A stretch of DNA of 64,000 nucleotides from Paracyclopina nana. Taxonomy: Eukaryota; Arthropoda; Copepoda; Cyclopoida; Cyclopettidae. Positions within the stretch are counted from its first letter, which is position 1, and every line of letters begins with the position of its first letter. The stretch lies in contig JAGUCH010000001.1 of NCBI GenBank assembly GCA_019096065.1, positions 3,906,001-3,970,000 on the forward strand, written 5' to 3'. Positions 1-64,000 of the stretch are shown here, one piece after another. Under the pieces are notes generated by a model. The model was given only the letters and a program-made list of their open reading frames with translations, was not told the DNA's origin and ran no database searches. Made by a program: the position numbers and the translations under genes.

Positions 1-3000
1 AATTAACATACTATTATTAGATTTTTGACGATTTGGGTAGATTTCCGACTATATTGTCGATGTTTGACGACGACAATTTCCAAATTGTCCCATCGAAAAG
101 TAAGCTTATGATAATATGCCGTAACAAGTGTAATGACACGTCGGTCTCGGGCAGTTTCTGAAGGCTTTTACTTACCTACAGAGCATCTTTCGCGAAAAGA
201 GTCCAGATGGCGTCCTTTACTTGACTAGAAAGCTATTCTTGTGTTTCTCGCGCCATCTATATACGAAACATTGTTTAAAAATCTGAAATACGTAGAAAGG
301 CGCAAGAAAAAATTATTTTTCGATATAATCGCGTTGAAAACGTCTGAAGATAAAGTTTGTATTTTTTGAGGCTCTTCATGAGGCTCTGGTTTAAGTAAAA
401 AATACTCTCTTGTTCCCTTGGGAGCTTAGTTTTAAAATCCGTCGTCTATCGTTCATAAAAGTTGTACGAGGAAAAAGAAAAATTCCATTGTACTCTTGAC
501 GACCATGCATATTAGGGACCTTTTTAGTGCTTAGTGCCTTTGATGCATAACCCTTAAGGAAAGTCCTTCCCTTTTTGTTGCCTAGTGAACGCCAATTCAA
601 TTTATGACGAAATCCATCTACACCTTAGAAAGCGAACAATTATTCTTGGTTTTAAATGTGTCATTATTTTACTGCACAGATATAATGACGTCACGACACC
701 ATGAATAACATCTTTTAAAGTGGACAAATAGTTTTGTACTAGAGCCAACTAGAACCAAACTGCAATCAAAGCACCACTGCATTGTTGTTTTTAAGTTGAT
801 GAATCTGTTCAGAAATGCAAGCACTGCTAGTATTCATGCAAAATACTTTTAGATATTGCTCGCAATTTTACGGGGATTCATTTTATATGCGTAGGCTTGA
901 ATATTTGCAGCCCTCCATGATAGCATAGTAATGTCTTGTCACACTTGCGATGAGGCCGATCTAGCATCGTGCAGATCGCCACATTTAGCCAACGGCGTCT
1001 TTTGTTTAGAGTGAGAGCCATAAAAACAATCTCAGCTCTTCTAGCTTGTGTGAAAAACTCCGAAGGTCATGTGCATGTACATTTTTTCTGGAGTAAGGAC
1101 TTTCCCGAAAAATTCAAGCTAACCTAAAAAGATACTAAAGTGTACCTTACTTGGCTTTTTCTCCAGTTGCTTTGCTTTCAAAGTGCCCAAAAGTTGCCAT
1201 TCCCTACGGATTTTCATAATGCTACATTAGTTGCTAGGTGTAGATGTGCTTGAGGTAGCCGGCATTTTAACTAGAATACGCTTTTACTAAATCGTTCAAC
1301 ACAAATTTAGATTAACAGCAACTTTAAAGGCCCTGCTCTAGCATGATATAGCAATAGGCTTTAAAGATTTATTGTCGATTAGCTACACTCAGGAAAGGCA
1401 AAGGCTTCTTTATTTGCTCTTGCTTACCTTGACTTGTGCAAACGTCATGAAGGTCTTTTTTAATTATGATGCATACTTCTTTAATGTGTCATGCTAAGCA
1501 TTATTTTGACACTCTAATTGTATTGTTTGTGTACTTTTGAGGAGCACTCTCCCTTAGGAAATTATCAAAAGCTTTTTAAGCTATTTATATTGAAGATGAA
1601 GACAAAAATGAGTCGAGACTTTTTGACAAACGTAGTACGTCATAGTTTTTTTATTAGTTAGCACCTCTTTATAAAAGGTTTCATGCCGAAAGCAGGAAAT
1701 TAAAGCTTTTTTTCGTCACTTAAGTACAACAGCAACAGGCCGACGACCAAAGAGTTTCACTAGCGCGGTAGGCCTAGAACTTCTATGGGGAAATGAGCGA
1801 GCGAAACGCCGGCGAAGTTGAGAAAGCATCTTTGTTCGCGTTGTCCGCCTTATACTTATTGCCAGAAGAAAATGTACGTAGTCACATGTAGGCTCTTGTT
1901 TCTCTTGGACGTGTTCAAGCTACTTTCTGACTGTTAGTGGAGAAAATCATGCATGTGTGCATTTGTGACAATGAGGAAAAAGTTAACAAGCTAGCCCTAC
2001 TTGAATTTCCGCGAAGACGCAAGCGAAAACAGAATTTGTTGTGATATCTCACCGATAACTTCAGTGACAAAAATGTAAGCAGGATTTCCAGCGTCCTCAC
2101 GTTAGGCTCTCTTTCTCACAATTCATTCGACACATGTGTTTAGCCATATATGAACTAGGACACTTTACAGCAGCGTCTGTAGATGAACAAATGCAGCTGG
2201 CTTTCATATGCAACAATAGGCCCATAGATTGCTCGGGAGGAAATGCAAGATTGTTTCCTATGTGTGGTGGCTGTTGTAGCTTTAGTGCTTTTTTATAAAC
2301 CGAACTCTGTGAGCGGATTTTGCATGCCTGGTTCAAATTGAAGCGCCTGTCTTCCGTGAGTTATTTTGAGGCTGCAAATCTCTGAAAGGTACAAACGTAG
2401 GCTGCCAGCAATGGAATAGTCGATTTGAGCCTGCCTGGACAAATCTAGATTTATGGTTGGAATTCTCTTGAGCAGTCAGTCTTTTTGTTCCAATGGCAGA
2501 ACTTTTAATTCGAAGCTTCGCTTTTCTCTTCTTCATAAGATCAGAAATAGTAATCTCCCATTCAGTGGAGACGACTGAGTTAATTAAATCATTTCGTCTG
2601 GTTTGAGTCGTTTCATTCGGCGACATTTTGTGGCTTCAGTGTTTTTCGCCCCTACCTCTTTAAAGAAGTTTAGCGTTTACGAAGTTTGAGCAAGCTTTGT
2701 TTGCTGCTAGGTGAAAATTATCGAAAAACTTCCACTATTTATTACCGTGATAGTCTGCTCTTCCTTAAAGCAGTTCCGTGGGGACAGCAGCAATTTGCTT
2801 TTAAAACGCTCGCTGATGACTTCATGACTTAACTTATACTTGATTTACTTGATAATTTATTGTCATCATTTTGTATTACCACTTAAGGTAGCTGAATTAC
2901 CGAAAAAGAGTCAACATAGTAGTTTATAAGCACAGTATTTATCTTATGGACTTGGTAGCAAATACTTTTTTGTCTATGGTTTCAATAAGGTTCTTGGCTG

Positions 3001-6000
3001 ATGTCAAGTAGTAAAAGCTTTATTTTTCTTATGTGGATGGGCAATTGTTCCCCAACAAAAGAATACGCAAGTATGTTTAAACCATGGCACGCATAAAAAG
3101 TGGATGGAGGGTTGTTACTTAGTTTAACTGCTGCGTATGTAAGATGATCTGGTGCCCCTCAAAAGCTGTTATAGTTTGGCACATAATTATAAGTTTGAAC
3201 CCGGCCAAAGTCATTTGATGACTTGACGGAGAAAAATTGTTCACTTAATGAGGCCCTCAAGTATCCAGAAAGAGCCAACTTTTTATTAGTGTGTCTGAGC
3301 CATAAAATGGGGAGCTTGAAAACACATTGTCAGCAAATAAAAATGCAAATGGCATCAGATTATTCCTTACACTTGGAGAGAGAGAAAACGAGTTTCACAA
3401 AAGAGAAAACCAAGTAACCTTGGAATGTAAGCCTTTTTTGAACTGCTTTTTTTGGACGAGTAAGTTGTTTTGGGAGTGACTTTCAACAATTCTTGCAACT
3501 GATAGATACCCTTCGTTGGGCCTTGAAAAGTGTAAAATATCACTATCACAAACAACTGCTAAAACCTTTGTAGTAGCAGATTCTTTTGAACAAGAAATCG
3601 ATCCAGCACCTGCTTTGCTAGACATGTATGACAAGCATAATTTCGGCCAAAACGCCCGTGCATCTTCAACTTCCCAAGAAATGGCTGAAACAGATAGCCC
3701 TCAAAATCCACATTCCAATTTGGGTCAGTGACTCAAACTTCGGTCAAAAGTTGTTGACAAGAAAAGACGCAGTTTTAAGCCTCACTTAAAGTGAGGGCTT
3801 TGAATGCTGCCATTTTTCGTTTGATGGGCGAATAGTGCAATTTTTGGAAATGATTGCATTATTTGCACGGAAAATTAACACATTGCTTTGCTTGGAACTC
3901 ATTTTCCCTGATCAGCTCTAAATTTTTTAGCTATTTTATGTGCGGTTACAGCGATTGAATTATGAGACAATGATCAGCTGGTAATTTCGCTTCAAGCAAA
4001 ATCTCAGAACTTAACAGCATTGAGCAAAACTTTGGCTCTCATATATGCTGCATTTACAAATTTCAGCTGAAATTATGCTGAAAATTTCGTCTCAATCATG
4101 AGCCTTAATTTACTTCCTCAAAGATTTACTTAGCTCAAGAGTGATTTCCTATGCAGTAATATTAAAAGTTTAAATTTCCCTTGTGCTGAGACTTGTACCT
4201 TCTTATGGTTGAACAAATTCAAAATCCTTTTCAGGTTAGTTTAAGTGCATCTTTCATTATTACGGACCTAGTTAAGAGTGGGACACGTTTTAGCTAGAAT
4301 TGCGAGGGAAGGTCCTTAAAATATTTGCATTCTTTTGCTTAATTTAAGCATTCCTGTCAATCTACAAAAGACACGCAACTCTCAAACCGGAGGACATTGA
4401 TTGACTCTCTGTGAGAAAGTTAATTTGTCAATAATAATGTAGGAGCAACAGCCGCCCAAACTATTTACACAGTATTAGACGGGTATTACCATTAGTCACT
4501 CAGTGAAAGAACTTTGTGCCTGCATATAAGACTCCTATTAACGTACCATTGCGTTGTTTGACTTGTGTAGTGGATGCGAGCACTTCCAAGTGACACACTG
4601 TGAGCGTGTGCTCATCTACCTAAAGAAACCCAATTTTCGTAGCCTCACACAGCCTCGGGGCAAACAAAGCTTTATTCAGAAAAATGTGTCGTTTACGTTT
4701 TATTCACGGCTGAATAGATTGTAGAAGTGTCAGCAACAATGCTTTACAGAAAAAGATCGGTGATAACACTGACAAATTGATGCTTCACGTTCACTTCTTT
4801 TTGAGTACAGCTTTTGTCATCTTGAGAAAAACAGCCCTTGAAAATAGGATTTCTCGTAACTGCCCTAAAGTTAAAGAATGGAAGCATATTAAAAAAAAGA
4901 TGTTTTCAAAATTGTTGTTGCTGCAAGGAAATTGCACTTATTTTGAGATGCGTTGAGATAAAACGAGCTCATGCTGTTACCCTGATGGGAAAGTCAAATC
5001 TCAGACTAGGATGGAGGGCCTACCTTGGAGGCTGATGAAACGTGAAAGTGTAGTGAGTGAGAGCAATAAAAAGGTCCCAGTGGGAAATCTGTTTCAGCTT
5101 AAAGCATAAGAGTACCTACAGCAGTAGTACCTCGCAATTTTCAGATGGATCCAGATAGTGGCTATGCCCAGAAACAGCCATGCCTTGGTTTAATGTTCCA
5201 TCCTGAGGTTGAAGTGAAATGTATTGTTATTGCAGCCAGGGCTAGCTAGGGCTATAGTCTAAATGAAAGTCACTCTCTGTTACTGCTTACTGCTTTATTT
5301 ACTGCTACGGACATCATTCCGTGCGAGTACCATGTCTAGTTAATATAAATTTGCTGAAGATTATTTTATGTTGTGCTTGTGTTTTTTGGCAGATGAGGAC
5401 ATTCGCTCCTTATTCAAATGTATGCACTGAGCATTGCTCTCTATGAATATAGGCAAAAAAGAGACTATCGTGATGCATGATCTAAGCATATTATTTCCGA
5501 ATTGCGTCATGCTTTTCCTCGATTATTATTAGCTAGTAGCAACACCTGTAGACATCAGAATCAACTGTGACTTTCTCCCTCCATCTTAAAGTTTGTTAGC
5601 TCGATGGCGTATGGATAATTAGCCTGTCTATGCTGCTATTAGATATTCGTTACTTTGCCTCTTATCTCGCATGAAACCTAGACAGGCCAGAACAAAGCTA
5701 TATTCCATAACTTATTCGATACAGTCAGGTTCATTGTTCGTTTTCCTGTATCAGACCAACATCAACGAGCTTGTTGGGTAACGTATGAGGATGCACGCTG
5801 CCTATGAAAATGTGAAAGCTCACTAGAATAGCCTGTACGGCTCACCAACTGCAGATAGATACCATTAAACGTCCTAGGCCCTTTGAAATGGATGGTGGTC
5901 ATTTTTTAGGCCTCCATGCAGCAGCAGCCACTCTTCGGGTCATTGAGTCAAAGTTTAGGCCAAGCTTCGTTTTGTGTTGAACCGATATCGGCTTAAAACA

Positions 6001-8083
6001 TGCTGCTACTACTGTATTATTCAAACAGGCTGGATTATGAGAAAACTTTCCTTCTTCAATGTCGTTATGTAGCAAACTTCGGGGTAGTAATTGAAGCACC
6101 TCCAAGTAGAACAAACGAAGACAACCTGCCATGGCCACCTTAAATCCTTCCTTAGTTAATGCAGTTTTTTTCCAGTCTGTGGGGCTCATAAAAACCAATT
6201 TCTATCGGAAAAGTTTCCTAAGTTGGCCTTCTCTTAATTTTTTTTTTCATGAAAGGCAGTTGTTAGCCACTCCTCCTTACCTTTGATGATGAATATAGTA
6301 AATTACTTTCTTGGGTCAAAACTAATATTCCATTGTGTTGTCAGAAAAAGCTTTTGTATGATGTTGGGCTAAGATGCTTCAAGAGGTAGAAGAAGAATGC
6401 CTCGCGTCAAAATACGAGCTTCTCCGCCACGAATAATCTCATTTCCTTTGGACCGCAGCAGCAGCAGAAGTCGAGCCTTCTTTACACACTAGATTAGAAT
6501 GCTGGCACTATAGAGGAGAAGTCTCCCACACAGCAGAAGGAAGACAATGCTCATTATTTATCTCAAATGTGACATTAATTCAGTGAGGTCCTGGACCTTT
6601 TGGCACTTTGAAGAGCTGTGAGGAAAATGTATCAAGATTTTCGGGGAATTCTCACCGAGTGGAGTTACAAAAGCATCACAAAAATGTTTGCAATTGCGTG
6701 GAGCTGTTTTCTTCATCTGCTTCTTCAAGTTATGGAAGAAAGCTGAAAATTGCAGCTTTGATGTCCGTTTTTTACTCGTGAAATCTAGAGACGTGCATAT
6801 CACAAACAGCTGCAAATTGCTATCGTCGCTATTTTCACTAAAGTCGTGCAGGTTCTGTGGTGGTGGTTTGTTGTTTTTCTCTCAAACAGCACACAAGAGA
6901 AGCTGATAAAAAATGGTTCACGCTTGTTTCCCTTTTCGGAGATAAAGACCACAACAAATGGGACTGGAATGCTGAAAACAACCTTTTTTGCATAAAGTGG
7001 AAAAAAGATTGTTTTTCATATTTGCGCTACTCCTTGGAAGCGAAAATAGCAGGAGACGGCTTTCATGGCTCGCGTATTTGACAGGAGCTCCTTTTCTATA
7101 TGAAATCAGTCCACCTTTGATAGCACAAAAGCTTGCATCAAGCTGGCTGTGTATCTTTTTGCTTGGATACCTTTAATGTGAACGTGTGCATGCTCCTTCC
7201 TTCAGAACTTTATCCAATATTTGGAATCCAGCAACATCTTGCTGCTTCTCAAGCTGTGAGACTGGTAGAAGAGGGTGGGCATCTTCTTGAAGTGACAAAA
7301 GAGACTTTCATAACCTTTCAGTCTTGTCACTTATTTCAATTGACAATGCAAGAATGGTCTAATCCTCGAGAAATCATTCTTCGAGATGAAGAGCCCACAA
7401 AAACTATTTACCTCCGTCACCTAATTGAAGATTAAATGAAAAAATTCTCCAATAGTCTTCACAACGCGGATGTGCATTCTCGACTTCTTAGTCTTTGTCC
7501 TTTTTGCCAATAAATCCTAGCTTACGAGACATTTCACGCCTCATTTATTCAGGTCTTTCTAAAGGCAGCAGAGCGTTATTGGCAAGTTTTAGGCAATAAT
7601 TAGCTCTAATTTAGGAATCACATTTTAAATGATAATAACTGATTGTTTTTAAGGGGCTAATCGTGTCTTTGAGTGCTCTTTATTACAAGTAAGGATGAGA
7701 AGGCACAAAATACGTTTTACAATGATGTAGGTAAAAAACGAGCTTAAAGCGTCAATCCCTTTTTCAAAATACAGAAAGCCAGCCTGCATTTGCCTTGATG
7801 ATGTCATGCGCCCCATGGTACAAAAGTAGAGTGTCCTAAGCTAATATTTTTCCGCCAATGAAGGTGGCTTGATAAATGAAAAAAGCCAAGGGCAAGTCGT
7901 TAATCCAGGGCAAATGATAGATAACGAAAATAATCAAGCACCACATCAATGTAACTTGGGGGGGTTTATAAAGCCCAAAGCCCTCAAATCAAATAAAAGC
8001 GAATGTTAAGCAAGTGAGAAAGAGAGTCTAATTGGTATATTGCGAAGGTCTGATTTGATTTGATCCTGTCTGATGAAGCAATC
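1..8083. other. AT-rich non-coding region upstream of the receptor gene
   Basis: I see no exon with recognisable homology, RNA gene or clear mobile element here. The open frames are short, AT-biased and lack domain-like content. The longest, on the plus strand ending near 7435, has about 100 codons without a recognisable motif. Because the receptor's first coding exon begins at 8084, part of this stretch may be its promoter or 5' untranslated exons and introns. A pyrimidine-rich TTTTCAG immediately followed by GTTAGT near 4235 is splice-like, but there is nothing to anchor it. Confidence 0.5.
686..693. promoter_or_regulatory. Palindromic CRE-type octamer
   Basis: The octamer TGACGTCA is the full cAMP-response element bound by CREB/ATF bZIP factors. 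It is 7.4 kb upstream of the receptor start codon. No core promoter was identified beside it, so function is only possible. An identical octamer occurs in the TAPT1/ISCU promoter. Confidence 0.25.
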
Positions 8084-11000
8084 ATGATTAACCGCACCCG
8101 AGAAGACGAATGGCGGGCAGTGATGGCCACCTGGCTGGAGTCCAAAATGGCCTTGGACAGCTCGACGATTTTCAGCGACGACGAGTACGGCCTCCTAAAC
8201 GCGGCCAAATTCGCCATCCACGAGTTCACGTGGAATGCGAATCAATCAGAAAGGAGCCTCTTCGCGGAGGCCAGTGATCCTGATGGTAACGGCTCAGCCG
8301 TTGTCATCGATGGCCTGAACGTGAGCCGCAACCTCGAATACTTGAGTAGGGCCGAGGTCATCGCCAAATCGCCGTCCATGTACTCGCTGGCGGCAATAGT
8401 GATCCTCTCCGTCATCATCACCACCATGATGATTGTCATTGTGGTCGGCAACATGCTCGTGGTCATAGCTATTGCCACAGAGAACAATTTGACGACGGTG
8501 CAGAACTGGTTCATTGCCAGCCTCGCCGTGGCCGACATGTTGATCGGTTTAGTGATCATGCCTTTCAGCCTCAGTTACGAGCTAATGGGCTACTGGATGT
8601 TCGGAGCCATTTGGTGCGAAATTCACGCTGCTATGGATGTTTTCATGTGCACTTCCAGCATCATGAATATCTGCCTCATCAGGGACGAATGAACCATAGC
8701 CATCTACTTGAAAATGGGCTTCCTCTTTTGCTAATGCAGTTTAGCCACTAACCACTAGCTAGGGTAGTATTTAGATATGAATGCGCATGGTAGGAAACTG
8801 TAGTATCAGTGTGGGACCAATAATTCACGAGTAATATCGAGTCATTTGCCAATATGAAGCGCTACGGCAAAGGTGTGTGCGCGTGCTTATCGACAAGCCT
8901 TCATGTACACATGGCTATGGTTCACGATTAATGCAATTATCAGTCTCGACCGTTATTGGAGCATAACTAAGGCCATCTCTTACCTGAACCAACGAACGCC
9001 CACTCGGGTGGCCATAATGATTTGGCTCGTCTGGATCATGTCTGCTTTGATCTCTATTCCACCTTTACTGGGGTGGAAAAAGGACGTAGACCTTGACTGG
9101 CTGTGGGCCTTGCTCACCGAGCAGGGTAACCGTACCCAGCTGGAATTCCTGCAAGACCTCGAGGAATCCGGAAGAATAGACTTGACCAACTTTACCCAGA
9201 CTTTGGAGACCGTGGTCTATCCTCAGTGCACTGTGAGTAGCCTAATATTTTGACAGACTCGCGCGTTGACGTTGCTTCTGGCTGTAGCAGCAAAAAAATC
9301 AGTTTGTCCAACTTTCATGGTGGGGAACGTGAGCAGAAAGAAGCGAAAGCCAATGTTGTTTTTATGTCCGAAACTTACGAGCGTAAAGGTCCGAAAAAGC
9401 CAGCGTAATCCACGTTTAATTAAAGCTCGCGGTAGCCATAAGAAGAGTTTTTTAGGTGCACTCGCGCCAGTACAGCGAAATCTCATCATATAATTTCTGA
9501 CTCGGAATGGGAGTAGGTTCGGAATAGTTTGATTGCTTTCTGCTTTCGGCCATGCACGGCTTGATTAGGTTGCCACGAATTGGATGATGGCAAACTTTTC
9601 CGATTCATTTTTATCAGACTTACTTTTAGTAGCACTTTTGAATGCCCTTTTCTTTGGAAGATGTGACCACGTACACGTCATTTGAGCAATTTTAGTGGCC
9701 TCGAAAAGAAAGCTACACAATTTGACTATTCAGGATGCGAAATTGTATCCCTTGGGACCTGGATGCCTCGTTGCAAAAGCCCCAAAGTGTAATTAGCTGG
9801 GACCCGACTTGGTCTGTGTTGCATTTTGAGGCAAAAAATTAACAAAAACCTTAAATCTACTTGCTGGCCAAAAGCTCACTCTTCAGAGGCTTCATTGGAA
9901 TGGATGAAGAGTTCTTTGCTGGATTTAGCATATTGATTTTCGCATTCATCTTTCAAAAATTCTGTTTGAGGTAATCAAACCAAGTACAACCTTCCTGCTT
10001 ATAGCTAAACAAGTTGTAATTTGATAGCTTTGGACAAGTGCAACGGGTTTCAATTTGGGTAAAAGCTTCCTATTGCATCTGGTCAATTGCTGCAACAAAA
10101 TCTGGTTCCACCAGGACGTATAATGTGCAGTCCAATTTGTAAAGAGAATAATGGCCTTATCTCGATCATCGTCGATAATAACCTGATTAAAGGGAGTAAA
10201 AAAATAGATCTTACCACTTCTGATCGAATCATGCCCATGTATGCATCTGCTGTAGGCTTTATGATTAAAATGCAATTGCTTTCACTATATTTAACCATTT
10301 TAATCAGCACTGTGTTGATGAGGGATGGTTGAATGACTGCCCTTTCAAGCTGTTACCCTCAACTTTTGGTAGGCCTATATGTAGATAGGAATCTTTCCTC
10401 GCGCCGAATAGAATTCAATTTTCAAACTTTTTGTTTGAGGATGATCGTTTCTTATTCCAGCCTCAAGACTTTCTAGATAAAATTTGCATTTGCTGTCACT
10501 TGTGCTTATCTTAATAAAAGGATCACGGCTTTCCAGATTGATGAGTTCATTTACATCATTAACCCGTTCATCTTTAATGCAATATAATATTTGGCTTTAA
10601 AGTATTCAAATCTGCTATTATTAGCTGGAATTGACCATTGCTTTGAAAAAGCTGGGAAGCATGTAAATGAAAGAAACTGTAGCGCTAGCTCTGCTTATTT
10701 TTTAGAGTGAAATAATTTCTTCTGTCTTTTTCAAGTTCAAGGATCTTCTCTCACAAGGAAAATTCGAGACAGCTGAACACAATGCGAACTAGGGAGCTTT
10801 TTATCATAAATCATTTCAGCGAGCTGTGTGGCCACAGCATTTATTTCAACTTCAAGTGGCGTTAAAAAGTCCCAATGAAGACCCAAAATTATTTTCTTTC
10901 TCTTAGATGTTCCATTTTTGTCTCTAGCTTTAAAAATTAAATGGGACAGACGTGCACTGAGAAAAATTATATTTCTCTGTCATAGGTCTACGCATGCAGC

Positions 11001-14000
11001 TCCAAAGTACCAACTTTTTACATTACTTTTCCACCCTCACTCATATAGACGTAGGAATATATAAGTGCTGTAAAATTATTTCACAATCGGACAGCTTTTT
11101 TATTCGAAAGAAAGCACCTGAAGAGCACTCAATGTCCCATTTACGTAGCCAATTGTCATTTGGATTGTTGCTGATTTTTTGTCCTACAAGAAGTTCTTGA
11201 CTTTGAGCCTAAAAACACTTGTAGTAGCAAAAGAAATATTTGCAGTATACTGCGCATGATTCTGCGTGTCTTTTAAAATCGTTAGCAAGTTTTCATTTCG
11301 CCTAGTGCTTTTTTCTTTGCTGCTTTTCCAGCCCATTTAGTTGACCGTCTTGCATTTGCCATGATTTTGGGGCTAAAAGGGAGCGGAACAGTTCTTTGTA
11401 CTGGCCTAAACACTTTTTTTGCAAAGCATTTTGTCACATCTTTGTGCCATTCCTTTTAGCGCGCAGTCTCGCTGTGAGTGAAAAGAACCCGTATAGAGTC
11501 GACTTTTTGAATAAGCTTACGCAAGCCTACTCATCCAGAAAGGAGCAATCTCTTGCCAACTGAAACAAAAAGGCTAGCTCTGGTACTGGTTACAAGAAAA
11601 ATATGAAAACTTGATACTTTTTTAAAAGAAAAAATAATGAAAGCCTGCACATTACATAGTATATTTCTCCAACTGAATCTCAGAAAAGTGGAAATGTCTC
11701 ATTTGTCCTAATTGGCTAGTAAATGATCCTGTCCAATCGTGGAAATGTTGAATTTAAATGAACGGTGCTTCGTCAGATCAGGCTCCATCCATATTTAGAT
11801 TACAAAGATCCTAAAGATAGTAAAGATCACTGATCTTTGTGATCTATAAATGGACATTTTTTGTCAATATATAGATCACGGCGGTGGACGCGCAAGCAAA
11901 GCTGATCTATATATGGACAATTTCTTGGTTGAGAAAACGGAGATTCATATTTAGATCACAATCTGTGTTTATGATCTAAAAGTGAATATTTTAAGATCAT
12001 TAAAGACTCTGCATCCATTTTTCTAAGCCTAGGGTAAACTAAATTGATATTTTTGAAAAGGCAGACTATTCCTTTATTTGCTCTTGGATGTACTCTTTAT
12101 TTTAATAGATTGAGCTTGGTGAGAGAAAAGGGTTTCAAAATTATTTTTCCGAATCAATCCTGCATTTCAGACAAGGAAATGAAGAAGAGTGATGAAACCC
12201 TTTATGAAAGAGCTCTAATGTCAAAAAAAGACTCAATGCGAAAACATGGGCTTGCTCCTGAAGCTGGAGTATGTGATTGTATCCCTGAATCATATGAAGA
12301 AGCTGAAGAAGAGAGCCTTAGTGACTACATTGATATCCTTGCTCCAGATTGTGACCACCTTGATGATTTGGTTGTACTGTCCAAATTATGTGCCAAGGAA
12401 GTGGAGGCAAAATCTAGGAAGCTCAAAGAGCAAGAAGACAAATTCAAGTTCTTCATGAAATTTTGCACTAAGAAAAAATCTAGTAATTCCATTTCTCAAT
12501 TCTTCTTGAAGAAAGGGATTCCTGAGGAGGTCATTCCCAAAATTCTAAAAATAAATTGGCTTCCAATCCGTGAACCTTCCATGCCAGATGAGTTCAATCC
12601 CAAAAAGACTCCATTTTGCAATTGCTGCAAAATTCCTCAATTTTTGTGCTCTGACCTTGGAACTTGGTACATGAAGGTACCAGAAATGGCTCATCTGCTT
12701 GGGGTTGAATGCCCTAAGTACTATAAGCATAAAGAAGAAAAGAAGAGGTCAATGTCCAAGATGAAACAAGCTCTTAAGCTTGAAATCAAGGAAGTGGAGG
12801 CAATCTTATTGAGACTGCAGCCACTTTCTGAAACAAGTGAAAAAGATGGCTGTCCTAATTGCCTTATTTCTATCATGGACTGCCTTGAGTACCAAACATG
12901 CCACTTCAATAGGGAAAACATTGAAATTACTTACCAAACAAAGCTGACCCAGTTGCAAAAAAAAAAGAAAGGAACTTAAATCCAACAAATACTGTAAGAG
13001 ATTGGAATTGCTCTTTGGCATTTTGTCTCCTCTGTTTTGAAAAAATAAATTTCTGAAAAAATATCAAAAATATTCTCACCATTTTGAAATCAGGCAGAAA
13101 AATAAAGAATTTTTTAAACAACTCCTGCATTTAAAAAAAAAATTAGTTTACCCTAGGCTTAGAAAAATGGATGCAGAGTCTTTAATGATCTTAAAATATT
13201 CACTTTTAGATCATAAACACAGATTGTGATCTAAATATGAATCTCCGTTTTCTCAACCAAGAAATTGTCCATATATAGATCAGCTTTGCTTGCGCGTCCA
13301 CCGCCGTGATCTATATATTGACAAAAAATGTCCATTTATAGATCACTAAGATCAGTGATCTTTACTATCTTTAGGATCTTTGTGATCTATATATCAATAG
13401 AGCGGTCAGATCATGTGCGTCTAGAAAGTTTATGTTTCCATTTATTTTCCGAGGAGAAAGCAATCAAAAGGCTCGACTGGCTGAAACTTTTTGAGGCTAA
13501 ACAGGGAAGATGCCAGATGGCACACGTGTCAAGCTGCTTAATAATTTCCTCCTTCAGCCATCAATGCAGTGTTATTGGCAGGCTACGTAGCATAATATCA
13601 GAAAAGAAGCATAGTTTGCGTTTTGGGGCGCATATGAAATAAAGGCTTTTTGAAAGATTGGCCCAATTTGGTGAATTCGATTCAGCTGAATGCAAATGCT
13701 TCTCCTACCTACTTGCCCAGAAGAGTGGAAATGAGATTTTGAGTCGGTAGAATTTCTAATTCTTGTTCCCCGTTTGACAGCTTGTCGGTCGACAAAAACC
13801 ATTTGGAAGAAAAATGGCCTATTCGAGCCAAAAAGTTTGTATACCACGATGGCAGCTATCTTCAGCTTCCAAATTATTTAAAAATTAACAGTTAGTGGTT
13901 TAAAGGACGTCAGGCTAAACTGTTGAATGAGAAACGAGGATTTCTCCTTCAGTCTAGGGTCAATTCACGCAGGAGTCAGAAACGTCAGCTCAGCTTTTCA

Positions 14001-17000
14001 CCAAGCGTCAAATGCACATCCTCGTGAAGGATTTTCGATTCTGAAGAAGAAAATCTTCATTTACATACTGCACACATTTGCGAATGGGTGAAAACGAGTC
14101 CTCGCAATTCTTATAGATTATTTTCCAATCCAGCCCACAACGCAGCAGAAGATTTCTTCAAGAACAGCAACAAAAAGTCAAAAGCCAACTGAACTTATTA
14201 CCTCGAGAGGAAAAGCATAATAGTCACTGTATGCGAAAGTTGACTGTGAATTTTGTTGCATCACATCTAAAAGTGTGCTCGTGTATCCAACAAGTTTCGG
14301 AACAAAGCAGGACATTTCGGCCAAGCGTTGTCTGTTCACGACTTTACTTTGGCAATTAGCAGCTTCGGCTTTGTTGCTTTAATTGCTGCTGCATCAGCTG
14401 CACAAATCCTGCCATAAATTGTGCGACATGGGTCAGACCAGAAAACTTCATATTAGAAAACTTTTGTGCCTGTACTTTCAAACCAAGAGGCTAGGGTTGA
14501 TACTTGGTTTGGTAGCATATATTGGTATCAGTTCAAGAGACGTGGAACTGCATTTGCAATTTCCCGCGAAGATCGCACGGTGCATTTGGCTTCGTTCGCT
14601 CATTTCAAGTTTTGATAGATCCCTAGCATCTTCTAGCGTGCTGCCTTACTAAATTTAGATCTATATTTTGTTTGGAGTAGTGAGAGAAAGCTACAAGCTC
14701 TCTCGCGATGATGAGCACTTCTAGATAAGGATGACAAATAAAGCATGTGAGTGGAGCAAAAACTGTGAGGGGAAAAAATCAAAGGTGGGTCCAGGACAGA
14801 ATTTGAGACGTCTGTAAGCCTCTCTATTTCTGACACTTTTCTGACGAGGACGAAGGCGAAGCAACTGAAGGAAAAAGCTAATCAGTCGGCGCAAGGAGAA
14901 CTTCAGCAATTGCTTTCACTCGAATTAAAACCTCGACTCAGCAAAAATGTTTTCTTATCCACATGTTCAAGTGCACTCAATGCACTTTCCACTTTTTATT
15001 CAATTTTCAGATCTATTTTTTCTTTGGGCGCAATGAATGTACGTTGAAAAGGTAAATGCGTCTTTTGCATGCCCTTTTTGCCTTGGATTTGTCAGTCGCG
15101 CGGTAAAGTTTGTCAAAAAAGAGGCGTGACTGGCAAGGTCGTGTCACACGTTTCTCACCCGATATCCAATAGATCCAAAAATTGAAACTGACCCTTGGTA
15201 AAGATTTGCTAGCCCTTTTTGCTACTTCTACTATGCAAATAAATCTCGAAATTCGTTTGCTTTCGGGGGGTGAGCGTAGTAAAAGGTAACAGGGCTTGCT
15301 AAATTGGACCGTCGTTCTATACACAGGATAGCTAAAGCTACTTTGAAAAGGTTTGAAAGCACTTTTTGCTGCTTTTGGCATGCTCTTTTGCCCGCTGACT
15401 GCTATAATACAACAGGCTTTCTCGGAACTCGGATGAGTTTTGCCTCTTCCTTACCATACAAAGAAGAGTTTCAATAACTAGGCAGATGGCGAGAAAAAAA
15501 AAGAATTCGTCCATTAGAAAAGCTCCACTGTTTCTACTCGGCTGAGCACTCTCAACATACTACATGGTGCACTCAATTCAATTAGCTTCTACAAAGCTAA
15601 GAGAAGAAAGGGGGACAAGATCGAAAAAAACTGACACGGCCTTGTCAAGGACGAGTTTACCACGAGAGAACAAAGCTTCAGTGATAGAAACTACTTGGCT
15701 GTGTGACTTCCGGAAGCTTGAAAAATGGAATATGAGAAAGTTTTGGTTTCTTCATATTAGTTGTTGCGCGATTCTTCCAATTTCTCTAGATAGATAAGAA
15801 GGAAAAATGATGGTCCCGTTACAGTTGTTTTGTAGTTTTTATTTCCCCAACTTGTCTAACTTGCTGTGATATCGGCAAGCTGAGCTTTCTAGCGTTTCTT
15901 GCGAGGTCATAAAAAGCACCGAATCAAAGTCCAAAGTCATTCTGACATAAAGTGTCCTGAAAATAGATTACATCATAATGACCGAGCATTAGACTCTACT
16001 ATAAAGTAGATGAGCTATTCTTGCTCTTCCACTTTTGATGAGGGCATACATGGTATTATAAGGGCAGCAATTTTCGCGATCAGCTTCTCATAATTTTTCC
16101 ATATATGCTGCTTCTGCTTTTTTATCGTTATATAGCCGTCGCTCATGTTGAGCAATATAAGGAACAAGTGAAAGTAGCTCTGCCACTCTTCGTAGTTAGT
16201 GGACTGCTGAAGGAACTTCACTTCTAATAAGATTAATAGGTGGACAAAACAACTCCACTGAAATGCTGTAGATGAAGGTTTGCCATTGGAAAGCTGCCGG
16301 GGGCCCAATATAATTGATTATAAAAAATGCCAATGCATAGCTTTTCCCCACGTTTTTCTTCTCGTGTGCTTGGAGACAAAAGAGACTTTTTGGTTTCACC
16401 TCCTTCTCCTGCCGCTGGCCCTCTCTTTTTTCCTGCTGAAACTTTTGAACAAGAAAATTGGTTAAGTACACAACTTCCCACGGGACTTGCAAACAAGTAA
16501 AGTTACTGCCACCGCAGAAAACATAGCTTGATGGAAGAACAACTTGTTTTGGTCCCTTTATCAAGTTTGAAGTATGCAAATGTATTCAAGGCTGTAACAT
16601 CAGTAGCCTTGCCTTACTTCATCAGCGGCGCTTAAAAGCAGCCTTGATTCATTTACATTATAATGGGAGATTAGCGAGCAGCCGGGCTCAATAACAATGC
16701 GCCACTTAAAAGCCTCATTTCAATTGGTGAACCGTCCACCTCTGCTCTCGCGAATTCGTCCTGATATTTGCTTCGTCGGAATGCTGTGACATAAGCTGCT
16801 TTGACACAATTCGCCAAGTTCTCATGGGATCAAGATATTTCTTGCTCGGATTAGCTCTCGTCACACTGAGCACAGATGTTCGAGTACTTTAACTGATAGG
16901 ATAGTCGTCTGTCATGCATAATGTATTGCGGTGATATTCCTTATCTCTTTTAAAAGCTAGGCCCAAGATGTTGTGGAAAGGCAGATCTAAATGGAAATGA

Positions 17001-20000
17001 AAAGCCTCATATTTTACGACTTTATCAACAGCTTTCTAAAATGAAAAATCTAAAATCATTCGTACATAAATGCTCTTGCTCTGCTAAGCGAATAAAAGGC
17101 AAAGTTTGAACAAAAGGTCGCTTTGCTGCAAAGAAATTCCCGCATTACGCATGTAAACTCTTTTGTCTTTTTAAAAGGTGCGGTCTCTTTGGCCCCGCAT
17201 CCTTTGCAAAATTGGCGAGCTATGCAAACATTTTAATATTCTTCAAGCGGGATAAGGGTTGAAAGCTATTTTGTTAGCTTTGACAGACTCGATTTAAGAA
17301 TTCCCATGACACTTTCTCTAATGGGTAGATAAGGTTCCTGGTAGCCTTTTCAATTTTCCTTTTTACTGGTAATTCTTTTGTTGGTTCTGCTAAAAGGAGC
17401 GGAAAATCTCCCTGGAAATAAGCAATGCCATCAATCAGTCTAAAGTCTACGATAAATCAAGGGAATGTTTCGTTGACTCCAAGACGACGAAAATGGAGCC
17501 TCTTTCAGGACCCATTAAGTAAAAGCATTTTCTCTCTCAGTTTCTTTCTCTCAAGGGCAAAACCTGCTTTGCTCATTCAGTACGGTTACTTCTTGACAAT
17601 TTAGCTGCATTCTTAATTCTAAATTGTAAATCCTTCCTTTTTGAATATGCTTTCAAGTGGTGAAACTAAACGTATTTTACACTATAGTACTTTTATTCAA
17701 TTGCTTTCACCATGATGCCTCCACAGAGCATGCAAGTTGACACTTACCCAGAAACATTCAGAAGAGTTTTCTTTGTGTATTGTCATAGCTTGCTTCTTTG
17801 GCCAGAGCACTGGTTATTTCCTCATGCGAATCGATAGAGGTCACGCCTCTTTAAGAGTGCATCACAAAATAATGTGGTCTGCCAACAAGGACTCTCAAAA
17901 GAACATTCTAAGCCAATGTGGGAGTGCTCCGTTATTTTCAAAAGTGAAGACACATTTTTCAGGCTCTCTGAAAAAAGCTGTAACACACAATGTGTGGCTT
18001 ATTCTCTCAGAAAGCTTCTAGCTTTAAAAAATGAGCTTTTGATTGATACCATGTCAAAGCGGCCTCTAATAACCCCTCAGTAAAGAAAGTTGGGGGCTAC
18101 TTTGCTGACGTTAAGAAAGGGTTGCGCTACATTTTAGGCATTTTAACACCACCTTGGGGCTGCAATTGGTCCCTCGACCTTGAGAAATACTTTGACATCA
18201 AAGCTGTCTTCCCCACCGGAATCTTCGAACTGTACATAGTTCAAATTGAACTGTGACGCAACTGTGGAAATTTTGAAATGTACACAGTTAGGTAAGGGTT
18301 GTTATAGAAATGTGACAGATCTGTGAAATTGTTCTGTACATAGAAGAAAAATTTTGAAATGTGAACTAACTGTGTACATTTAGAGCACAATATGTCGATT
18401 TCTTATTGTTTTAGAAATGTGACAAGCAACTGTGACACAACCATGCATATATCAATTTTTTTGTTCTCTGAAACTACTATGGAGCAAAGAAGCTGAAAAA
18501 TGATGACGTCGCTTTAAAATGTGAAGTAACCATGATTTGATTTGTGACTGATGTATTAAATAACCATGAAATTTATTCATTTTGAATCTATGAAATAACT
18601 TTTTTTCAAGTCATGAAACTACCATGCAAAATACAATAATTTTAGTAGTTTTTCAGTTACTAAAAATGTTCAGAGATGGCGCTGTCATCTTAGCATTACA
18701 TCTTTGATTGAAACATATTACACAAATCCATTCACATGTACTATTAATTGGAAAACTCAATTGAGAGTATCCTATGAAGGCAATTCCTTAACTGTTCTAA
18801 TGCTATCAATTTATTTTTTATTACAAAAAACAAGTAAACACAAAAAATGTTCAATAGGCTTATTGGTTGCCAAAATTGATGTAAGCTCATTATTTGATTA
18901 TTATTCTTAAATTAAACAGGCCAAGATTAATCTGAACTATATCATAACATGTGATGTCATTGACATAGATATTTTGGATTAAGACTGAAGATGTGTTCAG
19001 GTACATACATTTGTGCTGATAGGCCAATATTTATGAGGAATATCCCTTGACTCATTCAAGCTTGAGGTCACAATTCCAAATGAAATGTGAAATGACTGTT
19101 GCTCTTAATTCTTTAAGTTATGCTTGCATGGTTGTTTAACACTTTGGTTACAATTTGTATCACATCTACATCACAGATCGGATCAGACAGAAATATTGGG
19201 CCGGACTGTACCCTGAAATAACCATGAGAACAGATAAATAACAGTACCAATTTTAATAGTTGTTTAAGAGTACACTAACATAACGTCTTAACAGTTGTTT
19301 ACCCTTCTATGTCATAGAAGGCTTTTGAAATGTAAGCGTCACATGAACCTAATGTAAACAGTAACATCACATTTTTGCTTTCGCGACCCTTCTGTTCTGT
19401 GACACAAATGTGACTGAACTTAACAATTCCGGTGGGGTTCTCGATTCCCCAATCAAAATAATGGATGAAGTTATTAATCAAGTATCTACATAGCTTACTT
19501 TAAAAATGCTCAGTTCATTGGAGGCACTGCTTAACCCAATTATCATTTATGCCAAAAACCAAAATGAAATTATCTGAAGAGAATCTTCTAATGGCAAATA
19601 TTGTAGCTCTTACATGAAAAGCTGCGAGCTGAGCAAGATTCATTTTCATTTCTTGCTGGAGTAAGCACCAGAAGCACATGTGCTAAGCCAGTTTGCCAGT
19701 TTTGTGCTGGTTCCATTTCAGAAATGGCTTGCAGATCAGTGCAGCAGTGTTGACGCCATGTTGGGTCTCTGAGGGACTAGTAATAGCATCTAGTGGGACC
19801 TTTTTGAAGTCCCCCTTTAATCTTTTCTTCCTTGCAAAAAGGAGAGGCCACAAATTCTATTTCTGACACCATGCACCCACTAGTCACTACCCAACTGGAA
19901 ATAGAAGGGCTATGTCAGCCAATTTTCCGGATTTCCATTATCTGTTCTGTGTCTTGGTCATTCCAGTCACGTGACCAGGTCAAGAAAATAAAGGAAGTCA

Positions 20001-23000
20001 GTGCACAAAATGCAAATGCTAGATAAAAATTTTTTACTCCCTGAGTTTTCTAGATACCAGCAATTTGCTCTACATACATGAAGGGGAAGCATCTTGTTGA
20101 AAATTAACTCATTTTTCTTATTCAGGCTAATGCCATTGTTGCTGAATAAAGTGAGTTCATTGCCAATTAATTATAGTTATTTAGTTCGAGCTGGGGCACA
20201 TAAAGTAGGGTCATTAAAATCTGAGGTCAGCTATTAAATGACCCAATTTTACGTGCCCCAGCTCGAAATATACAATTTTATATTCTGTAATACGATTTTT
20301 GAGTGTTTTAGTGAAGTAACCGGGCTGCCCAGTGCCCTAGAAAATACTGCTTGGTTTTTAGTTGCTATGTGAATATCACTGGCTGTCATGAGCTAGCATC
20401 CTGTGGTTTGGGAGGAATAAAATGGACTTTTAATATCCATTTCTTCAGAGGTGCTCCTATGGCACATTGGTAAGAGCGCTGGGCTCTTGATTCAGAAATC
20501 TAGGGTTCAAACCACAATCATTCTTTACGTTTTTTGATTTCTTTATCTGGCTTAAGTTATGGTTAAGTCCTATACAGAGCATGCAACTTTCATGATGTGC
20601 CATAGCTTAGTGGTTAGAGTATGGAATGCTAATCCAACTGTCTCAGGTTCAAATCTAGGATAATCCTCTCTTTTTTCTAACTTCTTTGGAATTTGGATTA
20701 GTTCCATGGAATATGATGAGCATTAAATTACTTAAAATCCCTCAGATTTGATTCCTGGGCCGTTAAGTATTTAAAGTCCCCCCAAATTGCTTAGATAGAA
20801 CTGTGATGTAAAAAAGCTGAGTCGGATCGGTAAACTCAATTATAACACGAGGAAATTGTATTACAGTATATAAAAATTGATTTGGGCTAGCCTCTTTGTA
20901 AAACTTTAATTTCTTCTTTTTTATAAATAGGTTGAAGAAATATTGGTGTACTTTTGGCTTAACCAGTGCAGTGGCGTGAAATCGAGCAAAATTTGTTGCT
21001 TTTAATGGAGAAAGTTCATTGATATATAACTGAACAGTAAACAAAAAAGTTTTTCAGCTAAAGTTATTGAGGGCTCTCTTGTATCGATTGTCTTAAGCCC
21101 ACTCCAGGCTTTTATGTGAAACTGCCTCCTCCCTCAGGGTTTGCTTTGTCACGGCTGTTAAATTGCCCATTTAGCTCTGCACGCCTTACTTATTATAACA
21201 TCCTGATTTTAATCCATTCTTTTGGTAAGAAGTTTTCCTCAAAGCAACGGTAGCATTACCCAGTAAGCTGACTTTTTTGCCGATTCTGATGTGAAAGCCA
21301 TTGCTCTAACAAAATATCTAGGTAGAATGCAGCAATTGAACATAAAAATTACCCCAGCTTTGCGGACTTGGCCAAAACTTTATTCTAAAACTTTTGGACT
21401 CAACACTTTTAGGCAGATGCTTGCTACTTTCCCCCTCACCTAAAGTTTAAAAAATTGCGTCGAGCAGAAGTTTGCTTACGCATAAATACAGCTCATAAAT
21501 TGCTTCTTCTGCGCGAAGAACAAATTGCTATCATGGAATTGTTTCCTTCTACCTACTTTGGTATAACACATTTGCAAGATTCCCTTGTTCGCTATAGCAT
21601 TTTAGGCATGGGTCTTGTTTTTGCAAAACGCCTTGCTGTGCTAGGATTATTTATGAGCTCATTGGTAGAGATGGCTTAACCCCACCAGAACTTTGGTTCC
21701 CGATTCGAGAACGAATGTTACGCGATTCCTCTAGAGTACATATTCGGTAAAGAATCATTCTACGATTTTGTCTCGATTAGTCAGTTAATTTGACCAACAG
21801 AAATAATCATTGATGATTATTACTCAAATTCTTGGCAAAGAATCTCTAACAAAAATGTCAATTAACATTCTTAGATGATTGTTTCATTATCAATTGATTC
21901 ATTTTTGTTTTCTCAGCAAACATGATTATTTATCATCTTGACTACTCGGGAACAAATAAGGAACTTAAAGGTCAATAACTTTTCAACATGTACTCAGTGT
22001 GAAAAGTTACTGATTGCTAATGAACTATTCAAGAGGTTTTGCTCTGTAACTTTTCATTAATGAATACTGCTTGACTATTCAAGAACTATTCAGGAACTTC
22101 TATTTCATGAGCTTTTCAATGATAAATACTTCTTGATAATTCAAGAACTATTCAAGAACTTTCATTCAGTAACTTTTCAACAATAAATTATGCTTGATTT
22201 TTCAAGAATTATTCAGTAAAGTTCATTTAAGCAACTTTTCAACAGTGAAACCTTCTTGATAATTTAAGAACTATTCAAGAGCTTATGTTCAGTAACTTCT
22301 CAATAATGAATGAAACCTGAATATTCAATTATAATTCAGGAATGTTGATGTCAACAACTTTTCAAGAATGATTTTTTTCATAGTTAAAGCAAGTTCAAGC
22401 AAGTTCAAGAACAATTCACAAACTTTTGGTTGGGAACTAATCAATGTGAATACTTTTTCAGCTATTCATGATTTTTTAATTTCAGTAACCTTTCAATTAT
22501 GAATGCTTCTTAAGCAGTCAAGAACTATTCAGTGACATCTGGACTTACAAAAAATTCAAAGTACTCTAAGAATTTAAGCTAGCTCCATCTATAGCATTTT
22601 CAGCACAATATTGTAGCTAAAAATATTGTAAATAGTTGTGGGTCCTCTGTGGTCTAGAGGCAAGGCACTGGATTCCAAAACTGAGGTTCATGGGTTCGAA
22701 TCCACCATGGGTAAACTATCTTTCTAGCTTTTCTAACTTTCTTTCTTTCACCTGTAATCCATCATAGTCTAAAGATAGTGAAAGCTTAATCAAAAAGCTA
22801 GAAAGCTCCCCTAAAAATTAATTTTTGACAGGTCCTTGAATAATAGCTGAAATCAAGTCCTTGAATATTAACTGAATTCAATTCCTGAAAAGTTCCTGAA
22901 AAGTTCCTGAATATTCTGGTTGGAACATACCTGAAAGGTTGAGAAAGAATTGTTAACAATTGATTAGGAGAGAATCATTAAATAATCATTGGTTGATTTA

Positions 23001-26000
23001 AACAATCATTCGAGTGCTAATCACTTTCTCAACTCGAAAAAACGTCACCGATTTGATACCGATTCAAAAAATAATCAAGAATGTTAATAGTTCACGAATT
23101 ATCCTTGTTTTTCAACCAAATTTTCGGGCAAAGTTCTGGTGGGGAATAAACCTTCTAAATGTGTAAATCACACAATTAGTATATCTTAAGTTTTTGAGAA
23201 TAACCCTCCGTTGGCTGAATTGCGCTTGTTCTAATAGAAACTCAGTAAGGCAGGCGGTAAGCAAAGCAAGGCACTTTGGAAGTTCACACCTCAGTAAGTA
23301 CTGACCCGATTGGAACCAAATTTGAAGGTTCATATGAGCATATCGAAGAATGTTTATGCAAAATATCATCCGCATCGAAGGTCTTTAAGGAGGTGGCTGA
23401 TTCTCCTTTGCTTAACGGCCTGATGTCAGATGTGTTGTAGAAGTACAGCTGTGTAAGAGGTCACCTGACATTATAGATCATCTTGGGTAGCGCAACTTTC
23501 AAAGAAATCCATCATTCAACCCTGCCACGTTAATAAGTTCTACTTCAGCGCATTTACAATCTTTGCAATCGTGTGAGTTATAGTCATACTATGGGCTTAG
23601 TCTTTCGCAAGTTTTGCATAGTCACGCTATTTAAATAGCTCATAGCATAAAACGTAATTAAATAGCCTCTGGATGTATTTAAATAGCTGCTATTTAAATA
23701 CGTTTTATGTTATGAGCTATTTAAATAGCGTGACTATGCAAAACTTGCGAAAGACTAAGCCCATATCTTGCCTCATGACTTTGGCCCGAAGCTTAGCAGG
23801 TACCAATCATCGTTACTTCACGACGGCCATGAATTTATGTGCTTATCTGGGCTCACCACCAAATCCGAATGAGATGTAAGCTTACGTTGCGTAAATATAG
23901 TCGGGAGTTGGAGGTTGATATGGTAAGTTTTCTAAAATTCTAAAGCATAAAGGAGCTTTAAGTTTGTTGGCTGATTCTTTTTAGGCAAATCTTCTTTGAA
24001 GGATTTTAAAGTCCCATGCTGCAAATATTGCAGATCTACTCGAATTTTTTTGATCTATTACCATTTTCGGCCTTTGAATCATGCTAGTATGGTAGTGGGA
24101 ATTCATTTGCATTGGCACTGAATAAGTAGGTACATATGCTACGCTACTGTGTTTCCATACGCTTTGATGTAAACCTTAAGGCGATACTCTTCAGCTAGCA
24201 GATCATCTGTATTTGCTTTGCCATGCAGCAATAACAATAACAGTTAAAGGGTCCTTTGTTGACCATTCCAAAACGCCATCACCTGAATCAGATGATTCAT
24301 AGACTAGACCGAGAAAGCCCAAAGGCAAATCCTTGCACAGCAAGCGGTCTTGTTTAAAGTAGCTGTTATTAAAGACGGTTGAGCTTTGAAATATCCGATT
24401 TAGGCCCTGATCACCTGTGATATAATCAAAAATTATCGCTCGATATTTCGCAGATATTTTTCAGATTTTTACTTCGGAATCGGTCTTAGGGTCCAAAACC
24501 CACCGATCTTTCATCAATATAAAAATTATCATGCAGTATCTCAGATATTCTGCCAAAATATTGGCTAAATATGCTCGCGAACCCAGCCTATTAGTTGGCT
24601 GGCAAAGGGAATTCAAAAGCCATGATAGCTTAGTGTCCCTTTCGAACCTCTCGAAAACTACGTTATGGGTGCATTTTTCGTCCATGGTTCCTTTCCCGTT
24701 GTTCGTCGATGCGAGGCTAATCGACAGCTTCTAGAACCACACGGGATATGCATGAGACTAAAACAGTAATCCTAATGGCACTCCTCCTTTTTACGTCGGA
24801 TCCATCCATATGCAGTGACTGCTAGCAGCAATGCAGGAATAATTGCCACACTAGAAGAAACAATTCTCTACTGAATACAGGAGCCTCGTATAAAGGAGGT
24901 TTTTTACTCTGATGAGGCAAACTAAAGATAATGTGACTTAGAGCTGAACATGATTGGCACTTTTCGTGTGAGAAATACTTGACACAGAGTTCGGCATTTT
25001 TTTGCCCCATCCGATCTGACTTTCTATCCTTATTTCTTTCGGTTAATGACCCACTGCATTGTATTACGGCCCATAAGGTAGACAATTCGGCCGTTAAATT
25101 GTAATGGCTACTGAACATCAACAGAGCAGTATTTGTTGTAGTTTATTATTTTTATGGACATGCTCCTACTGTTGAAAGTAACATGAGAATTCAAAGAGGG
25201 ATCAAAGGAAATGGGGCTCAGAATTGAGGGTCATTCGATCGCGAATAGAATGCGCGGAAATTAGAAATTGATGAGACCGAATCCAAGAGCAGTTTTCCTC
25301 AAACATTTAAAAACGTTCTAAAAACCTCTGCAATGACATTATTGCAGCAGCAGGTGCAACGGCTGAAAAAGAGTCTCTTGCAAGTCTAAAATGAAATCAC
25401 GCATATGTGCACATACATAATCGGCTCGTTTCCTTTTTATTTGAACACGTGAGATAGCAGTAGCAAGTCTGCTAGTTTTATATGAGACGCGTAAAATAGG
25501 AACGACATATCAGCCTTAAATGGAATCATCCTTCACCTTCTTCACCATTTGTTCTGCCTGATGGGACATTTATAGATATACACCATTCTTGTCTAAAAGT
25601 GATCTGCTGGTTGGTTGAAGAGGGTTTTATAGTCTCTTCTTGGCTGAGATTAACATCACTGCTTCTGCTGCGAGAGGAAACTTTCAAAATGTAGAAGTAG
25701 TTGTTGCATGCAGCAAGTAGGACATGAAAGCAGCCTTGATGCACTTCCAAATAAGGCCATATAAAGTCTAAAGTTGTTATCATGCAAGGTGTCCCTTGTA
25801 AAAAAGAGATGGAGAAAAATTCAATGATAACATGAAGGAAAAGTATGTAAGCTGCTTTTTCGAGAGGCTCAAGCTGCGTCGGAAAGAGGCTTTGTTAACA
25901 GTGACTACAAGAAGATACTCACACTTCTATGATACGTAGCCAAAAATTGACAGAACAAAAGGAAAAAACCGCTCATGATATGATGAATGATCTGGAATGC

Positions 26001-29000
26001 GATCTTCCCCACTAAGTGTTTCGCCTTACCTTCAGTTGGATCTAAGTTGGATGTAAGTTGGATTTGGTAAGCCTTAATGCCAAGTTTTTTATATAGTGAT
26101 ATGTGACATATAAGTTGGTCATGTAAGTTGAAGATCATTTTTAAAATTTCTCTGAAATAACTATTTATTGCATCTTATAAATTCAATTATAAGTTGAAAA
26201 ATTTCGGTAATGTAAGTTGTCAGAAAAACATTAGTTTTGCTCAATGTCAAATTATAAAGTTGATTATAATTTGTTTATACAACATTGTAAGCTGAAAATC
26301 AGTCGCTTGAAAAAAATAGTCATTTTCATATTGCTATATACCATAGAATGTTTTATTTAATGCAATTCATAGGTTGAATGAGAAATAAGCATTTGATATT
26401 TTGTTGAAATAAGGTAATATTGCCATTATCAAACTTGAACACTTGATACAATCCCTCTCTGCTTGGAGCAGCTCTAGCTTCTCATAGTCAAGAACTGTCT
26501 TGTCATCTCTTTCAGTAGTTGTTTCCTCTTCTGCTCTCTTAGAAGAAGGCTTGTCTCTTTGAAGTAATTATCAGCTGATTATTAATTTTTTTCATTTGAA
26601 ATGTACCTTTGCTAAGACATATTCAAATGGAAACTTCATAGGAGACGATACGAATGGCGCCTTGGATTGGATAGGGTTGGTCACCAAACACTGAACTTTC
26701 ATGCCGATCGCTAGGTCGCTCCTCTTACTTGAAAACCCAACCATTGGATTGAAGTTGACTATTTCCAAAATCGGGTTTTTTAAGCATACCAAAGCATCAT
26801 CCAAAGCCAAGTGGGTGACAGGCAGGCTTTTTATCAAATAAATTACAATCACCTGAGTGTATTCTGCTCCAGGAATCTCAGGAGACAAGCTTTTTGCATC
26901 TTGAACGTTGGATTGCAGTGATTTTTAATGATTTTATCTTTGTAGGCAGTTTTTTTAACTTTGGTTTTATCCACCTTTGATTTGGCGAATTTATTTATTA
27001 TTTTGGCAGCTGAATATTTCAGCAGCTGAATTAATTGGGGTCAATTGTTAAATTATTGGTCACCTTAAAACCATCCCTTATAAGCAACTGAAAAATTCAA
27101 TTGCAATTGGTTTTGTAAGTTGTCCATTGGTCAAATTATTGTAATTTGTGATGATTTCATTTATCACCAAATTATTTCCATAAATTATAATAATTTGAAA
27201 ATAATTTGTGTCAGTTACGGCCAACTTATTCGATTGGCAAATAAGTTGAAAATCATACTTTTATAAGTCATGATAGACAAATTATCGGCCATAAATTACA
27301 GTAATTTTTAGGTAAGCCAAAAATCAGTTTGGCGGCAAGAGCGAAAACACTTAGTGGGGTTTAATACTCCCGCACAAAATTGCAGCATTGAAGAAATGGT
27401 GAAAAGGCTTTTTTCTTTGTAAAATATTGCTGCTATGAATGCAGTATGGCTTGTTCTTGAGATGAAGATTTGCTGTAAACGTAAATTTAGGTTTTTTTTC
27501 TTCCCAACTGCCCTAACATAAAGCTAGCTATTTTATGCCAAGGAATGAACCATTTTTACGCTGCGGTTCTCGCCACTGAAAAATATTCAAAGTCAGCGTA
27601 TTTTGGTGAAATAACACCTCATATTTTTACGTGCAATCTATGGGAAGTCATTTATCACAGGCATTTTGGCAAGCCTTGAGGTAGTATCCAAGATAAAAAT
27701 GTGTACTGTTAAATGGTGCTGACGAAAACCTTTCTTAAAACTTATGTATGTGTCACTTTCAGTCACCCAGCTTTGTCGTAGAATAAATTGCCATTTTGGG
27801 TTTTTACTTTTCTTGATAGAAGGATACGTTGCTCACGCTGGATTTCCTTGCAAGCAATTTGATAGGAACAAAACCGGAAAAATCGATGCAAAAAGTGCCC
27901 TTATCATGTTAAAAAGAATACCTTTAGGTATGAAAAGTCGAACATTTAAAAGAGACTTTGGTTCACCATCTTCTGCGTATTTGATCGTGGCATGGTTGCG
28001 GATGTTATATCGGTTGTTATTTATGACGAGGTTGCGATGTCAGTAAATAAGAAGCGATCAAAGACTCAGCATAAGGACGAGTTAAGCTTGGGGCCGAGCA
28101 GCGTTTTTATGGGCAATTTGACAAAAATCTTTATAAGCAATTTTTCTTCCCACAATCAGTTTGAATTATGCTTGTTAATTTAGAGTCAAATTCAACGATC
28201 CACTAAGCTCAACATAATTGTAATTGAGCGCATTTTAACTAGTTAAAATTTTGATTGTTTAATTTATTTTATTTTATGCCTCCTCGCGAAGCATTTTGAA
28301 CTCCTCCGCCAATTCATTTGTAAGTGAGGCTTTTATTTTAAGAAAATAGCTGATTTGTCAATTAATTTGAGTCTAGGGCGGCAAAAAAGAATGACATTGG
28401 AGTCTTTCGAAAGCCCAAAAGTTGATAGCATGCTAGCACTTGAAATCTTGTCTTCAATTTCGAGATTTGTCGGAATTTCCCGTGCGCGTCAAATCGGCTT
28501 TTCAGTGCTTTCGACAAGCAATTTTGCCTTGAATCGGTGTGCCTTCGTAGCTTGAGATGGCCAACGATATGACTTGACAAATGTTTATATTGCTTGCATA
28601 GAGGCACTTTTTTCATTTGCTACCTATTTGGAAAAGAAAGTTCTATAAAAGAAACCACACTGTTTTATTCGTTTTTCTAATGCCTTCTGCATGAAGTTGC
28701 TTGCTCGCTTTTTTCACTCATGCTACAAGCAGCAGCCTCTGCAAATATCATCGACCTCGCAGCGTTTTGATTTACGACGTGTTGCTTACTGGCTTGGTGT
28801 TGGCAAAAAACAGCTACTGTAATAGGATTTTGGCCACAACTTTGATTAAGATTTATTGAACGGACTGACCTTTTCACATTTTACATCCTTCTGCGCTGGT
28901 CGCAAATTATGTGGTTATTCTTGAATTATCCACGCCTAGCTTAGGAAATTATTGTAACTAAAATCTCTTGTTGCCATCCAGCCGGTCTAAGGCGTTCCCT

Positions 29001-31268
29001 GAATCAAGGCAATTAATGAATGATACAACTCAGGAGAGAAGCCCTTGCAATTTTTCATTTCAACCGAAAGTAGATTCTGCCATGTAAACGTCAACGCTCT
29101 GAGCTTGATGCTTTGCAATTTAGATTTTTAGGTCAGCAGACATTATTTGGGTCTTATGCCCCTTAGAAATGTAACAATACTGTCCTGATGACGAGTCCAT
29201 ATAGGGTTTTTCGCTCATGAGTAGTCAAATGAAAGATCACCGAGTGGCGAAGCCACGAGTGATCTGGAATTTTACTACGAATGAGCGAAAAACCCTATAT
29301 GGACGAGTCATCAGGACAGTATTGACATTTTTGTCAGCTTCGTGAGGGTTAAAAGTCCCAATAGTACTTTTAAATGCAAAAAATTGAGTGATTTATCAAT
29401 TAAATTGGCCTTAAAAAAGATAGCTAATTTGCAGGAAAAACTTTGCGGTCAATCGCGCGCGCATTATAATGAGGTTAGCAACACAAGAGCTCAGCAGTCA
29501 TCAGTCACTGCTAAATGCGGTGTCATTTCAATAGATGGCGCTTTTTCATGCATTTTTAAATCACATACCAGAGAAGGTTTTTAGATGTGCTCTGGTGGCA
29601 TAGTGGTAGTGTGCAGGCCTTTCACTCAGCAGACCCAGGTTCGAATCCTGGTGTTGTCTTTTTTTTAAATTGAAGAAGAACTCTCAAGTCGCCAACCGTA
29701 CAATAATGAATATTATTTCTTCACATGTGATGAAAAAAAGATCATTATTGTACGGTAGATGCGAGCGCACGCCTAATCTCTGCAAAATACAAGGATTTTC
29801 GCTTCACTGCCGTATGTAGTGAACCCACCGCCAAGTTGACAAAAATGGTGTATCAAGTGTCATATTCGAAGGGCCAAGTTCTATGCTTAACCTTTGTCCG
29901 TTTCTCTTGCAGTTGAGCCAAGATCTGGGCTACGTTATGTACTCGGCCTTCGGATCATTTTATATCCCCTCATGCATTATGGTCTTTGTCTACATCAAGA
30001 TCTACTACGCGGCCAGGGAGAGAGCCAGACGGGTCATCAACAAGCCCGGCTTTTCGAAACGAATATCCAGGCGCTTTGCCAAGGCCAATTCAGCCACAGC
30101 AGCCTCCTCGGCTGCCGGGGCAGCCTCTGTGCCACCTGCAAACAGAAAAGCCAACATTGCAACGATCTCAAACCCCAATGGGTGCATTAACAACTCGCCA
30201 TCAAATAATACCACAGTGGGCAATTCGGAGGGCTTGCAGCTTCCAATGCCACCAGCCGCGCCCGTCGCGTCCGCCTCCGCCACCACGGAGGCCAAAAAGA
30301 AAGTAGAAAAGAAAACGAGGTTTGATATTGAAGCCTCGGAAAGCATGGGCGAGGACGACGCGTTTCTGCCTAACGACCAGCAGCCCATGAACAGCAAGCT
30401 GGCATTATCGACCATGGACCCCAAAAAGAAGAGACTCGTGCACATTCTGAGTGCAACCTCGGTAGAGGCCCCGAGTGGGCGGCCGTCCGACCCGGAAGTC
30501 ACCATAGCCAACAAACCTCACGCGTACGGCGCTTGTGCCACGAACGGAGGCCACCTTCGCACCCGGAGGTCGGTGGGGGTGAGCACCAAGGACGACGATG
30601 ACGCCAATGTGATGGAGAGCAACAAATCTACTCAGCTGTCCTCGGCGGCAGCTCCCGCGTCTAAGATGAACGAGGTCAAGTGCCTCAAGTTTCGGCTCCG
30701 GTCCAAGTTCAAGAACACCACCGGCCGGAGACCTTCGAAAGAGACACGAGAAGTCATAGATATGGGCAAACTTTCGGCAGCCTCGGCAGCCACCAAAAAA
30801 CGGTCCCCTCTCAATGGCATCCTACGAAAGATGGAGAGCAGAACATCCATGCTGACCTCGAGCGAGGCGGCAACCATTGTGCATTCATCAAACGTGCCTA
30901 ACAATAACCCCGTGTCGTCGGGCGCCTCGCCTTCTGGCCCACCAGCCTGCCCCAAACTCACGCCTGAGCAGGAGGCTGACAAGGAGAAGAAGAGAATCGC
31001 GAGGAAGAAGGAGAGAAGGGCCACCCTCATTTTGGGCCTGATCATGGGGTCCTTCATCGCCTGCTGGTTCCCCTTCTTCTTCCTCTACTCAATCAGTCCG
31101 ATATGTCCCATCTGCGAGACGAGTCCCGAGGCCGCGTGCTGCGTCCAAGGCTGGGGCTTCACTTTTGCTTTCTGGCTGGGCTACTCCAACTCGGCTCTCA
31201 ACCCAGTGATCTACACTGTGTTTAACAAAGACTTTAGGAGAGCCTTTAAAAGGATTCTCTTCAAATGA
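8084..31268 (+). CDS. Octalpha2R: Alpha2-adrenergic-like octopamine receptor (class A biogenic-amine GPCR)
   Basis: Plasma-membrane receptor for a biogenic amine, most likely octopamine, coupled to G proteins. Coding exons are 8084-8682, 8944-9232 and 29913-31268, giving 747 residues. The start is the first ATG in the open frame. The N-terminal ectodomain of about 100 residues has NRT, NQS, NGS and NVS glycosylation sequons. TM1 carries GN at 122-123, TM2 LAVAD (D151), TM3 the amine-binding D185, then DRY at 202-204. C178 and C295 can form the extracellular disulfide. TM5 has serines at 307 and 311. The third intracellular loop is about 325 residues, Ala/Ser/Lys-rich. TM6 has CWFPF near 679, TM7 NPVIY near 726, and the protein ends in RILFK. 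TM1-TM3 and TM5 resemble insect Octalpha2R more than D2-like or tyramine receptors, but this is from memory. Intron 1 (8683-8943) lacks GT-AG. Intron 2 is GT-AG, phase 0, 20.7 kb and full of mobile DNA. The gene is tail-to-tail with TAPT1. Confidence 0.85.
8683..8943 (+). other. Non-canonical 261-nt intron-like insertion with 14-bp inverted repeats and 5-bp direct repeats
   Basis: The receptor frame is interrupted inside the conserved I-S-L-D-R-Y-W stretch. Removing exactly 261 nt restores it seamlessly. The pentamer ATCAG flanks the segment (8678-8682 and 8939-8943), so the true cut could lie at any of six equivalent positions, and none gives GT-AG, GC-AG or AT-AC. Near the ends lies a perfect 14-bp inverted repeat, TGAACCATAGCCAT at 8690-8703 and its complement at 8911-8924, only 7 and 19 nt from the borders as drawn. 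If unspliced, a stop at 8690-8692 truncates the receptor in TM3. Either this is an intron derived from a MITE-like insertion, with ATCAG as target duplication, or it is a recent insertion that breaks this copy. Confidence 0.7.
11781..12043 (+). repeat. Left terminal inverted repeat of the Mutator-like element
   Basis: Matches the reverse complement of the right arm over roughly 250 bp with few differences. It contains several GATCTATA/GATCTAAA repeats and a GC-rich patch (GGCGGTGGACGCGCAAGC) that is conserved in both arms. Confidence 0.8.
12179..12979 (+). CDS. Orphan 266-residue cysteine- and lysine-rich protein carried by the Mutator-like element
   Basis: I do not recognise this protein. 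The frame is open upstream to 12044, but the first in-frame ATG is at 12179, just after a splice-acceptor-like TGCATTTCAG, so a non-coding first exon in or near the left inverted repeat is possible. The protein has an acidic segment ([10 protein letters not shown]), a charged, probably coiled-coil stretch ([15 protein letters not shown]), then cysteine clusters (CNCC followed by C, and GCPNC followed later by CLEYQTCHF) that could bind zinc. The C-terminus is a lysine run. Polyadenylation signals AATAAA follow at 13044-13049 and near 13100. It lacks the DDE signature expected of a Mutator transposase. It could be a captured host gene fragment or an element-encoded accessory protein. Confidence 0.65.
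   Translation: MKKSDETLYERALMSKKDSMRKHGLAPEAGVCDCIPESYEEAEEESLSDYIDILAPDCDHLDDLVVLSKLCAKEVEAKSRKLKEQEDKFKFFMKFCTKKKSSNSISQFFLKKGIPEEVIPKILKINWLPIREPSMPDEFNPKKTPFCNCCKIPQFLCSDLGTWYMKVPEMAHLLGVECPKYYKHKEEKKRSMSKMKQALKLEIKEVEAILLRLQPLSETSEKDGCPNCLISIMDCLEYQTCHFNRENIEITYQTKLTQLQKKKKGT
13141..13404 (-). repeat. Right terminal inverted repeat of the Mutator-like element
   Basis: Reverse complement of the left arm, starting with TTAGTTTACCCTAGGCTTAG and ending at the 9-bp duplicated target GTCAGATCA. Confidence 0.8.
18211..19437. mobile_element. CCCCAC-ended non-autonomous DNA element, copy 1
   Basis: The ends are CCCCACCGGAAT and its exact complement ATTCCGGTGGGG, a 12-bp inverted repeat. The dinucleotide TT flanks both sides directly. 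The 1.2-kb interior has no convincing coding sequence. Instead it repeats short degenerate words such as AAATGTGAC, AACTGTG and TGTACA, giving a satellite-like texture on the left and, less densely, on the right. Two further elements in the same intron share the CCCCAC ends, the size and the TT or AA flanks but not the interior. Confidence 0.6.
20450..20520 (+). pseudogene. tRNA-Lys(CTT)-like unit in repeat copy A
   Basis: An A-box-like TGGCACATTGG is followed by an anticodon stem CTGGG/TTCAG enclosing the loop CTCTTGA (anticodon CTT, Lys), then a B-box GGTTCAAACC. The acceptor stem does not pair, so it is a SINE head or tRNA relic rather than a working tRNA. Confidence 0.6.
20594..20664 (+). 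pseudogene. Second tRNA-like unit in repeat copy A
   Basis: An A-box-like TAGCTTAGTGG, an anticodon arm TGGA-ATGCTAA-TCCA (anticodon GCT) and a B-box GGTTCAAATC are visible. The anticodon arm resembles tRNA-Ser(GCT), but the long variable arm of serine tRNAs is missing. Acceptor pairing is poor. Confidence 0.5.
21975..22540 (+). repeat. Degenerate tandem array with 60-62-bp period inside CCCCAC element copy 2
   Basis: The word ACTTTTCA or a close variant recurs at about 22049, 22111, 22172, 22233 and 22294, a spacing of 60-62 bp. TTCAAGAACTATTCA variants are interleaved at the same period. Units have diverged, so the array is old or unconstrained. Confidence 0.6.
22641..22713 (+). pseudogene. 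tRNA-like unit inside CCCCAC element copy 2
   Basis: It has an A-box-like TGGTCTAGAGGCAAGG and a B-box GGGTTCGAATCC with a plausible T arm. The anticodon region reads ATTCCAA, suggesting TCC (Gly), but the anticodon and acceptor stems do not pair well. It is followed by a T/C-rich stretch. It is most simply a SINE head or tRNA relic nested in the element. Confidence 0.45.
23592..23763. mobile_element. Palindromic MITE with TA target duplication (Tc1/mariner-type)
   Basis: Two arms of about 75 bp are almost perfect inverted copies. Outer ends are TGGGCTTAG and CTAAGCCCA, the inner part is rich in TATTTAAATAG. The dinucleotide TA flanks both ends, as expected for Tc1/mariner-type insertion. 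It is 172 bp with no coding capacity. Confidence 0.65.
26007..27359. mobile_element. CCCCAC-ended non-autonomous DNA element, copy 3, with coding-like interior
   Basis: The ends are CCCCACTAAGTGTTT and its complement (15 bp, with CGC following after a one-base offset), flanked by TT on both sides. Outer parts are made of short degenerate repeats (TAAGTTG, TAATTTG and variants). The middle, about 26367-26930, differs: read on the minus strand it has two blocks with protein-like composition, listed separately. Size, ends and flanks match the other two CCCCAC elements. Confidence 0.65.
26367..26930 (-). pseudogene. Coding-like blocks inside CCCCAC element copy 3, possibly a captured gene fragment
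   Basis: On the minus strand 26930-26607 is open for about 108 codons with balanced composition (for example [17 protein letters not shown]) and ends at a donor-like AAG-GTACAT. After about 45 nt a second open block runs to a stop at 26367-26369, hydrophilic ([16 protein letters not shown]) then hydrophobic. I do not recognise either block. The phases of the two do not agree at the most obvious splice sites, so it is either a decayed captured gene or spliced differently from what I propose. The surrounding repeats have no such coding character. Confidence 0.4.
29167..29330. mobile_element. Foldback (palindromic) element of about 164 bp
   Basis: Long inverted arms start at AAATGT(AA)CAATACTGTCC on the left and end at GGACAGTATTGACATTT on the right. 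They include CCATATAGGGTTTTTCGCTCAT and its complement (the left one is 29200-29221). The centre has a smaller hairpin, GATCAC...GTGATC. No target duplication is obvious and there is no coding capacity. Confidence 0.55.
29586..29666 (+). pseudogene. Solitary tRNA-like unit with oligo-T terminator
   Basis: An A-box-like TGGCATAGTGG is followed by a perfect T arm, CCAGG-TTCGAAT-CCTGG, and then T9, a typical RNA polymerase III terminator. The anticodon loop reads CTTTCAC (anticodon TTC, Glu), but its stem is mispaired and acceptor strands do not pair. Probably a tRNA-Glu-derived SINE head or relic rather than a functional tRNA. Confidence 0.5.
29695..29756. repeat. Small 62-bp inverted repeat
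   Basis: ACCGTACAATAATGA (29695-29709) and its exact complement (29742-29756) form 15-bp arms around a 32-nt loop, about 160 bp before the receptor's last exon. It may be a tiny MITE or the end of the neighbouring tRNA-like repeat. Confidence 0.45.
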
Positions 31269-32287
31269 GACATTCTCGCCCCTCTCCTAAGAAAAAAGAT
31301 GGCTGTGTGCTTAGCTTATAGTGTGCTACGATGATGAAGAAACATTGCGCATGGCCTTTTGTCAACTATCGCGTGTTTTGTCCAGCAGCAGACTTGTTGA
31401 GGAAAAAGTGCCGTTTTGGGAGCTATCTCGATGAGCAGCTCTTCAAGATAACTTGCGCCGGCAGAAAAGAAATCAATGCTGCTGTACTTTTGTTTGGTTG
31501 ACGAAACCAATATTCTTTGCTTTTCTTCACAATTGTCTTATGCAAAGGAGCACATTTTAGGAGACACTTTTTGTGTGTGGAGGACTGAGGCAGCATGGCG
31601 TGATTTTGACCCTCGAATGTGAGTGCGTGAAAAGGAGTGAGGAATGTTTCACCACTGCAAAAGTATTTCGCTCTATCTACTTAAGACAACACAAGTTCAA
31701 GCATACGAGTACTACCAATATTTTAATAGCTGCAAGTTGAAATGCCGTGTCAAAATGCACACAAAAGCCTACTAACTAGCTATCTAGTCGAAAAAGCCAA
31801 GCTGGACAGACTTATACTACTCAGCTACTACCACACCACTGTAAACCACGCATTGTTTGTGTCACTAATAGAGAGAGAATTAAATACTATTCTTTGTATT
31901 ACATCAACGAATACGTTCATAAGAGTAATGAAGGCGATGCATTGATCTTGCGCGACGAGAGCATAAAAAAATACTAGAATGCAATTTTTGTAAGTTCATA
32001 GATGCTATAACAATTATCAGTAGCATAGGCGTCAACGCAGTTTTGCTCATTCTGTCAAAGTTTTTCCGCAGAGCTCCACCTAGTATTGTCCGTCTTTTGT
32101 GAGGTGGCAAAAAAATCCACCATTCCACTCTAGTTGATGAATGAGTAACTACTAGCCTGGGTATTTGGAATAAAAAACTTTTCCCCTTAATTCGAGAAGA
32201 AATCGGAAAAACTTGCGGTAATGACTCGCAGTCTCAGCCAGTCGTCCCGATTGCAAGGGACACCAGTATAAGTCATAAAGCCAAGAA
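31269..32287. other. Convergent intergenic region between the receptor and TAPT1 stops
   Basis: About 1 kb without a supported gene, holding the 3' untranslated regions of two tail-to-tail genes. A plus-strand AATAAA near 32169 could serve the receptor transcript. No clear signal for TAPT1 was found on the other strand. Confidence 0.5.
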
Positions 32288-35200
32288 TCACACCACTGAG
32301 GAGTCGAGTCGTTTTCGCCGCCTCAGCTTGTCCACGCTCGCGTCGCTTCCTTTTTGGCTTGCCCCAACACCAGCATCGTCGTCCTCGTCTAAGCCGCTAT
32401 TTTCGTCGTGCCGAGAGTTGTCGACCTCATCCAACTCATCCTCAATCTCGGGCCAATCCCTTTCTTCATCATAAGCAGCCTTAAAGGACTTCATGAAATC
32501 CGGTGATGATAATGACTTAGCCTTCATTGAAGGGGATAGAGAGGCAGCATCTTCATCGTCAACAGCTTCCACAGCCTCATTGTTGACAACTTGATCGTGG
32601 CAAGATCCCGCCGACTCGGGCGAAATAGAGGTGGCTGCTGCAGCCACTACAAAGCTCATCATATTATCCTTGTTCACAGAGTTGATTGCGGAGAACGACG
32701 GCTCGTCCTCGGGCTCATCTATTGACACAGAGGTAGAAATGGAGGTCGAGGGGGGCGTGCATGACAACGGCCTCCGCCTCGAGTCCGAAAACACGACCCG
32801 ATTGAGCTCGCCTTGGTGCTGCTTCAACAAAAGCTGAGATCTTCGATTGCTCCATATGTGGCCGGACGGAGCAGCCGATGCGGAAATGGACTCGAGTGGC
32901 TTCTCCTCCTCGATCGGGTCCAAGTTGTCCTCGGAGAGCTTCGACGGCAACACGTGAAGCGGGGGCGTGGATCGAACCACTGCGGCGGTTTGAAGGAGCT
33001 CAAGTTTGGCCTCCAAGAGACCGGCGGCCGCCTCCGAGCTCATGGAAGCGAAACTGCCTCCAAGCTTCCGGCCCAAGCCAGAGGTCATGACCTCGACCTC
33101 TAGGTCCTCGGCAGCGTCCTTTGGCGACTGCTGTGAGGCTCCTTCCGATGCGGCGTTCGCCGTCTTTTGTGGAGACGAAGCCCCCGACTTCTTTGACTCT
33201 TGATGATGGTCGATCAAGTCGCAGGCTTGGCCCAAAATCACAATGGAGGCCAATATCCTAGAATTGCACACAAGAAGCATATTGATGCATGATTCATTCC
33301 TTGATGAATTACCGGAAAGTGACGAGGCACAAATAGGCGACCAAAAGGGTCACGAGTGACCCGATTGTGTGGCTTTTAACTGCAGTGCCTATCACCCGGA
33401 TCATGACCACCCCCAATGGGATAGGAATAAAGCCCATCCGCCTCGACACAATGTCGGAATGGTCAGAGAAAGCCTGGAAATGAAACAAAAGATGAGTTTA
33501 TATTGTTTTGCACCATGTGGTATGTTGGGATATCTTAGGCCTCAAAAGATCAGGTGAAGCAGGAAAGAAGAGCTCCGTTTTCAATTCAGAAACGCCATAG
33601 AGGCATACGCCGCTTTATTTCAATAGAGCCTCCAAAAAAAGAGCAGAGTTGGCATGGACGGTAACTTTTCTCTAAGCTAAAATGTAGGACGATAAAAGGA
33701 TATCCAGATCAGCTGCTGAGCAGCCATCAACAAACCAACAGGCATTGGCTCTGCTGTTGTTGTTTTTGAGCATAATTAGGGATACCAGATCCTCCAAAGC
33801 ACTAAATTTCCCAAGCAGAACGCATATGGCCTCGCTATATAAACACTAATAATGTAGTCTTTTTGTGTATTACTTCATGATATTCACTGTACAGCATAAT
33901 GAAGCTTCAAAGGGCCCCATTATGCAACCTTTTCTTGCTACGCTTTGTTGTTTGTGTAACCAAAGTTTTGCGTTCTGTGAGTGGCCCAAAACGCAGCTAG
34001 AATACAACCGAGTGTAGCTCGTCATGAAAACGCAATATCCTTTGGAATATGCGATCATCATCACTTTTTGTGATGCCGTGGATTGAGCAAGGCCATAAAA
34101 ATGTGGCATGAATGATTGTCTCTATGCTGAAATGGGACAACTTTGCCATCCGATTCTGAAGGAGTAAGCAAAGAAAGCAAAAAAAGGCCAAGGAGGGAAG
34201 AATGATGAAAGAACAGTACAGCAAACCGCTGCAGATTCACGAAAAAATGAATACTTTACTTAGCTTGAAACTACATACATGGAGATGAACAGAGTGATCG
34301 GTCATGTTTCGAACAGATCGGACATTTGCCGCAACATATCGCAGCAAATAAAGAAAAAGGTCTGCCAAACCAACAAGCCGCAATGAACAACCAACTTAAA
34401 GTAAAAAATATCATCACATTCCATTACACTTCCATTCCATTAATATGATACGCGTAACCAGCGCCAAATGCAACCGTAATATTTCTCAATAAAGAGCGAA
34501 CTTTCAGGCCTAGCCTCGGCTACATAGATTTGAAAATAATGTTGCCATCACTTCTACCACCGGTTATGAAAAAACAACGAACAATTTATCAAAGTTCTTG
34601 CCATGACCTTGATAAATGTCCTCCAAAATCCTCTTGGGTTCTTTGTATTATGAAAAACTTTCATGCTGGAGGCTTTTCTCTTCAGTTTTTCTACATTGCA
34701 CTATACATCCCTTTGACGCTGTTATGGTGGCTTGTTAGGGCTGCTCCATTAAGCTGTGAGCATTTGATCAGGCTGTTTTCTGCCTCATCAATCCAACGTT
34801 TCAAGGTAAAACGATCTAAAAAAGTCGACAACTGAGAGATCTAAAATTAGCAAAGTCTGCGGAGCTCTACGCACGGCTCCCTTGGGAATTACGACCGTCC
34901 AACTAGATCATAGCAGCCAGAGAAAAGCTCCAACAACTAAAAGAAAATCACTTCCTACAAACTATTTCCGCTTTTCCAAGGAGTGCATCAGGGTACATCA
35001 TGTGGCAATGTCAATCTCGACAAAAGTTCAGCAAACAGTGCATATAACTCCTTTGAGACCGAGCTCGCCTTAATGAGATCTCATTTTTCCACTTGAGAAC
35101 TGACTTGAGGCTGTCTGACCTCAGAATCACTCAATCCTTGATGCCATGCCAGCACTATGGGAAAGTGATGCTTTAAAAATCCTTGTCGGATAGGCGATGA

Positions 35201-38200
35201 GTCCGCTATAAATATAGGTTTCAGGGGAGTAATTTGATGATGTGAGAGCTTTCGTATTTTCGTTCAAGTGCTCCAGCTTGGGAAGCTGTTCCACACCACA
35301 AGATTCAATCTGAGCTACTATGAGTGAGTCGAGTGTGAAAACGAGCATCGCGTCGTTCATCATAGTCAACCTCGAGGCCAGAGTCAATACCAATGGACTT
35401 TTCTCACAAAACTCAACTAGCCTTTTCCACACTTTTTTCTGCCTTGCCTTGTCGCTGCAATGGCCCAATCAAACTTGATGCAGAGTTATGCCCTCCTCAT
35501 CTGCTCTTCTTTTTCGTAACTTTCTTGTCCTACCTAACGATAAAAGCTATCGTAGCTCCACGAATTTCTATTAGCTCCCTTTGCTTGTAGAACTGGTGCT
35601 ATGTTATCGATACCTTTAGGAATGACTAAACTAATCCAACTTTGGAAAGAATCCCCCTTAATGACAGACCTAGTAGAACGTTTAGTCGGCCCTAGCAGGC
35701 CAGCTTTACTTGCTGCATGATAGGGTTCTTGATATTCCTCCGCGACTTCGTTTTACTACGTTATTACGTAGTACTACGAAGTCGCGGAGGAATATCTAGA
35801 ACCCTACTGCATGACTCATCCTTATGTTAGGACAGACTAAACCAAAGGAAAGTTGGAAGGTTAGCCCTTGAATGAAGGCAAATAAAAGTTTGTTTTGTCA
35901 ACCCTACAGCTAGCATGCACTTAACTTGACCAACTAGTTTGTACGATTCGCACGTTAACGACTGATCTTACATTTGCAGCTTGACAAAACCTGTCGGACA
36001 TTTAACATTCTATTTGTCGGACATGCTGGAACTATGACAAATCTGTCGGGCTAAAAATGCAGTAGATGTCGGACACTTAACAATTTGATTTTCGGACAAA
36101 AGGTTCCGCCCTTTTGTCGCTACAGAAAAGCGACAATTTTTTGCAAGACTGCTCTAGTTACGACTGAAATAGTCGTTGTAGATGAACAGGGTATTCAATG
36201 TCCGGTTTTTGATAAAAAAAAAAGAAGTTCTTGGCTGCATGAGAGCCCCAGTCTAATCCGGATATAACGAAGGTGACTCAAGATTCATTAACAAATACCT
36301 TTGCACATGCCTAATTATGAGCACTAGCTATTCCTCGTTAAAAAGAGCTTGCCCGGCATCTTTTAGCATTGCTGACCGTTCTCGAAACAGCCACTGAAGG
36401 TTCTAAGAACTTGGAATCAACGATGAAATCTCAGCTGATATCCTGGTACCAACAAAACAACTTTTCACTTTAGCCTTGACTTGACTGTATTTAAGACTCA
36501 TCCAGCGCCAGTGCAGTCTCCAACGCGAGAAGAAAAGCTTGCATATAAAACTAATATGCCATTTCAGAAAATGCTTCGTGGTAAGCAGATTTTTTACCCC
36601 TTCAACAAACCTTACATTGTAAAAAGTAAAAATGATAGAATTATGTGATAAGATTGTACTTACATGTTTTTGTTTCGTTTGGGCCAGGTCGTAAGCCAAG
36701 AAAACTGTGTAGTTCTTGTAGACGTCAGCCGAAACCTCGTTGAACCTCGTAATAAACGCGTGCTTGATCCAGTCGACCAAAAATTCGGCTCCCAAAACCA
36801 TCAGACAATCTGGGGCCAAGTTCCAGAAGCTCTCTAAAAAGAAGTTAACTTTAGATAGCTAAGCAAAATGACTCATCAAGCCCACATGCTGCAGTTTGCC
36901 AACTATGAGATGAAAGCCCATAATTTAAAGGTAATTGCTCGTATAAAAAAGTCTAAAATTAAGATAAATTTTAGGAGGCAAAAGTGGAAAATTTGCAGTA
37001 GCTGATAGGGCTCGCATGTAAATATCAAAAGGAAAGAACGCATGGCAAAGTAAATATTATAAATATTGTAATCCTTAGCATTAGAAATTTCTACACTACG
37101 AAAAATACTATGTCATTGTTGATATAGTGCAGATGAACGCCGCATGTGACATGGGGGAAATGCATCAGCAACTGAACAGTAAAATTGTTCCAAAAATAAA
37201 GTTTTTTAATTGAAAAAGTCAACTACTAGTGAAACTTAGCGTGCCCAAGCCCGAAAAAGTTGAGAGATGAAATTCTCTGTAGACATTCCTGGCTTCCATA
37301 TGACTCAGGTAAAGGGTATCTGGGTAAAATACACAAAAGAAAGAATTTTACTATTTGAAAAGCTGTGGCTTTGGAAGGCCAGGAAGGCCACACATAACTG
37401 CAGTATCATATTTTACGAGCACGAGTCATTATGAAGAGAATTTTACCGTACAAATTAGCAACACAATCATTAGCTTTCTCAAGTGCATATTTTTTACCAA
37501 TAAAAATAGCATATCATAGACAACATGCTCAGCACGGCCATAGGCCATGATTCACAATAGATCGATAGTCAGCGGGTCTATTAGTTTTAGGTAACGAGCA
37601 TAAACAAGGTAACTATAGGGATGCGATGGAAAGCACGAGTTATTGTTTTGCTATGAAAATTTAATATGCACAGCTGAATAATGCAAAAAAGCACATGTTA
37701 CAAAGCTATCCAAAAATTGATTTGATCACTTCCATATGAGTTCAGCGCGAACACAAAAACTTACTACATTTGGGTCAAGTGCTAGAATACAGACAATTAT
37801 TCAATGTCCGCAACATACTCGTTCATATGGTTAGCGCATAAAAGAATTATGATATACACACCGATCTCCAGCTTAATTGTCATATTTCTAGCACTGACAG
37901 CAGCTACACCAATAGAAGTTGTAATCGCAGCACAGTGGGACAGGACAACTCGAGACGAGATAAAACTGTTTTTTTGGGGGGCCAATTACAACATGTTGCT
38001 TCATTAATTTCTGGATGAATTATAGATGAGTTCTCTTTTTTATGGTCATTACACGCCCAAGGTCCAATTTTATGTATGCTTACATGAGCTGAAAAGCAGC
38101 TACTCAGCCAGTTGGAAAACAGTTTTGAGCCAGAGGACTGTTAATTAGTCAAAGCTTTATCACACTAAAGCATACAGACCATTAGCCCAGCTGACAGAGC

Positions 38201-41200
38201 TGAGACACACAGTGGACTGTTCGCTACCAATACGCTTTTAGAAAATCGTGTAAAATAGTGGTACTTGCCCAAATAAGCCCGGTTCCAACAACAAAATAAG
38301 TATGGTATAAGTACGATTAACCAGTATAGTATGGTGCAGCTGAGCGCGCGAGCTAGCAGGCACCATACTATACTTATAAGTATAAGTAAGGTGTCCATAC
38401 TATACTGATTTTCATTATTGGAACCGGGCTATAGTAATATACATCAATGCTATCGGCTGACATCTAAATGTCATTATCTTTTACATAGATTCTGCACAAG
38501 CCCATGCAATGAGCTGATAAGACGAGCGAAGCCCAGATAGTTTCATGTTCGAAACGGAAAGAAACAACATTCATCCTGATCCGGCATTATTAGGACATGA
38601 TAACTCAAGATGGTCTCAAAAAAGTGGGAGTTGGCCTCGGTCTCGTCACCTTGCTCGTGATTGTAACTTTGACAAAGTGGACGACAACCCCGGCAGCTTT
38701 TGCGATCCATTCGACAACTTTGCCCAAGCCTCTTTCTGATGTCAGCAACAAAACAACTTCAAATTCAAGGTTCGTTTTATTTGTTATCCCCCTTCCTCAA
38801 CTTAGCAAGCCTCAGAGAAAATCTTACAAAAACCTCAAATATTGTAATAAAACCAAATCTTCTCATCAGTCAGCACAAACTTGATTGGAAGGGATTTCAA
38901 TGATGCATTCTTTTTCAGCTTGCATGATGCATCGACGACTAGGCCCAAGAGCAAATTTAAGTTCACCTTTGATGATCCGTCCAAACATCAAGGTCCAATA
39001 GTTGAAGGCTGGCCTCCAGAAAAAAACCGCTCTTTGATAGCTTTCATTCGCCCTGACGAGGACACTTTCCTCATGAGGCCAACATCAGAGGCTGTGAAAA
39101 ACTGCGACCTTCTCATCATTGTTCACTCACCACCAGACTACTTTGAGTCTCGAATGGGAATTAGAAACACATACGGCCGATACATCAAAGATGGCTTGGC
39201 AGGAAACTCGGCGATCATTTTTCTGATCGGCAAAACCAAAACCAGCAATGAAGAGTGGAACCGCAACAACATCACCCGAAACTCGACTAAAGCAACGCTG
39301 ACGAACATTAAACTGGCGCAGGAGCAAGAGTTTTTTGGGGACATTCTCCAGGTAACGGACATGAAACGGCCGAGTCAAATATCCGACTTAACGGGTACAA
39401 AGGCGCAGAGTAGCATTATAGAGATTCAATAACTGCTATTTTCAGCTTGGTACTAATTCTTGATTCCCTTTAGACCTGCAAATATTGGGCTTGTGGATAT
39501 TTCACTAGCCTTTCTGCACGATACATACGTTACTCAATTCAGGAAAGAATGGCAGAGAAAACTTTTTTAATGCCTAACCTAATATTGCAAAAAAACACAA
39601 GAGAGTCCCAACTCAATTTCCACTGTTTTCGAGGGACGAAACCACACTCAATTCATACTTTAAACTCCTCACAATTCAGCTCGTAAACAGGCGCATGCAT
39701 TTCAGGCGGATTTGAATGAGCATTACAACAACCTCACACTCAAGTCTTTGTTCACTCTCAAGTATTTCTTGAACAGCTCCAATTTTGCAAGAACCCCGGG
39801 GCCAAAATATCTAGCCAAAGTGGATGACGACACTTATGTGAACTTGCCGAGGCTTTGGAACACCCTTTACAACAATGCATCGTGGTCCCACATTTCCGAT
39901 CTGCTGATGGGGTCATTGTTTGGCCAGCCCAAAATGCTGATGCCTGCGAGAGGCTCAGCGAAAAACAAGTGCATAAAAATCGCATAAGATCATGCTCCTA
40001 TCAATAGAATCTTTCTTTTTTGAAGGCACAAGCAATACACGGAGAAATGGGACTGCCCACGTTATATGTTCAATGGAAGCCACTACCCACCTATGCTTAG
40101 CGGTTCAGCTTATGTTATGAGCCGATCGAGCGCAAGCTGCATTTACCAGGAAGCGCTGAAGTTGCCATTTTTTCATTTGGAAGATGTTATGGTGACTGGA
40201 TTTGCTGCCGAATTTTGTGGAATCGAACGGCGTCACAATGAGGGCTTCAGACACTTGCCTGTCACGAAGCTGAGTAAGATCAAAGCCACAGACGTAATGC
40301 TGCATTATCGAGATCTCAAAGGCAAAATCGAGCTGTACAACTCGAAGATCCTGAAAAGCTAACAAGACATTTTGCAGCCTTGCTGATTGATACAATGTGA
40401 TGTTCATGTGATCAAAGAATATACACCGAAATAACCCAATTCTCTCGTAAACTACAATGTTTCAGTTTTTTCCTTTCAAAACAAAGGTGTAATAAGAAGA
40501 GTACCTTCGAAATGGGCTCTTTTGAACGGCTATATAGAGCATTGCAATAGTACATATAGTCTCGTAAAGTTGCCCAACAGCACAGCACTAAAGAAGTGAT
40601 CCTACTCATAAAATGGGGCAATAATAGAAAGTACTTTCATGCTTTACTTATGGCAACCGACCATTACTTTCAGAGCAATGGTCATGTGATGCAATCTGCC
40701 AACTCTGCATTCAGCCTAAACATGGCTTTTTCTTTCCTCCATCGATATTGAAACTTGTTAGCTGCACCATAAAAATTAGAAAGGAACAGGCATTTCATTT
40801 TCATCTCATAGTACGTGATTCCATATTCTACCCTAATTCTTTCTTCCGCTCCTCCATCAATTCCAATGTATTATATCAGTGTAGGAGCACATTAATTTGG
40901 ATATAAAAAGTTAGTCAGTTGATTCACTGACCATTCTTGCTTTATTCAGCAGAAGAGCATAAATTCACCAACATGCACACATATGGGTGGCACAAGAGAG
41001 GATTCAGGCAATTTATTACACCTGCTACGTTTAGGCACGTCGCATCATTTTCTGAGGTTCTACTTACAAGGCAAGAAGAGATAGATGCTAAGCGAGGAGA
41101 GGACGCCCCACCAAAAGTGGAATTTATGAGAGCATATGACCTTCCTCGCTCATTGTCGCACCATGCTGCAGATATTATTGATTGCACTGTTTGATATTCC

Positions 41201-44200
41201 ACGTAGGCTCCCTTCTTCACTTTAACTCTTCTAACTGACAATTTATTTATCACTTGGCCTTTCTCACGCTTTTCTGTCGGGGGAAAGCTAAATTACTGCT
41301 TCTACTTTTCTCGAGAGCCAAGACGATGTGCAACAATACTGTGAGAAACCTTGCAAAAGTGGTCAAAATGATATAGTAGCCAAGCAATACAGTTTACCCA
41401 GCTGGAAAATAAATCTAATTTGTTGTGTCAACAAGCTGAGCCTTGTTTCTCTTTTCTTTGTTTCCGTCCGAAAGCTGTTGAGGTCAGTGGCAAATAAAAA
41501 AAATGCTCCAAAAGAAATGAAATCCAAATATTTCCCTCCGATCTTAAAATTATCATAAATCTCGATCGTCTGCCAAAAGTTCCGGCTGGAAAGTTTGATC
41601 GCATTCGACTATCTGCATTCCAAAGCAATGCCAATTCATTTGCATGGAAATAATTTCCTCTGCTCGAGAATTTTTAGCATTTTACGTTAGAAAGACGCCC
41701 AATAAAACAGCCTGAAGACTCCTCAAAAATACTAGCTTTCTTTCTCTTTGCTCTGCACCACCCAATTCGTTAGAGCCTCGGGACCCTTAATGCAGAGCTA
41801 CAACTACTGACCAAATAACTTTCAATAATTGAAGAAAAGGCCACTGAAGGTGCAAAGAGATATCTTCACTTACACTTCAATGAATTCGTTCGTCTATAGT
41901 TATTGGCTTTATTTTGGCGGCTTCTAACTTCTCGCCCAAACGAAATAAAGATAAGGGAGCCAGCCCTTGTTGGGTAAACTCATCGAGGAGAGGCCAAAAA
42001 GTTTCATGGCTTTCTAGGGAGCGAGTGTTAAGCAACTTGAAGCTAAGTATCCTTTATTTCACAGGGCACGCAGTAAAACCACTCTGCAGCTTCATGGGAG
42101 CACAAAAACTAAAGGTCGGATTTTGTTCTTAAATGAGTGCATCATAGCCAAGCTATTTTTTAAATTTTCAAACACAATAATCTCAATATGTTTAGATATG
42201 TCTATTTTATAGTTTGATTCATGACTTGAAGGCATGGTGCAAACTAGATATTCCAAAGTACAATTTAAGTTTGGAGAGAGATAATCCTCAAAAGCAGAAA
42301 CTACTTCGTTGAAACATAAATCGACTATGCAAGAATTCCAATCCTTTCTAGGGAGCGAGTGTTAAGCAACTTGAAGCTAAGTATCCTTTATTTCACAGGG
42401 CACGCAGTAAAACCACTCTGCAGCTTCATGGGAGCACAAAAACTAAAGGTCGGATTTTGTTCTTAAATGAGTGCATCATAGCCAAGCTATTTTTTAAATT
42501 TTCAAACACAATAATCTCAATATGTTTAGATATGTCTATTTTATAGTTTGATTCATGACTTGAAGGCATGGTGCAAACTAGATATTCCAAAGTACAATTT
42601 AAGTTTGGAGAGAGATAATCCTCAAAAGCAGAAACTACTTCGTTGAAACATAAATCGACTATGCAAGAATTCCAATCCAAATTATTTGCTTTCAATTCCA
42701 AGTTCAGCAACAAGATTTCTGCATTTGCAACATGTGCAACAGCATTACAAGAGTGAAAGCTCAGTCCAGCCCAAAAGTAATTTGTTGTGAAATACATTAA
42801 TAACACTATGTGGCGCGCAAATTGAGCTCAGATCTCTCTCAGAAAACATAACGCTTTAGTTGCAGTTGTGGTGTATGATCTGATTCAGAGCATTGTCAAA
42901 CTTAGCAGTAGCCTATTACCGAATTGATCACAATTCTCTGAATCAGTCTGTATACATAATTCAATGTTTCGTTTCCGCCAAACATTTTCGAAAGAATATC
43001 CTCAAAAGTGCCAGCAACACCCAAAGCTCTGACGATGATGCTGCTTCTGCTCCTGGTAAAACTTTCAAATATATACCCATGCCAAAGTTTTAATCAGGGA
43101 GCTGACAACCACAACACGATGGTGGAGGATGACTGGGTGAGGTTTGCTTTTTAATGTCAGAAATAAACCTGCTGGCGGCCGAGCTACGTGTGCAACACCG
43201 TCGGCAAGTAGGTCCTGATTAGCTGTTTATATCGATTAGATAGTATTATGTGAAAGTTAGGCCGTTGCTTTTTTCTGAGCGTGAGATTGTGCTTTTTCCA
43301 TAAATGGAAAAACGCTCCATTTCCTAAAGCAAATGACTTTACAGATGCTACGAAAACAATTATGATCATAGGGAGTAACAATAATTTCCTTGAGAAGATA
43401 GTAACCTAGACGTAGCAAAAGCGAATTCAAAAAAAGCGTCTATGCCCACACAGAAACTCAAAAATGTAACAGTTACTCTCCTAAAAGCATGTTCCGTGCA
43501 GCCATTCATCGGCAAAATAGCCTGGGAAAACCACATCTAAAATGGGTACTCTTACCTTCTTTCCATCCGTATTCCTTCATGGTTTGGACAACAACGATGA
43601 AAAGCAGCGAGAAAAGATGAAATCTTTCCCTCACATCACTGCACGACACTTGAAACAGGTTGTTCTTGTCAAACTTTTTGAACACGCTCCCCTTGAGCTC
43701 GACAAACTATGGTGGGTGAAAAATGGTAAAACACATCCATCATGCATCAGCTTGAAATCTACTCACATTGTTTGACATCATGATGGTAAGCAGAGCCTTA
43801 TTCGAGGCATTAATGGCAACATTGAGCGTCGTGGCTTGCAAAAGAACGAGAAGTGTGTGCAGAATGACGTAGATGATTGTGAGCAAAAAATGTGACAAAA
43901 CACCAATGTGTTCCCTTTTGCGACCTCTCGGCTCAGTGGCAGTCCAAAAAAGAGCGTCAATAGTATCTTGGCCTAACGCAGAAAAGAGGCGATCGCCAAC
44001 CTAAGGAGATACAAAAGGAAAAGTAATAAAGGATGCATCTCGACTGAACCATGCAAAATGGCGGAGTTGCAAGCTTTTCCACTTGTGTTTGTGCTGTTTC
44101 GGAGCCACACTCACAATTTATATTCAGGGACGAGACGTAACAAGTTAGAGTATTGGACTTTTGTTGTTTAACTTTAGACACCCTCTTTTTGCCAGCCAAG

Positions 44201-45490
44201 AAGCTAAAGGAAAAGTTTTTCCTCTTCTTTCTCAAATAAGGAGTGAGGGAATTCTATAATTAAATCAGCTAAAGAAAAGCGTGGTGGCATGATGCAAAAC
44301 GTCATTAATCATCGCGTAGCGATAATAGATGCATTATTTTGGTAAGCCAGATTTATGCATTTGTGGCATTACAACATCTACAGTGGTCGCTACATTTTCA
44401 GTAAGCCTCCTTTTTCATTGATACGAGTCAGCTACACAGGCAAGATTAAGTAACTGAACTAATTTTGGAAAAGGTCGGGTCTAAGGAAAAACAAAACTAT
44501 AAATAGCTACAGCAGAATCATGGCGTTGCTAAAAAAATGGTCAAGATCGGGGTCAATGTAAAAGTGGTCACCAGAGGATCAACTTGCCTCCAACATGTTG
44601 TAAAAAAGATATAGCTTGATGACGGATTGACTCTTAATCAAGTGATACATCATAGACGTGTCAATGTGGCTCATGACGTAAACGCAGACCCCGATGATGA
44701 AACCCTTGAGCAAGTCGATAATTTCCGCTGGGAATAGGATTCGGCCATGGAACGGCCGATAAAGCCTGAAAGCAAGAGAGCTATATTATGGTTGTATCGA
44801 TGCGAGAAATGCAAGCATGACTGAAAATCAGACACTCGTAATCAACAATATTTAGCAACTCCGACTGACTGAGCACCAGTTATTTCCGTTGAGTTCCCTT
44901 TAATTTTGAGAAAGCAACGGACCATCTTCTCGACAGATGAATATTTGCCAGAAAATTAATTATTCTGGGCATCCAGAGCAAGTAAACAAGATCCCAGTGG
45001 ATCAAGGATCTTTCAGAAAAGTCCCCGGAGCTGAAGTCAAGGGAAAAGTGCCGTCGCTTCTGGAGACGTGTGACATCTCACCACTCAGTGTGTGACAGAA
45101 GGCCGAGTAAATAGGGATTTTAAAAGAAGCGATGACTTTACCTCAAAAAGTAGAGCGGAGTCCTGGTCAAGAGCTTGAGCAAGGCAGTCATAAATCGGAT
45201 GGGCAGAAATGTGAAAACGAACAAAAACGAATCCAAGCAATGGAAAAAGCCATAGGACATGAACTTTTCCAATTCCCGGGGAATCTTCATAAAGGTGTAC
45301 ATTTTTTGACGACGATTTGTGTATCGTTCTTCGTCATTTTCCAGCACGTAACCTCGCGTCACTTCACTCAGCAAATAGCTGAACAACGACACTGCACGGA
45401 CAAGAAAATATTTTTTTTAATTTCTTGAAGAATAACTTAAAAATAATTAGTTGACTCACTTTTGGCCCCTTGCTGACTGTCGGCAGACAT
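32288..45490 (-). CDS. TAPT1: TAPT1, transmembrane anterior posterior transformation protein 1 homologue
   Basis: Multi-pass membrane protein of the TAPT1/CMV-receptor family, linked in vertebrates to ciliary basal bodies, Golgi traffic and axial patterning. Exons in transcription order are 45490-45463, 45391-45142, 44765-44588, 44000-43767, 43706-43556, 36833-36664, 33473-33313 and 33257-32288. They sum to 2142 nt, exactly 714 codons including the stop. Conserved stretches are LTRGYVLE-like and RIPRELEK-like in exon 2, MMYHLIKSQSVIKLYLFYNM in exon 3, GDRLFSALGQD and LLTIMMSNN in exon 4, FVELKGSVFKKF in exon 5, VDWIKHAFITRFNE and ADVYKNY in exon 6, and SRRMGFIPIPLGVV in exon 7. The C-terminal tail (about residues 415-713) is acidic and low-complexity, longer than in the human 567-residue protein. 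Intron 3 uses a GC donor (GAG-GCAAGT), the others GT-AG. Intron 5 hosts an opposite-strand glycosyltransferase gene. Confidence 0.93.
35127..35468 (-). other. Unexplained 113-codon open frame in TAPT1 intron 6
   Basis: It begins with ATG and has a fairly balanced, protein-like composition on the TAPT1 strand, but it has no recognisable motif, no matching splice sites and does not fit the TAPT1 reading. It may be chance or a decayed insertion. Confidence 0.15.
35721..35806. mobile_element. 86-bp hAT-type MITE with 8-bp target duplication
   Basis: Inverted ends TAGGGTTCTTGATATTCC and GGAATATCTAGAACCCTA differ at one or two positions, and the arms continue into CTCCGCGACTTCGT and its complement. 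CTGCATGA occurs directly on both sides (35713-35720 and 35807-35814). The 8-bp duplication and a TAGGG-type terminus fit the hAT superfamily. It lies in TAPT1 intron 6. Confidence 0.75.
38276..38430. mobile_element. 155-bp MITE with AGCCCGGTTCCAA termini
   Basis: The ends AGCCCGGTTCCAA and TTGGAACCGGGCT are perfect 13-bp inverted repeats. The interior repeats GTATAGTATGG/CCATACTATAC words, so much of the element can fold. The trinucleotide ATA flanks both sides and may be a 3-bp target duplication. Superfamily is undetermined. It sits in TAPT1 intron 5, just upstream of the nested glycosyltransferase gene. Confidence 0.6.
38597..40362 (+). CDS. Beta-1,3-galactosyltransferase-family glycosyltransferase (GT31), nested in TAPT1 intron 5
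   Basis: Golgi type II membrane enzyme predicted to transfer a sugar from a UDP donor in beta-1,3 linkage. Exons are 38597-38769, 38919-39351, 39706-39968 and 40026-40362, all GT-AG, summing to 1206 nt or 401 residues, normal for the family. A short cytoplasmic N-terminus precedes a membrane anchor at about residues 9-27, then a stem. Family motifs seen are R136 and IRNTYG (139-144, usually IRxTWG), a DDD metal/UDP-binding motif at 242-244 (KVDDDTYVN), YPPMLSGSAYVMS (310-322) and EDV at 342-344. The Tyr replacing Trp in the first motif is a modest deviation. The family includes beta-1,3-GalT and beta-1,3-GlcNAc/GalNAc transferases, so the exact sugar cannot be assigned. The gene lies on the opposite strand inside TAPT1's 6.7-kb intron. 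Confidence 0.9.
40950..41194 (+). other. Exon-like open frame downstream of the glycosyltransferase
   Basis: A pyrimidine-rich acceptor TTTATTCAG at 40941-40949 precedes about 80 codons that read like protein (for example TRQEEIDAKRGEDAPPKVEF) before a stop. I recognise no domain. It could be a terminal exon of an unseen transcript or chance. The glycosyltransferase is complete without it. Confidence 0.2.
42011..42678. repeat. Apparently perfect 334-bp tandem duplication
   Basis: Units 42011-42344 and 42345-42678 look identical base for base when read side by side, with no linker. They lie in TAPT1 intron 5. Perfect identity means a very recent duplication or an assembly artefact. The minus-strand frame through it (about 42806-42426) includes a segment, NLDWNSCIVDLCFNEVVSAF, that vaguely recalls the spacer after a LINE endonuclease domain, but this is weak. 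Confidence 0.8.
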
Positions 45491-45642
45491 GTTGAAGCGC
45501 TAAATCAATTTGGTGTGCTAAAATCGAACTGTCTCATTTTCGCGAACTATTCTCTTGCAATGATTTCATTTTTTTAAATTAATTTTTGAAATGAGGAGGC
45601 TTCAAACTTGTCAATTGTTGACGTTGTTAAAATAGTTCTATT

Positions 45643-45650
45643 TGACGTCA
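45643..45650. promoter_or_regulatory. Full CRE (TGACGTCA) in the divergent promoter
   Basis: Consensus CREB/ATF octamer, 153 bp from the TAPT1 start codon and about 420 bp from the ISCU start codon, a plausible distance for a promoter element. Function is inferred from sequence alone. Confidence 0.45.
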
Positions 45651-45907
45651 GAGAACAACACAAGAGCTCTTAGGTGAAACTAAATATCATGATTATAATA
45701 GGAATTAACTTGATTTGTTATCTCCAAAAAACTTAGCTATTAGACAAGCACATCAAAAATTAAATTTTGTCGAGTATATTGGCTACATTTTAATGTAAAT
45801 TTGTAAAATGGCTTTTTTATTTTAATCACATTTTGTTGTGTAATATGATTGCCAAACAGAGTTTCCAGATATTGCAGTCGCATCTGCGATGCAGTTACAA
45901 AATAACT

Positions 45908-45945
45908 TGGCCACATATTTGGCGTTTTTACACGCCAAATGGCCA
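45908..45945. repeat. Hairpin in the divergent promoter
   Basis: TGGCCA-cata-TTTGGCGT and ACGCCAAATGGCCA form an imperfect inverted repeat with a 6-nt loop and a 4-nt bulge. It may be a dyad protein-binding site (the TTTGGCG half resembles E2F-type sites) or simply a palindrome. Confidence 0.35.
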
Positions 45946-46068
45946 CATCGAGACAAACTGTACAAGTTGCTACTCACACCGAACCTACTAGAATTATTAT
46001 ACAAGTCTGATTTCTGAAAGAAATCTAACTAAAACTCTAAAAGCGACCGAAATCAAATCAAAGCCAAA

Positions 46069-46829
46069 ATGTCAATGTTCAGACCTATCGCCAGGAATCT
46101 GCTGAGTTCCGCCAGAAGTGTGCCCGCCGTCTCAGGCCGAGCTTATCATGAAAAAGTGAGTTTCAGGGCCTAGACGAAAAATCAGCCCTGCTAATTTTCT
46201 TCTTGCTATTACTAGGTAATTGATCACTACGAAAAGCCAAGAAATGTTGGCAAACTTGATGCCAAAAAGCTCAATGTTGGAACTGGACTTGTTGGAGCTC
46301 CTGCTTGTGGAGATGTCATGAAGCTTCAGGTGCGTGTGTACTCGTTGACCTTAGTAACTCTAAAAGCAATTACGAAGAGTTCACAGATTTTTCGAGCTTG
46401 CGTACATGAGGTCATATTTTCATGGCTACCTTTTTCAGATTGAAGTTGACGATGACGGCAAAATTGTCGATGCTAAATTCAAGACATTTGGATGTGGATC
46501 AGCCATTGCTTCAAGCTCTTTGGCCACTGAGTGGGTAAAGGGAAAAACTGTAAGTTGTCTCAGAGGTAATATTTCATTCCTGGAAGTTGCCGTACCTTTA
46601 AATATTGCAGCTCGACGAGGCAGGCAAAATCAGGAATAGCGATATTGCACAGGAACTCTGCCTCCCACCAGTCAAGCTTCATTGCTCCAGTAAGCCTTCA
46701 ATATGGATTAGTTCTTTGATCAATCTTCTAATTTTACTTGTCCATTTTTTAGTGTTGGCAGAGGATGCAATCAAGGCCGCTCTCAAGGATTACAAATTGA
46801 AAAATGAGAAGCAGAAGGTAGCCCAATAG
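46069..46829 (+). CDS. ISCU: ISCU, mitochondrial iron-sulfur cluster assembly scaffold
   Basis: Scaffold on which the NFS1-ISD11-ACP desulfurase complex, frataxin and ferredoxin build [2Fe-2S] clusters in the mitochondrial matrix, later released by HSC20/HSPA9. Exons 46069-46155, 46216-46329, 46439-46549, 46611-46689 and 46753-46829 are all GT-AG and sum to 468 nt (155 residues). Residues 1-28 form an Arg/Ser-rich presequence (MSMFRPIARNLLSSARS). Then come HYEKPRNVG, the cluster ligands C60 with D62 (ACGD), C86 (FGCGSA) and H128-C129 (KLHCSM), and the chaperone-binding LPPVK at 122-126. All key residues are present, so it should be functional. Head-to-head with TAPT1. Confidence 0.97.
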
Positions 46830-48029
46830 ATGTGTGTAATATTGAATGATGACGGGCTGTGAAAATTGGAAAGTCTCATCTCTACAGAGTAGCAATTCAT
46901 CAATAATATCTGCATGGGGAATAATACACTAGAAGATGAGATTTTGGTTTGTATTCTGATTTCCCCTGACACGGTCTCTCCGACGTTTCATTTCGTATAA
47001 TAAAATCAGAAATCTATCCTCCTACGAGGGCATTGTTTTTCTTATCCTATACGCTAAGGTCCAAGATAATTATTCCCTCAAGCTAAAGGTGATGGTAACT
47101 TTTTCGGAGAGTGTTGCTTGCCAGCTTATCGGCCCAAATCAACCCCTGGAATTTGTACAAACAACCCATTGATGTCAAAGTGACAAAGGCACAAATGGTG
47201 GTGGCCGCATTCTTCGATGGCATCTTTCCGCTCCAGCTGCAATCCACTGCACTGCATGTTTCTTTCTCCATATCTAGGCAATTGAAGATGCGATAGCACA
47301 TCTTCTATGTAGCAACAGGGCAGTAATGGTTTTTCAGAGTTGGTGGCAAAAATTGTTTACCTAGTGGAGAATAGGAGCAATGTGAGATTCAACCTTTGCC
47401 ATGCATTGAAGCGCCAGCATGTGAGAAGTTGATGGAAGAAACAGGGTGGCAGCTAAGCTATGTGATAATGGTGCAAAGTGCTCGCAACAACAATCAAAGG
47501 GGTTAGGCAGGACTCGAAGCAGTTGCATTTGGGTAAGCCACCAAGCAACACCCATCGAAGACAATTTAATTCATAGGAAATAAACTGTAAGTATTTTTGA
47601 TTATCAAAGACGGCTATTACTTAGCAGTTCACTTATATACTACATTTAAATGCATATGCAGCTTTCGAATGCCGCATTTTAAATGCATCGTACGCGGAAG
47701 TAAAAATGTCCTGCATTAAACTTGCTCCAGAAACCTACTAAATATAAGCATAGCGCCTTTTGATATGTGAATGTATGCGAAAACACAAACTTTCCAAGGT
47801 CTTCCGGCTGATGATGCTTAGGCAGCAGCCAGAGCTTAAATTCCTTTAACGCTTCTCTCTTCCAATTCTACGACGGTCTATTATGGGCTCGTGCGCGCTT
47901 GACAAAAAGTTTGCTCGTTTCGTATTGAACTCACAAGATTACGAAAAGTTGGCCTACTATTCTCCGTCGCTGTCAGAAGAATATTGTTATTTTAATGATG
48001 ATTGTTGCCTTTCCAGGGAGATCGTCAAA
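46830..48029. other. Intergenic region between ISCU and the repetitive secreted-protein gene
   Basis: After the ISCU polyadenylation signal I see no supported gene. The last part probably contains the promoter and a 5' untranslated intron of the next gene: TTGTTGCCTTTCCAG at 48002-48016 is a good acceptor just before its likely start codon. The frame is open upstream to an ATG at 47883, which would add 49 residues but no signal peptide. Confidence 0.45.
46999..47004 (+). terminator. Polyadenylation signal for ISCU
   Basis: AATAAA 170 bp after the ISCU stop codon, the first canonical hexamer on this strand downstream of the gene. Confidence 0.55.
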
Positions 48030-50141
48030 ATGCGGTTTTCGCCATCGTTTTTAATGATCTTCTTGATGGCACCTGCAATGATGGACGCAGCGAAATTGCT
48101 GTACAAGCAAATCCCCTTTGTTGAGGCTCTCCGGGAGGTCAATTCCAACAGACCTAGGGAGCCCAAGCAAAATCACCTGATATTTGGACCAGAGGCAACT
48201 GACAATGCCAATGATGACTTCAGAGTTGATGAAATGATGGTCAAAGTGCAAATGCCAACTAAAGTCGAAGATCGAGACTTGATTGATATTTTGACTAAAA
48301 AAGATAGGGACTCTTCTGCTGAAGCTACAGTTGAAAAAACAGGTGAAAGTCCTTCTAAAAAGGGGGACAAGGCGGATAAGGGAGAGCTAACTTCTAATAA
48401 GAATTCAGTCTCGGAGCAATTCTTCAACTCAGTGGCCTCGGCTGCTGGTCTTCAAGTCGGCACAAACTTGGCAAGTGGTCTCCTGGGTCGGCCACCTGTC
48501 CAGCCAATTGTTCAGCCAGCCATTGTCCAACCTTTGCTTCAATCTCAGCCTGTGGTTGTTCATCAGAACTTTGATGGTAATGATGACCATGATGATGATG
48601 AAGACCATGATGATGGTGATGATGATGAAGATAACGGGAAGGGATCAAAACCGGGAAAGAAACCGCACCATCACCATAGTCGACCAAAATATCCTGGATA
48701 CCCTGGATACCCAGGAGCTCAGCCGAATCCATACATCGCCTTGGGAATTCCGGCATATAATCCATACGCTGCCCATTATCCTTATAACGCCAACACAGGT
48801 TACCAAGTTGCCAATCCTGGACTCATAACGCCAGGACAAACATTTGCCTCATCACCTTCGGTTTACTCAACTGGGTCGGTGTACCCTGGAGGATCAGTTT
48901 ATCCTTCATCAGGATCATCATTCCCAGCTACTGGGTCATTTTATTCGTCAGGGTCGGTTTACCCTGGAGGATCGGTCTATTCCTCATCCGGATCAACATT
49001 CCCCTCATCTGGGTCAATCTATTCGCCTGGATTTTCTTCATCTCCAGCGAATTCTTTTTACCAACCCGTTTCGTATGCACCAAGTTTTCAGCCTAGCTTT
49101 CAAGGTGGTTCCGGCTATGTCCCATTTGGCTATACCCCTGCAGGGTCTGGATTTGCAAGTTTGAGGGCTGCTGAGGCAGATCCAAAAGAAAAAGACAAGG
49201 GAAACAAGGTAGACACCGGGAAAGTAGTCTTGGCCCTCGGAACTGGCTACCTGTTATACAACGCAATTAAACAGCAGCAACAGCAACAGCAATTTGCACA
49301 AGGAGGCTTCAACCCTCAAGGTCCTACTAGCTACTTCCCCGCCCAGAACGCGGGTTACTTCCCCCCATCGGGTCCAACCTTCACTCAACAGTCTCCCATC
49401 TACACTCAACCTTCTTCCAGCTTCCCAAGTTCCACCTACAATCCGTATAACAGTTACAATGCGTTTGGGGGTAACAATTACAACGGAGGGGGCAATTATA
49501 ATGGATACGGAGCTGGAGCCATTTATGGTAAAGAGGAACCCGAAAATCCAGTACTCATCCATGTGCCATACTTTGTTGAGCAGCCAGCCACAAATTTTGA
49601 GGGGGATCAGGAGGAAAAGCAGCGGAAAATGTCAAAGAGGAATGCTGAGGAAGAAAGCTCTTCCAAGCCTCATAGCGTCCGCATCACGCTTCATCCAATT
49701 GAGGAAGGAAACTTATCCACTGAAGGCTTGTCTCTTACACCTACAGAAAGTCGAAAAGAAAAGAAGCCCCCAACAGCTGCTTACGTTTTGGGCGGGCTGG
49801 CCACATTGGCACTCGTAAATTCAGCCATCAACGCTGGCAAACGTCCCCAATATCCTCAGTACCAACAACCTTCCTACCCTCATCAACAGTATCAACCTCA
49901 GTACATTAATCAATACCAATATGGCCAATTGCAGCCTCAATTCAGCCAATATCAGCCAGCCTATTCTCCTCCTTTGGTGTCCTCATACTATCCAAGCCCC
50001 TCAACGACAACGTATTACAGCACTTCCGCGCCTCACAGCATTTTTGGTAGATCTCAAGAGAATTCTTTGGCATTGGATTATGGTGCGGAAAAGGGGCTTC
50101 CATTAGGGCCCTTGCCCTTGGTTCCCATTTTGTTCTATTAA
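48030..50141 (+). CDS. Secreted Tyr/Pro/Gly/Ser-rich repetitive protein of unknown function
   Basis: One uninterrupted frame of 703 residues. I chose the ATG at 48030 because it follows a splice-acceptor sequence and opens with a signal peptide (MRFSPSFLMIFLMAPAMMDA), whereas the upstream ATG at 47883 would bury it. In order: a charged N-terminal region; a hydrophobic Gly/Ala patch (SVASAAGLQVGTNLASGLLG); an Asp/His tract (about 181-205); PGYPGYPG and Tyr/Asn/Pro-rich sequence; Gly-Ser-Val-Tyr-Pro repeats (about 278-340); a second hydrophobic patch (VVLALGTGYLLYNAI, about 400) leading into poly-Gln and Phe/Pro/Tyr/Ser repeats; and a third (AYVLGGLATLALVNSAIN, about 590) leading into Gln/Tyr/Pro repeats. 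This suggests an extracellular structural or adhesive protein such as cuticle, cement or eggshell, which is inference. Single-exon coding. Confidence 0.8.
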   Translation: MRFSPSFLMIFLMAPAMMDAAKLLYKQIPFVEALREVNSNRPREPKQNHLIFGPEATDNANDDFRVDEMMVKVQMPTKVEDRDLIDILTKKDRDSSAEATVEKTGESPSKKGDKADKGELTSNKNSVSEQFFNSVASAAGLQVGTNLASGLLGRPPVQPIVQPAIVQPLLQSQPVVVHQNFDGNDDHDDDEDHDDGDDDEDNGKGSKPGKKPHHHHSRPKYPGYPGYPGAQPNPYIALGIPAYNPYAAHYPYNANTGYQVANPGLITPGQTFASSPSVYSTGSVYPGGSVYPSSGSSFPATGSFYSSGSVYPGGSVYSSSGSTFPSSGSIYSPGFSSSPANSFYQPVSYAPSFQPSFQGGSGYVPFGYTPAGSGFASLRAAEADPKEKDKGNKVDTGKVVLALGTGYLLYNAIKQQQQQQQFAQGGFNPQGPTSYFPAQNAGYFPPSGPTFTQQSPIYTQPSSSFPSSTYNPYNSYNAFGGNNYNGGGNYNGYGAGAIYGKEEPENPVLIHVPYFVEQPATNFEGDQEEKQRKMSKRNAEEESSSKPHSVRITLHPIEEGNLSTEGLSLTPTESRKEKKPPTAAYVLGGLATLALVNSAINAGKRPQYPQYQQPSYPHQQYQPQYINQYQYGQLQPQFSQYQPAYSPPLVSSYYPSPSTTTYYSTSAPHSIFGRSQENSLALDYGAEKGLPLGPLPLVPILFY
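48876..49031 (+). repeat. Two tandem 78-bp (26-codon) coding repeats
   Basis: Units starting at 48876 and 48954 each encode a variant of SVYPGGSVYxSSGSxFPxxG followed by SFYSSG or SIYSPG. Most differences are small or synonymous, so the repeat is maintained at protein level or is recent. Confidence 0.7.
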
Positions 50142-50394
50142 ATTACTACTCAATGAAAGTACATGGATGTATTTTGGCGGTGATGGGTTCGTAAAAAAGA
50201 GGAAAATGCATGAATACACATTTTGGGCTAAAATGCGTTTTGTATTCATCACATCATAATTTTTTCTCACCTTTTCGTAGATCAAGCCTTAAAAATAATG
50301 AACGCTAGGGGCTTTAGTCGAGCGAAGTAACGAGGAAAACCAGATAGGACTCAGCAAATCTCAGCTCGCTGGCCGCTGAGTCAGCGCTCACCAC

Positions 50395-50533
50395 TCAGTC
50401 ATTCTCATTCAGTCGTTCTTGATTGGTTGATCTGACCGGTTCTGTCCGCTAGACTCGTCGGCAAAAGGTTTTGAGTGTAGTGAATGTCAAATTGAAGCAA
50501 AAAACAAGAAACAGAAATTGCTCATCAATCCAG
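50395..50533 (+). promoter_or_regulatory. Candidate core promoter and non-coding first exon
   Basis: A cluster of arthropod initiator-like TCAGTC/TCATTC words (TCAGTCATTCTCATTCAGTC, from 50396) is followed by about 120 bp without a long ORF and then by a strong donor, CCAG-GTAAGG (GT at 50534). This resembles a 5' untranslated exon, but there is no transcript evidence. Confidence 0.3.
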
Positions 50534-53500
50534 GTAAGGCTCATTTTCTCAACATTAGCAATTTGCTCATAATTATTGTAGCACACATCGGAACTTTTCG
50601 GAAATTATCATGAAACCTCTCTAAATTCAATCGGTGTTTGCTTCGCTCGGTTAGCAGTTCATAATTCGCACCGAGAGACCTTGTTTCTATTTTTTTATGT
50701 CCATGGTTAACTAGGGTAGCCTCCAATGAAGGTCAAAAGGCTAAAACGTTTGCGCTTCATTTCTACGTATATATCAGCTTGAATTGCTTAGGATTTATGA
50801 GCTTGGGGGTCTTAGCTTGAGTATGAAGCAGTACATTGATTCAAGGCTTGAATCGTTCCTTCAAATCTCTTGATTCACGCACGTTAGCTAATAAGTGTGA
50901 TATCCTGTTACAGTCGTTATGAGCACCCTTTTTTGTGGAAACTCAAAAACCTTCCTCGAGAGACTCCAAGGTGAAATTAATGTTGCTGCATCCTCGCCTT
51001 GACTTTATGGATATGTCACAAAAAATTATCTTCTCAAAGAAAAAAAGCATGTGCAACCAACTTGAGTTGCTATAATTACCTCAGATCACGAAATAGTCCT
51101 AGTTCTGAGCCAAAAACATGACCCAGCAGTCTCATCTGAGCGCAATATTAGCAAGGTTAATGATTGATTTTTCTCATTTTTGTGCAATGCTATGCCTACA
51201 AGTAGCATGGGGGACAACTACTTGCGTTTCCTCTACTGCAAGATGTACACAAATCATTTAGTTTCAACATTTACCCAGTATGACACATCTGTTGGTGCCA
51301 ATAATTTTTGCAAACTTCCTCGAGGTATTGTTGAAAGGCACCCAATGATCGATAAAATCTCGGTTATTGCGAGACTTTGTTGCTGCAAGACCTTGACTCA
51401 AATTATCATTATGAGAAAAAAATCTGGCATATTTTTAAGCGTAGTCATGATCTTAGACGGTGCATTTACTACTTTAATTTTGGAGGCTAGCTCGATGTTT
51501 TGCAACTTTTAATCAGCATTTCATTGTGCGCGAAATCAATTGCCTTTCGTTGCTGGCATTGTCGGCAAATAGCCATTGAAGCAAACAAATGACCATTCAA
51601 CATCAATTTCCATCCATTCTATAAGAGAGTAGACTACAGTTTAGTTGTTCATTAAGGCAATTTCCGCATTGTTTCCTTGCTTTTTTCGCCCACAAACAGC
51701 CATTATCTCAAGTTCGGAATATCATAACTTTTCACTATGGTAATTACTGCTAAAAGGTTCCTTTTATTCAAACGCCTTAAGGCTACGCGTTTCAGACAAT
51801 AGCAACCACACGATAGGAAACGATCAGCTTAAAAAGTTGAAGAGCCTTGCGATTTTCGGGTACCAATGCTCCCGTTGTGCAAATTGCAATGCCAAGGGAC
51901 ACCACTTTGAGGAATTTTCCTCTGAATTAGCTCAGAAATGTCAACAAGCCAACAAAAGCGTATAATTGCTCCTAACAATAACCACAGACATGTTTTCATT
52001 TTGAAAACGCCCTGAGGATGAGCTACGCCATGAATTTATCCAAAAAGAAGGACAATTAAAAGCGGAAGAGGAAAAAAGAGATCTGGATTCTGGCTCGGAA
52101 AAAGTTTTGCATTTTTGACATTTTTTATGCATGAAGAAGCCGACAATGACATTACCAGCCGCCGCGTAATAGCTAGCCAATACAATTACGAAAAAGTGTC
52201 CTATATTTTTGCAAGCTTGCATAATTTGATTTCCTGAAACAAAAGCCACATTGGCCTTATTATGCTTAAAAATCCTCTCTTTGCATATTGCAAAACTTTT
52301 TTAGTCAGCTTTTTAGTAGTTTGTGTGTGCATTTCAAATGCACGGAAAATTACGCGAAATGGTCAATTATGAGGAAGAAAAATTGTTGCTCATCAAAGAG
52401 GACTTGCAGCCACCCAAGGTTATGAATTACGCTGTTACGAACTGTCGATACAACGATACAGTGACTTTATTTTCAGAGGTCATCTTATCTCACTCATCTT
52501 TACATAGCACACACCTTGGGTCGTTTAGGAAAAGGCTAAAACTTATGCTAGTTCTAGCTGAAAGCATGATCGGTAGGCAATTACATAAGCTTCATTATGC
52601 TATTGTAGGAGAAGCACGAGTCTTGTCAAGTTTCTTTTCCCAGTGTGCTCAAACGTGTCTGGAGAATGCTTGTTGGTCGTAATCATTCAGTAGCAATTTG
52701 TCAAACTTGGGTCGAGGACACATAGCTGAAGCATCTTCACATTCGTACCATAGATGCATTTTACTTGTGAGCTATAGGTACTTGAATGATTAATTGTTGT
52801 TTTTGCACACAAATGGAATAATTTCGATCACAGGAGAACGATTTTATTTCTTGGCAGCAGAATTGAGAACTACTTCTATTTGTCAGTGCTTTACTTCTTG
52901 TCGTTGCAGCAAAAACGAACTTTTATTATATACTCGGCGATCTTTTTTTTTTCTTTTTTGTTAGTTGTAGTTTATGATCAGCTGTGCAAAAATTCGTTCT
53001 TAATAGCGGCGTAAATTACGGTTTTTTGCCATGTGCATAACTATGGTAGCTGGCTCATTATGAGCAAATAAATTCAGCCATAGCATAAATTGGTCCAAAT
53101 TCTGATTTTGAAGGTGGCCGCTAGACACGCTAGCCGCAAAAAAAGTAGCGGCCGCTATGGATAGTAATTCAGGAAGTATGGCAAATGCTCATGATAATTG
53201 TGAAGAAAAGGAAGAAAAGCCTCACAATTCTGTGAAAACTTTACCTAAAGGGCTCGTCCCCCGCACCTAGAGGCCTCTAGGAAAAATGCAAATCACTAAG
53301 AGCCAAGATAGTCACGTGACTCATGCTGTTGCAGCAAAATTGGCGGTTTACCCAGCTCTGGTATTTGCCATCTGCTGACCTTTACGAAATCGGCTTTGAA
53401 CATCTCAATTATTGCCTTTTTGCCGCCAATTCTCTTTAGCTTTTCCAAAATGTGCCATGACGCGGCGGCAGGGTCTTCTTTTTTGCTCGGCCCACATTAA

Positions 53501-54250
53501 ATGGGGCTTTGCGAAGATAAGTAAAAGCTTCAACCTTAGCTAATTCTGCTCCACATTCTCCATGAACGTTATGTTGCAATTATGCTTTCTATTAACAAGT
53601 ATTACAATCTGCAACAAAGTTTCGCTTACTGCAAGGCTATTAGAACCGTCTAAAATTGGCTATTTGCTCCGTTTTCATGGGCCATAAAATATGCAGCGTT
53701 TGAAATTTGCAACTTTATTTTCTGAGAGAAGTTGTAGCTTCATAATGATGATGGAATCACATCAGCCTTGTCCTAATTGAAAAATCAAAGGGTGAAAGTC
53801 CGCAGCGTCGTTTTTCTCCCTTTGTCCAAGAGCTGTAATTATGCCTGAACGCTGCCTTCTGAAGATTTTCGCATGCAACTTTTGTGCATGTCTATTGCGT
53901 TGCTCTTTGTCACGTTGACATGTGTGTTCTCCATTATCCAGTTGTAAAAGTCAATTTTTTGCCTAAAAGCTGCTTGGTGGAAAACGTTCTCAGTTTCTAT
54001 GCTATAAGCATGCTCGTACCACTACATAAAAGTCCGATAGGGAGCGCAAGTGAGCAAAGACGCATCGGAACGCATCGTTGCGCTTTGTACGCATATCGTT
54101 CGTTGGACGACTTTTCTCGTGCTCGCGTTCCACGATCGTCTTCCTTGACTACCTCAAGAGCTTTAGTTGACTTCTAGCACTCCAGGCCAATCAACAATAG
54201 TAAAATAAGTGAGCCCAATTAACATCTTCGACCGATTATCATCTCGTGGC

Positions 54251-54291
54251 TATAAGTGAGTCGTTTTTCGGAGATTCTCCGCTGCATTCAG
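54251..54291 (+). promoter_or_regulatory. TATA-like box followed by a donor site
   Basis: TATAAGTGAG at 54251 is followed about 30 bp later by GCTGCATTCAG-GTAAGA (GT at 54292). A transcript starting there would have a very short first exon. A GT-AG segment of 51 nt ending in TTTCTGCTGCAG at 54342 follows and contains an 8-bp stem (CAGAAATC/GATTTCTG). Confidence 0.25.
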
Positions 54292-57200
54292 GTAAGACAT
54301 GAATCAGAAATCTATGACTTGATTTCTGCTGCAGGCTCTATGAGCACACAGGCCCACCCATCATGTCGTTATGACAGATTTCCATCAAAATAGTCTGCTC
54401 TTCAGGCGCCAGTGTCCATGATTTATTATTGGAATGTTAGTTTTACAGTCTAGTACTACATTCAAATTAGCATTTTCTGGTACTTTTACGTTAGAGTGAC
54501 CAGAACTGCAGTTTTTAATGGACACAAAAAACGATGGCTATGTATCCTGAATCTCAGCTAACCTTAGAAACAGTCTTTTTCTCGGGGAAAGTACTTTATC
54601 TATGAAAAGTAGTAGGCTTTACCACCCATGAGCAACATTTCAGTCTTCGCTTTGGCAGACATACTCAGCGATAAATTACTGAGCAAAAAGTTTGAACGTC
54701 GACGTGGTTGATTGAATCAATTTTTTGCCCCCTTTGTCAGATAGAGATTTGCAAAAAACAGGCACGTAGATCAAGCTTTGAGGGCCATAACTCACGACTT
54801 GACTAATTAAGGATGTCGTCAACACTTCTCGATCCCGAATCTTGCCAATTAGTTAAACAAAGCCGTTTTTGCTCTTTTTATGTTGCTGTAAAAATATGAA
54901 AGGAAATTGTTCACCAAGAAGGGCTCCTTCTTACATTGTCCCTGACTTCCTTTTTTTTAGTCGAAATTCGGTTTGGCACCTACAATCGAATTCAAATCCT
55001 TTGTCGAAAACCACTAAAGTTAAAACGCGTAGCCCTATGCATAATTTTTTTAAACTCGCGTTAAACTCTCCCTGTCTCGGACTTGATCGAACTTGTCGTG
55101 ATATTCTTGCTTTGGCTTTTCATTCCGGCTTCAGAATGTGCGCGACTCTGTGTGCATAATTATAGGATGGGCGCAACATTGCTAGGAAAAAAAAGCTCAA
55201 AGCAAAAACGCAGAAAAATAATCATAGTAAGGCCCCATATGCGCTTTGTGTCACTTTCTGAGCTCGTATATGAATACGGAATGGATAATATAGGAATTCC
55301 ATCACGTGTCAAAGAAAGAGAAAACGCTTTTTGATGCATCAACTTACATCCATGATGTGCCGTGAAGAAAAACTGAAAAAGAAGAAGAAGAAGACCGACC
55401 GGACTTTTGACATCATCTTACTTTATAAGGTGCCATTACTTCACAAAAGTGTCACATTTCTGCTGTGACAATAATATCGTCTTCACAATGAAATATCTCG
55501 GATGTTTTCTAGTCAGTCTGGTCAAGCTTTCTTACAATAGCTCCTCAGAAATTGGGAGGTCCATGTAGCAGTAGTATTTACAGAAAATGTATTGTCTCAT
55601 TACTGCATACTGACGCGTGTTACCTGAAAATTGCGTTTTATGGCGGACTTAAAAGAACTGATTTTTAAACTGCTAATAGTAGGCGTAAATAGCTATTTGT
55701 AACCTTTAGAAGAGAGTAAAACACTTAGGAAAGGATTATCTTTTATTCTTTCTGGCCCCTAGGCATTACGATTGGTTTATTGGTGTGTATCCCCCTCCTC
55801 CACATTATTTGAATACACCAATTTTCGGCAGCATTTTTTTGGCCTCGTGCTGCACATAATGAATCACATTTGGACATAGGTGAAGGCCTGACTGAGACTT
55901 CTTCGACTTTAGCAAAAATCTTAAGCAACGCGTAATTGGAGTCTCTTCTTCTCATAATTTGCTTCTTACATTTTACGATTGATGGGCTCGAGTCCAGTTC
56001 ACGGTCAACGAGATTATTGAATAGATAACGGCACGTATCCAATTTTTATGAAGTGAAAAATCCTCTGGAATTAGGCAACACACTTTGGTAGAGCTACTTT
56101 TCAAGTCCTTGAAGTGTCTGGAGATTTTTCATGCCCATCGAATAAGAATAATAAAATACCTGAGCAATCAAAGAAGTAAATTGGGGCTTTGAGAGCAGTG
56201 CGTGAAATCTAGTTAGAATTCATTTTTGGACAGCCTGGTACCCTCTCATGTCACATTAATCAGGAATTTTTCATGTGACGGAAGTCAAGCAGCTGCCCAT
56301 TAGACTGAAATTGAAATCCGTGTCAAAAGAAGAGACGACCCCTTATTGTGACCATACGAAAATCTTATGTTCAAAGATTGTTGTCAATTCTCCTTTTTAA
56401 AGTAATTTTGATACATGCATTAATCTGGAACAAATCACCAAATGTTTTTATCATTCATAAAACCGCAAAATTGCTTCTGTCATTTCACGCACAAACAAGC
56501 TTCCAAAATATATTCATTTAATTCCATAAAGATATTCTTTAAAATTCCTCGTACATTTTTACGCACTTTATTATTTTGTTGAATTTTGGACCTCGACCTG
56601 AAGAATTTTACCTGAAGGTGATTTACATGAAAAGCGTGTCAATTTCTTTGTGACAAATACAAGGCAGTTATGATGACAGCTATTTGCAGTCACCAGGCTT
56701 GTTGAGTGAACATTCTTTATGCTCGAAGCGAAAAAAAACTTCCCACTTTTTCCCCTCGTCAACTTTGTTGGTCAACTCTTCAGCTCCTGAGGAGCCAATA
56801 AAGGCCCCGTATTGTGAAAACATACCCTTGTTTTGTCAGCTCAGACAGATATTTTACTCGAACACGGCTCTAGTTGCATAAGTGCTCTTGAAGGTGAGAA
56901 AGAATCGCTCTGATTTCAGCAGCAAAAGTTCACTTTGGGTTTTAGTTGCACAATGCCCGGTGTCATTCACGAAAGAAGAATGGAAGCTAGAAGTTTGCTA
57001 GAAGAACTCTTCGAAATGTACAATGTAGCAGTCTATGTAAAAATGTCAGACAATTGCGCCATCCGACAAATAAGCCTAGGGTTATTACCGCCGCCGTGCT
57101 ATTGGCAGCTCTGTAATTGAAAAGAAGGCTCAATTTCAATGTCAAATTAGGGCTAGGTGTCGTCAGAGTCTTATCCCCCCGAGGCCTATGCACCAAATTG

Positions 57201-60200
57201 GCACTATGTAGAAAATGCCACTAAATCATACATTGCTTCACAGTGGGAGCAAAAAGCCATAAGTTAGCTTGAGGCCCATAGGAGCCCTGTTAACTCTTTC
57301 CTCGCTGTGCAGCAGAAATGCATCAAGTGCAATTTCAAGTAAGATAATGAAGCTTCATGCACCTGTCCATTATAAATAAACATGGGTGAGAGAAGCTATT
57401 CCATTTTTCATGAAGTACGCATGTACCAAAGATTACCAATGCAATGCACTACGTACTATATTAATATGGAAAATAGCTCAAATCTATATTTTTGTTCCTT
57501 GATGAGGAAAAAGGGTTAAGGGTCGTGCCAAGAAAATCAATTTTTCACCCGAGTTTCCAATTCTCGGACGATTTCTCACACTTTATGCGAAATGAAAAGT
57601 GCAATTTTTCCCCGTTACCTCGTTATAGTAGGGCAACATATTCTTACATACCACCATCATATCAGCTATTTTTGCAACGAGCCGAGCTCTTTCAATCGTC
57701 CTCACAGCATGCTGGAAAGTTTATCATATAGTTGTGTCAGTATAACGTGGCAGGCAGTGCAAACATGCGTAAAATCACCCCAAGAAAGTGACTTCATATT
57801 CGCGGCGCAGTGACAAAATGCTATTAAGTGCAGTTGAGGTCTTCTCAGTTTTCTCCTGATAATCGTGTACCATTCATTAGTTCAACACCAAGGGAAAGAA
57901 ACCTCACGAGATCGAGGAACCAGCTCGGAGAAATCATAATGGAATATCCCGCCCAAAATTACTTTCGAATGCCAAGCAAGCCAAGTTCATCTCTTTAAGG
58001 ATATCGGAATATCATCGGCATTTAATAGGCTGGTTTTGTCTGTGTGATTATGCCGAAAAGGAGTGAATAACCTATGAACTGCAAATTACACCAAAACTCT
58101 CTTGTTAATTGCGGTTTAAGCTGTTTTTTGAAGCCGAGATCAGCTAGGCCTAGGCCAGATCCGAGCTCGAAAATTATAGTGTCTGCAAATGGCTACGATT
58201 TCTATCTAATGCTTTTAAAAATCACGAGAGCGCCCATTTGGATATACAAAATGACTGAGTAGATGAAAAGTGTCGATATTAAGTATGAGGCCACGTTGGA
58301 GAAAATGCTTTTGGTGCTATGTACCACACAATGTTGTTAAACGCTGAGATGAGCCACACTGATGAACTTGCGCGTAATGACGCCTCCCGACCTCTACATA
58401 CCTTGCTGATTGGATCATGGACAGAATTTTCGGGGGGAAAAAATGATAACTTTTGACAGAGACCAGTGCAGCGTTATGCCTGAATCCGAATGTGATCCTG
58501 ATAATTACAATCCAAAGAATTGCACTTTTCCTGGCCGAAAAAAAAGAATTAGTATCACCTTCACACTCAACTTCCTTTGCAGCAAAAAACCTTGTTGAAT
58601 AACAATGCAATAGTAAAGGGGTAATTCAGACCTTTTTTATCCTGCAATCTTTTCTCAGATTCTGGAATTGGCAATGAAATTGATGGCTCTATTCAGCATT
58701 AATTTCCTTCTGCCAACTGCAATAAAGTGCTCGCATTTGGACTTTCATGACCTTAATCTGGTTTTTGATCATGCAATGAGTTCGATCTTCAATTACAATT
58801 ACTCAAGGACTGTTTTTTTTGCAATCCCACACCAGCTGCCGAGTGCTCAAAACTTTTTGAATGAGTGACGAAAAGATTTTCGAGCTGAGAGCACCCTTTT
58901 TACCCAATTATTCCTCACGCAAATGTCAAAGCCTTGAAATGTGAAATTCCATGAGCATAACCCTTATTTTGGGCTGGTTGTGGTGGTCTTAAAAAGCACA
59001 GAGGGAACAATTCTGCCTCTGCCACACCGCAAATCATGGCTGTTTCTGCCCAAGATTTTCCTCAGTGCGGCTGTGCCTCACTCCATAAAACCAAAGGGAC
59101 GTGACATCGTTAAAAGGTTGTTGTTTTGTCACCAAAGCCAAAAGTGGCGAAAACATAGCATATTGCCATAGTTTTTCGGGGTCAAAGTCAAGGTTTGACA
59201 CTTTTTCTCTCAGAGCAACAAGCCATTTTAATCACGTGGATTCGAATTTTGCTGCGTTTTACGTGAGGTGACTGCCAAAACTGAGCTCAAAATGGAGATG
59301 TGAATGCGGAGCAAATGTGGCGACAACAACTCGATTTTCATGATAGACAAGCGTTTCGATGAAATCGCGAATAGTCGGTGAAAATCGCATGCTTTTTCGA
59401 TAGCAACGATCATGGCATTCCTCATAAAATCAAGAATTTAAGGCTATGGTGTTGGTCACGTGACTTCTCGGAAATGGCCACTTGATAATAACAATGCAGA
59501 ATAACGATGTTTTGATATTTTTTGTTTGCAAAAACTTCATTCAAGTGTCATTAAAGTCAGCTTGTTTTCAGATCACAAAATTTTTTGAATTGCTCAAAAG
59601 AAGCAGGAAATAAACAAGCTGCTGATTTCACAGTCCCTCGATGTGACAACACAGTGATGTATGTTTTTGTCAATTAACACTACTAGGTTTCTGTTTATTT
59701 TCATCGGAAAAAAATCACCACCTTCTCTTGTCACAGAAAATGAAGCAACACGCATATTGTGTGTGGCCTTGATTTAAAACTGAGTTCCTGGGCTTGCCCA
59801 TCTCGGTGTGCAAAGTGTTAAATGTTTCAAATCAATTAAATTGCAACCCTTTGGTTTTTTGGCTTTGTGCAGTAAGTAAACAATTGCATTTTAAATGAAG
59901 GTGTGGGTGAAGATGCAAAAAAGTTCATTTTTGGGGTTTGTAGGGCCAATAGAATTGTAGTTGTTGCGGATGGCCTAGTGCACTTTTTTGTGGTGTCTCC
60001 CCTAAAACTAAGTGTTGATCAAAGGAGACCTTGGATTACTTAGAGATGTTGATTTTGTAAACGCATAGATGATTGAGTGCAAAATTTTATTTGTGACAGT
60101 TGAGTGTTGACACCCTCCACTCTGTGGTATATACTTCGAGAATTCACTTACATCTTGAATTATCAAGTCCTTGTGAGTTCAACTCTATTCAAAAGACATA

Positions 60201-62069
60201 AATCATCGGTCACGAGCCATGTTAATGGTATATTGGAGCATGCTCCATTAAATGCATAGGTAATAACCCGGATGAAAATTGACCTCAATGACGCGATAAT
60301 TTATGAACATTTTAGCAATTTTCCAGATGATCTGACCTATATTTTTCCTTCACCACCATGTGATTGGCACGTTTGGCTGCCATATTTGCTAGTGGGAATT
60401 GAATTTACAAGTTGCTGCTGTGGTAAAATCAAAGACGATATTTATCATTATCATTCGACAAGGAAAAGAATAGTGATTTGAGCTGTAATAATTATAGGCT
60501 TGTGCCAAAGCCAGAAAATGCATCACTCTGAGCAGGAATTTGAGGGAGCTATCCTAAAGTGCCACTTTGATATGGTGATGATGTATCACTGGATGCAACG
60601 AAGGAGTAGTAGTAGAATTTTTTTTAGACAAATGGCAAAATTCAACGTTAGACTAATCTTTTGAACTGGCTAGACAGTTGGGTGCCTATCTGACATCTTG
60701 ATAAAGTAAAAAGGGCCCCGCGAGAGGCCAAATGACACTGCATTTTATATTTAAATTACAATGGCACGTTTTTTATTGTTACCTAGTTACATGCTATAAA
60801 TTTTTGGGAGTGTCGCTGTGTTGCCAGAAAAGTCATCATTTTTTTCGTCCCAAAAAAGCTTCCTTGCCAAGATGACACAAGACTTTGATTTCCAGATATC
60901 AACTATACCTACTGTGAGTGTGTGTTGCGAAATTTCCCCATGAAAATTGTGATTGTTATCCCCCGAATCATGGACATAACTAGAGCTTGCATTCAAAATG
61001 TGTCACGATGTTCCGAGAGTCGTGAAGTTAGGAAAAATCAGCCGAAAATTGTCATATTTTCAGGATCATCATCATACATCGACTTCCTTTTCACATGTAT
61101 CATTGAGTTCCAATTTGAAAGTGTGCAAATTTTTTATGCTGCCATCCGACAGGCAGAGCAAATCATGGCCAGGTCGAATTACGGAAAGTCTAATTAAAGG
61201 GTGGGCCCATGGGCTTGACCCGGAAGTTTGGGCATTAATATGCAATTTGCCAGTTTTATTATCTAGGCTATGCTTAGTAGAGACTAATGTGTGTCAATGC
61301 GGCTGGAGTCATATATGCCCGATCATAAAAAAGTAAATGTGTCTGAGAGATGAGAAATGCCTCGCATACCGTCTTGAAATTGCCATGAAATGAGACAGCC
61401 AAAAAAAGCTCCTCGTTTTTTGTTCCCGACTGTGACATCATCATTCCGCAAATTGTGCTTTATAGGCGTGAAATCGTGACTTGGTATCACTTTTTGCCCA
61501 CTTTTCGCATCCATCTCATCCAAAGGAGGAGAAATTCTGAAAATAGCGCGATATAGCAGTATACCACCATTTCTGGATCAACATCCTCTTCAAGTCAAGA
61601 TGATGATGATGATGGCGAAAAAAGAGGAACTTTCGCCCTCATAGCCTGGCTACAAACGCGCGCATGCTACTAATTGTGGGGGTGAAAAATCGCGGCCTGT
61701 AGCATTTCGTGGAGGATACCCCGAAGAGCTAGCCTGTCCAATGTTGAGAGATTTTATGATTCCAAAATGAGCTTTTTTCAATTACACAGTTTCAAAAAAC
61801 CCATTGTGCAAGCCTACCCTCCGGCATTGTTGGAGAAATCTTATTACCTACTCATCCACTGGAGTCAGTCTCATTTGGCATAATTACTAATGACTCAAGT
61901 CGAGTTGTTGGCAAAAAATTGGTGACGGCCAAATGAGCATGGGAACATTCGAATTGCTGTTTTCTCCCTTTAATTAGAAAAGCCTTTGCAGCACTACTGC
62001 TCTCAGACCTAAATTGAAAGTGGTGTTTTCTCTCACTTGTGCACATTTGTTCTTGAGCTAATTTGACTA

Positions 62070-62092
62070 TTTTTTTGCTGTTGCAGGTAAGA
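62070..62092 (+). promoter_or_regulatory. Candidate recursive-splice (ratcheting-point) site
   Basis: TATTTTTTTGCTGTTGCAG is followed immediately by GTAAGAG: a pyrimidine-rich acceptor joined directly to a consensus donor at the 62086/62087 boundary. This zero-length-exon arrangement is the known signature of ratcheting points in long insect introns. It fits the gene-free region upstream but needs a flanking gene to mean anything. Confidence 0.35.
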
Positions 62093-63442
62093 GCGAAAGC
62101 ATATTAGAAAAGTCCCTGGTGTACTCAGGTGGTGTGTTTATGGCTCTGTGTGGCTTATGACATATCTGAGGAATCGTGCGTAAACTTTTAGGGATCCTCA
62201 TAAATTTTCTCTTGCGGATAGAGTTCCATTGAGGGGCTGTACTCGCTACAAAGGGTTATGGTCGCATTCTTTCGAAGATTCGGAGCAGACAGACAACAAA
62301 AAACCTGGGAACTCGCGAGCTCGGATGTAACATCCACGCTATTATTGAGAACGCATGGAAACATTTCAATTTTCACGCGCCAGCTTTTGTAATGCGGCAA
62401 AAACGTCTTATTCTTCTTCGTCTTCTTCACTATGTAAGAATTTGAATCATGGATTTCTCCTCAGAAAAATTGTTGCAGTCTTTTTGCGCCGCCATCTTTC
62501 AAAATTCCGTTAGTCTGTTGCATTTCCGTCGGGATTTTCCGAAAATTGAACTTGGTGACGCAATTCTCGTGAGGAAGCTGATGAACTTTGGCAATGACAT
62601 TGCTACTTTGATCCTCCCTCTTTACCAATATACACTCAGACTGCTCTTGTACGCGCTGCTATTGTGGTACCAAACAATTTTCCTCGTTATTTGTGGAAAA
62701 ATCAAAAGCGATCACATCATCTGATAAGAGAATTTCCGTTTTGATGAAGGAGAAAAATGTGAAAGTTGTGCTACTCAAAGGAAATATACCAACTTTCATT
62801 CTCTCATCATCGAGTGGGAAAAGTTGCAAATCAGCGCAAAAGGGTGCTATAAATTGGCCAATTCTGTATGGAAAAATCCTAAATGCCTTGGAAAATGATT
62901 GCTTGACTTCCAATTGATGAGGTCGTTAGCACTTGTCTTTTTGCTGAATGACAAGACAATTTTCCATCCAATTGGAAAATAATTGGTTCACTTCACTTGA
63001 TAAATTGCATTCCTTTTAAAACAATAGGTGTCAAAATGACAGAAAGTGTGCCTTGAGAATGCCATCGCTCGCTCTCAATCCTTCAACTGTCACAACTTTA
63101 CTGATCTGCATAAATTTTCATTTCGACCATGCAGTTACTGCATCGAGAAAAGTTTAGCGTTATTGTGATTCACAAGCTTATTTTCAACATTTTTGAGGCA
63201 TCATTTCTGCTGAAAAGTAAAAAGTGAAAATCCATTGTTCCTTCTACATATTTTCGAATAAAATGGGTTCGATGAAGAAATCTGACGCATATTATGTTTT
63301 CCCGAATACATTTGATCCACACATTCTTGCGAAGCTCGATGCTGGTTTAGTCAGAAAGCATACCACTTTTCTAGATTGCCTTCAATTCATTCAACATAGA
63401 AATATCTTACACATAATGTTCAGAAAGGTTGAGCACAAAAAC

Positions 63443-64000
63443 TATAGTTATTTATTTCGAGCTGGGGCACGTAAAGTAGGGTCATTAAATAGCTGAGCGA
63501 GGATTTTAAATTGGGAAAACTCGAGTACAGCTTTACTAGCCCAAGCCTGCGAGGGCTGTAATTGTACGAGTGTTTTTCCATTTTAAAATCCGAGGTCAGC
63601 TATTTAATGACCCTACTTTACGTGCCCTAGCTCAAAATATACAATTTTATGTTCTGTAATACGATTTTTGAGTGTTTTAATGAAGTTACCGGGCTGCCCC
63701 GTGCCCTAGAAAATACTGCTTGGCTTTTAGTTGCTATGTGAATGTCACTGGCTCTCATGAGCTAGCATCCCGTGGTTTGGGAGCAATAAAAAAGACTTTT
63801 AAAATTCATTTTAGCAAAGGTGCTCCTATGGCACAATGGTTAGAGTGCTTGGCTCTTGATTTAGCAGTCTAGGGTTCAAACCCCAGTCATTCCTTAACTT
63901 TTTTTATTTCTTTATCTGGCTTCAGTTATGTTTAAAGTCCCGTACATAGCATCCAATCTTCATGATGTTTCCATAGCTCAGTGGTTAGAGCATTGGAATG
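63443..64000 (+). repeat. Composite hairpin plus double-tRNA repeat, copy B (cut by the window edge)
   Basis: Aligns with 20172-20629. It has the longer form of the hairpin, with arms TTCGAGCTGGGGCACGTAAA through GGTCATTAAATAGCTGA and a complementary partner ending near 63640, then the same spacer, the first tRNA-like unit (63820-63890, again CTCTTGA anticodon loop and GGTTCAAACC B-box) and the first half of the second tRNA-like unit from about 63964. Similarity to copy A continues to the last base of the window. Confidence 0.65.
63820..63890 (+). pseudogene. tRNA-Lys-like unit in repeat copy B
   Basis: Box A (TGGCACAATGGTTAGAG) and box B (GGTTCAAACCCC) are better preserved than in copy A. 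The loop CTCTTGA gives anticodon CTT. The acceptor stem is still unpaired, so it is a repeat head rather than a tRNA gene. Confidence 0.55.

Follow-up and report, generated by a model that had tools for sequence, protein, structure and literature searches.

A 261-nt insert in an amine receptor gene of the copepod Paracyclopina nana is probably a GG-AG intron with a 14-bp end stem

How can an otherwise intact receptor gene carry, in the middle of its coding sequence, a 261-nt segment that breaks the reading frame and lacks the usual intron ends? The segment is found in a window of 64,000 nucleotides of the Paracyclopina nana genome, by which we mean the whole stretch of DNA analysed here, and an initial annotation of this window had described it as a non-GT-AG intron bounded by ATCAG repeats. 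As stated there, its exact removal restores the frame, joining ...NICLI to SLDRYW... (NICLISLDRYW). The 747-residue open reading frame that results is undamaged over three exons, the third of which lies some 20.7 kb downstream of the second, and it matches the 7tm_1 family with 198 bits (Table 1). If the segment is retained, a TGA is reached at position 8690 and translation stops after 202 residues. The full-length receptor of 747 residues would require the predicted excision of the segment.

The gene is predicted to be an amine receptor gene of the alpha2-adrenergic type, and the best solved relatives of its product are alpha2A adrenergic receptors (E 1.8e-44). The amine receptor assignment given previously is therefore retained, whereas its narrower 'octopamine' label is presumptive. 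The insert had been placed at the DRY motif; more precisely, it sits in a Ser codon two codons ahead of the D. The nearest paralog that we found (C1:3901667-3902938) is located just upstream of the window, belongs to the same receptor type and shows 47-55% identity. It is uninterrupted at the position of the insert and has an intron of its own some 20 residues earlier, at CQ/VH, with GT-AG ends (a slash marks a splice junction).

Table 1. Features of the receptor gene and of its first intron, in window coordinates
Feature	Position	Strand	Remarks
Exon 1 of the alpha2-adrenergic-like amine receptor	8084..8682	+	ATG 8084-8086; N-terminus to TM3; 3' end CAG
Left ATCAG copy	8678..8682	+	CAG forms the exonic part of the putative donor
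Putative donor CAG/GGACGA	8680..8688	+	U2-type 5' splice site context, G at +2
Candidate intron 1	8683..8943	+	261 nt, GG-AG, phase 2
Left stem arm	8690..8703	+	14 bp, starts at +8 (7 nt inside the insert end)
Right stem arm	8911..8924	+	14 bp; 19 nt lie between it and the 3' splice site
Possible branch site TTAAT	8928..8932	+	A at 8931, 13th base from the 3' end; predicted by motif scan
Right ATCAG copy, putative 3' splice site ATCAG/T	8939..8943	+	Weak, without pyrimidine tract
Exon 2	8944..9232	+	DRY, TM4, second extracellular loop
Intron 2	9233..29912	+	20,680 nt; canonical, ACT/GTGAGT...TCTTGCAG/TTG
Exon 3	29913..31268	+	TM5, long third loop, TM6, TM7; TGA stop 31266-31268

Because the pentamer ATCAG flanks the segment on both sides, as had been noted, its ends can be set in six registers (k=-5 to 0), all of which yield the same mRNA and an identical joined product. 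The corresponding ends are AT-TT, TC-TA, CA-AT, AG-TC, GG-CA and GG-AG. In agreement with the initial annotation, none of the six equivalent registers has GT-AG, GC-AG or AT-AC ends. We also searched the vicinity of the gap for pairs of a donor and an acceptor that keep the length of the product within 3 residues, and this search returned no GT-AG or GC-AG pair; it returned two AT-AC pairs, which change the product by -1 and +1 residue and replace conserved residues of TM3.

To what extent the ATCAG repeat is particular to this insert can be judged from 24 checked introns of the same genome, which harbour junction direct repeats of 0-6 bp, including one of 6 bp and one of 5 bp. Such repeats arise because CAG is consensus at both the exon end and the intron end. 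The ATCAG repeat thus appears to be mostly splice consensus. A target-site duplication was considered as an explanation for it and set aside as needless, its length being ordinary among these 24 introns. Caution is called for when short direct repeats at the ends of introns are interpreted, as these mostly reflect splice consensus.

The 24 introns, which belong to chaperonin and receptor genes and were placed by homology (23 GT-AG and one GC-AG), served to generate donor and acceptor profiles. Among them, the intron of the upstream paralog was placed by motif, and five depart from the profile length by 1-3 residues. Scored over seven positions, with +1 and +2 left out, the donor context at k=0 (8683/8943) reaches 7.1, and those of the other five registers range from -11.8 to -4.0. 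This register is the sole one of the six with a donor-like context, and also the sole one ending in AG. On the same seven positions, 4 of the 24 checked donors score at least 7.1, one tie having an identical context, and 0.12% of the positions of the window reach that score. A context at least as good is found in 283 of 40,000 random six-register junctions, 8 of which also have G at +1 and a 3' AG. CAG/GTACGA, one base away from the present junction (+2 T to G), serves as the donor of a chaperonin gene (C3:11406244), and GAG/GTACGA is a donor in a receptor gene (C1:1741618). With T at +2, the donor would score 11.0 (range of the checked donors, 5.4-11.8). The acceptor TTATCAG/T scores 0.1, below all 24 checked acceptors (4.0-13.9). 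Seven matches to U1 genes were found in the genome, and the four that were read all have the standard ATACTTACCTG start.

Since one of the six registers fits the splice signals of the genome itself, we consider that 8683-8943 is probably a U2-type, major-spliceosome intron with GG-AG ends and a real end stem. A non-GT-AG intron, as named in the initial annotation, is thereby kept as the most likely interpretation, in the form of a consensus donor changed at +2. We infer a genuine G at +2, removal of the intron and a contribution of the stem to its splicing. Splice sites of this sort are rare but have been described before, and they do not amount to a new kind of intron.

We then asked how the other introns of the genome end. 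A total of 41 other introns were settled, 40 of them GT-AG and one GC-AG, which makes the GG donor described here 1 of 42; the absence of GA or GG donors from the 41 is mildly biased, as the first ranking favoured GT-AG, and the sample is small. Of 29 gaps examined first, one was the receptor insert, one was not an intron (C5:5600576, open through) and 27 were taken as canonical, namely the 24 tabulated for the profiles and three placed by eye. One further intron was placed by eye later, 21 further matches yielded seven settled introns, and 12 further gaps yielded five, with the other seven of these gaps possibly hiding different ends. The second intron of the receptor gene completes the sum. 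For two of the settled introns, at C2:8722991, a GA candidate outscored GT; GT was taken because choosing GA would cost 3 and 40 coding residues. In the sample, the genome is thus without the habit of GA and GG donors described for another copepod, Eurytemora affinis (see below).

The second feature of the insert is its end stem. The perfect 14-bp inverted repeat reported earlier, 7 and 19 nt inside the ends, is present as described. Its arms are separated from the ATCAG copies by 7 nt on the left and 14 nt on the right. Neither +1 to +7 nor the last 19 nt, which include the possible branch site TTAAT, take part in the stem, an arrangement expected of a stem that draws the splice sites towards each other. 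When the two 60-nt ends were shuffled, a 14-bp stem was obtained in 0 of 200 cases, and a 10-bp stem in 47 of 20,000. The end-duplex z of the insert is -4.81, and the longest end stems of 12 other introns of at least 100 nt range from 4 to 9 bp. As a whole, the region does not fold more stably than shuffled sequences do (z -0.26). In real sequence, a stem of this kind joins the 60-nt ends of 43 of 49,034 overlapping 261-nt segments (about 0.1%, in some six places). The stem therefore exceeds chance, and it is still rare in real sequence. In addition to it, the window harbours 13 perfect inverted repeats of at least 14 bp with arms within 1.5 kb (14 in all), compared with 0, 1 and 0 in three random 64-kb sequences. 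Inverted repeats are common in this DNA, the non-coding part of which is rich in hairpin elements, and a stem can thus arise without having a role. Flanking by a stem was also recorded for candidate donor/acceptor pairs, and both scores are at least 6 in 3 of 434 such pairs, which are candidates only, with inverted repeats counted on both strands.

The stem may nevertheless help the splicing of the insert. Despite the mismatch at +2, U1 would bind CAG/GGACGA by pairing with its exonic CAG and at +1, +3 and +5. The stem, from +8 to 19 nt before the 3' end, would loop out the interior of the insert and bring both splice sites and the branch region close together, and this juxtaposition might compensate for the weak donor and for an acceptor devoid of a pyrimidine tract. 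It can also be proposed that the stem is what makes the intron removable, either by replacing the definition of the 5' splice site or by rescuing the GG donor and the tract-less acceptor. If so, end pairing would substitute for the usual splice signals in an animal gene. We hold this proposal to be rather unlikely, because of the 13 other inverted repeats of the window and of the roughly 0.1% of real segments that have a comparable stem.

An end stem was also observed in a GT-AG intron of another receptor gene (C8:5771089-5771288), with 9 bp, an end-duplex z of -2.92 and a fold z of -2.06. That intron shares sequence with six other places in the genome (E up to 10), and stems there can therefore come from repeats. 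A common origin of this intron and of the insert was considered and rejected, their alignment being no better than those of shuffled sequences (59 of 100).

Several other explanations of the insert were weighed against a GG-AG intron. The first is a base error or a minority allele: the intron would be a plain GT-AG one, with the G at 8684 due to a mistake in the consensus or to a rare variant. The junction is indeed a single base away from a strong donor already in use in this genome, and GG is absent from the 41 other settled introns. However, one wrong base does not explain the weak acceptor, and the assembly (92 Mb in 10 contigs) suggests good data, even though this is no proof of base accuracy. 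On balance, we regard such an error or allele as unlikely, yet as a serious alternative.

The second explanation is a gene-breaking change, in which a GT-AG intron has lost its donor by a T to G change at +2, or a segment was recently inserted, leaving a truncated receptor of 202 residues. The TGA encountered upon retention and the weak acceptor are in keeping with this, as is the fact that +2 changes usually damage splicing, according to the available part of a report on human variants (PMC12805630). A recent loss would leave no other mark. Nevertheless, none of the 747 codons in the three exons is damaged, the second intron has canonical splice signals, and as no source copy of the insert was found in the genome, a fresh copied insertion is unlikely. 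A broken gene therefore appears quite improbable.

The third explanation is close to one of the two suggested in the initial annotation, a MITE-like insertion removed by pairing of its ends. The insert would be the remnant of a MITE or introner, i.e. of a non-autonomous DNA transposon with a target-site duplication, that is spliced out. It combines an inverted repeat with a short direct repeat. Introners are present in copepods, and part of the non-canonical introns of Amoebophrya carry similar repeats, as far as the available portions of the respective studies indicate (PMC9860276; PMC7789003). With one mismatch allowed, the arm is found at 25 sites, compared with 5 for a reversed control pattern, which contains CG, absent from the arm. 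Nevertheless, no two of these 25 sites are within 100 kb of each other. Further copies, looked for across the 92 Mb and 10 contigs, did not turn up: the insert matches itself only, and the exact 14-mer of the arm is limited to the two arms. No repeat family was thus found genome-wide for the insert or its arm, with the proviso that diverged copies could escape the search. Moreover, the arms do not abut the direct repeat in the way that terminal inverted repeats abut a target-site duplication, and the length of that repeat is ordinary for introns of this genome. A scan of 258 kb for other inserts with a repeat and a stem that join coding stretches, with a stop inside and arms of at least 12 bp, retained none; it is a weak scan, as the known insert itself falls below its coding cut-off. 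RNA families were also searched for in the window, and none reached the gathering score. Given the U2 donor context, and with no copies found, no abutting repeats and no pairing of the type found in euglenids, removal by end pairing is not needed to account for the insert, and we consider a mobile-element remnant very unlikely.

In euglenid nonconventional introns, +4, +5 and +6 pair with -8, -7 and -6, mostly as CAG/CTG (PMC4770533, in the part available). A spliceosome-independent intron of this style, with its ends defined by the stem instead of U1, is scarcely credible here in spite of the perfect 14-bp end stem, the non-GT-AG ends and the borders that are ambiguous within a short repeat, since the six registers show at most two of those three pairs and no CAG, the arms are set 7 and 19 nt inward, the donor context agrees with the U2 consensus and the sampled introns include no second example.

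The GG-AG intron that we favour has its closest counterparts in Eurytemora affinis. The initial annotation had considered such an intron new for an arthropod-like amine receptor; a GG donor as such is not new in an arthropod. In that copepod, donors with GA or GG account for 12% of 297 introns from ten genes and for 10% of a sample of 623 introns (Robertson 2017, PMC5714493). They are preceded by AG without exception and almost always have A at +3, and the sole U1 found intact carries the usual 5' end (PMC5714493); one U1 variant among five candidates is mentioned in the accessible part of another study (PMC7072748). The P. nana intron resembles them by its GG donor, the AG at the exon end, the A at +3 and the usual 5' end of U1. 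It also resembles them in that its removal is needed for the full-length protein, and that its position is not common to the nearest paralog examined. It differs in that GA/GG introns reach 10-12% in E. affinis, compared with 1 of 42 settled introns here, and in that the main text on E. affinis mentions no end stem (PMC5714493). In two Tigriopus genomes, the homologues of those E. affinis genes are devoid of GA and GG donors (PMC5714493).

In humans, a +2T>G variant of ATM gives rise to a functional GG donor (PMC12805630). GG is thus used as a donor, as proposed here, in such human +2T>G cases (PMC12805630; counts of Parada 2014 quoted in PMC5714493); in contrast with our intron, these are disease variants or mostly alternative sites, and the available portion of PMC12805630 describes no bridging stem. 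Some non-canonical introns of Amoebophrya have inverted repeats of 8-20 nt and direct repeats of 3-5 nt over their junctions, so that, as in our case, an inverted repeat joins the intron ends and a direct repeat spans the boundaries (PMC7789003, available part). Those introns are repeated elements without a clear end signature in genomes with >60% non-canonical introns, as the same portion of that text has it, whereas the receptor insert is present in one copy and has a U2 donor context. Non-GT-AG ends, end pairing and ambiguous borders are likewise shared with euglenid introns, to judge from the accessible parts of two reports (PMC4770533, PMC11170887), from which the insert is set apart by the absence of the conserved +4 to +6/-8 to -6 pairing and by its U2-like donor context. 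In the titles and abstract openings surveyed, whose coverage is incomplete, we found no published animal example in which a GG donor is combined with a bridging stem, and we do not claim that the combination is unpublished. Work on introns by Henriet reportedly concerns Fritillaria, and a study in fish is said to describe a stem standing in for U2AF.

If the G at +2 is genuine, the receptor gene provides a natural GG donor in an intron that must be removed to obtain the gene product, within a genome whose other sampled introns stay GT-AG or GC-AG, and any help provided by the stem would be measurable. A gene finder limited to GT and GC donors would truncate this receptor.

Putative mobile elements were observed elsewhere in the window. 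The 20.7-kb intron of the receptor gene harbours an element (11839-13346) with perfect inverted repeats of 204 bp (11839-12042 and 13143-13346), between which lies an open frame of 313 residues (12038-12976) that matches nothing in Pfam at E 0.01. It looks like a recent foldback-type transposon. A MITE-like element at 35713-35814 has near-perfect terminal inverted repeats that start with TAGGGTTCT, with a perfect inner part of 21 bp, and it is flanked by two copies of the 8-bp TCATGCAG. From this 8-bp duplication, we take it to be hAT-like.

Finally, the genome contains 84 myosin-head matches, 11 of which span the whole head in one stop-free open frame. Four of these 11 intronless myosin-head exons form an array on one contig (C7:1136132-1168459). 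Elsewhere, two pairs of matches on C2 and C4, C2:8492483/C4:9501098 and C2:14197811/C4:103911, show equal or nearly equal scores, which hints at recent duplicates common to both contigs.
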